Below are positions 1-64,000 of a DNA stretch of 64,000 nucleotides, one piece after another; position 1 is the first letter of the stretch; the number at the start of each line of letters is the position of its first letter. The stretch is from Parietichytrium sp. I65-24A (Eukaryota; Sar; Bigyra; Thraustochytrida; Thraustochytriidae). Made by a program: the position numbers and the translations under genes. The notes beneath the pieces were generated by a model. It saw nothing but the letters and a program-made list of their open reading frames with translations. It did not search any database and was not told the origin of the DNA. The stretch covers positions 124,001 to 188,000 of the forward strand of contig BLSF01000011.1 of NCBI GenBank assembly GCA_012862575.1. The letters run 5' to 3'.

Positions 1-8
1 GCTCAACC

Positions 9-297
9 CGTGATCTCCTCTATCTCATCTCATCCACACGTGCCCCGCGGCGTGTTGGCTTTCCGGTTGCATCTAAAGCAGTTCCAGCAGGGAACCCGTT
101 GCCTGGCCGAGAAGGCTGCGAGAGAAGAGAGAGAGATTTGTTGAAAGTGGCAGAAGACGGCGATTGTCATATAGATCATTTAAGAACCAACGCGAGGACC
201 CAAAAGCTCCGCCCGTGATCTCCTCTATCCCATCCCATCCACGCGTGCCCCGCGGCGTCTTGGCTTTCCGGTCGCCTTCAACGCAGTTCCACCGAGA
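9..297. repeat. Direct repeat, two copies 205 bp apart
   Basis: A segment of about 84 bp starting CGTGATCTCCTCTAT at position 9 recurs at position 214 with scattered substitutions. Both copies contain TGCCCCGCGGCGT followed by TTGGCTTTCCGGT. The left copy lies at the window edge, so the array may continue outside. The spacer between copies is unrelated. Confidence 0.8.
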
Positions 298-344
298 AAA
301 ACAAGCTAGATATTGTTCCTCGACGCTCATTGGTGTCAACCACA

Positions 345-384
345 GATGAAATCGTGCTTTGTGGGATGAAATCGTGCTTTGTGG
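345..384. repeat. 20-bp perfect tandem duplication
   Basis: The unit GATGAAATCGTGCTTTGTGG occupies 345-364 and 365-384 with no mismatch, which suggests a recent slippage or duplication event. No coding role is apparent. Confidence 0.9.
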
Positions 385-1928
385 AAGACCTGCCGAGAAC
401 TATTGCATGCTCTGATGGAAAAAGATGGGCAAGAAGTGCTTTTCTTCCGCCGTAGGACCCGCGGAATCGCCGTTGTTCGTTGTCTTGTATGGCATGTATG
501 GCACAGACTTTAGATAGCCCAGCTCCAGAGTGAAGGTATTATGGGATTGTGGCCATGTTGTGGTGATCTACAATAACCAACTCAATTTTATTTTGGCTGA
601 AATGAAAGTTGGGAGTCTCGATTCTTACTCTGACTGAGCGATTCGGGTACACCTGCATCCGTTTCTCCAAATTTTTGAGAATGAAGTCTGACATTCGCGC
701 GAGACGTTGATCACCATGACCTCCCCTACTGGATTCTTGTTTGTCAGCGACAATGAAATGTCTTTGTTGATTTAGGCGCGCTTTTCGAAATCTTGTCATA
801 TGAAGACGCCAAATGTACAGCTTTCGCGTCCAAGCCTTCACTCGGAGCCATTCTACGCCTTCCCCACAAAGACACTAAGCGGTCAACGGCCGAGTCGCGG
901 ACCACTGAGACCTTGGAGTCATCCAACATACCAACTACTAGTAACAGTGAGATTGAACGCCAACACAAACCATCAGCTCCGAGAGACGACCTTGAGCACC
1001 TCACCGAGCACTCTATCTACCATTTCGAGAGCAGAGGAGTTTCATTCGCAGTCAAAGTCAAAACCGTTTGTTTGTTCAGTCCCATTTTTGTTCGCCCATC
1101 ATTGCAAGCTAGCCTAGCTAGCAAGCGGCGACAGCAACATAGCTTCTGTTCATTCACTTCTCTATCGTCTGACTGATGACTGATGACTGTTCCATGTTGT
1201 TGACTCGAGTCAACCATTCACTGTCGAGCACTCAAGAGCAGTCCTTGAGGACGATGATGTTGACCGACAGTGAAGCAAGGAAACTACCTTCTTTCTCAAT
1301 TCCATACTATACTTTCTATGCTTTCTATTTCTATTCTTTCTTTTCTTTGTTTGTTTTTCTCACAAAGCAAAAAAGCAAAAAGGAAAGAACAAAACACGCC
1401 AATCAAGAGAGGAGAGAGAGCGAAACTTCATTGGAACCCTACCAGCCCAATACCCCAATACCTTAGTACCCGAGTCTCGGAAAGTGGCCCACTCCGTCTA
1501 GCTCCTATGCAGGGAAGAGCTACTGCATTTCTTCTGCATTTTAAAGTACTACTAGCTACCGCAGGGAATTCAGAGTAACGTAAGAGCAGTAACGTCGGAA
1601 TTCCTCAGTAATTGCGGTGCTTGCACATCGCAGTACGAGTTTGCGATGAGCAATCGGTGATCTGAGTTTTCGGTGGGCAAGTCCAATTGGACTTGCAAAT
1701 CAAGAAACTCATGTCCATGTCCATCGGTCAGTCCCTTTCTCTCGCATTCCCTCAATCTCTCAAGGTCTCAAACTCTCAAGGTCTCGTTCGGCTTTGGCGG
1801 GGCTCACTGCGACTCCGAGGAGGAAGGGTGGGAGTTAATTTAGTCGGGGCCGAGGCTTGCGAACGGTGCGAAAGCAAGAGCTGCTTGGGAAAGGACGAGA
1901 AGAGGCGTGCAAGCGTGCGTTGGGGACC

Positions 1929-3269
1929 ATGGGACAAGAGGGTGGCGCGAGAGATGGCCGCAAGTCGAGCGAAAGGCCCGCGCTACTGGAAATTACGGAT
2001 AGGCGGCAGCTTTTGGAGGCGATTTCGACGAGGCGGAAACCGACAACGATCTTGCCTTCGTCAAAGAGCGCCAAGTTTGTGGTGCTTACGGCCATCACGT
2101 TCATATTCACATTAGGGGCGCGGAGATGCTCGGATACGCTGTTCAGCGACCAGCTCGTGAGAATAGGGTTTCCCAACAGAGAGAACTGGAACCCTGTTGG
2201 TCATAATGCGGTAGATCTTAATGTGAGCACTGAAGGAGCACAGACCAGCAGCACAGATATACCCGTCGTCTCCATCCCCGAAAGTATAACAAACTTTCCC
2301 AAGTACAACACGCATAAAAAATACATCTGCGAGAGCCATCCGTATGGTCAACTAAACAACCACGTCCTCGCGCTGCAGGGCGGAATAGCGTTGGCCCGTG
2401 TTTTAAATCGCACCTTCGTTGCGCCACCGGACGTGACCAAGTACTATCGGATAGACCTCCTCGCAAATATAGCTCCGGAGCTTGTCATCCCTTTCAATCC
2501 AAGAATTTGCAAAAATGCCGAGAGAAGTGGGAACCTGACCGATATTTGCTCCAAGTGGGTTGGATGCAACATAATAAAACAACACACTGCGAAACGACTG
2601 AATAAGGTGACGAGCCGCAAGAAGGTCTTGGAGGTCACTGGCTACATTTTGTTTCGTCTGGGCATGTACGCAAATGGTGTCGACGAGCGCCTGGGAGCCA
2701 AGAACTTTTTCCGTCATCTCTTCCCTCAAGAGCCTGTCATGACACTTGCCGAGGAATACATCAATCGAACATTTGGCAATCAGCCATTTGCCGCGGTCCA
2801 CCTCCGCAACCTTGAAGGGGACTGTCCGCGAAAGATGAAGAAGCAGAATCTCAATATCGGCCCGTACTTGTGCAATCCTCACAAAGACTTGTTTTTGGAA
2901 ATTGAGCAAGACGTGACCGGAAGTCAAGACCTTCCTGTGTTCGTCCTTAGCGATCGCCAAGATCTTAAAGCTTTGCATAGTTATGACAACTTTGGCCGCC
3001 TCTATGACGGGAAGTGTGAGGGCGTTTATTGTGCGATGATAGACTTTGAAATCGCAGCTAGAGCGAACTTCTTTTTGGGCACCGTGGTAAGCACAGCCGC
3101 TACCATCATTGGATATCAGCGGGAGTTTCGCCGCCTTCGGCCTGTTGGGAAACATTATCGGACCGTCCTAAGCTGGTCCAGGAATAATGCCCAGAAGAAC
3201 TACACTGGAGGTCACTACTTGCTCACCCACAGGAACCACCTCGAAGAAAGAGACCCTCCTCCTAATTAA
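1929..3269 (+). CDS. O-fucosyltransferase-like type II membrane protein (family member 1)
   Basis: Single-exon gene of 446 residues. The open frame reaches further upstream only through a TTG; the first ATG, at 1929, has a strong context (gaccATGG). A short basic cytosolic tail is followed by a membrane segment at about residues 47-64 with no cleavable signal peptide, giving a type II (Golgi-like) topology. The luminal domain carries the family blocks YGQLNNHV, LNRTFVA, YYRIDLLA, PFAAVHLRNLEGDC, VFVLSDRQ, and IDFEIAARANFFLG followed by VVSTAA, and ends in RDPPPN. An N-terminal NNH motif, a central HLR motif and a C-terminal acidic/STA motif recall the GDP-fucose O-fucosyltransferase fold (PF10250). 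The link is by motif pattern only, and donor and acceptor are unknown. It is convergent with the next paralog and has the shortest stem with it. Confidence 0.7.
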   Translation: MGQEGGARDGRKSSERPALLEITDRRQLLEAISTRRKPTTILPSSKSAKFVVLTAITFIFTLGARRCSDTLFSDQLVRIGFPNRENWNPVGHNAVDLNVSTEGAQTSSTDIPVVSIPESITNFPKYNTHKKYICESHPYGQLNNHVLALQGGIALARVLNRTFVAPPDVTKYYRIDLLANIAPELVIPFNPRICKNAERSGNLTDICSKWVGCNIIKQHTAKRLNKVTSRKKVLEVTGYILFRLGMYANGVDERLGAKNFFRHLFPQEPVMTLAEEYINRTFGNQPFAAVHLRNLEGDCPRKMKKQNLNIGPYLCNPHKDLFLEIEQDVTGSQDLPVFVLSDRQDLKALHSYDNFGRLYDGKCEGVYCAMIDFEIAARANFFLGTVVSTAATIIGYQREFRRLRPVGKHYRTVLSWSRNNAQKNYTGGHYLLTHRNHLEERDPPPN

Positions 3270-3799
3270 TTATCTGGCACATCCGCGATGTTGGATTTCC
3301 CTGCCCTGCTCTGTCCCGAACCTCTAGTGCTTTCCGAAGACTGAATCATACAACACACATTCGCGCCTGCACTCACACAAGTATTAAAAATCGACATTCT
3401 GTATTATGAAAGCTGGTTTCCTTTTCTGTCATTTTGAATTTCCTGTTCGGAAAAGCTTCTTCCGATCAAATAGTAAGAAAGCTGCCTCGAATTTTTCAAC
3501 ATCTGTATTATTAAAAAAGACGAAATCGCCGACGCCCAGCTTTGATCCGTGTCTTGGGAAAGACACCCCCAAAAGCTTGAAGACTCTAATCAAGGAACAA
3601 GAGTTACAGTCGTGGGAATGCAGTCAACATCATCTTCGTCTACGTATTTATTCATTCATCCATCCATCTAAACAAACAAACAAACAAACAACGCAATCAG
3701 GAATAACTACGGTACTTTACAGTTAGGGAGAACAAGACAGAGTTTTTTCGAGTTCAGTGTCGTGGTGGGGCGAGTGACCGTGCAGGCACTTGCGCTTTT
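3270..3799. other. Convergent 3' intergenic region
   Basis: The 530 bp between two convergent paralogs probably hold both 3' UTRs. The stretch is AT-rich, with an (AAAC)n run near 3670-3690. The open frame at 3406-3726 is low complexity and not supported as a gene. Confidence 0.5.
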
Positions 3800-5152
3800 T
3801 TAAAAAGGGGGCGGCTCACGATATGCGATTTTGTCTTTATCAAACAAAAACCAATGGCCCCCGTTATAATTTTTGTATTTTTCTTCCTTCGACCAGCTGA
3901 GGACTGAGCGGTACTGTTTTCCGACAAATCTCTGCCTCCTGAATTTTCGCTGAAAGGCAATTGTGTTGGCCGCAGTGCTCACAACCGTGCCGAGGAAAAA
4001 GTTTGACCTTGCGGCAATCTCAAAATCGATCAAGGCACACTCCGAACCCTCACAAGGGCCATCATACATGTAATCGCCACGGTATGTTTCTAAAATATCT
4101 GGACGCTGTCTATCGCTGAGGACGAATATTGGCATAGAAGTACTGTTCACGACCTCTTGCTCAATGGTCAAGAAAAGTGATTTAGGCGGAACACAGAGCT
4201 CTGGGCCTATGTTGCGGTTTTGTCGCTTTATTCTCTTCAAACAGGACCCCTCCAGGTGGCGCAAGTGCACAGCAGAAAATGGTTTATCGCCAAATGTGCG
4301 CGCGATGTACTCTTGAGCACGACTCACAACAGTCCTTGAAGGGTACAGGTGCCGGTAGAAGTTTGCCGAGGAAGTCTCAGGCGAGTATCCGCTGGCGTAC
4401 AAGGACGCGGTGAATAGGACAGCTCCGTTCACGTTGAGCGTCCTTGTATGCGCAGTAACCTTCCGAATGGTGTCAGCGACGGATGTGTCAAGGTAGTTAC
4501 AGCCAGGTCTTCTTTTGCATTTTGTTTGCAAAAACATGCTTAGACGTGCGCCTTTACAAAGCTTTTCGTTCCAAGGAACAATCAGGCCAGGCGAAATCTT
4601 GGCGAGAATGTCGATCCGAAAGTTTTCTGAAATCGATTTCGTCGCAACGTAGGTGCGATCAAGAAGCTTTGCAAGAAAGATTCCTCCATGCATTGAGACG
4701 AGGTGATTGTTTGTCTGACCATAATCTACAAAGTTGCAAATAACATTCCGCTTCGTAACGAACTCTGTGACGCCTTCTGGAACGGGCAAATCATAACTTG
4801 CAAGTTGGACTTCTGACACTGGAGTTCCATCATCATTTTCGGCATGGGCCCCCTCTGCACCGGCTTTGAAAACCACGTCTGCTCGCCCTACGTGACTAAG
4901 GAGGATAATCACCAGGCACAAGGCAAAACAAGACAAGCCCCAGACTCTGAGGCCAGTCGGGAAAGCGGGATCTGACTTTTTACAGAACTGGGCCATATTT
5001 CTCGGGGAGTCGCGAGAGCACACAAAGTCGCCGTCAGACTGCGGATTCTTCTGAACTTCAAAGCAGCGTTGCTCCTCCTCCTCGTCGTCGCCAAATCCAT
5101 GTTTAAAGTACCTGGCATGCTCACTCCTTTCTGCGTCAAACTTCTTTCCCAT
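3800..5152 (-). CDS. O-fucosyltransferase-like type II membrane protein (family member 2)
   Basis: Single-exon gene of 450 residues, the only family member on the minus strand. The longer open frame begins at GTG, and the first ATG is two codons inside, at 5152 (MGKKFDAER). The cytosolic tail contains a DDEEEEQ patch, and the membrane segment spans about residues 69-88. The luminal domain keeps the family blocks YGQTNNHL, LDRTYVA, FRIDILAK, PFSAVHLRHLEGSC, IFVLSDRQ, and ALIDFEIAARSNFFLG before VVSTAANTIAFQR, and ends in YREPPPF. It differs from the others at GQTNNHL, where they have GRLNNH or GQLNNH. Several luminal cysteines, such as those in CKRRPGC, recur across the family and are likely disulfides. 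The role is inferred: transfer of a sugar, possibly fucose, in the secretory pathway. Confidence 0.7.
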   Translation of the reverse strand: MGKKFDAERSEHARYFKHGFGDDEEEEQRCFEVQKNPQSDGDFVCSRDSPRNMAQFCKKSDPAFPTGLRVWGLSCFALCLVIILLSHVGRADVVFKAGAEGAHAENDDGTPVSEVQLASYDLPVPEGVTEFVTKRNVICNFVDYGQTNNHLVSMHGGIFLAKLLDRTYVATKSISENFRIDILAKISPGLIVPWNEKLCKGARLSMFLQTKCKRRPGCNYLDTSVADTIRKVTAHTRTLNVNGAVLFTASLYASGYSPETSSANFYRHLYPSRTVVSRAQEYIARTFGDKPFSAVHLRHLEGSCLKRIKRQNRNIGPELCVPPKSLFLTIEQEVVNSTSMPIFVLSDRQRPDILETYRGDYMYDGPCEGSECALIDFEIAARSNFFLGTVVSTAANTIAFQRKFRRQRFVGKQYRSVLSWSKEEKYKNYNGGHWFLFDKDKIAYREPPPF

Positions 5153-7829
5153 TTTCACACAAAGTTACTTGGCCAAAACCAACCGAAAACCCAGGGCGTA
5201 GCGAACCTTTCGCGGGTCTGTCTGATAAAAGCTGCCGGCCCGAACGCCTTGGTGCCCCCCTCGTCGACGTGCCCGATGCAGCCGGCCAGAGCAACACCTC
5301 GGTATCTTTCGCAAGTGGAAGGAAGCTCAGTGGCCTGTCACCCCGCGTCCCCTTCGAGACACGTTTTTGAAAGTAACAACGAAGGCAGACTGTCTCACTT
5401 TGGAAACCTGCCTTCCGTGTATGCGGCCCTGCGAGACCAAGCGTCGGCCAAGAATCCACCTCTTCTGTCCTTCAACCCTCTCTAACCCTTGCTGTCTTGA
5501 GAATTGAATTTTGGAGGTGCACAACCTCTTTCGTCTTCAACTCGCGACGCAGCAACGTACAGTAGTACCAGTACTCGTACCCTCCACGGAGCAAAAGTGA
5601 AGTTTTTTAACTAACAACTTGCTGCTTCTCCGGCCACAACTGCCCAACGCCTGCTCCGCCGGTGCTCACAGTCAGTACTGCATCGACATATGTGGAGAGA
5701 GCCTCGCGCGCTTCCTCTAATGCTCTGGCGCTCTAGAGGGAAGAAGGACCAACTTTTACGATTTTGCGATTTTTTTTCGACGCGACTTGCTGGGCTCGAG
5801 ATGTTTACAATTATTCAATTGAGCAATGAGCAATGAGCGGGTTTAGAATTCGTGTGCATGGATGGATGGATGGAGTTAGTTGGGGAGTGGTGAAGAAGTT
5901 CGATGTTGGAGGACGTAAGCTAGCACTCAAGGTGCCATCGCTCCTTGCGCTCTCTCGCAGCAGCGCCAATCGACATGAGACACGCAAAGACAATCGAATT
6001 CATCGCCGCACTCGTCGTTTTTGGTCTGATTGTGCTGCAGTTCCAGTGACCGATTCTTGCAGACGCATCGAATGGAAGAAAAAATGGGTGACAGTGAGTT
6101 CTGGTGAGCCTGTGATATTATAAATTATAGTTTTGCTCCGAGAGTCAAAGCTCCGCTCCATACCCAAAGGCGCCCCTCGTGTTGATGAGAAGCTTGCAGG
6201 CTCGGCTTTTTGGGTTTGATTTGCCATTTTTCACCTTTACATCAAAGGTTGTGTGCACTTGCAAGTAAGAGGGAGAGAGAGCGTACTGCAGACACTTGTT
6301 CACTAATTTGTCATTGAAAGCACCAATCGAAGCCTTTTCGTTCAATAAATTTCGTTTTCGTTTACATCGTTTAGCTTCTGCGACTTTTTCACAATGAAAA
6401 GAAAACAGTAAACCTTTTTAAAAACATTTCTCGATTCCTTGCTGTCCCACACGATCGTCGTCCCCTTCAAACGATTCGATGTGGAGGCCTACCTTTTCCA
6501 TAGCTCCACCTTATGGGACCTGTACATCGCATGCTTTCAGGTTCGGAAGGGAGATTATCGTCCCTAGGGTACTCACTGGGCTTTTACATCGTAACTACTA
6601 GCGAGGTGTTTTTTTATTCTGAGAAACTCCGTTAGCTTATACGGTAGAGGGGACTACGAAGCGTCGCCATAGGTGGAGATAGGGATAACGGTATGACTGC
6701 AGCTGTCAGTTTGTACAGAGCATTGATTTCGCAGGCAATGGAAATGTATTCGTTTGTTGCTGCAAGTGCAAGTTAGTTGTTGGGCCACAGCAAGCGCATC
6801 GACGAAGAAAAATGAGAACTCGAATATTAATTCAGGCGCTGACACGACCGCTCAGAACCAGTACAGCACTTTGCCAGATCGAATTCTGTGCGATGTAAGA
6901 GCTGCGATAACTTTCGTTGGGACACGAATGAATGAGAATCACTCTCAATCAATTTGAAAAAGACAATCATGCTGAGTAGATAGTCAATCTCCTCGTTCCC
7001 AACGAAAGTTATCGCAGCTCTTCTGTGTTTGCTGGAAGTACTTGTACTGAGTACAGTCTCTCGAGCTCTGAAAGAACAAAACACAGGACTGGATTGGTGC
7101 GCCGGTATGTATGAGCCACAGTCCAGGGCGTACTCGATTTGTTCTATTTTCGAGGACAAAAGTAACAGCAAGCTCAACTTTTTGTCAAAGAGATACGAGA
7201 CATTACGAGATGGCTTTTCCACATGAGTCCCAGGGGCGCTACAAACCCTGGCCGGACTCATTGTCGGATCAGAATTCAGAATTTAGCAACCTTGCCAGGA
7301 ACTTCGAATAACGGTTAGCTGCACTACGCTCAGCTGCGGAATCCCTCCTCTATCCCTCTATCCCTCCTTCCCTCTCTGCGAAAGAATCCTCCTCTCTGCT
7401 GGGACCGAGACTGAGACTGAGAGAGAGAGCGCGCGGACTTACTGCTCTGCAAGAGTGTCTCCTCTCAAACAAATCTCAACAAAGTCAATGCAAGATTTAT
7501 AATAGGAGGAGAGTAGAGAGACTCCGACGTCCAACGCACATTACCGAGACGTTAGCTGCACAGTAGTGGGGTCACTCGGGCAACCGCTTGCAGGAGATGG
7601 ATGCAGGAGGCTCTTCAAGATCAAGATCACGCTCGATCTAAGTGGAAGGGCGTGGAGCGCATAGGAGTGCATGATCACATTTGTTGTGAAGACGACCTTT
7701 TGAGAAGAGGGGCTCCAGACTATCAACTATCAGCGGTGCCTGCTCAGCGGCGCGCCGGGTGATCAGGTTGGACACGGACGGCTCTTTGAACTGCGGGGTG
7801 GCGTCTCACCAACTAACTTACCGCAGGGG
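5153..7829. other. Long intergenic region between divergent paralogs
   Basis: No supported gene in 2.7 kb. It holds a GTAC-rich cluster at 5551-5580, the motif CTCACAGTCAGTACT at 5665-5679, a perfect 26-bp inverted repeat (6897-7022), another GTAC cluster at 7036-7056, and purine- or pyrimidine-rich runs around 7330-7450. The promoters of the paralogs starting at 5152 (-) and 7830 (+) must lie here. Confidence 0.5.
6897..7022. repeat. Perfect 26-bp inverted repeat with 74-bp spacer
   Basis: Positions 6897-6922 (AAGAGCTGCGATAACTTTCG then TTGGGA) are the exact reverse complement of 6997-7022, so a transcript could fold into a 26-bp stem with a 74-nt loop. Similarity stops abruptly at both ends. 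I see no flanking target-site duplication and no ORF inside, so it may be a MITE-like remnant, a hairpin RNA source or a fold-back repeat. Confidence 0.85.
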
Positions 7830-9407
7830 ATGCAGACAATAGCGCGTGTGGTCTCGAGTGTATTCAACGCAAAGAGGAGGATGGGAGAGCGCGAGCGTGC
7901 GCCGCTGCAGAACAAAAGCGTTCAAGATGAGCCTGACGAGACCGAGGAGCAGGACCTGGAGGCTTCGGCAGCGGCCAACATTTACCAAGAGTTTCAAGGC
8001 ACGCTGGAGGACGCCACTTCTCGACCTCTAAGGCGCTGGTTCGGATTGGTCACCGTGCTCTTGATGTTGTTCATGGCCTTTGCTCTTGTCGACAAGGCAG
8101 GATTTTCAAATCCTCTCATGAAGCAATCCACAGTCCAGATTCCTCAAAACGATAATGAGACTTCGAACGTTGACTTCGGCCACGAGAGCAGCGCAAACTC
8201 TAACAATGATCCGGGCAATTACGAGGGCAGTGACGGTGCTGGTCCCGCAGACGACGTCAGCGTTAAAGACGCAAGCGACGACAACTCTTACGCGGACGCG
8301 GGCGAAGACATCGATAATTATGAAAACAATAGTAACGACGGCCCAATCGACCAAATGGTTCAGTATCCTGAAGACGTCAACGTGGACGAGGAAGAGGTTC
8401 CCGTAGTGCCAATGCCGCAGGGGGTGAGTACTTTCATTATCCGTGACAAAGTGATCTGTCAAGGAAAGGCCTACGGCAGGCTGAACAATCATATCATTTC
8501 TACGCATGGTGCACTTGGCCTTGCCTACCTGACGAACCGGACCTTTATTGCACCAGAAGATATGTCGTACTATTACAGAATCGACATCCTGGCGAAAATA
8601 TTGCCCGGATTGATTGCTCCTTGGGATAAAAAGCTGTGTGCAGGGGCAAGGATGTCTTCACAGGTCACAAAGACATGTAAGACCTGGATTGGCTGCGATC
8701 TTTCCAATCCCGCGATTGCAAATAAGGTACGAAAGTCCACCTCGAAGATCACGAACCTCAAGGTGGAAGGTGCTGTTCTCTTCAGGCTATCACTCTATGC
8801 CGGTGCGCTTGATGCCCGTTTAAGCTCTGGTGGGTTCTATCGACATCTTTATCCAATCGAGTCGATTCTCACTCGCGCAAACGAATTTATTGAGAAGGCG
8901 TACGGCAATCGCCCTTTCGCAGCGGTTCATTTGCGTGATCTAGAAAGCTCTTGCCTCAAGCGCATTGACCGTCAGAATGCTGGCATCGGCAAGGAATTGT
9001 GCAGCCCACCTAAAGACATCTTCTTGGAAGTCGAGCAAGACGTTACTGGCCAGAACGAATTGCCTGTATTCGTGCTGAGCGACAGGCAGCGAATGGATGT
9101 GCTTAAAACATATGAAAACTTCGGGTTGCTATACGACGGTCCGTGCGCTGGAACCGAGTGCGCGCTAATAGATTTCGAAATTGCTGCGCAAGCGAATTTT
9201 TTCCTCGGCGTGGTGGTGAGCACCGCATCGAACACAATCGCATATCAACGAGAGTTTCGAAGAAGTCGGCCGGTCGGCACGCAGTATCGCTCGATATTGA
9301 GCTGGTCTCGCGTGGAAAGCGAGAAAGACTACAAGGGCGGGCACTGGCTGCTGTTCAATAAGCACAGTCAAGTGCGTCGTGATCCCCCGCCACGTCTTTT
9401 GTTGTAG
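7830..9407 (+). CDS. O-fucosyltransferase-like type II membrane protein (family member 3)
   Basis: Single-exon gene of 525 residues. The first ATG is at 7830; an internal ATG at 7881 (MGERERAPL) aligns with the start of member 4 and may be the true start. The cytosolic tail contains IYQEFQG (about residues 51-57), shared with member 4, and is followed by a membrane segment at about 70-87. A long acidic, Asn/Asp/Gly-rich stem (about 105-190) leads to the luminal domain with YGRLNNHI, LTNRTFIA, YYRIDILAK, PFAAVHLRDLESSC, VFVLSDRQ, and ALIDFEIAAQANFFLG before VVVSTASNTIAYQR. It ends near RRDPPPR. An AATAAA lies about 35 bp past the stop. Function is inferred from a resemblance to O-fucosyltransferases. 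Confidence 0.7.
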   Translation: MQTIARVVSSVFNAKRRMGERERAPLQNKSVQDEPDETEEQDLEASAAANIYQEFQGTLEDATSRPLRRWFGLVTVLLMLFMAFALVDKAGFSNPLMKQSTVQIPQNDNETSNVDFGHESSANSNNDPGNYEGSDGAGPADDVSVKDASDDNSYADAGEDIDNYENNSNDGPIDQMVQYPEDVNVDEEEVPVVPMPQGVSTFIIRDKVICQGKAYGRLNNHIISTHGALGLAYLTNRTFIAPEDMSYYYRIDILAKILPGLIAPWDKKLCAGARMSSQVTKTCKTWIGCDLSNPAIANKVRKSTSKITNLKVEGAVLFRLSLYAGALDARLSSGGFYRHLYPIESILTRANEFIEKAYGNRPFAAVHLRDLESSCLKRIDRQNAGIGKELCSPPKDIFLEVEQDVTGQNELPVFVLSDRQRMDVLKTYENFGLLYDGPCAGTECALIDFEIAAQANFFLGVVVSTASNTIAYQREFRRSRPVGTQYRSILSWSRVESEKDYKGGHWLLFNKHSQVRRDPPPRLLL

Positions 9408-9713
9408 TTCCCAAGACAATTGCAGATGAATTTTTAAAACAAAATAAAACTACGGCCTTGATCTCCTGAACCAACTATTCTTTTACCCAAGTTCAATTGA
9501 TTGAACAAAAAAGCCAAAGAGGCATGAATTTCCTTGTATCTGAACCTATTGGCTGGAACCCGCCAAGAAACGTGTCCTATGAACATCCCATTCACCATCA
9601 CACGATCAAACACGCTGTAAAGATGTGAGGTAGACTGTCGAGAAGACTTTTCGATCCTTTGAATCACGGCGACGGCGATGGTGATGTTCGTGTTCATTGT
9701 CCAATGTGAAAGT

Positions 9714-9782
9714 TTCGATTCAAATCGATTCGATTCGATGCGGTTCGATTCCTTCGATTCGATTCGATTCGATTCGATGCAA
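9714..9782. repeat. ATTCG/CGAAT microsatellite
   Basis: An imperfect pentanucleotide run made of repeated GATTC/CGATT units, with a few GATGCGG-type interruptions. It reads as low-complexity SNR-rich peptide on the minus strand, which produces a spurious open frame. Confidence 0.9.
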
Positions 9783-10344
9783 TTATGGTTCACACTTCAA
9801 ATGAAATTCCTGTGACCGCCACGCACATTGTTTCGGTGGCTTTGCGTTTACCGGAGACGGCGTTTCAGGAGGAGCATAGTCCCGCATCACTGTAATGATA
9901 TCTAATATTATCAATACTAGACAAGCTTGATACTGCGCCGTACCCGATAGTATGTGCACGCAAACCTAGCGATGAGACATCGAATTGAGCCGAGAGATGC
10001 CGAGAGCTGCGTCACATACCAATTCCACAAAGCGAAGCTTCTTGTCTCGTTGTTTGAGATGTGTCAATCACTGATGGCAACATCGATCCGAAACGAACAA
10101 CTTATGAGAACTACCCAGTACTCAGTACCCACTGTCAGTACCGGTCCTCAGCAGAGCGCAGTTAAAACATAAATACATAAATGCAACGAAAGGTGAAATG
10201 CAACTGTTTCAGCTGCGACGCGACCGCGCGCAATTAATTCAGGACCCGGCGCACGCTCCCTCACATTCCGTCGTGATCGGCAAGGGCTGAACTGGCTGAA
10301 CGCTGCTGCAGTGAAGCGCCAGATACTCAGTACTCACTGTACGT

Positions 10345-10364
10345 ACTCACAGTCAGTACTGAGT
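10345..10364. repeat. GTAC/CAGT-rich dispersed motif copy
   Basis: ACTCACAGTCAGTACTGAGT is one of the longest copies of a motif that recurs in the intergenic DNA. The core CTCACAGTCAGTAC also occurs at 5665, and a version with one extra CAGT occurs at 21801-21820. Related GTAC clusters lie at 5551, 7036, 10111, 21901 and 22081. None lies inside an annotated coding region. Confidence 0.7.
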
Positions 10365-10965
10365 GCGCAGCCGCGCGTCAGCCATGGGTTGCGTGTTGTT
10401 GCCATGTGTTGCCACATGCTCGCTCTGCCTCGCCCTGCCTCTCAATCAAGTTGACTGGAGCACTAGCTAGGCTAGAGCTCGTAATTCACCATGAGTAGCT
10501 GCGAAAACCAATAAATGAAATGCACGATGTCATCACACAACACATCACGTGGCTGTCTACCGATAGTGCTAGAAGGGCATTTTATTCACTTTGTTCCTTC
10601 CTCGACGGGTACGCCGATATAGCGCGGCACTAGTACATTCAGCCGTATCGATGCTAGTGGTAGGGCTAGTGCACACCGCTCGGTCGGGGAGATTCAAGTT
10701 CGACAGGAAGGCACCCGACTTGTCTGACTGAACTCTGCAAAGTGAAAGTTGATACAAGAAGCTGAGACTGCGTGTCTGAGTGCAACGCATTACAAATGAC
10801 AGTGAACAAATGTACGCGCGCTTGGAGTCGTTGGTGGTGGAGATGGTGGAGAGAGACTCGGCCTCTGAGAGATCGACTCTCGTTGAGCTGACTGACTGTA
10901 AATTCTCGTTCGGAGCTTCGAAGTACGGAGCAGAACTGAATAAAGCCGCCCAACTCACATTTTAA

Positions 10966-10975
10966 TATATAAAAG
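10966..10975 (+). promoter_or_regulatory. Candidate TATA box
   Basis: TATATAAAAG is a close match to a eukaryotic TATA element. The nearest long gene on this strand (start 12290) is 1.3 kb away, so either a long or spliced 5' UTR is involved or the match is fortuitous. Confidence 0.3.
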
Positions 10976-11793
10976 GACCTCTGGAGGGTCGCAAAAACGA
11001 TGCGGAGAACGGCGAGAACGGGAGCACTCCTTGCTCCTTGCTCCTTTCTCCTCGGCCATCGCCAACATCAATCGGCGGTCGAGAGGAAAGAGAGGAAAGA
11101 GAGAAAGCTAGCTGGGCTGAACGAAACAACTCTACAGCGCGCAAGTGGCCCCTCGCTAACCTCCACCACACACTCCCTGTCTCTCTTTCTCTCTATTTGC
11201 TTTGAGTCTCTTGACTCTCTTGACTTTTGACTGTGAATCTGTGCACGCTTTTCACGCTCTCTTTCTTTCCTTCTCTTTTTTGTCTTTTCGGACCGAGTAA
11301 TCGACAATAACTACCTTGCGTATGTTGGTGGTGACGCAGTGGAGAGCTTATGCGTAGGCTTAGACGCAGGCGTAGGCTACGACCAAGGGATGCGTGAAGA
11401 GATGAGAGAGAAAACGAGATCGCCAATGGGCCACCCGGTCCGCGAAGAAACGCACCACGCCCTCCACATTTTTCACATGCTCTTCACCGCAAAGAGTAGT
11501 ATTGTGTTACTACAGGCGGCAATAGTGCATCGTAGCTCTTGACAGTCTGTGAGTTGATTTTCTGATTTACTGTTATAAGAGATCGTTCTAACGTAAATCA
11601 TCTCAAATTGAAATAGTGATCAACTTCGCAGAGCTCCTGGCTGTGCCACAGTGAGCTGAGCTTCCTACGTACTTATCTGCAATCTGAAATAATTTGTTCT
11701 GAACTTGTTAATTTTGACAAATTCAAAATTCAAGAAACAAATGAATTTGAATCGCTATGTTTAGGTTGTCTATTTATAGTTGACGCCACAACT

Positions 11794-11892
11794 CTCAGCA
11801 CTCAGCACTCAGCTCTCTCATTACCCAGCCTCAGCACTTGCATCGTTAGCACCCAGCTACCACATCGCAACTTTCGAGTGCTGAGTGCTGAG
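11794..11892. repeat. 17-bp perfect inverted repeat with 65-bp spacer
   Basis: CTCAGCACTCAGCACTC at 11794-11810 is the exact reverse complement of 11876-11892. The arms are themselves short tandem repeats (CAGCACT), and the spacer carries a further CTCAGCACT. It could form a cruciform or RNA hairpin upstream of family member 4. Confidence 0.8.
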
Positions 11893-12289
11893 TGCAAAGT
11901 TCTGAGGGTAGAGTCTCCTCTAGCGCTAGACTCTGTTGAGACTCTGAGAGAGATTTTGCTTTTTGATCAATCAATCAAAGACTGAAGTGGGCTCGGTGGG
12001 AGAAGGTAAGTAGCCAGAGTAACAACGCTGGACTGTGGTTGTTGTTGGAGCGAGGAGGAATCTGTCTCAAGTCTCTCGAGACGCTCAAAACTCTCAAAAC
12101 TGGGGACCTTCGGAGGAGCACAGCTCGCGGTGAACAAGACTCGGAGGGCGACGAGGACGGGCGGAGCTGAGGTGCTGGGACGGGTTGTTGATTGTTAAGG
12201 GCGCGCTGGGAAGATCTTGGAGCCGGCCGAGGAGGTGTTTGTTCAAAGGTGCACGGTGCGAGGGCGCCAAAGTGCGCGGAGACAGCGAG

Positions 12290-13909
12290 ATGCTGGACGA
12301 TGAACGAGAACGGGCGCCATTGAAGAGCAAGTTCTCCACAGATGGGCCTGCTGAGAATGCGTCGTCGTCTTCTCCGAGGGAGAGGCAGGAGTCGTTCTCG
12401 GAAGCGCTTAGCATATATCAGGAGTTTCAAGGCGATTTCCGCAAATCAAGGCCCATGCCAATCCTGCGCTGCGTGGCGCTAGCAGTGCTGCTTCTTATCA
12501 TGTGGACTGCAGTTGCGTTCACAGATACCAGCGATGCAGCCAATTCGCAGGTGACTGTGAGTCTGGGCTCTAACGCTTCTGCTGACATTAACGACCCGAG
12601 CGGAAGCGAGGTCGAGCTCTCGACTTCGACAGAGGTGTCCACAGACTTTCACGATGGAGATCAAGACGAGGGCATTTCCGATAGCGAGAATGGAGCTGCC
12701 GAAGACGACGAGTCGGACGCATACGATGAAACTGGAGACGACGATGATGATGATGATGATGATGACGAAAGTAGTGCTGCTGCGGCAGAGGGTACTGACG
12801 ACAACGACGGCAGTGGGGACGATGGCGAAGAGTCGTACGAGGACGAGGAGGAAATCCTCTCTGCCCCGGACGCGAACGGCTCAGAGGAGTTAAGTGGAAC
12901 TGAAGAGATTCCAATTATGCCGATGCCCAAAGGCTTGACCGACTTTCAGATCAAAGACAAGGTGCTTTGCCAAGGACGGCCTTACGGAAGACTTAACAAT
13001 CACATCATCTCTACGTACGGCGCGATTGCGCTTGCTCATTTTCTTAATCGGACCTACATCGCGTCTGAGGACATTACGAAATTCTTTCGGGTCGATATTC
13101 TGGCAGAAATGCTACCGGGGACCATTGCCCCGTACGACCCAGAGAGGTGCCGTGACGCTAGATCCTCCAGAGAATTGATTAAACTGTGCCAGCCAAGACA
13201 AGGCTGCGGGCTGTTGCAACCTAAAGCGGCAAACATCATTTTACAATCAACCAAGCACATACCCGTGCTGAAAGCCGACGGAGTCATCTCTTTCTGGACG
13301 TCTCAGTCCGCAGGAGGTCTGGATAAACGCCTTCTCCCAACCAACTTTTACCGGCATTTGTACCCGAACGATTTCATAAGAGCCAGCGCGAAAGACTTTA
13401 TCCAAAGAAAGTTTGGAGATAAGCCTTTTGCAGCCGTGCATCTACGTGACCTCGAGGGATCGTGCACGGCACGTATAAAGAGAAAGCATCACGGGATCGG
13501 CAAAGAGCTTTGCAGCCCAAAGAAGAAGGTGTTTCTTGAGGTGGAGAGAGACATTACTGGAAAAGACGACCTCCCAATTTTTGTCTTGAGTGACAGGCAA
13601 AAGCTCGACGCTCTTCGGTCCTACGACGGGTCTGGGATCATGTATGATGGGCCGTGCAAGCATACACTCTGTGCGCTTATTGATTTTGAAATCGCAGCCC
13701 ACTCGAACTTTTTTGTTGGAGTTGTCGTGAGTACCGCTGCCAATACGATCGCGTACCAACGAGAATTTCGGAGGAGCCAAACCAACGGCGAGTACTTTCA
13801 CTCAGTGTTAAGCTGGTCGCGGAAAGAGAAAACCAAGACTTACGGGAACGACTGGCTTATGTTCGGCAAGTATATGACCAATACTTCCGCACCCAGTATT
13901 TCACCGTAA
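12290..13909 (+). CDS. O-fucosyltransferase-like type II membrane protein (family member 4)
   Basis: Single-exon gene of 539 residues. The open frame runs 105 bp further upstream but only from a TTG; the ATG at 12290 gives MLDDERERAPLKSKF, which aligns with the internal Met of member 3. The tail contains SIYQEFQGDF, and the membrane segment is at about residues 58-78. The stem, to about residue 205, is very acidic and includes an uninterrupted run of nine or more Asp. The luminal blocks are YGRLNNHI, LNRTYIA, FFRVDILAE, PFAAVHLRDLEGSC, IFVLSDRQ, and ALIDFEIAAHSNFFVG before VVVSTAANTIAYQR. It lacks the conserved RDPxP end seen in the other members and stops at SAPSISP. Function is inferred: a secretory-pathway sugar transferase. 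Confidence 0.7.
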   Translation: MLDDERERAPLKSKFSTDGPAENASSSSPRERQESFSEALSIYQEFQGDFRKSRPMPILRCVALAVLLLIMWTAVAFTDTSDAANSQVTVSLGSNASADINDPSGSEVELSTSTEVSTDFHDGDQDEGISDSENGAAEDDESDAYDETGDDDDDDDDDDESSAAAAEGTDDNDGSGDDGEESYEDEEEILSAPDANGSEELSGTEEIPIMPMPKGLTDFQIKDKVLCQGRPYGRLNNHIISTYGAIALAHFLNRTYIASEDITKFFRVDILAEMLPGTIAPYDPERCRDARSSRELIKLCQPRQGCGLLQPKAANIILQSTKHIPVLKADGVISFWTSQSAGGLDKRLLPTNFYRHLYPNDFIRASAKDFIQRKFGDKPFAAVHLRDLEGSCTARIKRKHHGIGKELCSPKKKVFLEVERDITGKDDLPIFVLSDRQKLDALRSYDGSGIMYDGPCKHTLCALIDFEIAAHSNFFVGVVVSTAANTIAYQREFRRSQTNGEYFHSVLSWSRKEKTKTYGNDWLMFGKYMTNTSAPSISP

Positions 13910-14941
13910 ATCCAAAGCCAAGCCGAAGCCAAGCCTGTAGACATATTTGATGAACTTGACATTTTAAAATTATCTTTGAAACCACCAAGCTTTTTAATTT
14001 GTTGGTTGAAGTTTTGGACACATTGTGTAAAGTTTGAGGAATAAGCTTTCCAAACAAGTAAATGTAGAATTATGCTTTTTCTTGAACCCGAGGCTACTCT
14101 TTCGAGGGGGTAGTGACCAGAGTTCGTCACAACAAGAGCATTATGCCTCAGGCGAGGCTAAACTTTGTTGGTGCCCGCAAAATCAAAACAATGGCCCAAG
14201 TGATCTTACTTTTCGGGCATCTCTGTACACCGCACACGCAGTTCTCATGCAGTCGCTAAGGCTTGGCCTTGGTTGGCTCAATCGACTCAGACTCGGAAAC
14301 TTGAACTGTGACGCCACAACAGACCAACAGACCAGATCATAACAAACGAGACTGTACTGTTACTATATATGGCCTCAGGTGATCTCAGGTGTACTTCAAG
14401 TGCGAGCCATTCCAACTTGTGAACGTTCGCAACATTGAGTATATTCGGCGTCCGCTCATAGCGTGTGGCAATAATCTTGCGGGACATCTCGCTATCCTAC
14501 TAGTCTTACTGTTGTAGATATCTGTTCCAAACCTTTGGGACTCGCAAGTTGCAGGAAAGCTTTTGCATTTGTCGAGCCACATTCATTACTCGCAGGCGTA
14601 GGATGGCGTAGGGGTACATCATGCATTCCGTTCAAAAAAGACCAAGCCTTGAGAATCGGCCCGAAGGCAAAGTGAGCTCTTGAGGGCTAGTGCTAGAACA
14701 GCAAGTACGATGTGCCCCCCAATTGCGAGAATCGCATGCGATGTGCTTGTGACGATCGTTCCACCAGCGTAGTGTTAAAGAAGCAGCACTCCAAACAACA
14801 AATCAGTCGGAGCGCGAGGCAAGTCAACTTAGCGTCTTTGGGATACAACACCAAGAGCTTGAAGAGCTTGGAGGATTGGAGGATTGGAGGCTCGGCGGAC
14901 GCTGACGAGCTTGTTTGCGGTCGGCAAGCGGGACTGGGGCG
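13910..14941. other. Intergenic region
   Basis: About 1 kb between co-directional paralogs. It has an AT-rich 3' UTR-like start and a TATATAT run at about 14363-14369. No supported gene or conserved repeat is seen. Confidence 0.4.
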
Positions 14942-16309
14942 ATGGAGAAGGAGAAGGAGTTTGACTGCGAATCGCTCTGCAGCGAGAAGAGTGAACAGGA
15001 CGCGGAAGCTCTGCAGTCGAGCGATGGGGCTTTGTACAAAGAATACGAATTCAAATTTGATGACTCGGCGACAAAAAGGCGGATCCGCTTCGCGATTCTC
15101 GCCGGAGCTACACTGCTTCTTGGATTGCTGGTTACAGCGGTTGCCAGATCAGAGAACTCTGGCGAACCAATAGTCATTCTTCAAAAGGCATTGGCGGTCA
15201 TTGGAGCCGGGGACTATTTCTACTCCGGGGATAGAGACGGTGACGACGACGCTGCGATTGATGGTTTTGTGGCCTTTCCAAGCGGCGAAGGCGGTGCCGA
15301 CGACGATGTCCCGGTTGTGGAAATACCACAAGGTGGGGGGGCCTACACGATAAGGTCCAAATTACTTTGCCCGGGAGGTGGCTATGGAAGGCTGAACAAT
15401 CACATCATCACAACGAGGGGAGGAATTGCTCTGGCATACGCCCTTAACAGGACCTTCGTTGCGACTTCTGACATGACCAAGTACTATAGAATCGACCTTT
15501 TGGCCAAAGCTTTTCCGGGCCTCATCATCCCACACAGCAAGCGTTGTGAGCCCTCCAAGAATATAGCAGGCATTGATAAGCGGTGTTCTGGACCTTTGGG
15601 GTGCAATATCACAGATCCTGACCTACTAGCGCATGTCGTGGCCGCCACGAGAAACATTCCGGTCTACAAGATGCACAGCGCTGCCCTGTTTCGATTAAAC
15701 ATATATGCTGCAAGGCTAGATGAGAGTCTCTCTGTTGCACATTTTTACGGCAATTTATTTCCAGCCCCGTTCATCATGAAACGAGTTGATGATTTTGTAG
15801 CGAAGAATTTTGGGGATCGGCCATATGCAGCTGTGCATCTTCGTAATCTCGAGGGTTCTTGCATCAAACGCATTGTCGCGAAGAACGGAGGCATCGGGAA
15901 GGAACTCTGCAGCCCGCCCAGGACCATCTTTCGGCAGATCGAGAAGGAGATAACTGGCAAGAACGGTCTGCCAGTATTTGTGTTGAGCGATCGGCAAAAG
16001 AAGGGTCCACTGGCGACCTACAAGAGCTCCGGTAAATTCTATCATGGGCGCTGTAAAGATGTGGAATGCGCTCTCATCGACTTTGAAATTGCTGCTCGAG
16101 CCAATTTTTTCGTTGGAGTGGTCGTCAGCACCGCATCAAACACTATCGCGTATCAGCGTCAATTCAGAAGATTGAGGCCTGTTGGTTTTCAGTACCGATC
16201 AGTTTTGAGCTGGTCGCGATCAAATAAGGAGAAGAATTATACGAAAGGACACTGGATGCTGAGCAACGATCAGCTCGTGAATTCTAGAGACCCGGCTCCC
16301 CGTCTCTGA
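14942..16309 (+). CDS. O-fucosyltransferase-like type II membrane protein (family member 5)
   Basis: Single-exon gene of 455 residues. The frame opens upstream only at a TTG, so the start is the ATG at 14942 (MEKEKEFDCESL); the DCESL block recurs just after the start of member 6. The membrane segment is at about residues 49-68, followed by a short acidic stem (DGDDDA, GADDDVPVVEIP). The luminal domain carries YGRLNNHI, LNRTFVA, YYRIDLLAK, PYAAVHLRNLEGSC, VFVLSDRQ, and ALIDFEIAARANFFVG before VVVSTASNTIAYQR, and ends in SRDPAPRL. A Gly-rich run (PQGGGA, PGGGYG) sits where the others have fewer glycines. The donor sugar and substrate cannot be read from sequence alone. Confidence 0.7.
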   Translation: MEKEKEFDCESLCSEKSEQDAEALQSSDGALYKEYEFKFDDSATKRRIRFAILAGATLLLGLLVTAVARSENSGEPIVILQKALAVIGAGDYFYSGDRDGDDDAAIDGFVAFPSGEGGADDDVPVVEIPQGGGAYTIRSKLLCPGGGYGRLNNHIITTRGGIALAYALNRTFVATSDMTKYYRIDLLAKAFPGLIIPHSKRCEPSKNIAGIDKRCSGPLGCNITDPDLLAHVVAATRNIPVYKMHSAALFRLNIYAARLDESLSVAHFYGNLFPAPFIMKRVDDFVAKNFGDRPYAAVHLRNLEGSCIKRIVAKNGGIGKELCSPPRTIFRQIEKEITGKNGLPVFVLSDRQKKGPLATYKSSGKFYHGRCKDVECALIDFEIAARANFFVGVVVSTASNTIAYQRQFRRLRPVGFQYRSVLSWSRSNKEKNYTKGHWMLSNDQLVNSRDPAPRL

Positions 16310-17235
16310 CGCACGACACTCATGGGCCCTAATTCGGACCATGATCCTTTGTTTCGCAGACAATATACATTCGCTGTGCACTTGGCTGTCGCTCGGCGGT
16401 GCTGACTTCTATTCGACCGTCTCGACACTGGAACCTGTATTTCATCCCATGTCAATAACAAGTAGTAAATATCGTGTTTCATTTCACTGTCAAATCAGAG
16501 CGCCATGCAGCAATTCAATTGCTTGGGCTGGCCCAAAAAAGATAGCTTTGTTTTCTTAAATTTTAGAGACATGTGCAAGGAAACGAACACTTTTCTATCT
16601 GCCCCACCCTACCTACGCCTCTCTCTTCACCGAGATGATTGTGCTAGCAAGACCTGTTGCGCATTCTTTTGTCACGCTCATGTTCGCATGTTCCTCGGGA
16701 AGCCGTCTGTGGTGGTGCACATGTGGGTGGTGCGCTTTCCTATTCACTCTTGCTTTCATACCACTTGAAGATCAAACTGAAATCGAGTCACTTGCCATTA
16801 AAAGAGCAAAGAAGAGACCTTCAACTGCTCAAGTCAGTGAGCGCGGAGAAGAGAAGAGAGAACAGCCAAACTCGGCTTCTTTCGGCCACTGCTCGCAGTA
16901 TTGTGTGCATCCCTGCATACATTCGGTGTTTGCACGCCGGCGCTAACATCATCTAATATTTAAGAATAGTAGTCTTCAGATCCTATATTCGATGTCCAAA
17001 TGGAACCGACGCGACATGACCCTTTGCGACTCTGCGACCCTGCGGCAGTGGCAAGTTACGGATAAGCTTACAACTTACAAAAGTCTCCGAGTCGGTTGAG
17101 TGGATGGAAGGGTTTCTCTTTGTCTCTACTCATCAGAAGTACACCCCACCTTCCAATAGGGTTTGCATGCGTGTGGACTGGTGAAACGCCAAGCGTTGGG
17201 AACGTGTCGTAGATGAGCAGACAGACACCCAACCA
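16310..17235. other. Intergenic region
   Basis: The 926 bp between members 5 and 6 contain several overlapping small frames on the plus strand (16505-16956) without recognisable motifs, and I see no repeat. It probably contains a 3' UTR and the member 6 promoter. Confidence 0.4.
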
Positions 17236-18867
17236 ATGTGGTTGCCAGGACACTTGGTTAGCGCCTTCGAATCAGGAGGGATGAAGGGTACTGATTGCGA
17301 ATCTCTCGTTGGTGAACAGGAATGTTTGCACACGGAAGACCTCACGTCGAGCGACGGAAATGTGTCGTGCAAAGAACGCAAGTTCACATCTTGTGATGCG
17401 TCCGCAAGGAATACAATGCGCTTCGTAGTATGGGCAGCAGCAGCTCTGTTCGCCGGATTTATCATGGTGACAAGAGACGCAGAAACAACCAGCTCATCCA
17501 AGTTCTTTCTTTCCAAGACATTGGACGCCATTAATGGCCCTGATGTGGGTGAACCAGGAATTTTTAATACATCAGCGGGAGGAACGGAAGCCCAGGTTGC
17601 ATATTTCGACGAGCAAGACGACAACATGGAAGCGGTGGAAGATGCGGGAGGCTCTGATGTCGCTCCTTTAAACGATGAAGCGGAAGACGATGCAACTTAT
17701 TTCACTGATGAAGAGTCCGAATCGGAGAACGACAATGACGGAGGCTCAGATGTCAAAATTGACGCCCCCAGCGAAGGGCAAGATGTTGGAGGACAAATTG
17801 ACGAGGCGGAAGACGATGCAATTGAAGACTCTGTTAACTTTCCAAGTGTTGTCGACAACGACGACGTGCCCGTTGTGCGAATGCCGGAAGGTGTGAAAGA
17901 ATATCAAGTTCGCCCAAAACTCCTATGCCCAAGGGGAACTTATGGCAGACTGAACAATCACATTGTTTCGACGAGAGGTGGGATCGCGCTGGCATACGCG
18001 CTCAATAGAACATTTGTTGCCTCAAAAGACATGACACACCATTACAGAATCGACATCCTGGCCCAGGCTTTCCCCGGCCTCATCATTCCGTACGACTCGA
18101 GGTGCTCACAAGGCCACTCCGTCCCAGAAATCGACAACCGTTGCGCAAAAAAAAATGGATGCAAGGTTATGAGAGAAGGTGTCATAGACAAGATCAGGTC
18201 CATGACGAACAAATTTCGCATACTCCGAGTGAATAGCGCGGCATTGTTTCACGTTGAACTGTACGCCGTCGGAATCGATGAGAGTCTCTCGGTCGCAAAC
18301 TTTTATGGCAACCTGTATGCAAGCTCTTATATCATGGAGCGCGTCGACGAGTACATCAATCAGACTTTTGGAGATAAGCCATTCGCAGCAGTGCATCTCC
18401 GAGACCTCGAGGGATCGTGTGTCAGGCGGATGGTCAAGAAGAATGGAGGATTCGGGAAGGACCTCTGCAACCCGCCCAAGAAAGTATTCAAGTACATTGA
18501 GAAAAAAGTTACTGGGCAAAATGATCTGCCCGTATTTGTGCTCAGCGACATGCAAAAGAAGGAACCCCTGGAAACTTACAAAGGCTTTGGAAACTTCTAC
18601 CGTGGCGATTGCCATGGCGTGAACTGTGCTCTAATCGACTTTGAGATTGCCGCTCGCTCCAATTTTTTTCTTGGTGTAATCGTAAGTACCGCCGCAACAA
18701 CTATCGCGTATCAGCGCCAATTCAGAAGATTGCGCCCGATCGGCATTCAGTATCGATCTGTCTTGAGTTGGAGGAAAAACCTCGACCAGGCCAATAATTC
18801 CACCAACTCGCGCTCAATGGGGAGAAAGAACAGGCTACGTTCCATGGACCCAATGCCCCGGCTCTGA
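17236..18867 (+). CDS. O-fucosyltransferase-like type II membrane protein (family member 6)
   Basis: Single-exon gene of 543 residues. The first ATG is at 17236; the ATG at 17281 (MKGTDCESL) aligns better with member 5. The membrane segment is at about residues 61-79. The stem of about 130 residues is acidic and contains an imperfect internal duplication (EAEDDAT.., EAEDDAI.., GGSDV twice). The luminal blocks are YGRLNNHI, LNRTFVA, YRIDILAQ, PFAAVHLRDLEGSC, and ALIDFEIAARSNFFLG before VIVSTAATTIAYQR, ending in SMDPMPRL. It is the only member with VFVLSDMQ instead of VFVLSDRQ, so if that Arg is functional this copy may have altered activity. The region before the C-terminus (NLDQANNSTNSRSMG) is divergent. 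Confidence 0.7.
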   Translation: MWLPGHLVSAFESGGMKGTDCESLVGEQECLHTEDLTSSDGNVSCKERKFTSCDASARNTMRFVVWAAAALFAGFIMVTRDAETTSSSKFFLSKTLDAINGPDVGEPGIFNTSAGGTEAQVAYFDEQDDNMEAVEDAGGSDVAPLNDEAEDDATYFTDEESESENDNDGGSDVKIDAPSEGQDVGGQIDEAEDDAIEDSVNFPSVVDNDDVPVVRMPEGVKEYQVRPKLLCPRGTYGRLNNHIVSTRGGIALAYALNRTFVASKDMTHHYRIDILAQAFPGLIIPYDSRCSQGHSVPEIDNRCAKKNGCKVMREGVIDKIRSMTNKFRILRVNSAALFHVELYAVGIDESLSVANFYGNLYASSYIMERVDEYINQTFGDKPFAAVHLRDLEGSCVRRMVKKNGGFGKDLCNPPKKVFKYIEKKVTGQNDLPVFVLSDMQKKEPLETYKGFGNFYRGDCHGVNCALIDFEIAARSNFFLGVIVSTAATTIAYQRQFRRLRPIGIQYRSVLSWRKNLDQANNSTNSRSMGRKNRLRSMDPMPRL

Positions 18868-19787
18868 TCATCGCTCCACCTACCTGCCTTTTTCTTTTTC
18901 CATGAACCAGAGTGACCTGATGTGCTATCAACCGCTTGTAAAGCAAAGCTCTTTGCTCCCGGTGGGTGGGTCGCAACTGAGCATTGCGTTGTTTTGTCTC
19001 TTTGCCTTTTTTGATCATCTAAATTCTATTGCACAAACCAATTTCTTCGATCCTCTTACTTTCTTGCTCGCTCTGCCGACTCCGACAATCACACTATCGA
19101 ATTAATCCTCCAAAGAAGCGCTGCAGCTCTCTTCTCGATCTCCTTTGCAAATCGCGAAAGCCGCATCTTTCGCCGCAACGAGTTCATCGACTTGCTGCCC
19201 AACTCAGGTCAGTTCAGAACACTCGTTGCAGACTATCTGCTAACATCCATCAACATCAACATACCGGTAAAAGCACCTCCCGCCACGTCACCAACACGTC
19301 TCCCTGACGCGAGAAGCACAGTTTACCCAGCAACGAGAGAGCACACGTTACGAGATTGGGGAAACACTTTTGGAACGGTCTTGACTAGTCTTCTTATGTC
19401 TTCTTTCACCCTCGCAACTCTGGCTCGTAGATGCTTGTAGCTGCGGATTGAAAAGTCTTATCACGGAGCAGGCGCTTTCTGCGAAGCACAATCAACGTAC
19501 GCGGGGACCGGTGTGAGTAGCGCGGGCGTAAGGACTGCTAATTGGACGACGGGACGCGTTGGAAGCGTGGGCACAGCTTTGGCGCGTTTGTTTGTTTGTT
19601 TGTTGGGTTGTTGGTTGCAACAAGTACAGAGTTGAAGAGAGCTAAAGACTGTTCCACGACCAAGTCCACGGGAAGCTGATCGCCACAGCGAAAGGAGAGA
19701 GATTGCTCGATTGGCTGCTCGTCAGTAGGAAAGTCGTGTGCACTTGCACGGATTTGAATCGAGTGGAGCCCTTGACCGGGAGAGCAA
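18868..19787. other. Intergenic region
   Basis: About 0.9 kb with a Ser/Pro-coding, pyrimidine-rich character and a (TTTG)n run at about 19588-19603. Overlapping small frames are present but none is convincing. The 3' part is presumably the promoter of the acidic ORF that follows. Confidence 0.4.
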
Positions 19788-20610
19788 ATGGAGAAGCTGC
19801 CACCTCAGGAGTCGGCGGCAGAGGGCTGCCAGAGCGCTGGAATGGAGAGCAATTCGTCGGCATCTGCGGAGTCGGCGGAATCTTTGCCGTTGTCGGGATC
19901 TTTGACATCTTCGGCGGTGGACGTGGAAAATGTGAATGTGGAGAGCGACGAAAGTGGCGGAGAAGACCTTTCTTCGTCAGCTCCATTGGAGGTTCCCGTC
20001 GCCGTGCCTGTCGCGCCACCTATGACTTCTGAGTCCACGGCATCGTCTGGACACACTGCCGTGCTTCAAGAAGGCCCGGAAGAAACCAGCAGCGCTGGGG
20101 AAAAGGATTGAGAAGATTGAGGCCGTTCACGCGCCGATTTCAGATTCCGTATGTGAGGATTTGTGCGCGGCGTTGAAAGAATCTGCCATCGAAGAGCAGG
20201 CCGGCGGGGCCGCATCAAGCGAAAGTGGCAAGGAGAACAGCTTGAGACGAAACGCACCGGCCAAAAAAGCTATCCAGTTGCTAGGATACGAGCGGGAAGA
20301 GCAGATATACCGCGCAAAAGCTCTGGAGAAGCTGGGTCTGTCCGAGGAAGATATGTACATGAGCACACCTTTGTTTCAAAGTCCGGAGAAGCAGGCCAAA
20401 ATCCGCGAATTGTACAAAGAACGCGGTTACTCGGGCAAGTTAACGCAACTGACCGGGATGACCGAAGAGCAAATACTGCGCAAAAAGGCTGTGGAAACTC
20501 TAGGCACAACCGAGAGCGAAATTGACTCTGATCGAGTTCAGAGATTGGCAGCTTTTGGGGCGGATGCTACCAACGTAGTCGACGATTCCAAATCGAGGTG
20601 TCTTTCATGA
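19788..20610 (+). CDS. Acidic Ser-rich protein of unknown function, split by a +1 frameshift
   Basis: An ATG at 19788 in good context (gcaaATGG) opens a Ser/Glu-rich frame that stops at 20111. The frame one base over is open from 20026 to 20610 but has no early ATG. Dropping one base in the GGGGAAAA homopolymer at about 20097-20104 joins them into one frame of about 273 residues. The second half has two related segments, LGYEREEQIYRAKALEKLG and TGMTEEQILRKKAVETLG, an imperfect helical repeat of about 30 residues. No family is recognised. An intron is less likely because no GTAAGT donor, as in the other introns of this window, is present. It could be a sequencing indel or a young pseudogene. 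Confidence 0.45.
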
Positions 20611-22852
20611 GCATTTTCTTGCTCCGAACGTACATTTTAGCTGATATATATAGAGATACAAACCTAACTCGTGTATGTTTCAAAATTCAGCAAAAGATTT
20701 TGATGACCAAAATGAACTCTTTGACTCAGCGCCCATCCTAGATCGCGCGTGAGAAAGAGAGCTTGTGTAAAAGGTGTGAGTTCCCGGTCCTCGACGGCCC
20801 CGTTCATCCAACTTTTGCTACGTCGGAATATGTCGAAAAAATCCTCACAAGTTGAAAACAAAGAGGCTCTCTGGCACTACACTGGAATAGAAACAACGTA
20901 CATTACGACTAGCTAGAGAGATAAATAAAGTAGCATACGCTAAACGATCCTATTCTTATCTGTTTACAATAGCTACTACTATAGCAGTGATGGAAACTAA
21001 GCGCTCTGCCTACCAACCATAGACGTAGCAAGTTGTGGAAAAATTGCATGTAAGCACTTTTCCACGAAGTTCAGATGACTTTTACAACTTTTACACTCGA
21101 GCGCGATGCCGATGTTTGGAATTCCGAACGGAAGAAATCACCATTTTCAGAGCCTCGGCGACCGAAACTCCAGAGTCTCTTAGAAATCTATGGAATCGCA
21201 TGAGGGTCAGGAAACAACGGAGATATTTGACCACCGTTGCAAACTAGTTCCAATCAAGACTCTAGTAGCTCTATTTTGGATCGTGGGATACGTCGCAATC
21301 ACGACAAACCCTACACTTATCGCTAACAATCGGTAGGACTGAAAGTTTCTTTTGTACTCTTTCCTCATCTTTCCTCCCTCATCGTCAATCTTGACTGACC
21401 ATGAAATAAGATGTTCATCGATAGGAAAGCCCTGAAAACTTGAACGCGCAGTTTCATTCTTCATCAGAGACAAGACACCAAAGCAAGGTGTGCGTGGCTA
21501 CATAGCTATCCATCACTTCATTGTGCTGTGTGCTATGCTTCACAGTTGATTTGCCAGAAGGTAATTCACTGTCAGGTCGTCTTTTGTGGCACAAGATATC
21601 TATCTTGTATGGCTTCACCTTAATTAGTGCAGTATGTAGAGTCCTCCTACCATCCGCAACTTGGTGCATGAGTGAAATCAGGGCAGACAGGATGAGCACT
21701 TTGATTGGTTTGCAGCGCCACACTTGGAGAAAAAGAAGAGCAAAATGCAAATGCAAATGCAATAACTCTCTCCGTTGTGAGGATTGATGTGCGCATCAAG
21801 TACTCACAGTCAGTCAGTACCGGTACGGAGATTGCTGAAAGCACTGTGAGACCGTGAGAAAGCTAACCAGTACTTTTGGCAGTGAGTGAGTGTGCACATG
21901 AGTGTACTTGTACTGAGCACACTTTCGAAGTTCAAAGCTTTCAACGCTTTCATTGAACAACACTTTGGACGGGAACTTGCGCCTTATGTTCTTGTCCTTC
22001 TTGTGCCAAAGGCGCCAACTCTACACTAATATTTCTTTCCTTTCATGCAGCAAGTCAAGGCAACGAATACGCCAGTGTAGTGTACTTACGAGTACTGACT
22101 GAGTGCCGCGATATCAGCTCGATATGAGAGATCGAAGTGAGCAGTTTCCCACCACGTACAAATGAATGAATGTCGAGATAAGGGCTTCTTATTTCTTTGG
22201 TCCCGAAGCTTTCTGTTCTGAAATGAATTCTGTTCTATACTGTTCTGACGATTAAAATTTAAAGTTTTAAAATTTTAAAGTTTACTGTTTCAAAAAATCA
22301 AATTTAAAATTATTTCACGAGAATCTGTCTTGCACTTCTGAAAATTAAATTTTGACTTCTTACCACATCTATGTAGAACTCCATACGATTCGCTAACCAC
22401 CGTATCCTCTTCTTTATAGGAGTGATTAGTGCATCCAACAAATTGCAAACCATGCAAGTTCCAATAAATCCATCTCTTACCGAATTGCATATCTAAACGT
22501 ATAGGAACCAGAGGCTCTCAGAAATCTCCAAAATTCAAAACCACTCACAAAATAAGTAATAATCTTCTCTCTCTCTCTCTCTCTCCTCTCTCTCAAATCG
22601 AAACAATAAATCCACGAGGTCCTACTGCCCGTCCTGAGAGGGCCGCACAACCAACTCCTACTCCGCCCCTCACACCCCTCACACCCCTCACACGCCAGCA
22701 AGTGTACGCGTTCCTCGCACTCCGTCCCCGCTGCCCTAACAGTCTCTATCCCACCTCAATAAACCTGCCATACGCGCACACTTTTCGCACACCGCAGATT
22801 TGTCAGCAGTTGCTGTTTCCTGTTTCCTGTTTGCTGTTTGTTGTGTGGGAAG
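20611..22852. other. Intergenic region
   Basis: No supported gene in 2.2 kb. It holds GTAC/CAGT motif copies (21801-21826, 21901-21916, 22081-22100), an AT-rich palindromic stretch around 22250-22310, and a (CT)n microsatellite at about 22566-22594. The last 100 bp are probably the 5' UTR of the phosphatidylserine synthase gene. Confidence 0.45.
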
Positions 22853-24934
22853 ATGCCTTCGCGCAGCAGGACGCCGGAGCCAAAGCGTCGCAGGAAGCCA
22901 TTGCAAGAGGAGCTGGACGCGGAGGAGGAGGAGACTCAAGATGTGCGTTCTGAAGAAGTGGCCGCCGGAGTAGATGGCCAGGAGGATGTCGCAGAGGAGA
23001 AATCGGCCAAGGCTGCGGTGACGGTGGTGGAGAAGGCCGTGGTGGTGGAGACGAAGACTGTGGTGGTGGAGAAGGAGGTGAGCGCGGGCGGCGAGAAGCT
23101 TGCGCGAAAGATGCAGGAGCCCACGCCGGGGAATATTCAAGAAGAAGGGTTCATTGATGCGTTTTACCAGCCGAGATCGTTTTCGGCTCTCCTGCTGCTT
23201 GTGGTTCTCATTGTGTTTCTGACCATCTATCGGGAAGATACTTTTGTAAGTTTGGGACACGGGGAGGCTGGTTTTTGATTGGCCTTGCTTTGATGTTAGT
23301 ACGCTCGCGCGATGATCGGAATCTAACTTTCGATACTTACTCGTTCTTTCTCAGCTGGGCTGGATTCAAAGCTCTGTTGACACCCCTTCCAATACGACAT
23401 TGTGCGAACCTGCTTGCGCAGACTGCGAGAATTGTGGCCAGGCATGCGGAGACAGCAACAGGATTAAAGCGGGAATTCTCCTTGCATCAGTGTCATTTCT
23501 CTTGTACTGCGGCATCCAGCTCCGGGACTCTCATTTGCTACGCCCACACCCTGCTGTCTGGAGAGTGGTGCATGGGGCCGGACTTTTGTACTTCATCTTG
23601 CTCGTATATCTGTTGTGCCAGGACTACAGCGGAGTGGTCAATTTCCTCAAGCTCTTCGATCCGAGAGCAGGCATGCACGAAAAAGAGAAAGACTACGGGT
23701 CGGATTGCCGTCTCTATGTGCCAAACTCGCCCGACCCATGGAAGAACCTCAAACATCAAGTGTATGATCGCTTTGTAATCGCACACTTTCTTGGATGGAC
23801 CTTGAAGGCTCTCATTCTGCGCGATTGGGGATTGATGTAAGTTTCGCTCCACATGCCATGACTTGTTGGTGTATTTATTTTACCGTAGAGTTAATAGGTA
23901 TTCTGACCTCTCTCCCCTCTTCCCCTTGATGCGTGTAATATAGGTGGGTTGCTTCTGTGCTCTTCGAGATCCTAGAGATTTCGTTTCAGCACATGTGGCC
24001 AAACTTTAACGAGTGCTACTGGGACCACCTCATTCTGGATATATTTGGTTGCAACTTTGGAGGCATGTGCTTTGGTATGTACCTGGTGAAATTTCTTGGA
24101 ACGCATCACTTTGACTGGACCGGAAACAGAATCGACTCCATCATTAGCCCAATCGGCAAGATGAAGAGAGTTGCGCTTCAGTTCACCCCGTACGATTTTG
24201 AGACCTACCGGTGGCAAGTGTTCTCGACTTGGCGGCATGCGGTGATCGGCTTTTCTGTTCTTTTCATACTCATGCTCGGAGAGCTCAACGCCTTCTTCTT
24301 GAAATCGACCTTCAAGATCCCGATTGACAGTGACATCAATCTCTACCGTCTGTGTTTCTGGGTTCTTATGACCTACATGTCAATCTTCGAGTTTCATCAC
24401 TTTGCAGCCGGAAAGAGTCGCAGGGTCGGTGTGAACAGTTGGTTAGCTGGCTCACTGGTGAGCCTTGAGTTTCTTCTGGTCGCCAAGCACATTCACTCGC
24501 AAAGTCTCTTTTCCTTTGAGGAACTCAAGCCTCGTTTCTACATTACCGCCGGATGGCAAGCTACTGGCGTAGTCTTCACGCTCTTGTGCCTCACCAAAGC
24601 CCTCCGAAGAATTGTTCTGTGGTGGGGCGGTGCCGAAGAAGTGGTTCCTCCGTCATCCAGAGCGCCACCACAAGACAAGACCCTTCAGCCTTCCCTCAAG
24701 CCACGGTCCGTATCCTTCAACTCGATTGATGATGACGTTCGTCCATACGTTCGAGCGGGAATGTTCTTAAACCAGGTGTTTCAGTTCCTCACCTACGCTC
24801 TTCCAGTGCCTCTCATGGTTGTTTTGGTTATCGACTGCTTTAGGACCGTCAACCATCCAACTCCTCGCCCAGACGACACTGAGTGGCACAAATATCTGCT
24901 CGGAAATCTTACCCAGCTTCCCTCGTGGAGCTAG
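22853..24934 (+). CDS. Phosphatidylserine synthase, base-exchange type (PSS/PTDSS family)
   Basis: Three exons: 22853-23245, 23355-23836 and 23944-24934, coding 621 residues. Both introns (109 and 107 bp) begin GTAAGTTT and end in AG, and splicing restores the frame exactly. The product is a polytopic ER membrane enzyme that would swap the head group of phosphatidylcholine or phosphatidylethanolamine for serine. The diagnostic block spans the second splice junction: LRDWGLM, then WPNFNECYWDH, then LDIFGCNFGGMCFGM, close to animal and plant PTDSS1-type enzymes. The N-terminal 100 residues are cytosolic, basic then Glu/Val-rich (repeated VVVE), followed by several hydrophobic helices and a LRDWG-preceding HFLGW segment. 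The start is the first ATG (MPSRSRTPEPKRRR) after a pyrimidine-rich leader. An AATAAA lies at about 25068. Confidence 0.9.
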
Positions 24935-25117
24935 AAAGGATCAATCACCTTGAGTATGCGGAAAATTTTAAAAGGAAAAGAACATAAAAGATTTGATGGT
25001 TTGACTGTTTCGCTTTCTTTTCGCAAAATGCCACTGTGCACGGCAGTAAGAGGAGTCTTGGCACCAAATAAAACTGACGCTCGCTCAAAACATTCTTCAA
25101 TTTCAGGCTTTTGAGAA

Positions 25118-28100
25118 CTAACGACGGCCTACTCTAGGCGCAGGCTTCGTCACGATTTCTTCCTCATCTTCCTCTTCCTCCTCTTCATCATCGTCCTCTT
25201 CTTCTTCTTCTTCTTCACTGTCCTCCTCGCCCTCCTCACCTTCGTCTTCGTCGTCTTCTTCGCTACTAGCTTCCTCTTCTTCGCTCTCCTCGTGGCTTGC
25301 TCCATCATTTGGCCCATCGTCAAAAGAATCGCGCATTCTCGTTCTCCCACGCATACCAAGCCGATTTGACTCCGCTTCTGACTCTTCATCTTCCTCTTCC
25401 TCTTCTTCTTCTTCTTCTTCTTCTTCTTCTTCCTCCTCCTCCTCCTCTTCGTCTTCTTCCTCCTCTTCGTCTTCTTCCTCTTCTTCGCCTTCTTCCTCCT
25501 CTTCTTCACTCTCTTCGCTTTCTTCCTTCTCTCCTTCCACTCGACCATTTGGAGTCAAATGAACCGGAAGTTTGCCGCCAGTACCTGCGGAAGTGGCGCT
25601 GGGTCTCGAAAATGTAGTTTTGCTTGTGACGACTTGCTGCTTGACCACCTCTTCCCTTTTGGTAACGACAACATCTGGCGCCTTCTTTTCCACCTGTGCG
25701 CTCGCTGCCAGAGGCTTCGCGGGCTTTGATGACTTGGGTGCCGGTGGTGCAACTGGAGGCTGGGCGGCATTTTTAGCTGGCTTCTTCCCAAAGGTCGTTG
25801 GTCGCGACTGCCGAGTCGCTAGTTTTGGTGGTTCCTGATCTTTCACCTTCCCCTTCGCTGTATAAATGCGAGCATTGCGCCTCGCAAGGCGCCCTGTCTG
25901 TAATTTGTACAAGAACACTCTCGCCGCCTTTTGGACTACACAAGCAAGGTGAAAGTACCGCTCCTCTTTCATCACTTCCAAGATGGTAAAGGTGAACTGA
26001 CGGAGAAAGATCTTGGACTTTCCGCACTGAAACTCCTCCCCGTGCACCAGTTGGGCCTGGTGCGCGATTTTCATAACGTTCCTCTTCTGCGTTTCGAAAG
26101 ACGCTTTTTCTGCGAGCCTGCGAGCCTTGTACGGAACACCCCTTTTCCCCAAAACAGCATATCTCTGGAGAAATTCCGCAAAGCTGAACCGGTACGGGTA
26201 ACCTGCCCTGGCAACCTGGATGAGCTGGAGCACACCAGAGTAACGTAGCTGGCTGACAAGTCGTTTTCGATCCAGATTTGCAGGCAAATTCACGTCATTT
26301 GGCTTCAAGCATCGCACAAAGTGGGTATTGCTCGCACGAATATTTTCAATCGCCACCTTGAGCTGTGCCTTGAAGTGCGATCCCACCGTTTTCTGTTGAA
26401 GAGATTGCGGAAGTTTTCGCGAAGCGCCTCCCTTTTGCGACAACATGTGTTGTGCGCCTTGCGCTCCGCCTTGGAATGGAGACGCCAGTGCCCCGCCTTG
26501 AACATCGCTTGCGCTATCGCCGAGATTTGCGTCAAAATAGGCTGCGATATCAGCACCTCCAGCGGCGTCCTTTGCTTCATGAGGAAGCAAAACTTTCAGA
26601 ATACTGTTTTTTGATTCTCTCGTTAGATCTACGGCCTCTTGCCGAAGTTCGTTCTTGTTTTTCCGGAAGAAACCTTCTCCAAAATAAGTGACATCTCCAG
26701 CAAAGTGACGGATGGTGAAGCAGTACGCTGCCTTCTCTTCGCGAGTGGGGTTCAAAAAGCGCTTGAACTTGGGTGGGAGATGTTCATAGAGTTTGTTGCA
26801 CAGCGTCTTGTCATTTCCTTGAGGGAACATGCAACTTTCGTCCATCAGGGAAATGAGTCCAATCGGCTTGCTCTCAATCATGTCCAGGCATGCTTGATTG
26901 TCCGGGAACCTGATAAAAGCCCAGTCGATTCCCTCTTCGTCGTACTCGTACTGGTCCTTTTTGAAAACTGCATCGTTGAATAACCGCTGAAGCTGCTCGT
27001 TGCAATAGTTTATCATCAGCTGCTCAAACCCATTTCTATCAAAGACTTCGAAACCGAAAACATCCAAAAGCCCAATTGTGTATTCAGCATAGAAAACCCC
27101 TTCCTCGGTTTCCACAGTGTCCTTCTCGCCCGGCTTTTTCTTGCTCCGGGACCCCCACAAGCGTCGCCGAGGCCCGGCCGAACCAAAAGTGGCCCCGTCG
27201 TTTAGCAGCTCTGCCTCTGCCTCTCCCCCTTTTAAACCATCGCTTTTTTGGCGTTGTGCAATGGATTTGTTGATTCGCCAAACCATCCAGCCGAACAGTC
27301 GCTCGTATATTGTCATTGCGAGCGCATCCCGCGCTTCCATCGCGCCAGCCATTGTGAGTGATTTTTCGAAAGCCTCGTCCGGCCGAGAAACGACGGTAGT
27401 GCGACTGTTCTCCGCTGCGCGCTCATCGGAACCACGGACTCGGATGACACGCTTGCAGAGTGACCGTTCCAAAGCATCAGCGTCAACTTGCAAGAGCTTA
27501 CAGACCGCGAGGCAAGATTGCATGGTCTTGTCGTCAAATTTGATGCGGCACTCCTGTTCCCAACCGAAGGTCTCGAACTCAAGGTTGCCGAGGTGGAGGA
27601 CACCCGCAACAATGTCAAAAACATCCTCCATTTCCTCCTCTGTAAACCCAATGTCAAACATTGCCTGCACGGTGTTGCTCCAATGCCAAGCGTCCGAGAG
27701 TTCGGACGGTCGAAGCATGTTCTCCTTTCCTGATATGAATGCGAATGATTCCAAGCCCCCGTCAAAAACCCAGCGCTCCAGTTGCTCCTCGGACCCACCG
27801 GCAGCCATTGAGTAAAATACATGAAAATTGCGCTCGTTCATTGCCTGGTGCGTTAAACGAGCCTTTTCCAGCAAATAAGTTGTCACGCCGCCACCAACAA
27901 TTGCGCCGGAGTCCTTGTTGAACCGCACATTGATCATTTTCCCAAAACGCGACGAGTTGTCGTTTCGAATTGTGCAAGCATTGCCAAACATCTCCAAGAC
28001 CGGATTTGACTGCAAAACTCTCCCGGACACTTCTCCATCATCACCTCCAAATTTCTGCGCCGGTGCGTTGTCCTCTGCGACAGCTGGTGATTCTGTATCC

Positions 28101-28813
28101 TCCTTTCCCTTCTTTCCTTTCTTCGCCTTTTTGGTGGACTTTTTATTCTTGGCGTCGGCAACAGCGCCATTTGACGCGTCCCCGGCAAGGCTGCGTTGCC
28201 CGGAGCGCCACCGGCTCATCTCCGTTAGCGCTCTCAGCACAATCTTGGTGCTCTCCGTCTTTCCAGCACCGGACTCGCCGGACACCAAGACAGTCTGGTT
28301 TAGCCCGCCTCTTTCCATAATGTCCGCGTACGCCCGTGCAGCGACGCCGTACACATGAGCCGGTAGCTCGTCTCCAGCCCCAGCCGTGGCATACTTGAGA
28401 ACCTGCTCCGGACCATACATTGCCCGCACTTCGCGGAAAGGATTGAGCGCCAAGAGAACTCGCCCGGAGTAAGTGTAGATGTAGTCCTGCGAGAATCTCT
28501 GCTCCAGCGCCTCGATGAGCCCCGGCTCGTGCAGAGCTTCCAGCTGCGTGAGGTCATCAATTCTAGCGTACACTTTCGGGCCTTTCGTCCTGCGCACTTC
28601 GCACTGAGTCCGCGCGTCTACGATGCGTGTGCGCCCGCGCGACATGCCTTTGGTTGGAAGTTCTTTGCCAAGGTACACAGAAATAAACGCCCCTGCGTCG
28701 TCCGCGTCAGCCTCGTCCATCTCCGACGCCCTGCCAAGCACGATGGCCTCCACCCATGCTCGCTCAGGGTCTCGGACCCATACCTTGCCGCCCTTTTTGA
28801 GCTTGCGCTCCAT
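25118..28813 (-). CDS. Unconventional myosin heavy chain with poly-acidic tail
   Basis: Single-exon gene of 1231 residues starting at a true ATG. It is an actin-based motor ATPase. The motor domain has the P-loop GESGAGKT (179-186), switch I NDNSSRFGK (284-292) and switch II DVFGFE followed by GFEQLMINYCNEQLQ, and the actin-interface block IRASNTHFVRCLKPN. Loop 1 carries a Lys-rich insertion (about 203-264). After the converter there is one clear IQ-like segment (VVQKAARVFLYKLQTGRL), then a Pro/Lys-rich linker and a tail of about 130 residues dominated by uninterrupted Glu runs. No coiled-coil, FERM, MyTH4 or lipid-binding tail is evident, so cargo is unclear and the motor is likely monomeric. 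The myosin class cannot be settled without a tree. The Glu repeats make this stretch prone to length variation. Confidence 0.92.
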   Translation of the reverse strand: MERKLKKGGKVWVRDPERAWVEAIVLGRASEMDEADADDAGAFISVYLGKELPTKGMSRGRTRIVDARTQCEVRRTKGPKVYARIDDLTQLEALHEPGLIEALEQRFSQDYIYTYSGRVLLALNPFREVRAMYGPEQVLKYATAGAGDELPAHVYGVAARAYADIMERGGLNQTVLVSGESGAGKTESTKIVLRALTEMSRWRSGQRSLAGDASNGAVADAKNKKSTKKAKKGKKGKEDTESPAVAEDNAPAQKFGGDDGEVSGRVLQSNPVLEMFGNACTIRNDNSSRFGKMINVRFNKDSGAIVGGGVTTYLLEKARLTHQAMNERNFHVFYSMAAGGSEEQLERWVFDGGLESFAFISGKENMLRPSELSDAWHWSNTVQAMFDIGFTEEEMEDVFDIVAGVLHLGNLEFETFGWEQECRIKFDDKTMQSCLAVCKLLQVDADALERSLCKRVIRVRGSDERAAENSRTTVVSRPDEAFEKSLTMAGAMEARDALAMTIYERLFGWMVWRINKSIAQRQKSDGLKGGEAEAELLNDGATFGSAGPRRRLWGSRSKKKPGEKDTVETEEGVFYAEYTIGLLDVFGFEVFDRNGFEQLMINYCNEQLQRLFNDAVFKKDQYEYDEEGIDWAFIRFPDNQACLDMIESKPIGLISLMDESCMFPQGNDKTLCNKLYEHLPPKFKRFLNPTREEKAAYCFTIRHFAGDVTYFGEGFFRKNKNELRQEAVDLTRESKNSILKVLLPHEAKDAAGGADIAAYFDANLGDSASDVQGGALASPFQGGAQGAQHMLSQKGGASRKLPQSLQQKTVGSHFKAQLKVAIENIRASNTHFVRCLKPNDVNLPANLDRKRLVSQLRYSGVLQLIQVARAGYPYRFSFAEFLQRYAVLGKRGVPYKARRLAEKASFETQKRNVMKIAHQAQLVHGEEFQCGKSKIFLRQFTFTILEVMKEERYFHLACVVQKAARVFLYKLQTGRLARRNARIYTAKGKVKDQEPPKLATRQSRPTTFGKKPAKNAAQPPVAPPAPKSSKPAKPLAASAQVEKKAPDVVVTKREEVVKQQVVTSKTTFSRPSATSAGTGGKLPVHLTPNGRVEGEKEESEESEEEEEEGEEEEEDEEEEEDEEEEEEEEEEEEEEEEEEEEDEESEAESNRLGMRGRTRMRDSFDDGPNDGASHEESEEEEASSEEDDEDEGEEGEEDSEEEEEEEDDDEEEEEEDEEEIVTKPAPRVGRR

Positions 28814-30683
28814 CTTTGCCCCAAAACTACGCCTTGGGACGAACTACGGCCCCAATCTTCGCAAACGATGCAACGATCGCAAGCAATCAATGCAACAAAA
28901 GCAACTTGCAGTTCAACGGAAGCAGTCAAACAGCCAACCAAAGAACAATCAAAGCAGCGGCCGACCCTTGATGCCTCCCTTTACTTTGATTTCTCGTTCT
29001 TCAAACTGCTGCTGCAGCCCCGTTCCTCCAAGCCCCGCGAAGCGTTGTAAGCTCCAATCCCGCTGCCCTGCGCCTTGCAATGTATATCAAAGGTACCCGT
29101 CTGTTCGTGACGTGCTGGCGCACATACATATATGTGTTATGTATATGTTTATGTATATCCGCAGCAAGCTCCAAGTCTTCCCGCTCCTCGCGAATCCTCC
29201 AACAACAACCGTGGCACAAGCGGAGGCCGAGTACGAGGGTCAGCTATTCGCCCGCGCAAACGCGTATGCTCAGCGCGCACCAGGACAAGTCTCCCCAGTC
29301 GCTACGGTTTTCTTTAACTAGATACCCTCGTGGTCCTAGGCCCTCACTGTTCTGGTGTGTACGCGCGAGCTTCGTGGATAGAGCATTCGGTAGGAGTACA
29401 TGTGCACGGCTAAGAGTAGGCGGTTTCACCACAGCCGAGTCCTAGCGAGATGAGTAAGAGAATGTGGTGGCGGTAAATTGCGGGCAGGTTTGGGCGGATT
29501 ACTGGTCTGTTAGGTGAATGATAATACATGATGAAAGCGAGGAGAAGAACACATGGAAGCATCGCATCTGTGCATTGCGTTCTTCTCGACTTGCAACTTC
29601 CGTGCTCTGCATTCTGACGTGTGCATTCAAGATCAGAGAGCGAGGTTCTCACAGCCAGTTCTGAAAGAAGAACTTTCAATTTCTGAGTCTTGGCATACGG
29701 GAACCGATCTTCGAAATCCAGACATCTCTATCGAACTCATTCGAACTCCGAAGTTTGAGGGCTTCGAAACTACTGACCGTCGCATCAAAGTAAAGTAGAT
29801 GCTATGTTTGTCTGACACAGTCGCCGGGGAAGGAAACGTTCGTGGGAATTTCTTTTCATTTGCCAATCTCCAGTACTGCATGCGACCATTTCTCTGAGTC
29901 TGCGAACACTTGTCATACATGATTTACACCAAAATCGTTACCTGTGTGGCATGCGTCCTTCTTTAAATTATACATAGGTACAATCATGGAACTATTACAG
30001 CACAATTAATCTCTACCGCCATGTCGCATCCTTACTCTCCCTCTGTAGGCATCCCTATCTACTAGTTGTGCGACTATTTGAACATAGAGTGGCTATGGAG
30101 AGCAGTGCGAAAAGCATAGCTATGCAATGTGGTGGTAGATGAAAGTATAGGAGGGATTAGTATTTATCCGGTCATACACTCGTAAATTGAATTCTTCACT
30201 TTTGGAAGACTTTTGGAAGGAACTATTATTACTTCATTTCTGACAGTGAATGCTGTTCTGATTTCGTCATTTCGTTCATTGTTCAATGAAAAATGAAACT
30301 ACTAAAGGCAAGACAAGAATTAGAACGGGGAGCCAAAGTAGTGAATGTAGGCAAATCATCGCGAATCTTCAAAATACGAAAAAAGCTTTCGGTGAACTTC
30401 CTCTGAGTTTCGCATTGCCTATGGGCCATTGATTAGTGCGTTCAATATATAAAACTTGGCTACTCGAGTTTGAGCACAGCAATCGTGAACGATTCTATCG
30501 CTTCGATGTACAGACTTCCGCAAGTCGATAGATGCTGAAGGAGAGCTGGAGGAAAAGTAAAGGAGACGCAAGTCGTCGAAAGCATCATCCCGCCGAGGTG
30601 GCAAGACGAGAAGACGTGGCATGCTTGAATCACTCGGGCGGTGAGCTGGGTAGACAAGATCGCGGAAGTAGACGTGCGAGAAG
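28814..30683. other. Intergenic region
   Basis: The 1.9 kb between divergent genes hold a TATGTATATG-type AT/GT microsatellite (29122-29160) and AT-rich segments around 29940-30300. Open frames at 28529-29321 overlap the myosin 5' end on the other strand and look like shadows. A TATA-like element sits at 30446. Confidence 0.4.
30446..30454 (+). promoter_or_regulatory. Candidate TATA box of the coiled-coil gene
   Basis: TATATAAAA lies about 240 bp upstream of the ATG at 30684, in otherwise mixed sequence. The spacing allows a 5' UTR of about 200 nt. Support is by motif only. Confidence 0.35.
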
Positions 30684-31688
30684 ATGGAGGACTTTGTGAA
30701 CCCGAACGAGATGGGCGTGGACAGGAATCGGCTGGCGAAAGCGTCTTCGCTCAAGCACGCACTGGAAATGTACGGCGTCAAGCCCGGCGATAAGGTCAGC
30801 GTGCGCGACTTGGTGATTTACACGTCAGAGATAGAACATGAGTTGCAGACCGCGTTGCGGGAGATGCAAGAGAAGAAAAGCTACCAAGAAGCCGCACGGT
30901 TGCGAGACATGCTCGGGTCTCTCAAGGACGAGTTTGTGGCCATGCAGGTGCAGACCACGGCTGGAGAGCAAAACAGGGAGAGGAAGAACCTGGAGAAGGC
31001 CAAGGGCGCGATCCGGAGAAACGAGAGTCAGTCGTACGCGGAGGCAGAGGCAGAACTCGCTATTTTGTGCAAAAAGAAGCGCAAGGACTTGCTGCACGTG
31101 CATTCCATCCAGCGAAGCAACCTGGAATCGTACATCTCCAACCTGCATAGGCCGCGCGTGAGGTACTCGAAAGGGCTGTTGGACATGATGCACAGCGAGA
31201 AGCACATGTCCAAGCTGCACCAGTATGAGTCAGCGAGCCAGCTGAGCAAATACATCCGCGAGAGGGCGCCGCAGGAAAACGCCAAGCACGAGAAAGCTCT
31301 CAATCACAGAGAAGCAGTCCTCCGGCGGAACCTGCAAACGCGGCACGAATTCGAGCTAGCCAAGATGGACGAGAAGCTCTTCGACATGCAGCTCCGGCTC
31401 CGCAACTCGCGCGAGAAGCAAAAGTCGCTAACGGACTCGCGGCTGGAGATCCACTCTGGCGAGATGAAGCACCGCTACTCGGTTACCAACCCGGAAAAGT
31501 TCTGCGCCGTTCGCGGCGGCAAGGTCATCCCCGTCGTTCGTCAGCGCGCCAACTTCCACTCCACCGACGCCGCATTCCGCGGCACGCAGCTCCTGGACAC
31601 CGTCCAGGGAAACGCCATCAAGAACGTCGTCAGCCTCTGCTCCATCCACCGTTTCGACGCCGGCATGGACCAGCCCTTCTTGTCCTGA
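30684..31688 (+). CDS. Coiled-coil protein with UVR-like motif, unknown function
   Basis: Single-exon gene of 334 residues. The start ATG has a strong context (aagATGG). The protein is charged and almost wholly helical, with no signal peptide or membrane span. Residues about 48-90 (ALREMQEKKSYQEAARLRD followed by MLGSL) resemble the UVR motif, a helical hairpin found in UvrB/UvrC and in Clp adaptors. Further heptad-like stretches run to about residue 260 (LRNSREKQKSLTDSRLEIH). The last 60 residues, after MKHRYSVTNPEKF, are less helical. A role as a scaffold or protein adaptor is a guess. It lies 214 bp upstream of the DNA glycosylase gene in the same direction, with strong GC bias at third positions like that neighbour. 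Confidence 0.7.
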   Translation: MEDFVNPNEMGVDRNRLAKASSLKHALEMYGVKPGDKVSVRDLVIYTSEIEHELQTALREMQEKKSYQEAARLRDMLGSLKDEFVAMQVQTTAGEQNRERKNLEKAKGAIRRNESQSYAEAEAELAILCKKKRKDLLHVHSIQRSNLESYISNLHRPRVRYSKGLLDMMHSEKHMSKLHQYESASQLSKYIRERAPQENAKHEKALNHREAVLRRNLQTRHEFELAKMDEKLFDMQLRLRNSREKQKSLTDSRLEIHSGEMKHRYSVTNPEKFCAVRGGKVIPVVRQRANFHSTDAAFRGTQLLDTVQGNAIKNVVSLCSIHRFDAGMDQPFLS

Positions 31689-31901
31689 GCACTCTTTTCC
31701 CCATATGCGTGGACCTACAGCTTCCACGCCTATTGTCCTATGTCCGCCGCGTACACACTGCATGTATGCGTACACGCACTGCGTACGCCGCGTACGTCGC
31801 GCCAGCCTAAACCTGTATGAAACCACAACGACACTCGCCTTCCTGTTCTCTCTCTCTTCCACTCTTCCACTTTCACAACTCCACTCTCTCCACTCATCCC
31901 G

Positions 31902-32765
31902 ATGCCAAAGACGCGGCGTACAAGTTCGCGGCTGTCCTCGGCGCGCACAGGCCCTGTCCCCGCGGAACGTTCGCGGAACGCCGCTCGCGCGCCTTCATCG
32001 ACCGCAAAGCCCGTCCGACATGGACCAAGTCATGCTCAAAATGTTCCAAATGTTCCAAATGCTCCAAATGTCGCAGGGTTAGAAGGCGGCGATGGCAATG
32101 GCGATGGCGATGGCGGAGACGGTCGAGACGGTTCGGGAACGGCGCCGGAACGTTGCGAGTGGGCGGGCAGAGGCGGGCGCGAGCGGTCGTACCACGACGA
32201 TCATTGGGGCCATGAGCAGCGGGACACGACGGTGCTGTTCGAGATGCTCTCGCTGTGCTCGCAGCAGGCGGGCGTGTCGTGGCGCGTGGTGTGGAGCAAG
32301 CGGCTGGCGTACAAGGAAGCGTTCTTCCAATGGGACATGCAGCGCGTGGCAGCCATGAGCGAGGCGGACGTGGACGCGCTCTGCGCGAACGAGGGTGCCG
32401 GCGTCATGCGCAATAGGAAGAAGCTCGCTGCCATCGTCAACAATGCCAAGATCTGCGCGGAGATCGAGGCCACCCACGCAGGTGGATTGGCGGGGTTCCT
32501 GTTCGGGTTCACCGGCGGGCGTCCGCTCGTTAATGAGCAAGTCTGGGAGCAAGGGCACAAGCTGCAAGCGGAGAGCGAGGTGTCCAAGGCCATGGCGAAG
32601 GAGTTCAAGAGCCGAGGGTTCAAGTTCCTCGGCAGCATCACGCTGCAGGCGTTCGCGCAGCAGGTTGGCATCATCAATGACCACTGTCGCAATTGCTTCA
32701 AGAACCCGCACTGTTCGAACCACAAGGCATGTGAAGGACACGCGTCTATGCTTCCTGATGGATGA
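31902..32765 (+). CDS. DNA-3-methyladenine glycosylase I (Tag family)
   Basis: Single-exon gene of 287 residues. It is a base-excision repair enzyme that removes 3-methyladenine from alkylated DNA. From about residue 84 the protein follows bacterial Tag closely: CEWAG, YHDDHWG, LFEMLSLCSQQAGVSW, YKEAFFQWD with VAAM, GVMRNRKKLAAIVNNA, FLFGF, KEFKSRGFKFLG and a final NDH followed by Cys residues and CSNHKAC, matching the family's zinc-binding Cys/His set. The N-terminal 83 residues are a Ser/Arg-rich then Gly/Asp-rich extension absent from bacterial Tag; it includes NVPNVPNAPNV, coded by a 9-bp repeat near 32041, and could be an organelle or nuclear targeting region. Tag is mainly bacterial, so an ancient transfer is possible. 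Confidence 0.92.
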   Translation: MPKTRRTSSRLSSARTGPVPAERSRNAARAPSSTAKPVRHGPSHAQNVPNVPNAPNVAGLEGGDGNGDGDGGDGRDGSGTAPERCEWAGRGGRERSYHDDHWGHEQRDTTVLFEMLSLCSQQAGVSWRVVWSKRLAYKEAFFQWDMQRVAAMSEADVDALCANEGAGVMRNRKKLAAIVNNAKICAEIEATHAGGLAGFLFGFTGGRPLVNEQVWEQGHKLQAESEVSKAMAKEFKSRGFKFLGSITLQAFAQQVGIINDHCRNCFKNPHCSNHKACEGHASMLPDG

Positions 32766-33689
32766 TGCTGACCTACGACTCCGAGGACATGCTAGGCTTG
32801 ATTTGCAGCCGCCTTTGTTTCTACCTTGACCAAGCACTGACCGACTCGCAGTCTGGGTTTGTAACTTGGAGTCGAAGGTCGCTATGAGATCTCCCTGAAT
32901 TTCGCACGCTTAGCTAAAACAAGCGAAGAATGTGCCCTTCTCGATCAGGCCAAACCTTACTTCCGAGACACAAACTCGATCACCTTTACCGAGCTCGCAC
33001 TGCATGTCTCATGTCGATTCCGAACAAACCGCCGCTGATCCATATCGCCACCATCGCCACGCCTTTCCGCGAGTCAACGTACTGACCTACCCAAAGAAAA
33101 AGACTCCAGGAACCAAACAAGCCCCGTCAGCATCTCGCATTATTCAACATGCGCTTGCTACATCTGTGCCCGCCTTCGATGACCCACCGGTATCTTGTTC
33201 GACTTGATTCGCTGCACTCGACCAAGTTCATCGTGCATCTAAATTTTCTTAAAAGATTACATCTTGAACTTGAACTACTTGAACTCACAGTCAGAACACA
33301 AAATTCTCAGATCCCTAACCGTCTGCTCAGTACTATACAATACAAAACCATACAAAGCAAAAGCCTTTCTTTATCTTCATGTTTGCAGTCTGTGCGAGTA
33401 CACTTCAACGTACGCACGTACCATCAAGCTTACTAATAGTGCGACTGAAGACTGTGTCCCCGAGTACCGTTCGAGGACTGCACCACTGCGGGGTGACGAG
33501 AGAGAGAGAGAGAGCACGGACACACTCAAACAAGACGTGCAAGTATTGGTGAAGAGTAGGCGCGTAAGAGAAGGAGAGGGAGAAAGAGAAAGAGAAGCGC
33601 TTGCACGGAGTGTACTGAGTGCAAGGGAAAGTAAAATTGGAGAGTGCGTGGCAGTAGAAAAAGTACTGAAGAGAAAGAGACGTCTTGGA
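32766..33689. other. Intergenic region and 5' leader
   Basis: The 924 bp show no supported gene. The frame of the following gene is open back to 33264, but without any ATG. The leader has GA-rich runs at 33499-33516 and 33565-33595 and a GTGTACTGAGTGC motif near 33608, related to the dispersed GTAC motif. Confidence 0.45.
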
Positions 33690-36458
33690 ATGGTTTTGGT
33701 GGAGCTGGCAGATATCGAGGATCCCGACGAGCGGGAGAGGTATATCGAGTTTCTGGCCGAGAATGAGGTGGACTTTGTGCAAAGCAAGGACGGCATGCAT
33801 TACACAGCGCGCGTGACACTGTACCAGCGAGACGGCGAGGAAGCTGAGAGTGCGTCCCAGAGAACGTCTCGATCGTCTATGGACATGAGCAGCGCGTCCA
33901 AAATGTGGGCGCAGCAATACCGGCAGGGGGACTATGACGTGTCACAGGTTCCCGGTGCCAAACTTCAGCGCATCACGAAAGGATCGAGGCCTTCGCAAGA
34001 GACGGAGCGGATGCTGGGTGCATTTCGGGACCGGAAAGATGCGGAAGACTTTTCGTGCTACACCAAATTTTGTTCGCTGATCGAGATGCGGCAAGAGCTG
34101 GAGCCCAGAGAACGCTCGTTAAAGTGGGTGCTTGGCCTTATGAACGACATTTACGAAGAGCGAGCACGCGCGCTGGAACCATCGCCTGATACAAACTCCG
34201 CCGACACCGATCGTGCTCCCATCGCGCGCCTTACTCGGCGCGGCTCTGACGAGTCGGGCCTTCAAAAGCACGACCCCGAGCTGCTTAGAAACTTCCCCGT
34301 GTTTGTCATGGATCATCTTTCAAAGCGCTACGGACTGCGGCGGATTGTGGATCAAGCGAGCTGGGACCTTGTATTTAATGTGCATACTTTCCGCAGGAGC
34401 AATCTCGTGGTCGAGGTATTTGCCAGATTTTTGGAAGAATACTATGACGGACAGGATATCGTTTTCTTTTTGCGGGTGAAAGCCGCTGTGGAAAGCATCG
34501 CGGCAAGGAGCGTTCGCACAGCGTGGTCTCGAGAATTTCAGCCACCAGCTACCAGGCAAAGAGGCGTCGCTCGAGACCACGACCAGACGTATCTAAAGTG
34601 GTCAGAAGTTCTTTCTGTTGCCAGAGCTATTTACGGCTCCAATGGGAACGAGCAATACCAACATTTTGTCGACCTTGTCGATGAGCACTGCATCACGCTT
34701 GATCATAGGTCCACCGCTAGCTCAAGGGACAGCAGCGACGGGCCTGGCCGGCCGCGCGAACAGGGAGTAGAGATAGGGCAGCTTTTGCACCTTGCTGTGG
34801 CGCAATTTCATGACACCCAGGCTCAGCTGGAAGAACGCCATCACAGCAGTGGAGTCCAGCTAAGCAAGGACCAGGCCATGGACCAAGTCTTTGCGAATGC
34901 GTTAAGGCTCTACCACGCCAAAATGCGTGACTTGAGCGCTGCACAAGCCTCCTCCTCTAGGATCATGGCGGAGGATCTAAAGTACAACCGAAGGTTGGAC
35001 GAGATGTGTGCCGCCCTAAAGTCCTCCCTTTTGGAAAACGACACGACCAGGAATTCGCTTCAGCATGTTAACGAGAAGACCATTCGCGAATGGGGCATGC
35101 TAATCCTCTCTCAGGAGGTCAACGCCCTTCATCAAATGGAAGGAAACGAAGAAGAGGAAGAAGAAGAAGAAGAATACAACGATAATAGGATCTCTGCTTC
35201 GGTAGTAGGGCCCAATTCCGAGGAAGGAAAAGATGATAAAAGATCTAAACAAATGATGAAGCGCGCAAGCTCAGAGAACTACGCAGTGGAAGAGCTTTCA
35301 TCCGAAGCAGCCCGCCCGATTGGTAGTGAGGAGAAACCCCGGCGTGACGATAGCGCTATTATAAGAGCCAAGAAACCCACTGTGCAGGCGCGAGCTGCAC
35401 CTACCGCATCTGTAAAAGACGAAGACAACCAAGATGATGGGAGGGAAGACGTCCAGAGCGGCGCTGCGAAGCGACCGGGTATCGTCCCATTGGAGTCCAT
35501 TTTTGGTGCGTCAGCACACATGAGGTCTGGATTGGTGAACGCTTCCCCACCCACGTCACCGCCCCCGCCACCTCCTACAGAGCCGCCACCTCCTGAACCG
35601 GAGCAATTTGGTCTCTCTAGGGAGACGCCTGCTGATGGAATAGCAGCTGTTCAAGCGCGCCTGTTAGAATTCTCCATGGGCGGTGAAAGTGTAAGAAGAG
35701 GGGCCAAACCAGCAACCATTCTGTACGAAAAAAGTCCAACCAGTCATTCCTCCACGACTCAGCCATCGCCAGTCTCGGTCTCGTCTTCCACCAGACAGCA
35801 CCAAACTAGCTCCTGGGACGGCCGTTCGCCAACCTACAGCGAAAAGCTTGCCAACTTTCGCCGGGCAAAGGGTCTCGGTGCTCCGCCGCCACCGCCACCA
35901 GCTCCGCCTCAGCGAAAAGCTGGGCAAATAGTAACAACTGCACCATCTACAATGGCGAAAATCACTCCGCCAGGCTTTCGATCACAGGCCGCGGCACTGA
36001 GTCAGGGACCTGCGCCAACGGAGATGGTTATTCGTGAAATCCAAGGGTGTCTAGCAAGAGGGAAAGAGGAGTACATGAATTCAATAATGGCGTCCGCGCA
36101 AGGTCTACCTCCGACCGTGGTTCTCGAGATTGAGCGGGAGGTCCGCTCACAGCTGGAAAGTAAGACCAGGGCAATTCTAAATGATGTCATAGGAGGAGCC
36201 AAATCAAGCTCGTATATGTACGAGTGCGTCGCGGTTCCAAATTCAAGCTCCAGATCGCAACTCGAAGCTGAGTTCCGAAACATTTTACGTGTCTTCAACG
36301 AGAGCAACGGCTCATACTACCACATGAGCCGTCAAGTGGAAGACTTTAGCAACCACATTCTCAGCAGCTCGGAACTGAGACAAGACATCGAGCCTCTCGT
36401 TGCTCTCCTCGTCACCTACGCATCAGCGCGACTTGGCACTCGAGCCTCTCACCGCTGA
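33690..36458 (+). CDS. Large proline-rich protein of unknown function
   Basis: Single-exon gene of 922 residues. The open frame reaches 426 bp further upstream from a TTG, but the first ATG is at 33690 (ggaATGG). An N-terminal helical part ends in a distinct block at about residues 198-260 (SKRYGLRRIVDQASWDLVF, then a segment with FARFLEEYYDGQDIVFFL), which recurs in protist and ciliary proteins as I remember them, but I cannot name the family. The middle is charged, with a Glu run (about 488-497). Two proline tracts (about 620-637 and 730-742) resemble profilin- or SH3-binding stretches, as in formin FH1 or WASP regions. The C-terminal 170 residues are helical and ordered. A link to actin or cilia is speculative. 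No membrane span is seen. Confidence 0.65.
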   Translation: MVLVELADIEDPDERERYIEFLAENEVDFVQSKDGMHYTARVTLYQRDGEEAESASQRTSRSSMDMSSASKMWAQQYRQGDYDVSQVPGAKLQRITKGSRPSQETERMLGAFRDRKDAEDFSCYTKFCSLIEMRQELEPRERSLKWVLGLMNDIYEERARALEPSPDTNSADTDRAPIARLTRRGSDESGLQKHDPELLRNFPVFVMDHLSKRYGLRRIVDQASWDLVFNVHTFRRSNLVVEVFARFLEEYYDGQDIVFFLRVKAAVESIAARSVRTAWSREFQPPATRQRGVARDHDQTYLKWSEVLSVARAIYGSNGNEQYQHFVDLVDEHCITLDHRSTASSRDSSDGPGRPREQGVEIGQLLHLAVAQFHDTQAQLEERHHSSGVQLSKDQAMDQVFANALRLYHAKMRDLSAAQASSSRIMAEDLKYNRRLDEMCAALKSSLLENDTTRNSLQHVNEKTIREWGMLILSQEVNALHQMEGNEEEEEEEEEYNDNRISASVVGPNSEEGKDDKRSKQMMKRASSENYAVEELSSEAARPIGSEEKPRRDDSAIIRAKKPTVQARAAPTASVKDEDNQDDGREDVQSGAAKRPGIVPLESIFGASAHMRSGLVNASPPTSPPPPPPTEPPPPEPEQFGLSRETPADGIAAVQARLLEFSMGGESVRRGAKPATILYEKSPTSHSSTTQPSPVSVSSSTRQHQTSSWDGRSPTYSEKLANFRRAKGLGAPPPPPPAPPQRKAGQIVTTAPSTMAKITPPGFRSQAAALSQGPAPTEMVIREIQGCLARGKEEYMNSIMASAQGLPPTVVLEIEREVRSQLESKTRAILNDVIGGAKSSSYMYECVAVPNSSSRSQLEAEFRNILRVFNESNGSYYHMSRQVEDFSNHILSSSELRQDIEPLVALLVTYASARLGTRASHR

Positions 36459-37240
36459 GTTCCCCAGCGGACTCGCAGGAGCATCCCACTTTCGACGCCT
36501 CTGCGTCAACAAACATACACGTCCCACCACCTCATCCAAAAAATCCCATCTCATTCGACACGCAAAGTTTCCCCTTTCCAGTTCCATCTTCATCCACCAC
36601 GAACTCGCTCGCCATCACAATGCCACAGTATCTTGGTCCACCTCCACAACTTATTATGACCGTTACGGAAACTCACTACGACCCTATTGATAACCTCTAG
36701 TCGCCTTAGCAGCACCCATCTCGGAGTGAACTACTGGTGCACTCTCTCTCTCTCTTTTTCTCTCTCTGCTCATCTATCTCTCTGAGGCAAAGCAGTTTCT
36801 ATGGCAAATGGGAAAGACAAATATTGGCTGAGAGTATCGGCAGTGTTGCAGAAGATGGCAGTGGAGTAAGCACACAAAACAAGACAAAACAAAGCATCTG
36901 CATATGCATATGCACAAGGGCGTGCGCGTACGCGAGAGCTTTGGACTTTGGATTGGAACATCGACCTCGATCTCGACCAGCTCGGGTTGATTTGGACCCC
37001 GCAGACCCCGCCTTGAAATCAAGGCGGCAAGACGGAATTTTGCAGCAGGCGGCGGCGGCGACGGTAGATGGTTTGACTCGATTGAGAAGCGGGACGAGCA
37101 ATTGGAAGGGAAGATTGCAAGGGAGCGCTGCGATGGTGTTGGGCAGGTGATTCGGTGTTCGCGAGGTGTACAAGTGAACGGAACTGCGCGTGAGCTGGAT
37201 TGAGCTGATTTGAGCGCGGAGAGAGCGTTTTATCGCCACA
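36459..37240. other. Intergenic region
   Basis: About 0.8 kb, with a CT-rich run at 36739-36790 and an alternating TGCATATGCATATGC palindromic stretch near 36897-36913. The open frame at 36737-37150 has no recognisable domain and overlaps a longer frame on the opposite strand; neither is supported. Confidence 0.4.
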
Positions 37241-40200
37241 ATGGCGGAAGCGGCCGAGAGACGGCTGTTGGAATGGCAGGCTGAGACGAACAGCAAGCCA
37301 CGCCCGCCACAGGAAGCAGAATGGTCCAAACCGCCCAGTCCGAGAAAGAGGATGCAAAAGTCTACGAAGACGGTGGCAACGACGGTGGAATCGCCAAAGA
37401 AAAAGCTGACAGAGAAACGAGGGAAAAAGGATGCACTCCAGCACTGGTTACAGGCGTGGGACGCAGGAAGTAAGGGGAAGCGGAAGGCAATGCTGGAGGA
37501 GTTTACAAGATCAAACTCTGGGCGCGCAACCATCGCGGAGATGGAAGATGTCTTTGGTCCAAACTTGTCGCTGATACTTTCGCGCATATCGAGCTCCTTT
37601 CGATTGAGTTACCTTGTAGGATTTGCTCTGGCACAGCACATCCAAGCGATGCGAACGATTGTGTCTGCAAGTGGAAGCGAGGAGTACTTGGAGGAAGTAA
37701 TTCAAGCTGGTCTACCTATCACATTACTGGAACTGATCACAATGGGGACGGATATTGGCGTCACAGAGCAGGACAAGTGCGAGGCGCTTACATTATTAGC
37801 CGTGCTCACCACACAGAGCGGCGTGCCAAAGCGATTGATAGGAGAATTTAATGGACTGGAGGCTTTGCGGGAGTGCTTCACAGGGAGCACGTCTGAAAAC
37901 GTGCAGGAGAACTGTGTGCAGCTGATGGTGCAGTTGTGCACCAACAATGATGAATTTTGCCAGGGGAACATCAAATTTCTTGGAAATCTATTGCGATCTC
38001 CTCATCGTGAGGCTAAGCTCTCCTGCGCAAAGCTGATATGCATTTTGCTGCAAGACAAGAGATCGTGCTTTTTCACAAGCCCGAGCAGAAGAGACTCGGC
38101 TCGAGGTGGAAACAACAATGCAGAAAGTCCCAAGGGAAACGAGGACTGGCTTTTTAGCGAGGAGCAGATCATCGTGGATCGCATAAACAACTTTGTTGCG
38201 CCATGTGTCCAACTTCTACAGGTCCACGACCTGGATTTGCAGAATGCTGGAATGAAGGTGATAAAGGTGCTTCTTGAACTGAAGAATGTGTTTGCCCCGA
38301 CCGTCAAACACCTGATGTACTTAATTTATACGACGCCGTCGATCACCACGAACGGGGTTCAGAGCTTTAAAGTTGGGCTCTCCAAGCAGAAGAAGGAACC
38401 TTTTCACCCGGGGTTTTGCGTGCTTCGAATTCTGAAAGACGTGTTGACAGATGCCCCTGCGGCAACTGTGTCCAGTCTGTGTAACTTTGGTCTGATCAAC
38501 GTCCTCTTAGGTTCGATGCTCAATATTCACTGTTATGACATCCAGAAGCTGGCTGCGGATATGTGTCGGCAGCTCTGCCGACTGGACAAGTTTGCGAAGG
38601 AAGATGTGAAAAGCGTATTGGGTGCAGAAATGCTGCAAAGATTGATGGGCAGTGAAACAATCAAGGATGGTCAGATTATACGCGAGTTCATTCGCGACGA
38701 AGTTCTGTACAAGGAGGTTGCGATGCAACTTCGAAAGCGGGGATGGGAAGTCGGATTCAAGCATCAGCAGCCGCAGGGTGCGAGTCAGGATTCAGATGCG
38801 CAAGGCGAGGGGAGCAGCTCCCGGGAAGACCACGGCACCTCAAGAGACGAAAACAGCCGCAATGAGACTGTGGAAGAGAGCGATACAGTCAACGATGGTA
38901 AAGAGGACATTGCTGATGAAGGCCACAATGACAGTGAAGACGGCGACGACCACAATGACAGTGATGACGACAATGATGACGAGGAGGATACGCACGGAGA
39001 TGAGCATCACAGTACGAACGACTCGTTCAGCAGCGCTGACTCAGGCTCATCTCGGCATCTCCGGTTAGAGTCGGCGCAAAATGACGCGGAGTTAGACTGC
39101 CAAGACGGTCCTTCTGCTGCGGCGGAGAGCCCAGACCAGATCGTCGAGAGCGAGCCCTTACTTGAACATCTCCCTGACCACCTCGCCGAGGTGAAACCCT
39201 TCGGTCCGGTGGAGGAGGGAGAAGCGATCAGGTCTGATCAAAGCCATTCCAGCGACGGTTCCGGCGCGATAAATCTTCGCAGCTCCCACAGCGCAATCGC
39301 CTCTCGTACCAAGTCAACCTCCTCGCGCCACAACGCCAACCCCAGCTCCAGCGCGGCCTCGCGTACCGCCAAGGTCAAGTTCCCGTTGACCTCCAAGCAA
39401 CTGAGCCACCGCGCCAGACGCAAGTTCGGCAACAGCGCCGACGTGGATTCTCGGAGCGCGAGTCGCGGCCCGTCGCACCACCACCAGCATCATCATCATC
39501 ATCACAATCCCCAAAGCCTGCACGACATGCACAGCATGCACAGCATGCAAAGCGTGCAAAGCGCGCTCACTTCCCAGGCGAGCGTGAGTTCCATGTCCAG
39601 CCTGCTCTCCGTCCAACTTCCTGCATCCCAGCGCAAGGAAGAGCTCTTCGTTCCCCGCCACAGGGCTCCCGTCTCCGACGCAGCATTCACGCAGCAGGTG
39701 GCCCGGCTCCCGCGCCAGCAGGAGACTGACGAGGAGAAGCAGACTCTTCAGTACATCAAAGGCCTGCCGGTCCCCGGTCCCGGTCTCGCTTCCGGTCCCG
39801 GTCCCGGTTCCGGTTCCGACTCTGGCTCCGGCTCCGTGTCTGCTCCTCTAGGTGCGGGCAAAGTGTCCGCGGACGTGCTCGCGGACCAAGCCACCGCCGA
39901 GGTCCTGCGCGAGGTACCGCTCAAGTTCCTTCCCGACGCCGTCGCCGCCACCTACGTCGATGTCGCCGACCGCCCGCGCCTCGCCATGGCCATGCGCCGC
40001 GCCAGCCTGGGCCAGTCCAAGCCCGGTGGGACGACTGGGACGATTGAAACGACTGGGACGGGTGTCCCCGGCGCGGACCTTCCGCTGTCGAAGGAGGCCA
40101 AGCTGCAGCGGCGGAACCAGCGGCTGCTGGAGATCCGCCAGCACAAGGAGGAGATCCGCGCGCTGAGGGCAGCGTCCAAACCGGTGTCCCCGCAGGTGTC

Positions 40201-40465
40201 CTCGCAGGTGTCCCCGCAGGTGGGCGCCAGCGGAGAGATGCCCGCGTTCTCCTCGCGAGCGCTGATGGAAATGGCCGTGGAGAGATCGCGAGCAGGGTGG
40301 CGCAAGGGCGGCGCCGCGGACAAGGACAAGGAGAAGGAAGAAGCGAAAGGGTCCGCGGACGGGGAAGCTGAAGAGGCGAACGGCGGCGAGAACGGAAGCT
40401 CGAGGTCGGACAAGGGGCGAAAGTCGGGAAAGAAGAAGGGCAAGAAGGCGCGCAAAGCCGCTTAG
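37241..40465 (+). CDS. Armadillo-like helical protein resembling ARMH1, with long disordered tail
   Basis: Single-exon gene of 1074 residues. The start ATG is in strong context (cacaATGG). After a basic N-terminus, residues about 67-506 form an armadillo-type helical array: HWLQAWDAGSKGKRKAMLEE, VFGPNLSLILSRISSSFRL, EEVIQAGLPITLLELI and CEALTLLAVLTTQSG read like human ARMH1 (armadillo-like helical domain containing 1), from memory of that family. From about residue 510 the chain is disordered: acidic Asp/Asn-rich (547-593), a His run with repeated DMHSMHSMQSVQS (745-773), a Gly/Pro/Ser repeat (843-865) and a Lys-rich end (KKKGKKARKAA). It probably acts as a protein-binding scaffold; a ciliary role is only suggested by ARMH1's distribution. 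The stop is 15 bp before a tandem repeat array. Confidence 0.7.
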   Translation: MAEAAERRLLEWQAETNSKPRPPQEAEWSKPPSPRKRMQKSTKTVATTVESPKKKLTEKRGKKDALQHWLQAWDAGSKGKRKAMLEEFTRSNSGRATIAEMEDVFGPNLSLILSRISSSFRLSYLVGFALAQHIQAMRTIVSASGSEEYLEEVIQAGLPITLLELITMGTDIGVTEQDKCEALTLLAVLTTQSGVPKRLIGEFNGLEALRECFTGSTSENVQENCVQLMVQLCTNNDEFCQGNIKFLGNLLRSPHREAKLSCAKLICILLQDKRSCFFTSPSRRDSARGGNNNAESPKGNEDWLFSEEQIIVDRINNFVAPCVQLLQVHDLDLQNAGMKVIKVLLELKNVFAPTVKHLMYLIYTTPSITTNGVQSFKVGLSKQKKEPFHPGFCVLRILKDVLTDAPAATVSSLCNFGLINVLLGSMLNIHCYDIQKLAADMCRQLCRLDKFAKEDVKSVLGAEMLQRLMGSETIKDGQIIREFIRDEVLYKEVAMQLRKRGWEVGFKHQQPQGASQDSDAQGEGSSSREDHGTSRDENSRNETVEESDTVNDGKEDIADEGHNDSEDGDDHNDSDDDNDDEEDTHGDEHHSTNDSFSSADSGSSRHLRLESAQNDAELDCQDGPSAAAESPDQIVESEPLLEHLPDHLAEVKPFGPVEEGEAIRSDQSHSSDGSGAINLRSSHSAIASRTKSTSSRHNANPSSSAASRTAKVKFPLTSKQLSHRARRKFGNSADVDSRSASRGPSHHHQHHHHHHNPQSLHDMHSMHSMQSVQSALTSQASVSSMSSLLSVQLPASQRKEELFVPRHRAPVSDAAFTQQVARLPRQQETDEEKQTLQYIKGLPVPGPGLASGPGPGSGSDSGSGSVSAPLGAGKVSADVLADQATAEVLREVPLKFLPDAVAATYVDVADRPRLAMAMRRASLGQSKPGGTTGTIETTGTGVPGADLPLSKEAKLQRRNQRLLEIRQHKEEIRALRAASKPVSPQVSSQVSPQVGASGEMPAFSSRALMEMAVERSRAGWRKGGAADKDKEKEEAKGSADGEAEEANGGENGSSRSDKGRKSGKKKGKKARKAA

Positions 40466-40480
40466 CAACTGAAGTGAGGG

Positions 40481-40861
40481 AGTGATTGGGTTGGGTTCCA
40501 ATTCCATAATTCCATGGAGTTCATGGAGCGACTTTTCATTTGACATTTGACAGTGAACAGCTGGTTCCGTCTAGCTCTCTCGAGCGAGCAATCGCGATTG
40601 ATTAGTGAGTGATTGGGTTGGGTTCCAATTCCATAATTCCATGGAGTCCATGGAGCGACTTTTCATTTGACATTTGACAGTGAATAGCTGGTTCCGTCTA
40701 GCTCTCTCGAGCGAGCAATCGCGATTGATTAGCGAGTGCGTGGGTTGGGTTCCAATTCCATAATTCCATGGAGTCCATGGAGCGACCTTTCATTTGACAT
40801 TTGACAGTGAACAGCTGGTTCCGTCTATCTCTTTCGAGCGAGCAATCGCGATTGACTAGTG
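40481..40861. repeat. 127-bp tandem repeat, three copies
   Basis: Units at 40481-40607, 40608-40734 and 40735-40861 are nearly identical, with only a few substitutions each. Each unit contains GGTTGGGTTCCAATTCCATA, an ATTCCATGGA element, TTTGACATTTGACAGTGAA and GCGAGCAATCGCGATTGA. The array starts 15 bp after the stop codon of the ARMH1-like gene, so the transcript probably runs into it. Copy number may vary between strains. Confidence 0.95.
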
Positions 40862-40931
40862 TCTGTCAAAATGAGACGAGCTGCGTAATTTTTTTCCCAA
40901 GTTCATCACTCTTGGATCAATCTAATGTCTT

Positions 40932-41142
40932 CGATTGAAAGGCATGAAAGGTGGGCCCGTTGAGAGAAAGAGAGGCCAGGCCGGTGCTGATGGTTGGAGC
41001 TTGCGATAGGCTTGGCTACAAAGCTTAGAATGCTCCTCGATAGATCGATCGATCGTCCCGTTCCGATTGAAAGGCATGTATGGTTGGCGCGTTGATACCA
41101 AGAAGGACAGGTGCTCAAGGCTGAAGTTTGCGATAAACTGCG
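40932..41142. repeat. Degenerate direct repeat, 132 bp apart
   Basis: CGATTGAAAGGCATG at 40932 recurs at 41064, with diverged similarity for about 80 bp after each (GGTGGGCCCGTTGA against GGTTGGCGCGTTGA, then GGAGCTTGCGATA against GAAGTTTGCGATA). The spacing is close to the 127-bp array just upstream, but the unit is unrelated. Confidence 0.6.
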
Positions 41143-42004
41143 GGGCTTCGTCTTCGCCACAGAGCTTTCAATTCTTTGTGGCTTGGTGATTTATTGCGAA
41201 CTAGCCACCTTCAGAAAGAAAGTCGTGCCAAAAAACTGCGAGCTGTAAAACAAGAGTAAAGTCTAGTCTAGTTCACCGCGTTGTTCGATTCGGAGAAGGC
41301 TGTTTTTAATTAAGTTTGTTGAAAATTTTGATCATAGCAACAACAAAGACTGGTTGTTTAATTTCAAAATTTCTGGACAGCTAAAACAAGTAGAAAAGGA
41401 AATACGGATGTACAAGAGACGGCTTGACGAAATACTCTCGGCACACGAAGCAGAGACCGTGAAAAGGCCTATTTCTCAAGGTTCACTTTTTCTTAATTCT
41501 GACAAGACGAACTTCTTCTTTCTTTCAATCAATCAATTTAAATTTTTATATTTTTTTGAATTGATGATTCTCGACTTTTTTAATTGTTCCTTGTTCACTT
41601 ACTTACTATGGTGAGCGTGGAGTCAATCTAGACTCAACTTTTTCCTGCTTTCATATTTTTTTCTGTTCTTTTTTCACTCTTGATCTTGACAAGGGACACC
41701 AACGACTCTCTTTCTCCGATTCTCTTCTGCCACCGCACTGCCTGTATAGAAAAGAAGAGCAGGGCCCCGTTTGAATTCTTCTTTTTTTTTTTTGGTTTGC
41801 ACGCACACACCGTCGACCGAGCGACATAAATTACCCATCGCGAGCACGAGCACGAGCACAACCTCGAGCACATTCACAAAATCCATCCACAGCGCTGATG
41901 CTCGCCGCGACTACCAACGCCCACGTTCATGGCCAACGAACAAACTCGGGCAGCAAGCAGGCAGCAAAAGCGTCTGTGCGACGCGAGCCTAGATGCCTAG
42001 ATAC

Positions 42005-42862
42005 CTAGATGCCATTATCATGGCCCTTGTTATAAATGAGCCCGCGCTGCTCCGGCTTTGGATCTTTCAGCACATCGACGTTCACCATGACGTCCTTGCC
42101 ATGCTGTCGCGCGTCCTCCAGCACGTCCTCCACCCACAGCTCCCTGTCCTTGAACGCCTCTCTCTCAAAGAACACCACGAGCGGTTCCTTGGCGTGCTCC
42201 TCCGCCAGCACCATGGCCTTCTTCTCCAGCGCCACCACCTCCTCCGCCGCTCGCGCCGCGCACCCTTGCTCCATGGCCGCTTCTCGCGCGCTCTTCTTCG
42301 CCGGCGCGCCAGCCCAGTACTCTCCCGCGGGCACCGTCGCTCCGTCCGCCAGCTGCGCGCCCTGCGCCAGCTCCGCGCCGTCCTCCATCACCGCGCGCGC
42401 GCCCACTCTGGCTCCCGCGCCGACCACGCAGCGCTCTCCCACGCGGGCTGCATCTCCGATCTTGGCGCGGGGGCCGACCTTGGCGTCCGCTCCGATCTTG
42501 GCGTCCGCGCCGACGACCGCGTGCTCGAGGACCGCCGCGCGGGTGCCCAGCGAGGACCCCGCCAGGGTACGCGCAAAGTACCACACGCTCGCGCCGGAGT
42601 CCACCACGCCCGCGCTCTCCGCGCACGGTGCGATGAACTCGCGCCGGGCGACTGCATGGGAACGGGAATGTTCCGCGCGTTCCCGGAGGAACACCTGCGT
42701 CTCGACGCACAGAGGGTCCTCGCGAAGAGCGTACGTCGCCACGTACGCCGGCTGCGCGGCCGCGCGGCCGCTTAGGCTTTCGCCTAGCGACGCTAGCTGA
42801 CGACCGAGCGCGGACACCGCTGGCCCGACAGCCGAGCCCACCGCCTTGCCTGCCGCGATCAT
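42005..42862 (-). CDS. Gamma-carbonic-anhydrase-like left-handed beta-helix protein
   Basis: Single-exon, very GC-rich gene of 285 residues. The N-terminus (MIAAGKAVGSAVGPAVSALG) is amphipathic, like the leader of mitochondrial gamma-CA subunits. About residues 75-170 contain hexapeptide repeats (VVGADAKIGADAKVGPRAKI, then DAARVGERCVVGAGARVGA) and the family's closing block VPAGEYWAGAPAKK, equivalent to IPSGEVWGGNPAK in plant gamma-CAs. The helix lacks the His triad that binds zinc in active gamma-CAs, so it is probably structural, as in the gamma-CA domain of mitochondrial complex I. A helical C-terminal extension of about 110 residues (MEQGCAARAAEEVVALEKK onward) is unusual. A generic hexapeptide acyltransferase-fold protein is the alternative. 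Confidence 0.7.
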   Translation of the reverse strand: MIAAGKAVGSAVGPAVSALGRQLASLGESLSGRAAAQPAYVATYALREDPLCVETQVFLRERAEHSRSHAVARREFIAPCAESAGVVDSGASVWYFARTLAGSSLGTRAAVLEHAVVGADAKIGADAKVGPRAKIGDAARVGERCVVGAGARVGARAVMEDGAELAQGAQLADGATVPAGEYWAGAPAKKSAREAAMEQGCAARAAEEVVALEKKAMVLAEEHAKEPLVVFFEREAFKDRELWVEDVLEDARQHGKDVMVNVDVLKDPKPEQRGLIYNKGHDNGI

Positions 42863-44054
42863 TTTGCTGCCGATGCCTTACTGCGTTCGTAGGTGTGGGG
42901 ACGTTTTGGGGGGTACGGTAATGTGTATGTGTGTATGTGTATGTGTATGTGTAGCGGGGACAGGAGAGCGAGTATACGCCGTTGGGGGGTACGCGCTAGG
43001 TGCCGAGGTGCCAGGTGCCGGGGAATCTGGAAATTGCCCGACGACGCGCTGTTTCGCCGCTCGCTGGAGGGCTAGAAGTAGTCGGTAGTTGGGCCTTAGG
43101 GTTCTCACTGTGTTTTGCTTTGTTTTTCCTTGTTTCTTTTGGTTCGCTCGCGAGTGCCCGCTGTACTGTCCGCGTGAGGAGCTTCTCCTTCGCTTTTATT
43201 CACCAATAGGAGAAAACTGTGGGAGCTCCTGGTTATCGCGTCCGCGGCGAGGACCTGTGGAGGGGGGTACGCGCAAGTTCTACTGAGCAGTCACTAGAAA
43301 GGATAGGAGTAGGACTTACTGTTTCCTTAATTATTTCTATAATTTCATAGTAATGGATAGACATCACTGTAGTACCCGGTGAGGGTTAGTGGATAGGTGT
43401 AGGGTGTGGTAGGAAGATTCTTGGAGGACGACGGCCGGTGAGACCATCGTGATGGCAGGGATCCTAGCGCCCATGGGAACATATTACCTATGGTTTAGTT
43501 TAATGAACATTTAGCGTGACGTAGGGGGCAGATGAAGAGCTAGCAAGTCTGTAGCGAGGATTAGCGGGTTTGTGTGGAGGTGAGAGAGTGAACGGTTCTT
43601 TGATCGGTTGACGATTATGCTTTAGCAGTGGCTGGGGGACTAGAGGCCAGGGGTTTAGGGCTGGACGACTGAACCCCACTTGCGAAACGCATTTGGAGAA
43701 CCCACTGCCTCAGCGATCAGGTTATATCAGGTTGGTTCTTTCATCACTTTCATCACTTTCATCAGAATCATCAGAATCACCAGAAGCATCAGAATCATCC
43801 GAATCATCAGATCTCAAAACAGATCTCAAAGATTTAAAAAAACCAGGCGATTGCGATTTCTTCTGGGAACAATGAAAGGAGGAGAAGGAAGGAAGGAAGG
43901 AATGGAGAAATTGGAATTGACAATTTATATATTTGTAGAACAAAAAGACATGGATGTCGCAAAAACGTTGGAGCGGGCAAAATGAAACGCTAAGGAAGGT
44001 GAACGTGAAATGATGTGATGTGAGTGGCAACGATTGGCGAGAGGATGCCAGCTT
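42863..44054. other. Intergenic region
   Basis: About 1.2 kb between divergent gene ends. It holds a (TGTATG)n microsatellite (42919-42952), G-rich runs near 42896-42916, and a TCATCA/GAATCA imperfect repeat (43741-43822) that codes Ser/Asp on the minus strand. The minus-strand frame at 43722-44030 depends on that repeat and is not supported as a gene. Confidence 0.45.
43741..43822. repeat. TCATCA-type imperfect microsatellite
   Basis: Successive units of CATCACTTT, ATCAGAATC and ATCCGAATC form an 80-bp imperfect repeat with a period of 9 (and sub-period 3). It lies about 230 bp beyond the SMC3 stop codon, so it may be in the SMC3 3' UTR. Confidence 0.75.
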
Positions 44055-47000
44055 TTATGCGCTCACCCGAGATCCCGTGGTCCTGCGCTGTTTCTGCGGC
44101 CGGGAAGTCGCTGAGGCGGCTTCGTCCTCCTCCTCCTCATCACTTTCCTCCTGGTCGTCACTGCTCTCTCCACTGCTCTCTTCGGGCCTGCGCTTCCCTT
44201 TGGCCGATGAAGTGCTGCCACGGCCCTCATTCACAGCGATCGTCTTGACGAATTTAAGACCGTCTTCATTATTGAACTCCACGACACTGGAAACCTTGCT
44301 CTGAAACCTATTTGCAAGAAAAGGGTGTCAGCTAAGCCGCCCAAGTTTCAATCGCCGACACTACTACCTTGAAGCGAAAAAAAAAAAAAAACTTACTGAA
44401 TACCAAAGCACTTGTCCGCGTGCTGCACAAGCTCAGGACGAAATGTGGTGAGAATGAACTGGGTCTTCGCAGACTGTCTCTGGATAAGCGCTGCCAACGA
44501 AGAACGGTACGCGGTGTCCAGCGGAGCATCGATCTCGTCCATGATGACAAACGAATTCGCGCAGCCGTCATCAAGGCGTTGAATCTTGCAACGAAAAGAT
44601 TGAGTGGGTTAGAGGAGATCTCATCATCATCATCATCATCTACCTGTCTGTACCGGTACCTCACAAAACAACAACCAAAAACTTACCGCAAAGATGAGGG
44701 CTAGAGCAACCAGCGCTTTCTGACCGCCAGACAGCTGTCGCATCCGGAAGCGCTCACCCTTCCCAGTGAACGAAACCCGCGGAGAAATGCCGGTAAAGGA
44801 CTCCACTTTGTATTCTTCTTCGGCACTGCCGTCCGCGCCGGCATCGTCCTTCCCAGAGTTGTTGTGAGTCAGGAGAACCAGCTCGCCTTCCCCAAGCGGA
44901 ACCAACTCCTTGAATACCTCCTTGAAATGCTTCGCCACACCTCGAAATGTGCGCATAATATCCTCGTCTTTCTTGGTGTCCAGCTCCTGGATAAGGTCAT
45001 TGATAGATTTCTCTCCATTGTCAAGCTCTTCATTCCGCTTTAAGAGCTCTTCGCGCTGGTCGGAGAAGCTGATGAACTGATCGAGAGCCTTCTTGTTCAC
45101 GTGGCTATACTTTTGAAGCTCATCGTTGGCCTTTTTAATCTCGGCCATAAGGGTCTTCGTGGATCGAAAAGAGCCCACCCGCTCCAGCTCGTCCGTGGAG
45201 AGCGACCCCAGCTCGCGGACCTTGCGCGCATTCTCTTCCCTCTTCGCGAAATGTACACTGCGCTTTGTAAGAAGTTTATCCAACAGCTCTCCGCGCTCCT
45301 GAAGAACGTCCATAAACTCTTTCTCTCGCTCCTCCAGCTGCCCGAGCTCAACCTGGAGATCTTGGAGCCTTCGCCGCATCTGCACCGTTCGCTTCTCCAT
45401 TTCCTGGTACTGATCCTGCGCTTGCTTGAGACGTCGCTCCAGCCTGTCCAGTTCTTGCTTGACTTCCTCCTTCCGAGTTGCAATCGAAGACAGTGTAGTC
45501 TGGCCGCCACCGAGACCCGAAGAGATTTGCTCTGTGAAAACCGCCTCTTTCTCGCCGTCATCCATCTCCTGGTCGTCATCATCATCATCGTCCAGAAGAC
45601 TCAATGCCCGCTTTCCTTTTCCTTTCTTTGCCTTGGATTTGCCCCCCGTCCCTCTCTGCACAACAGCCGTGCCAAGTGCCGACCGCTGGCCTGTCGCCAC
45701 GAGCAATTCTTCACGCTGGCGCTTCAGGTTGGTCTCAATCTCGTTTTCCAGACGACCCACGCGAGCCCGGGCTTGCTGGAGGCTGTCCTGAAGTCTGCCC
45801 TGCTCTCGCTTGAGGGACAGCAACTGAGTTTTCAGCGCTTGCATCTCCTCCTGCTCAGATGCGCTGAGAGCCTCAATCATTGGCGACCTCAGCTCCTCGA
45901 GAAACGATGTCTTCGCCTTCTCAAGGTCCTCGAGGCCTTTCGATATCTCCTCCTGGGACGTTCGTATCTCGCTCAGAGCTTGGCGCAGGCTTGCCTCTTG
46001 ATCCCTCTTCTGTTTGAGCTCCGCGGCCATCGACTCTTTGGAGGTCTGCGCATGTTTGTGGTTCGCTTCAATCTGATTTATCCTCGTGAAAAGCTTGGCT
46101 AGACTCTGCTCCAACTGCGTGCAATTGTCCGCAGTCTTCTTCTCGTCAGCCTGAAGACTCTCCAGCTTGGCCCTTGCCTCACGAATTTGCGCTTGAGCAC
46201 GCAGTTTGCTATTTCGGCTATCATAGTATCCACCAGTCAGAGCGCCGCGGCGATTGACCTCCTCACCAAACAGCGTGATGCAGTTCACATTGAGCTCGCG
46301 TCGTTTTGCCGAAGCCACGACGGTGTCTTTGCAGAGCAACACCTTACCTAGAACTTGCCGCACAGCATTCTTCACCTCCGGAGCATACTTAACTTTGGAG
46401 ATGAGCGGAATATAGTCTTGGTTTGGGTTGCTGTTGTCCAGTCCGACGATATCATGGTCCACCGAGTCGTCGTTCAGATTTTTTCCGCGTTGCGACGAAC
46501 GAAGTTGTGAGATTTGCGCCAAGGGCTTGAACGTGACGCGCCCAGCCTTTCGTCTCTGAAGCTCCTTCATCAGTTTTGCTGCAGTATCGTCATTATCCAC
46601 CACCACGTGGGTCATGGCAGTCCCTGCGGCAACCTCCACGGCAGTTGCAAAGGCTTCTGTCTCTGGGTACATGAGGTCATACAGTGGCCCGTAGACTTGA
46701 TTCGGACCAAGACCGAGATCTTTCACAATGGAAGGCAGAGCATCTAGCCCCTGTTGCACAGCTGGTGGCATGGATCGCTTGAGCTGTTTCTCGGCCCTCT
46801 CAACGGTGTCGGAGGCCTCTCGAATCTCCATCTTGAGATTTTCGCGCTTTCTCCACCACTTCTTCTGGTCCTCGGCTGCAGCGGCGCGTTCGGCTTTCAC
46901 CTCGGCAAGCTCTTTCAACTCGTTTTCGGTTGCTTGCTCGTTCCCCTTGATATCCTCAAGCAGCTCCTGCAATTCCCGCTGAGTGTCCTCGAGCGCCTTT

Positions 47001-48274
47001 TCCTGCACAGTAAGATTGGTGCCCAGTTGCGCCATAACCTGCTGTTTTGCCGCACTTGCTTCGTCCACCATCTGGATCTCTTTTTGAAGCCAGGTGTCAC
47101 GTTCGTTTTGCGAAGTGAATTGCGTCTTGCGACCCTGCTTCGACTCCAGCTCGTACTTTCTGCGCTCGGCGTTGCGGATCTGGTCTTGGTTCCCAGCGCT
47201 TGCTTGTTTAGCCGCCTCCAAAGCAGGCCGTGCGTCGCTCTCAAGCTCTTGCTGCTTTTGAGCCAGCTGCTCATCGATCTTGCGCAGCTCCTCAGCATAC
47301 ACCTTTGCCTGTTCTTGCATCTGCTTCTCGCGCTCAACAATCTCCTTGTACTCGAGTTCGCAGTTGGTTCTCTGCTTCACCAGTGAAGAGCAGTCCTTCT
47401 CCAAGACATGTCCCTCCTGTTCCGCTCGTTGCAGAGACTTTTCGATCTGCTTGTATTGCAACATCGTAGACTCTTTTTCCTCGTTTAGGGCAGCCAACTC
47501 CCTGTTCGTTTCGCGGGTGCTGTCGGAGAGCTCTTGGCGCTCCGCCTCCAAAGCTTCCACCGCTTTGCTCGCTGTTTGCATCTCGTGGTCGTAGAGTGTA
47601 TACTGAAGAGCGCGCTTTCGGCGATCCAGAGAACGGAACGCTTCGAGCTCCTCCTTTTCTCCCTTGAGCTTGTCCAGTCTCTCCTCGATGTACACAACCA
47701 CATCCTGGATCTTTTCTCGTTTCTTTTTCGTGTCGGCGAGAATGTTTTCCGCGTTCCGCCGGCGCTCCTCGTAGACGGTTGTTCCTGCAATCTCTTTCAG
47801 TAGCTCCAGTCGCTGCTCGTCTTTCATAAGACACAATGAATTGACTTTGCCTTGCTGCACGATGTAGTACGGGTTTGATCTGGAGAACCCCGCGCTTTCC
47901 AGCATATTCACCACATCCGTTTTCGTCACATGTTTGTTATTCAGAAAGTACTCGTCCTTTTTGAGCCCGATCGTGCGACGCAGCACGACATCATCGGAAT
48001 CCATCAGGAACCTCCTATCCGAGTTATCAAACACGATCTGCACGTGTGCAATCATCGTTGGCGCACCGGACCCCTCGTGCAGCAACTCCATGCGCTCCTT
48101 GTGGGTCATGTTCGAAAACGACTTTTCCCCCAGCACAAACTGAATCGCCCGAAAGAAATTCGACTTGCCCGACCCATTTCTTCCAACGATCGTGTTCTGC
48201 TTGCTCGAAAACTCCACGCCGGGCTGCCCCTTATAAGACTTGAACCCTTGAATCTCCAGCTCTTTGATATGCAT
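44055..48274 (-). CDS. Structural maintenance of chromosomes protein 3 (cohesin SMC3)
   Basis: Three exons: 48274-44687, 44584-44397 and 44307-44055, coding 1342 residues. The introns (102 and 89 bp) start GTAAGTTTT and end in AG, and the frame joins exactly. SMC3 is the cohesin ATPase that holds sister chromatids together. Walker A is GRNGSGKS (31-38). Lysines K106 and K107 in GLKKDEYF match the acetylation pair targeted by Eco1. The hinge lies at about 500-690 (ending REGALTGGYYD-like: RRGALTGGYYD). The ABC signature RQLSGGQKALVALALIFA ends exon 1, and exon 2 supplies Walker B (FVIMDEIDAPLD) and TTFRPELVQHADKCFG. Oddities are a Lys-rich then poly-Asp insert in the C-terminal coiled coil (around 890-935) and an acidic, basic-ended tail of about 70 residues that makes it longer than the usual 1200 or so. 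Intron 1 holds a (CAT)n microsatellite. Confidence 0.95.
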
Positions 48275-49140
48275 CTTATCTTCTCCACAACTTCAACCGG
48301 CTTTGCAGCTTTCCCCCGAACAATGCCAAACCAGCAACGCAGACCCTTCCCTTCCCTTCGCTCCTCCGCGCGCTTAGCGCTTAGCGCTTGCTTATCCTTC
48401 GCCTTAAGCAGCGAGCTCTTAGCAGTACCCTACGAGAGAGCGGAGCCCGAGGACACTTTCACGGTCCGCGCGTACGCTCTCCTTCACACAGTCCCGTTTG
48501 TGAGTGGGTCTGATTTGAACTGTTCCGGGGATGGCTTTTGTGAGGGGTGAGCGCCAGGACTATGCAGGTTATTAACTGTCACTTATGATATCACCCATCT
48601 TTTATTAGATACTAATATATACACATAACAGTAGTAACATGTGGTGCTATGGCGTAAGTATGGCTTCGCGTAGACAGCCGTGCGAGGTTCTTGAGAGGAG
48701 ATGGAGGGTCTTCTCACAGAAACCTTGCAATCTTTTTTTTTTTCCTCCCCTCTAAGCAAGTCACACAAGTTCTGAATTCTGGTATTTGAATCAATAAACC
48801 TGACCGAGAGTGACCTAACCCTCTAGCCTTAACGGGTACTAGTCGGTATTATAATTTTCAAATCGTTTGAATTTTGAATTTTTGAATTAATTGTTTTGAA
48901 TTTTGGATCTCGAGAGACAATTTCGATTACTTTGACTACTTTGATCTTGATTGAAGAAGAGTGGATGATTCGAAGACTTACGCCTCAGAGGCACGTGACA
49001 GACAGTCATCTTGACTTGAGATGATGAAGATGGTCAGACGTGATGGGGCTGTGTTCTCTGAGAGCGAGTAAATTTAATAAAAGGGAGAAAGGAAGAAAGG
49101 AAGAAAGGAAGAAGAAATTGATGTTTGCAGAAGGCTGTAT
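48275..49140. other. Intergenic region
   Basis: The 866 bp include the SMC3 promoter at one side and the left edge of a segmental duplication at the other (homology begins at about 48940). A small plus-strand frame (48323-48550) has a signal-peptide-like start and a GTGAGT donor-like site, but is too weak to call. The middle is AT-rich (GAATTTTGAATTTTTGAATT near 48870). Confidence 0.4.
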
Positions 49141-50943
49141 TTAAACTCTTTGGCAGATCTTATCTTTATTCGACCACTCGCACGATGAGAATGCTTCGCA
49201 CTGCTTCCTGTCGTTGACTGCGCTGCACGCCGCAAGTCTTACGCGCCTCTGGCAAAGCTTGTCACCACTCACCCACGCACAACCGTCGTCTTTGACGCCA
49301 GTGATCTCAAAGTAGCGCTTGTTGAGATGGTCGCAAAGCTTGCGGTTACCATTAGCAGTTTTGCATTCTGGAAGAACTTCGGTCGGCATGGAGTTCTGCT
49401 TGTGGATGTTGAAAAGACCATCGGGGTCGAGTTCCTTCTTCAATGCAACCATGTGGCTGTATTCGTCTTCAGTGAACATATGCATCCAGTCGGACTCCAC
49501 GTTGAACGTAAAGCCTTGCGATATTGTTGCGATGCGATACTGGTCTTCGTCTATCTCTAATGTCTCGACCACGTTGTTCATCACGCGTGTTGCTGTCTGG
49601 TAGCTGTCATCGATAGAGTCGCCAAAGATGAAAAGGTCCATGTACGAATTGCAATTGATTCCATGACAAATGTCGTTGTCGAATCTCTCCCGGTTCGTGT
49701 ACATATCCATAATTGACCACTGAATTTCTCCGCTTGATGAGATAGGATCATGAAGAAAATCGCTGATGACTTGTCGGACGCCCTCTGTATTGCTGGTATC
49801 CAAGTCAAACAGCCTCGAATTCGACATGAATGGCCTGTTCATGTCCTCCTCCTTCCCCCAACTAGAGGTCACGAGATTTGAGAAGATAGATTGAATCGGT
49901 CCATTGACAACCTTGATCGTGGGATAGAGTTGACCGCCATGCAGAGCAACCTGTTCAGCGACGTATTGATGGAATGCTTCGACGTTCTCGTTGTGAAATG
50001 TCGAAAACACAAACAGAACCACAGTTCTTTCTGCGTTGAACGCCTGCGCAGGGATATAGTTGTGTCCCACCGACACAAACGCGGCAACATCCTGCAACGG
50101 AGCGTGAGAGACAAAGTTTGCGACCAGATCCGGTGACAGATCATTGTCCGCTTTCAGAAAGTACCTCAATCCGGAGGCACGGTAGTTTTGATCGCTTGGC
50201 AATTCGAATTCGTACTCGGTAATGACTCCAAAGTTGCCCGCCAGTGTGCCAGTGGCATACTTGAAAAGCTCAGGATCGCTCTGCGAGGTTACATTCCTCA
50301 CCGTGCCGTCAGTGGTCACGATGGTGAAGCGAGTGAGGTAGTCCATTCCGGAGCCATACTGATAGTACATGAATCCAAACGCACTCGTCTGGAAGTGACC
50401 ACCAGCACCAACACTTTTACAAATTCCCGTGGGAAGAAACAGCGAGGTTCCCTGCAGAATACTGGTGATATCTTCCAGGCGATTCCCCACACCTACGACC
50501 AGTTTGTTCGGTGCCTCGGTGGGCTCCGGAAAGTAGAGTTGCTTAAACTCCTTCATGTTGATCTGTACGTCCCCAGTGCCGCCAGTTGACATACCAATGT
50601 ATTGATGACCGCCGCTTTTGATGGCTACATTGAGATTGCATGTCTTTGCAGTCGCAAGAATATCCTGGATATCTTCGACGGTTTTCGGAATGACAATGTA
50701 TGACGGCTGAAAGTTGCCTTCGAGTTCAGCTGTAAGACAAACTCCAGATGACTCGTTTTGGCATGCCTTCATTGGCTCGGCAAATTGCGCGTAGGCCAGG
50801 TCAAAGTATCCAATGCTTCCATATTCGTACACGACTGTCGAAGCACCAAAGTTCTTGTTGCACGTCGATGCATACGCCGCCACGGCGAGCGCCATGACGA
50901 TGAGCGCTCTCACCAGCGAGGCTGGCATGTCCTGGCTGACCAT
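49141..50943 (-). CDS. Secreted BBE-like FAD-linked oxidase (copy A)
   Basis: Single-exon gene of 600 residues. It is a flavoenzyme of the VAO/berberine-bridge family, which oxidises small alcohols, sugars or other metabolites using oxygen; the substrate here is unknown. A signal peptide (about 1-26) implies export. The FAD-binding domain spans about 75-255. KSGGHQYIG gives His113 for 8-alpha-histidyl FAD linkage, and PTGIC gives Cys175 at the 6-S-cysteinyl position, so bicovalent FAD is expected. The substrate domain ends at LDPDGLFNIHKQ. Beyond the normal family end there is a tail of about 79 residues (522-600) with two Cys repeats of pattern C..N.RK.C...C.W...K.CQR. It is the left partner of a tandem duplication with the gene at 53275-55077. 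Confidence 0.88.
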   Translation of the reverse strand: MVSQDMPASLVRALIVMALAVAAYASTCNKNFGASTVVYEYGSIGYFDLAYAQFAEPMKACQNESSGVCLTAELEGNFQPSYIVIPKTVEDIQDILATAKTCNLNVAIKSGGHQYIGMSTGGTGDVQINMKEFKQLYFPEPTEAPNKLVVGVGNRLEDITSILQGTSLFLPTGICKSVGAGGHFQTSAFGFMYYQYGSGMDYLTRFTIVTTDGTVRNVTSQSDPELFKYATGTLAGNFGVITEYEFELPSDQNYRASGLRYFLKADNDLSPDLVANFVSHAPLQDVAAFVSVGHNYIPAQAFNAERTVVLFVFSTFHNENVEAFHQYVAEQVALHGGQLYPTIKVVNGPIQSIFSNLVTSSWGKEEDMNRPFMSNSRLFDLDTSNTEGVRQVISDFLHDPISSSGEIQWSIMDMYTNRERFDNDICHGINCNSYMDLFIFGDSIDDSYQTATRVMNNVVETLEIDEDQYRIATISQGFTFNVESDWMHMFTEDEYSHMVALKKELDPDGLFNIHKQNSMPTEVLPECKTANGNRKLCDHLNKRYFEITGVKDDGCAWVSGDKLCQRRVRLAACSAVNDRKQCEAFSSCEWSNKDKICQRV

Positions 50944-52897
50944 TGCGGACCCCGTCGGAAAGAATGCTCTTCGCGTTCAAGGTGTCTCGCTCGAGATTGG
51001 GCTTTGTTTTGCTACCGCTGTTCGTCGTCCGGCTGATTGTTTGTTCGGTGTCTGGTGCTCCGATGTGAAAATTTCGGGTTCTGGTCAAATTGTGCGGCAA
51101 CCCCCATCCGAGCTTGTTTAGCTGCGATCTAACTCTGTCGTCTATAATCTACGGTCTTCTATACCACCATACTAGACGAGGAAAGTCGGTCAAGGAGTCC
51201 CGGGGCGGAGCACACGGAAAGCACGCGGAGTTCGCCTTGAAGATCTACGTAAGACGTGCGTATGCTGCCGTGCTGGCTTGCCGTAATTGTGTAAATCCGT
51301 TTGTTTTACTTTTGGCATGAATTGCTTTCACAGTAACGCATGAGGAACTTATTCGCGTAATTCAAATCAAGCCAAACTTAGAACCGAAATCAATTTTAAA
51401 ACAAATGAAGAATATGTTGAGCGGTAATGGGGGAATAGAAGTCCGTCGAAGATATCTGAATTCTGCAAATCAGTTCTTAAATGGCCAATATTTTCTCTGG
51501 TCTATGTATGGTCTATAGCTCCAGCGAGTCCAAGAACATCTACTATGGATTCGTTTTTTTGTTCTAGATAAGCCAAAGTGCGCCCGACTTTCGCGGTCTT
51601 GTTTGTGCTTGAGTGTTCTACATTGCATTGCACTTCATTTTCGCGAGATCTGCCAAAGAGCAAGCTTACTCGGTGCATAGCCAATTGATTATGCCTACCG
51701 AAAGTTCTATTCCTCTCCATAGAATTGGACGTACAACGCTAGACATCCCTCTCGCCTTATAGTTTAGACTTGCTGGTTGATTAACACAGTTTTTTTCACA
51801 TAAGAAAACACACAAAACGAGATCACAGTTGTTGTTTACGTTCAAGATCATCTGAATTCTGAAACCCTAATTGTCCTACATACGGGCAAAAGTTTGGTGT
51901 CAGTTTCGACTAGCCATGCGGACACACTTGTGCAACATCGAGAAGTGATGGCGCTGTAATCACGAAAGCTGATGGTCTTCTTCAAGTTCCTCACAGTCTG
52001 AAAAACATTTAATCGATTTTCTTACTCTTACGCGAGATCCTCCCATTAGGTGATTGAGTGCGGCAGGAGCCTATGCACCGATTAAGATTGACTCTTTCCA
52101 TCCAAATTTTTCCTACTCTGGCAGGCGCGACTCCCGAAGACGAACTGCAAATGCAACGAGCAAGCGCAACTATCAAGCACAAGAAGACCACCAAAGGCTT
52201 ATCTATTCTAAACTAAATTACCTGCTGTCAAAAGTGTGCGTTTCTCTATGGATATCCCTAACTACGCTGTAGACAGCTGTACCCAAGTGTGCAAAAACGG
52301 ATCTATTTTGGTTGTTTTCCAGAATTGTCAGAAAAGATGCTTCTTTTACAGAGCCAAAATCCATTGTCTTTTCCGACCCATACAGAGAATACAACGAAGT
52401 CACGAAATCTCGCCGTGGAGTCAGCAAGCACATCAATAGCGTGAGTAACCAAGGCCCCTTGAAGCCACAGAATAATTCATTCTTCTTAAGAGCTATGACA
52501 GTGAAATCTGAATTCACAAGTATCATGACCAATACAGTACGAAACTTTGTAATGTCAGTTGATGAGATAGTGTCTCAAGCATAGCAACGTACAACCGCTT
52601 TCGGCCATTTGCTTCTCCGGAAAACCGCTCACATTCAAGGACGCTAGTTGAGTTCGTTTTCTAAATTGATCATCAATTGCACTCCAAAAACAGCATGAAC
52701 AATATATATTCCCATTCCTGACCGTGAGTTTTGAGAAACGAGTAATTTTAAGAATTCATTGAGTGAATCTGGATTCAAACCTTGCAAGTCAGCTTGCTCG
52801 GATTGTGGATTGCTGGAAGAAATGTACCACTTTCGACCGTGTGCGCTAGTATGACAACAGTACTGATCACCTTTCCTTTTTTATTTTTTTAATCCGG
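50944..52897. other. Duplicated intergenic region (copy A)
   Basis: This stretch aligns, with growing divergence, to 55078-57125. Matching landmarks include GCGGACCCCGTCGGAAAGAA next to the start codons, GGTCTATAGCTCCAGCGA (51508 and 55650), GATCACAG(T/G)TGTTGTTT, ATCACGAAAGCTGATGG, and ATTCCTGACCGTGA (52716 and 56849). No conserved reading frame is visible in both copies. A short internal segment is inverted between the copies. Confidence 0.6.
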
Positions 52898-53014
52898 CGG
52901 TCCCCCTACTTGTCCTAATCAATCTCAGCGAGACGGCCAGCGGAATCACGCGAGTCGATGCCGCGGTCAAAAACACCGTACGAGTTTCCACCGTACAATA
53001 ACGCGTTTTGCTCA
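52898..53014 (-). pseudogene. Decayed 3'-end remnant of the EF-hand/WD40 gene
   Basis: This piece aligns with 57127-57241, the C-terminal coding end of the intact EF-hand/WD40 gene. Read on the minus strand in the parental frame it gives EQNALLYGGNSYGVFDRG, then IDSRDS and RLAEID followed by a TAG where the intact gene has Gln (AEIDQDKS). Similarity ends abruptly at about 53014 on the upstream side, within the parental coding region, marking the duplication junction. It lacks everything upstream and cannot make a functional protein. Confidence 0.85.
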
Positions 53015-53274
53015 TAATTGATATTAAATTCTCACTTTGTGCGTTTTCCAATTGACAATTTCGATCTTGAAAAAAGAGTGCATGATTCGAAGTCTCACAC
53101 AATCGTCCGTGACAGGCTGACTGGGCGCGACTCATCTTGACTTGAGATGATGAAGATGGTCAGACGTGATAGAACTGTATCTCTCTGATGGAGAAGTCAT
53201 TTAGAATAGAGAGAAAAAGAAGAAAGAAAAAGAGGAGAAAGGAAAGAAGAAAGAATCGAGCTTGGGTAGGTTCT

Positions 53275-55077
53275 TTAAACTCTTTGGCAGGCCTCATTAT
53301 CCTCCGACCACTTGCACGATGAGAAAGCTTCGCACTGCTTCCTGTCGTTGACTGCGCTGCACGCCGCAAGTCTCACGCGCCTTTGGCAGAGCTTGCCATT
53401 ACCCACCCACGCACAACCATCGCTTTTGACGCCAGTGATCTCAAAGTAGCGTTTGTTGAGCTCGTCGCATTGTTTTTGGTTACCATTTGCGGTTTTGCAC
53501 TCTGGAAGAACTTCGGTCGGCATGGAGTTCTGCTTGTGGATGTTGAAAAGACCATCGGGGTCGAGTTCCTTCTTCAATGCAACCATGTGGCTGTATTCGT
53601 CTTTAGTGAACATATGCATCCAGTCGGACTCCACGTTGAACGTAAAGCCTTGCGAAATTGTGGACAGGCGATACTGGTCTTCGTCTATCTTTAGCGTCTC
53701 GATCACATTGTCCATCACGCGCGTTGCGGCCTGGAAGCTGTCATCGATAGAGTCGCCAAACATGAAAAGGTCCATGTACGCATTGCAATTGATTCCATGA
53801 CAGATGTCGTTGTCGAATCTCTCCCGGTTCGAGTGCATATCCATGATTGCCCACTGAATTTCTCCGCTTGATGAGATAGGATCATGAAGAAAATCGCTGA
53901 TGACTTGTCGGACGCCCTCTGTATTGCTGGTATCCAAGTCGAGCAGCCTCGAATTCGACATGAATGGCCTGTTCATATCCTCCTCCCTTCCCCAATTGGA
54001 GGTCATGAGATTCGAGTAGATGGATTGAATCGGTCCATTGACAGCCTTGATTGCGGGGTAAAGCTGATTGCCATGAAGAGCAACCTGTTCAGCGACGTAT
54101 TGATGGAATGCTTCGACGTTCTCGTTGTGAAATGTCGAAAACACAAACAGAACCACAGTTCTTTCTGCGTTGAACGCCTGCGCAGGGATATAGTTGTGTC
54201 CCACCGACACAAATGTGGAAACATCCTGCAACGGAGCGTGGGAGATAAAGTTTGCAACCAATTCCGGGGACAGATCATCGTCCGCTCGAAGATAATACTT
54301 CAGCCCGGAGGCACGGTAATTTTGATCGCTTGGCAATTCGAATTCGTACTCGGTAATGACTCCAAAGTTGCCCGCCAGTGTGCCAGTGGCATACTTGAAA
54401 AGCTCAGGATCGCTCTGCGAGGTTACATTCCTCACCGTGCCGTCAGTGGTCACGATGGTGAAGCGAGTGAGGTAGTCCATTCCGGAGCCATACTGATAGT
54501 ACATGAATCCAAACGCACTCGTCTGGAAATGGCCGCCAGCACCAACACTTTTGCACATTCCCGAGGGAAGAAACAGAGAGGTTCCCTGCAGAATACTGCC
54601 GATATCTTCCAGGCGATTCCCCACACCCACGACCAGTTTGTTCGGTGCCTCGGTGGGCTCCGGAAAGTAGAGCTGCTTAAACTCCTTCATGTTGATCTGT
54701 ACGTCCCCAGTGCCGCCAGTTGACATACCAATGTATTGATGACCACCGCTTTTAATGGCTACATTGAGATTGCATGTCTTTGCAGTCGCAAGAATATCCT
54801 GGATATCTTCGACGGTTTTCGGAATGACAATGTATGACGGCTGAAAGTTGCCTTCGAGTTCAGCTGTAAGACAAACTCCAGATGACTCGTTTTGGCATGC
54901 CTTCATTGGCTCGGCAAATTGCGCGTAGGCCAGGTCAAAGTATCCAATGCTTCCATATTCGTACACGACTGTCGAAGCACCAAAGTTCTTGTTGCACGTC
55001 GATGCATACGCCGCCACGGCGAGCGCCATGACGATGAGCGCTCTCACCAGCGAGGCTGGCATGTCCTGGCTGACCAT
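53275..55077 (-). CDS. Secreted BBE-like FAD-linked oxidase (copy B)
   Basis: Single-exon gene of 600 residues, the partner of the gene at 49141-50943. Residues 1-159 are identical in the two proteins; the first change is Thr160 to Gly. Substitutions then become frequent (e.g. GLKYYLRADDD for GLRYFLKADND). The signal peptide, His113, the Cys175 position (PSGMC), the LDPDGLFNIHKQ end and the two-repeat Cys-rich tail are all kept, so both copies look functional. The ATG and at least 110 bp upstream are almost identical between copies, so their core promoters may be alike. Divergence in the C-terminal, substrate-contacting half could mean altered specificity. No introns or breaks are seen. Confidence 0.88.
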   Translation of the reverse strand: MVSQDMPASLVRALIVMALAVAAYASTCNKNFGASTVVYEYGSIGYFDLAYAQFAEPMKACQNESSGVCLTAELEGNFQPSYIVIPKTVEDIQDILATAKTCNLNVAIKSGGHQYIGMSTGGTGDVQINMKEFKQLYFPEPTEAPNKLVVGVGNRLEDIGSILQGTSLFLPSGMCKSVGAGGHFQTSAFGFMYYQYGSGMDYLTRFTIVTTDGTVRNVTSQSDPELFKYATGTLAGNFGVITEYEFELPSDQNYRASGLKYYLRADDDLSPELVANFISHAPLQDVSTFVSVGHNYIPAQAFNAERTVVLFVFSTFHNENVEAFHQYVAEQVALHGNQLYPAIKAVNGPIQSIYSNLMTSNWGREEDMNRPFMSNSRLLDLDTSNTEGVRQVISDFLHDPISSSGEIQWAIMDMHSNRERFDNDICHGINCNAYMDLFMFGDSIDDSFQAATRVMDNVIETLKIDEDQYRLSTISQGFTFNVESDWMHMFTKDEYSHMVALKKELDPDGLFNIHKQNSMPTEVLPECKTANGNQKQCDELNKRYFEITGVKSDGCAWVGNGKLCQRRVRLAACSAVNDRKQCEAFSSCKWSEDNEACQRV

Positions 55078-57079
55078 TGCGGACCCCGTCGGAAAGAATG
55101 CTCTTCGCGTTCAAGGTGTCTCGCTCGAGATTGGGCTTTGTTTTGCTACCGCTGTTCGTCGTCCGGCTGATTGTTTGTTCGGTGTCTGGTGCTCCGATGT
55201 TTTCGGGTTCTGGTCAAATTGTGCGGCAACCCCAATCCGAGCTCGTTTAGCTGCGATCTAACTCTGTCGTCTATAACTACGGTCTCCACTATACTAGACG
55301 AGGATCCGGGTCTAAGGGGCCAAGGGACCAAGGGGTCAAGGGGTCAAGGAGTCCCGGGGCGGAGCACGCGAAAAGCACGCGGAGCTCGTCTGAAATATTT
55401 ACGGAAGACGTGTGTGTATGTGTGTAGCTTGCCGTATTTGTGCAAATCCGTTTGGTTTACTTCCCGTGAATTGCTTTTCCTGCAATCCATGAGGAATTTA
55501 TTTGTGCATTTCAAGCAAAACATACAGGTAAAAAGTAGCACATGAAGAAATCGTTGAGCAGTGGGGGGGAATACAAGTGCATCGAAGATATCTACAAATG
55601 AGTTCAGACACATAAAGAAAACCTCACAATCGGCAAAAGATTTTCTCTGGTCTATAGCTCCAGCGATTCCAAAAATGGATTACCATGGATTCGTTGCTTT
55701 CTCTGTTTCCAATTACGAGGACATCAGGAACACTCAAAACGAGATCACAGGTGTTGTTTTCACCCGAGATCATCTGAGACCCCGATTGTCCTACATACCG
55801 GCAAAGGTCTGGTGACTATGTGATGCAGGTTCGAGTCGCCATTCGGACACAAAGTGTGCAAGCGCGAGAAGCGATGGTGCAGTGATCACGAAAGCTGATG
55901 GGTCTTCTTCAGGATGCTTCCGATCATGTTAACTCTACATGCTGTGAGGGGTGTCCGTTTCCTACGACATCCTATTGCAGTCAACCAACCGTTCCAAAAT
56001 GTATAGAAACGGATCTAATGAAGTTGTTTGACGCCGCTTACTTCGTGGGATGAATTCATGACATCATTGTGTCCTCTCTACTTATGGGTCGGAAAAGACA
56101 GTGGATTTTGGCTCTGGAGAAGGAGCGCGAGCAGCTCGTCAATATCGTGCGTAAGCAAGACCCCTTAAAACCACGGGAAATTCATTCGTACTGGTACGAA
56201 TTATGATCGTGAACTCTGAATGCGTATGAGCATTGTACAGTGCAGTATGTGAAGTTGCAGTGTTAGTCGATGGGACAACGTCTCAAGCGGCATAGCAACC
56301 GAGAACTGCTTCTCGTCGTTAGCGTCTCAGAGAATCCACTAACATTCAGGGGTGCTCGTTGGGTTCGTTTCCGGAGTCATCGGAAGCCAAATTTCCTCCT
56401 GTTAGAGCAAGACCTGCAAGCCTACTCTGTGCGGCAACAGATGGCAATGCGATCATTAAAAAAACATGAAGATTTGATTATTGTAAAGCAGGCTAACGGG
56501 TGCAATGTGATCATCATCAAAATAAAAAAAAAATAAAAACATCACTGTCGTAAAGCAGGCTAACGTGTGTGTGTGTGGTGTGTGTGTGTGTGTTTCATAT
56601 CGTGTTCAAATTATTTGATTTGCACCCGTCTAAAACTTTTTAAGATCGGTAGATGACGGAGTGCTGATAATGAGCGCGCGTTGTCTCAACCGCGTTTCCA
56701 AATTTGTAGACAGAATTCGTTGTGCTTATTCCAGCTCTTCAAGAGCATAGATAGAGTCAAGAAGTTCTTCAACTCGCGCCGCGCATAGAGCACATGCGAG
56801 CAGATCGCGGGCAATCAACTGTACTTCAAGAAACAGCATAGATATACCCATTCCTGACCGTGAATTCTGAGGAAAGAGTAATTTCAAGAATTCGTTGAAT
56901 GAATCTGCATTCAAACCTTGCAAGCCACAGCGCTCGGATGGTGGATTGCTGCAAGAAAACGCCGCGACCAAGTTCGATCGTGTGTGCTTGTGTGACAGAT
57001 AGTACCGATCACCTTTTCTGTTCCCTAGACGAAAGATAGGAATGTTCTTGAGGTGGCATCAGCGCAGCTCAGCTCCACT
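55078..57079. other. Duplicated intergenic region (copy B)
   Basis: Homologous to 50944-52897. Extra features are short GGGGCCAAGGGACCAAGGGG-type repeats (55315-55355) and a (GT)n microsatellite (56566-56592). Frames at 55561-55815 and 56084-56206 are open here but broken or rearranged in copy A, so they are not supported as genes. Confidence 0.5.
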
Positions 57080-60000
57080 TCAGCTCCACTTTTCCACAAA
57101 GAATTGATAAAACTCGTCGAATTGGACGGTCCTCGACTTGTCCTGGTCAATCTCAGCGAGAAGGGCATCGAGGTCATGCGAGTCGATGCCGCGGTCAAAC
57201 ACGCCGTGTGAATTGCCCCTGTACAATAACGCGTTTTGCTCAATCGCGTCTTGCATCTCTGCTACTGTCAATTCGCCGTCCTTGTTAATGTCGTACAGGT
57301 CGAATAGAGCGCGTATCTCGGCTTTGAAGTTCCGCGTGGTTTTGCTCTTGTCCATCCCAGGTCTTGGAGCGCGGTACTTTTTCTGGCGGATTGGTGCCAT
57401 GCGAAGAAAGACAACAATATCGTCAAGTTCCTGCGCAGTGGCCTGGCTAAATAAAACTTTTGCGAGCTCCTCTAAGGCGATTGTCCCGCTCTTGTCTCTA
57501 TCAATCGACTGAAACATACTGATCGATTGATCTAGTAGCGAGCGGAAGTTTCCGGACTGCGATGACGTTCTCTTGATCTCGTTTTGGAATTCGTAAAGCT
57601 CAATGGTCCCAGTCTGATCCGTATCGATCGCCTGAAATAGCCCTCGGATATGAGCTACATCTTGGCGCAGATAGGGACCAAAGTAACGTGCGGTTCGAAC
57701 CCTCTTGAGCTGCTCCCGAGTTGGGTCAAAGACCTTCTGTACCGACTTTTGCGTTTTGACAGCCTTGAGCCTGATTTGGTCCTCCTCAAACAACCTCTGT
57801 GCCACTCGTCTTTTCTCTCTCTCGGCTTCGACTTGAGCAACAATCCTGCTTTTGCGCTTTTCAAGCTTTTCGCGCGCAATACTCAGACGTTGCCTAGCAG
57901 CGGCTTCCTGCTTTCTTACAAGTGCTTCCGATTCTTGCAAAGTGCTCTCCTCTCGCTCTGGCTGAGACTCTTCGCTATTTCCACTCTTTTCCCGGTCCCC
58001 CGGACCATCGTCGCTTTCGGAATCCTCAGAGTCCCCATCACTCTCCAGGCTGTTGGGCACGCGTTGCTGCATTGCTATAAAGCTCAGTCTTGTCGATAAT
58101 CTCGAGCTAAATGCGGACAACTTTTGAGATGCCCGAGCATCGCTGTATGCCGAATCGCGGAACCGAATTCGGTTCAGTGTTGGTTTGAAATCTGCTAAGT
58201 CTGCTTGCAGCTCGTGCTTAACCTTGTCTGTGATGACCCTCCAATTTAGCTTTCGCAGTAATTTACAATCTCGGGATTCGCGCTGCTGGGCGTCAGTTTC
58301 TTGCTCATTCTTCACAGGATGTTGCTCCCCAATCACGCTAGAAGGGTGCAAAAGCGGGGCAGACATTGCATGCCGCTTTGAAAGCTTCTCCGCAAACTTC
58401 TTTTCTTCGATCACTTGCTTGACCATTTCTGGCACCGCCGTGGTGAGCTTTTCTCGAGTCACACGATTTGCTTTGGCTTCTATACGTGACATCTCTGATT
58501 TCAAGTTGGTATAGAGGTCGATTTTCCCCTTATCTTCCACTGTAGAACCGGTCGTATCGGACGGCGCTGAATGCGATCCGTGCAACTGTCCATCTGAGTT
58601 GTTGGCAGCTGCTTTGCCCACTGATTCGGAACGAGATTGCTTCTTCTTCTTCTTCAGCTGACCTGATTTGTCGCTCTCTGCGCTAGTGTTCTTCCCCTGT
58701 GCGCCTTTTTTCTTTTTCCCTTTCCCCTTGCGCTTCTTGGTATTAGAGCGGACGAGACCTTTGTCAAGCTGCTCACGAAAGTGGCGAGCTTTTCTTGCAC
58801 GCTCCTTCTCCAATGCCTCCGCAGCTTCTCTCGCCATCTCTTGCTGGGTCTTCACCCAAGTCTGTTGACCTTCCAACTGACCAAGAACTCTGGATCGCTC
58901 TTTTGATAGACGCTCTTTTTCACTGATAGCCCCGCCGACTACAGCAGCCAATATGGAAACCTCCTCCTCCTCCTCTTCCTCTTCGCCAAGTGCATTGACG
59001 GCGTCTAGAGCAGCAGTATTGAGTTCTCTCGCGTGTTCAATCCTTTTCTGTCGTTCCATGTTTCGCTTGGTCTGAGCCTCTTTTTCCTTAATTTTGCGAA
59101 GGCCGTCAAGCTCTTCTTCAAATTCCATGAGGCACGACAATCGCCGACGATCGTATTTAGTACTCTCTATGAGCATCTTCCTCTCTCTGTCTACTTGTGA
59201 TTCTTTCGACCTCATCTGGTGAGCATCTGGACTCGTTGAAATTTTAGCGTTTTGCCCGAGTCCGATGGAGTGGTTAACTGTTCCCTGGATAATTGATTCG
59301 ACGAGCTTTTCGGCTGCGCCAAGCTCCTTTTCTCGTCTGCGCTTCATGTCGACCGGGAACTTCCAAGCTCTAGACAATCCCGCGACATGCATGGTCTTCC
59401 GCTCGTTAGACTCCAATTTGCCCAAGAGCTTGCCGCTCTTTGTCCACAAACGAATACTTTTATCACTGGAGCAGGTCAGCACTGCTTCGGGGTCATGCAA
59501 AATCTGCATGGAGTTTATTGTTCCATCGTGAGCACTCCAGGTGGCTAACTTGACTGGTGCGAGAGCTCCTGGGATTAGCATTCGGAGCGCCAGGTCCCTG
59601 TTGATGGACATTTTACTCTCATCAAAAACCACCTTTAGTTTCCTGTACGCACTGTAATTTTCACGCTTATAGATCATGTGCTTTTCCGCAACTCTTTCGA
59701 GGTTAAGACTTTTGATAAGCTCCGACACGTCGAACACCGCGATTCGACCGCGACTAGTGCCAAGATATATCTGGAGGACATCGTGCTTCTGGTCCAGCTC
59801 TACACAGTTGATCACATCATAATCTTCATCAAAGTCTTCCATCAGATTCACTTCGGCTGCGCATGCATACCTATGAAGGGCACTGGTCGTGGCAAATGGT
59901 CTGACGGGCCAGCATCGCAGAACTGCGGCTCGGTCGACCGAGATCAAGAGGGGGTAAAACTGGCAAAAGTGGACTGCTACGATGCCCTTCGCATTTCGGA

Positions 60001-61891
60001 TCTCGCCTTCGAGTGTCAAGAATTGAAAATCCCAGATTCGAATGACTCCCACGTCGTCGGCAGAGGCGATCAGACAGAGCTCGTGGGACAGTGCCAATGT
60101 ACTAATATCCGCACTGTGAGCAGCGTGGATCCCTCGCAATTTTTCCACGCTTGTTGCTATTCGCTCGTCGTACACATATATTGCTTTATCCCAGCCCGCG
60201 GACACGATCACTTTGTCCTCCGGACCGTAAACGAAACAGGCTACTTCGCTTTTGTGGGGGGCCTCGGAGCTATCCTTCATCTTGGACCCGTTCAAATAAT
60301 TGTACACGGTGATCGAGCCGGACTGATCGGACGCTATAAACTTCCTCTCGCGAAAGTCAAAGCCCATGGAGGTGATATCCGAGGAAGAGATACCTTGGAA
60401 GTGCGTCAGTAGCTGTCCAGTAAGAGCATCCCAAACCTTTACGTCTCGATGAATTGCGCAAGCGATCGTCAGGGAAGTAGGATTGTATAAACATTGGACC
60501 GGTGCGAACGTTTCGGGTTGAAGTTGTACCGCGTCGAAGAAAACGAGGCGACTCTTTGCTACCACAATGCTGCCCTGTGGATAGGTGACGTCCATGGCGT
60601 GGGGCGTAAAGGAGTTGTCTTCTTCCGTGCCGCCTCCATTCGAGCTCGCCTTGGCCACATTGGGGTTCAAACTCTGCACCGCAAATGTTTGAATGCCTCT
60701 TTCGCTGTCCATGATACTGCCTTCCCTTCGTATATCCCACGTCTTGAAAGTACCTTGGCTGTCTACCGTGACGGCTTGCTGGCCACTGGGAAGGATGCGC
60801 ACCGCAAACAGAGGACAGGTGTGACCACGCAAGTGAAAGACTGGCAGAAGAGATAGTCCAGTGATATCCCAACCTAGAACCACGAGGTCGAATGCTGCCG
60901 AAAGAAGGAGCCCATCTCCAGCATATGCTAAACTGCGAACGCCTTTCTGGTGCCCGCTTCTTTCACTTTTGAAGATAAGCTTTCTATCAATCGTTACTGC
61001 AGGATCCTCATCCAGGCCCCAAAGAAATATTTTGTGGTCCAACCCAGCAGTGGCAACTAATTCCAGGTCGGGCACTGCTAATATGTCTTGAACGAGATCA
61101 GTGTGTCTCCTGATTTGAGCTATTTCCCTGATAATTAGGGTTGGAGTAAAGCAGAGATGATGCACAAGTATCTTGCTCTCCGCAGCGGCTGTGAAGAGAC
61201 ATCCCATGTGTGGCGCCCACTGCATCAAGAATTGGGGCTTTTCGAGAACCATTCGATGAACGAATCGGGGTGCAGCGTCGGGACTAACATCATAGATCCC
61301 TGCGTCCCAGAAAGTAATCGTCAGGTTTGTCGCCGAGATAGCCAGCAACTTTCGATTCGTGATCTCAAGGTAAGCGATGTTTATCACGGTGCCAACATTT
61401 CCTCCTTCTGATTTGTCGAGGACTGCGTCGCATAGATCTATCTCATGTAGAAGCCGTACCTCGTCACCGTTGTCATGGGGGTTAAAAACCTTTAAAACCC
61501 GACTTCCAGCTTCACAAACAAAGAGTTTCTGCAACTCCTTAACAAAAATTACCCTTTCCACGTTATTGGAGTGCGAATAAATGTCGTTAAATGCCCTTTG
61601 CTCGTACTTTTCCGTGACCTCCAGACTGGACATTTGCGACGCAGCAATTCCAGCCTCTATGCAAAACTCAGAAAACTCTTCCCACTCCATCGTCCCATCT
61701 CCGTTCACGTCCACCTGATGGAACAGGTCCTGAAGCTTGGCCACCAGCTCAATATCGCTCATCCCGGTATCCGAAAGTCTCAGGATAATGAGCTTGATGA
61801 ATTCCTCCAGCGACAAACCGTCTGGCTTTTTTTCGAAGTCAGCCCGCAGACGGTTCATGCCCTTGGAGTCCAAGAGCGTCATGATCTCCAT
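57080..61891 (-). CDS. EF-hand and WD40-repeat protein (WDR49/WDR64-like)
   Basis: Single-exon gene of 1603 residues from the first ATG at 61891; the frame opens 51 bp earlier only at a TTG, so a short upstream exon is possible. An N-terminal EF-hand (VDVNGDGTMEWEEF) is followed by about ten WD40 repeats (for instance LVATAGLDHKIFLWGLDED, SDKSIRLWTK), the order seen in WDR49, WDR64 and WDY proteins. Then comes a Glu/Lys-rich coiled region with KKRKGKGKKKKG, a charged linker, and four C-terminal EF-hands (DTDQTGTIELYE, DRDKSGTIALEE, DINKDGELTVAE, DQDKSRTVQFDE). The last loop has Arg at the usual Gly position and may bind calcium poorly. It is likely a calcium-responsive scaffold; a cilium link is suggested only by relatives. 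Its 3' end was copied into the neighbouring duplication. Confidence 0.85.
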   Translation of the reverse strand: MEIMTLLDSKGMNRLRADFEKKPDGLSLEEFIKLIILRLSDTGMSDIELVAKLQDLFHQVDVNGDGTMEWEEFSEFCIEAGIAASQMSSLEVTEKYEQRAFNDIYSHSNNVERVIFVKELQKLFVCEAGSRVLKVFNPHDNGDEVRLLHEIDLCDAVLDKSEGGNVGTVINIAYLEITNRKLLAISATNLTITFWDAGIYDVSPDAAPRFVHRMVLEKPQFLMQWAPHMGCLFTAAAESKILVHHLCFTPTLIIREIAQIRRHTDLVQDILAVPDLELVATAGLDHKIFLWGLDEDPAVTIDRKLIFKSERSGHQKGVRSLAYAGDGLLLSAAFDLVVLGWDITGLSLLPVFHLRGHTCPLFAVRILPSGQQAVTVDSQGTFKTWDIRREGSIMDSERGIQTFAVQSLNPNVAKASSNGGGTEEDNSFTPHAMDVTYPQGSIVVAKSRLVFFDAVQLQPETFAPVQCLYNPTSLTIACAIHRDVKVWDALTGQLLTHFQGISSSDITSMGFDFRERKFIASDQSGSITVYNYLNGSKMKDSSEAPHKSEVACFVYGPEDKVIVSAGWDKAIYVYDERIATSVEKLRGIHAAHSADISTLALSHELCLIASADDVGVIRIWDFQFLTLEGEIRNAKGIVAVHFCQFYPLLISVDRAAVLRCWPVRPFATTSALHRYACAAEVNLMEDFDEDYDVINCVELDQKHDVLQIYLGTSRGRIAVFDVSELIKSLNLERVAEKHMIYKRENYSAYRKLKVVFDESKMSINRDLALRMLIPGALAPVKLATWSAHDGTINSMQILHDPEAVLTCSSDKSIRLWTKSGKLLGKLESNERKTMHVAGLSRAWKFPVDMKRRREKELGAAEKLVESIIQGTVNHSIGLGQNAKISTSPDAHQMRSKESQVDRERKMLIESTKYDRRRLSCLMEFEEELDGLRKIKEKEAQTKRNMERQKRIEHARELNTAALDAVNALGEEEEEEEEVSILAAVVGGAISEKERLSKERSRVLGQLEGQQTWVKTQQEMAREAAEALEKERARKARHFREQLDKGLVRSNTKKRKGKGKKKKGAQGKNTSAESDKSGQLKKKKKQSRSESVGKAAANNSDGQLHGSHSAPSDTTGSTVEDKGKIDLYTNLKSEMSRIEAKANRVTREKLTTAVPEMVKQVIEEKKFAEKLSKRHAMSAPLLHPSSVIGEQHPVKNEQETDAQQRESRDCKLLRKLNWRVITDKVKHELQADLADFKPTLNRIRFRDSAYSDARASQKLSAFSSRLSTRLSFIAMQQRVPNSLESDGDSEDSESDDGPGDREKSGNSEESQPEREESTLQESEALVRKQEAAARQRLSIAREKLEKRKSRIVAQVEAEREKRRVAQRLFEEDQIRLKAVKTQKSVQKVFDPTREQLKRVRTARYFGPYLRQDVAHIRGLFQAIDTDQTGTIELYEFQNEIKRTSSQSGNFRSLLDQSISMFQSIDRDKSGTIALEELAKVLFSQATAQELDDIVVFLRMAPIRQKKYRAPRPGMDKSKTTRNFKAEIRALFDLYDINKDGELTVAEMQDAIEQNALLYRGNSHGVFDRGIDSHDLDALLAEIDQDKSRTVQFDEFYQFFVEKWS

Positions 61892-64000
61892 CTTGCCTGT
61901 ATCCGTCAGGAAGCCGCCCAAACCTCCATATCCTGTCCTCAAGAGCGCGCTTTGCCGTACGGAGCCGAGAGTTTTACTTCTCGCCTCTCAATCCCCACAG
62001 AGCACCGCGCGTGCTCTCTCTCGCCTTGCTTGCCTGCCTCCTTCTCGGGCCGCTCTATCCGACTGGAACAAGTGCTGCTGACGCCCACGCACCCGTTCGC
62101 TTTCACGCTCGCTCGCTTACAAATCCTCACAGACAACGAACGCCTTGTCCAACAAAGCCTTTCCAAGCATGCGCAGCATCGAAGCAGAAAGACTTCCAAA
62201 ATGCCTCTTGCCCAACTAGCACGCTTCCACCCACTTGCAGCGTCGAGTTCGATCCTCGATTTGAGCAACGCAAGCAAGCAAGCAAGCAAGCAACAACAAT
62301 AGAAAGAAGGCACACAGTGTCACTACGCAGCTCCGCCCGCTTCGCTCATTCACCAACTCTTCCCGCCTGCCGCGTGTAGCCTGTCGTCCAAACAATAGAA
62401 ACGTTGGCCAGCGCAGTGACGTTACTGACTTGGCCTCCCGGAGTCCGACGGTCACAGGGTCACACTGGACACCCTTCAAGTCGTGCAAGTCTAAGTGGAA
62501 GTGGAAGTGCAAGTCGGAGCGCACTATACAAGTTGCGGGCTAAAGGTATGCCGACCGTTAGGCCAAATTCAACGAGCCTCTGAGTTACAGACAGCGAGTA
62601 CTGTTGGAATGTGAGAAGCAGTATAGGAAACAGGGGATAGTTTTAGGGTTTATTTTGGTGTGGCAGAACGCATCATGATTGACCGTGAATTATGTATTTT
62701 TCTTTTGAAATGTAAGATGTATTGATTGGCTCGCTCGTCGAGAAAGTCGAGAACCGGAAACGTGGCAGGCGAAGAGAGGAAGGAAGGGAGGAAGGAAGGC
62801 TCGAAGGAGCACGAATTGGTTCTCAGGGCTCGGTCGTGTTGCCCATGCGGGGCCCAAGCCCGCGATTCACACATGAGGGACGCGGGGATGCTGCGAAAGC
62901 TGAAGCAACAAACCGGATACGGCTTCGTTTTCGCACATGTATTGCACTGACTCTGGCTGTCTGTCACGGTGATGTTGTTCAAGAGGCTTCGAAAGCCGCT
63001 ATCAGAGTTCAGGTTTTCACAATATTTACTTTACTGTGAAGTTAGATCTTGACTTGCGACTGGTGTCAATGTACTTGTCGGGAAGAGAGCGTTTCTCTAT
63101 TTCTCTGCTGGAATCGTTTTCGTTGATCAGGAAGCTTCGTTTATTGCTCCGAAATGACATGAAAGATGGGCGCGGCGTGAAATGAAGCTTGGAGAACGAA
63201 CGAGCACTAGCATTGGTGCCAACCACAATCGCAGTTTATAACCATACACCACTAGTCTCATCGGCTGCCCTGGCACACGAGGCCAACGAACACCTTCGCT
63301 GATGATAGAGTATGATGAAACACTTTTCCAACACAAAGCTAGCTCTAGCCTGTCCAACTTTGGAAAGTGCGAGATGCAGAGGATGAGGGGGTCGCTAAGA
63401 AGGATGAGCCTCTGAGAAGAAGAAGCTTAATAGCTTCTACTAGCTGCTAGTTTCTAACGGACAAGCTCCGTTTCGGAAGATGTGGCCATGTTCGAAGGGC
63501 TCTGCATCCTCTCCTGGCTCTGGAACAGCGACGGGGGCAATTCAAAATACGGCCGATGTTACACGCATTATTGATCTACGAAAGACGAATCACTCTGTTC
63601 TGCGAAGACTACTCACAGTAGGATGCCACGACCACCACAGCGGCAGTAAAGTGCCGCGTAAACGAAAAGACGTGTCCAACTCAAGACAAGAACACAGTCA
63701 TTGACGCTGAGGCGATGCAATTGTTCACGAGCCTCTTTGGGAGCGCAAATGTAGCGACGACAGCTCCTCGCTCCTCGCTCCTCAGCCCATCGAATCCCAT
63801 CGAATGCAAGCTGTGAAATTGGTCTAGTTGAACCGCACGGCGCGCAGCAGTCTCCGCATCATGACAGTCTTAACGGCCACTTCCTCCTCGGTCTGTTGTT
63901 GCATCATTCCCAATGTAGAGCTCCCGAAAACAACACCGAAGATACAAGATTGCCTTCGTTTCGTCGACACCAAGCATCGTCGCATGAAAGTCAACCACGA
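61892..64000. other. Upstream intergenic region to window end
   Basis: No supported gene in 2.1 kb. It includes the promoter side of the EF-hand/WD40 gene, an (AAGC)n run at about 62269-62290, a GGAA/GGAAGG run at about 62775-62800, and short palindromic pieces. Several frames of 60-243 codons on both strands overlap each other and are low complexity. Confidence 0.4.

Follow-up and report, generated by a model that had tools for sequence, protein, structure and literature searches.

Six neighboring genes of Parietichytrium sp. I65-24A probably encode type II membrane glycosyltransferases of the POFUT/FUT8/NodZ superfamily that resemble POFUT1 most closely of the solved structures and use a GDP-sugar, likeliest GDP-L-fucose (probability of roughly 0.7). 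The six look like locally duplicated, long-diverged paralogs, a local expansion inside a known superfamily.

Gene array and predicted protein architecture

The array spans positions 1929–18867 of the window (the whole 64-kb stretch of DNA that was analyzed) and consists of six complete ATG-to-stop ORFs of 446–543 aa, all intact, five on the forward strand and one, gene 2, on the reverse. Gene 1 (1929..3269, +) encodes a POFUT1-like protein of 446 aa that is predicted to be a type II membrane glycosyltransferase. The remaining genes belong to the same family: gene 2 (3800..5152, −; 450 aa), gene 3 (7830..9407, +; 525 aa; luminal domain at 8397–9404 modeled), gene 4 (12290..13909, +; 539 aa; long acidic stem), gene 5 (14942..16309, +; 455 aa), which pairs with gene 6, and gene 6 (17236..18867, +; 543 aa). 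Comparison of the proteins by eye suggests that the start equivalent to that of gene 4 may be the ATG at 7881 in gene 3, and that the start equivalent to that of gene 5 may be the ATG at 17281 in gene 6. The earlier note's count of six single-exon paralogs therefore stands, with "single-exon" denoting an uninterrupted ORF and nothing further. When each gene was searched against the window with tblastn (E ≤ 1e-3), the other five were recovered (main piece at E 5e-97 to 1e-146) and no seventh copy was found in the 64 kb. The sole overhang beyond the six genes is one piece starting 27 bases 5′ of the gene 5 ATG.

A phosphatidylserine synthase gene has apparent GT-AG introns (judged by eye). Long uninterrupted ORFs are also present elsewhere, and a DUF5578 protein and a WD40/EF-hand protein, both of which we take to be associated with flagella, are encoded. 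Together these features point to a flagellate protist. Rfam and ARAGORN scans gave no matches.

The blocks that had been described as common to the paralogs, (R/Q)xNNH (here extended to YG(R/Q)xNNH), HLR(D/N/H)LE, FVLSD, and FFxGxxVSTA, are indeed each present in all six proteins. In a six-frame scan, YGxxNNH, HLRxLE, FVLSD, and IDFEIAA each occur six times, once per gene; the four-residue VSTA is additionally found at six other places. The luminal domain has eight invariant cysteines, and the sequon NRT of an LNRT motif is present in five of the six proteins (LDRT in gene 2).

In a hydropathy scan, five of the six proteins have a 19-residue window that exceeds KD 1.6, starting at aa 47–78, and the hydrophobic segment of gene 1 (aa 46–64) is weak, with a peak KD of 1.46. 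Inspection of all six C-termini found no KDEL- or RDEF-like sequence. Together, the scan and the lack of a KDEL-like tail suggest type II, Golgi-like membrane proteins with a tail, an anchor, a stem, and a luminal domain. Stem length, measured up to NNH, varies across the six from 59 to 160 residues. Description of the stems as acidic fits gene 4, with 52 D/E versus 5 K/R between the hydrophobic segment and NNH, but genes 1 (8 vs. 7) and 2 (10 vs. 4) are not strongly acidic.

Family assignment and predicted fold

In an HMM search, all six proteins match PF10250 (E 1.8e-7 to 0.019). Gene 1 scores 31.5 bits (E 1.8e-7), equal to the gathering cut-off of 31.5, and aligns to positions 1–325 of the 326 in the profile. 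Genes 2–6 fall under the cut-off at 15.0–23.4 bits (E 1.7e-4, 4.3e-4, 5.5e-5, 0.0022, and 0.019, in order). The other Pfam matches listed (maximum E 10, HMMER filters on) are at E 0.08 or weaker, with no clear match to another enzyme class, and the Pfam families of FUT8, NodZ, and AtFUT1 are not listed among them. Searches of NCBIfam and PHROGs returned noise only (best E 0.052 and 0.24, respectively).

The six luminal domains, trimmed of tails, anchors, and the greater part of the stems, were built into a profile, which was compared with 177,635 distinct PDB sequences. Caenorhabditis elegans POFUT1 (3zy2; hereafter CePOFUT1) ranks first (E 2.5e-7, 33.2 bits), followed by two constructs of human POFUT2 (E 0.061 and 0.066), and beyond these the search, run to E 10, gave just one unrelated nuclease (E 0.4). 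A full-length profile likewise places POFUT1 first (E 4.9e-6) and POFUT2 next (0.17 and 0.18), ahead of six unrelated proteins at 0.22–0.82. Searches of the PDB with single proteins, done with phmmer for two of the six, found nothing at E ≤ 10 for gene 1 and POFUT1 at no better than E 0.05 for gene 3; the relation to POFUT1 is thus remote.

The best AlphaFold model of the gene 3 luminal domain has a pLDDT of 76.0 and a pTM of 0.79, and it is the one good model of five (mean pLDDT of 76.0, 59.6, 58.5, 55.8, and 43.5). In a Foldseek comparison of this model with the PDB, all 50 matches listed, of 71 with E ≤ 0.001, are fucosyltransferases (POFUT1, POFUT2, NodZ, AtFUT1, and FUT8). CePOFUT1 occupies ranks 1–6 (best E 5.7e-9, TMq 0.52–0.59, rmsd 5.5–9.3 Å); the best E-values for NodZ, AtFUT1, and FUT8 among the matches listed are 8.5e-7, 1.5e-5, and 4.3e-5. 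Across the best 50 of 71 matches, rmsd ranges from 5.5 to 10.4 Å, making the placement of domains uncertain, and because Foldseek also scores amino-acid letters, the fold match depends in part on sequence. The gene 6 model is poor (best pLDDT 51.4, residues 152–334 under 50) and too weak to be used alone. In the Foldseek comparison of this model, POFUT1 chains are at ranks 1–19, 47 of the 50 matches listed are fucosyltransferases, and the six with E ≤ 0.001 are all CePOFUT1 (TMq 0.27–0.35). The gene 3 model thus points to a GT-B fucosyltransferase fold for the luminal domain, nearest to POFUT1 among matches listed that include POFUT2 and FUT8, rather than to a fold unrelated to GT-B. The earlier note had placed the likeness to PF10250 only at the level of motifs. 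The relation is closer than that, given that gene 1 reaches the cut-off, that the profile finds POFUT1, and that the modeled fold agrees. We reject a chance resemblance of motifs on the basis of the PF10250 matches, the PDB profile search, and the modeled fold.

In CAZy, POFUT1 and POFUT2 are GT65 and GT68, FUT8/NodZ and AtFUT1 are GT23 and GT37, and the plant family GT106 (RRT rhamnosyltransferases) belongs to the PF10250 superfamily. Besides being the best match in sequence and structure, POFUT1 (3zy2–3zy6) shares with the array proteins the GT-B fold, the GxxxN and HLR motifs, the SD and VST loops, and a KExCSP-like block. It differs in that the array proteins have a predicted membrane anchor and stem, no RDEF-type tail, six copies, a shorter sugar loop, Ala in place of F357, and no W245. 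POFUT2 (4ap5/4ap6/5foe) has the same fold, and its AIID....FFIG..VST aligns to ALIDFEIA...FFLG..VST of the array, including the invariant Asp, but its score is weaker (E 0.061) and its Phe after VST is Ala in the array. FUT8, NodZ, and AtFUT1 are of the same fold family in the Foldseek comparison of the gene 3 model, but their best E-values are weaker than that of POFUT1 among the matches listed.

Scans of viral contigs with the full-length alignment and with its core (from before HLR to after VSTA) gave 36 and 38 pattern matches, and a scan of genome contigs with the luminal alignment gave 15; tblastn confirmed none of them. As these contig collections are of viruses and prokaryotes, the absence says little about eukaryotes, and eukaryotic databases may already annotate the same subfamily. 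In a viral structure library, giant-virus proteins labeled "O-fucosyltransferase" are near the top, from Clandestinovirus (E 1.6e-9, TMq 0.54), a cedratvirus, and a Megaviridae sample. Identity is 8–16% among the 14 matches with E ≤ 0.001; we read the likeness as a shared fold and reject a viral origin.

Active-site residues, proposed reaction, and alternatives

Contacts described for CePOFUT1 (PMC3180450) were mapped onto the array through HMMER alignments with hand-counted numbering, in which 3zy2 numbering is chain position + 21. This numbering agrees in letter at R40, N43, H238, R240, W245, F261, S308, D309, D334, S355, T356, and F357; Asp234, a backbone contact in that account, lands on Phe and was excluded from the contact count. 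Six of the ten contact side chains (R40, N43, H238, R240, F261, D309, D334, S355, T356, and F357; PMC3180450) are kept in all six proteins, namely N43, H238, R240, D309, S355, and T356, and S308 also aligns to an invariant residue. At the R40 position, four genes have Arg, and genes 1 and 2 have Gln. Both R40 and N43 lie in an N-terminal motif alignment scoring only ∼3 bits, so their assignment relies less on score than on motif and order. The remaining contacts differ: all six proteins have Ala at the position of F357, F261 is without an aligned aromatic counterpart, and D334 is without an aligned conserved residue in the luminal-profile alignment. In the full-length alignment, an invariant Asp near its position aligns with an Asp of POFUT2. 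Likewise, W245 is not kept, as no Trp lies between HLR and CxP in any of the six. The spacing between these two motifs is 22 residues, compared with 41 in CePOFUT1 (five genes by motif scan, gene 4 from motif positions, CePOFUT1 hand-counted on the alignment), indicating a shorter sugar loop.

Changing R240 of CePOFUT1 abolished activity, the Ala mutant of N43 was down 25-fold, and W245 is termed critical for activity (PMC3180450); Asn43 has been given a proton-shuttle role (PMC8631701). The F357A mutant bound GDP ∼77-fold worse (Kd 26.9 vs. 0.35 μM) and mostly retained hydrolase activity, with a "slight decrease" (PMC3180450). An Ala at this position thus need not be fatal.

The proposed enzyme would begin with a cytosolic tail and a single hydrophobic anchor, followed by a stem that varies among the paralogs and a luminal catalytic domain of two Rossmann halves (GT-B), between which a GDP-linked sugar, most likely GDP-L-fucose, would be held. 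The β-phosphate would be gripped by the HLR Arg and the VSTA Ser-Thr, and the guanine by the His and the LSD loop, the Arg and the His being invariant. The invariant Asn of GxxN would pass the proton of the acceptor to the leaving phosphate, which would make the transfer inverting. We infer that the six proteins are inverting, GDP-sugar-using, Golgi-like transferases, their activity, Golgi location, and use of GDP-fucose being predictions. Conservation of the phosphate and guanine residues favors a GDP-sugar donor. The acceptor of POFUT1 is not to be assumed because the sugar loop is altered, and with this loop shortened and Phe357 and Trp245 replaced, the acceptors are probably not EGF domains. 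They are plausibly surface or secreted glycans, possibly distinct for each paralog.

The donor cannot be read from superfamily membership because GT106 includes enzymes assayed with UDP-rhamnose. The array could belong to the same superfamily and use another donor (UDP-L-rhamnose as in some GT106, or GDP-L-galactose) in wall polysaccharide synthesis, a reading that we regard as unlikely. By description only, GT106 is like the array in having many paralogs (34 in Arabidopsis) and Golgi-located members that make wall polysaccharide, but the donor of its characterized members, the rhamnosyltransferases so assayed, is UDP-rhamnose (PMC7343896). The replacement of F357 by Ala, the loss of W245, the change of R40 to Gln in two genes, and the spacing of 22 rather than 41 residues all touch the donor/sugar pocket. 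Nevertheless, all six retain the guanine and phosphate contacts H238, D309, S355, T356, and R240, and the solved structure closest to them belongs to an enzyme that uses GDP-fucose. The best 50 of 71 Foldseek matches of the gene 3 model include no UDP enzyme, a one-sided comparison since GT106 structures are likewise unnamed among those 50.

That the six are true POFUT1 orthologs, ER enzymes that O-fucosylate EGF-like repeats, is very improbable even though POFUT1 ranks first by sequence and by fold, the block KE(L/I)CSP is present in genes 3, 4, and 5, and the N43/R240 pair is in all six. POFUT1 is retained in the ER by an RDEF tail (PMC3180450). The array proteins have no such C-terminus (0 of 6), are predicted to have an anchor and a stem, have lost W245, F261, and F357, and form six diverged copies. 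We give just as little credence to catalytically dead or lectin-like proteins that bind glycan or nucleotide without transfer. Residues important for GDP binding (F357) and activity (W245) are replaced in all six, but R240 and N43 are invariant though the luminal domains differ at 42–56% of positions, and the worm F357A mutant keeps most of its hydrolase activity (PMC3180450).

Duplication history and possible function

Luminal domains are 44.5–58.4% identical over 329–337 aligned residues. In all 15 pairs, codon position 2 has the fewest differences and position 3 the most, with position 1 between them; fourfold sites are almost saturated (0.58–0.82 different). This is the pattern expected of old paralogs under protein-level constraint. 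We reject pseudogenes on the basis of the six intact ORFs and the ordered differences among codon positions. In the luminal tree, genes 5 and 6 group with support of 100/100 and genes 1 and 2 with 89/90 (not starred); no such pairing is resolved for genes 3 and 4. Both groupings join chromosomal neighbors, which fits local duplication.

Among the regions N-terminal to the luminal domain, each comprising tail, anchor, and stem, the strongest match is that of genes 3 and 4 (E 4e-18), with genes 5 and 6 next (E 2e-10). Four more pairs match at about E 1e-6 to 0.013, values that may be inflated by acidic bias because composition correction was off, and the region of gene 1 has no match to the other five genes. 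The earlier description of the stems as unrelated does not hold for genes 3 and 4 or genes 5 and 6. The sequences point to a gene-family expansion of an ordinary kind, with a real, testable change in the pocket.

A wall or scale role is a possible guess, on circumstantial grounds, by analogy with the fucose-containing polymers of labyrinthulomycetes and brown algae in the literature. Among labyrinthulomycete walls, those of aplanochytrids and labyrinthulids are reported to contain fucose, and those of thraustochytrids galactose and xylose (PMC11642839); fucose is also counted among matrix sugars (PMC12221091). A search of open-access literature found nothing on O-fucosyltransferase in thraustochytrids, fucosyltransferase in Labyrinthulomycetes, PF10250 in protists, or L-galactose in thraustochytrid wall or scales. 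We offer as speculation that Golgi transferases descended from a POFUT1-like ancestor, with a reshaped donor/sugar pocket, build a protist wall or scale polysaccharide of fucose (or another L-sugar), one linkage per paralog. If so, the array genes would be candidate fucan-type synthases; what exactly these enzymes are in brown algae is called still unknown (PMC11468063). Brown algal candidates belong to other families (GT10, GT23, GT41, and GT74), which weakens this possibility, and the main text of that paper names neither GT65 nor PF10250 (PMC11468063).

If the six proteins are not surface-glycan enzymes, the array would represent an ordinary lineage-specific expansion of glycosyltransferases. 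If they are, it would provide six natural variants of one catalytic domain from which to learn how the POFUT fold changes donor and acceptor, as well as a possible source of enzymes for polysaccharides that contain fucose.

A duplicated FAD_binding_4 locus

Two copies of a FAD_binding_4 locus, at 49006-51353 and 53132-55502, are 91.0% identical across 2388 columns, and each carries the domain in a 611-aa open frame (measured stop to stop). Next to the copies are weaker repeats (51807/55729, 52702/56838, and 52898/57127), whose offsets of 3.9-4.2 kb suggest a tandem unit of ∼4.1 kb.

Shorter repeats within and beside genes

The open frame for a DUF5578 (PF17741) protein is closely followed, on its downstream side, by a 127-bp unit that occurs three times in tandem (40477-40861), with copies 94-96% alike. 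Within a minus-strand coding sequence for a myosin-head protein, repeats at 25161-25532 encode the protein's Glu/Asp-rich C-terminal tail. The window opens with a direct repeat (1-86 and 206-291; 87% identical), which lies upstream of gene 1 (the first of the six POFUT1-like glycosyltransferase paralogues).

Open frames and introns

Two open frames are without a Pfam match, one of 1071 aa (33243-36458; E up to 0.01) and one of 338 aa (30672-31688; E up to 0.001). A phosphatidylserine synthase-like gene spans 22853-24934, with the match to PF03034 on its last open frame. Read by eye, this gene has apparent GT-AG introns, which points to the DNA of the window being from a nuclear genome with spliceosomal introns.
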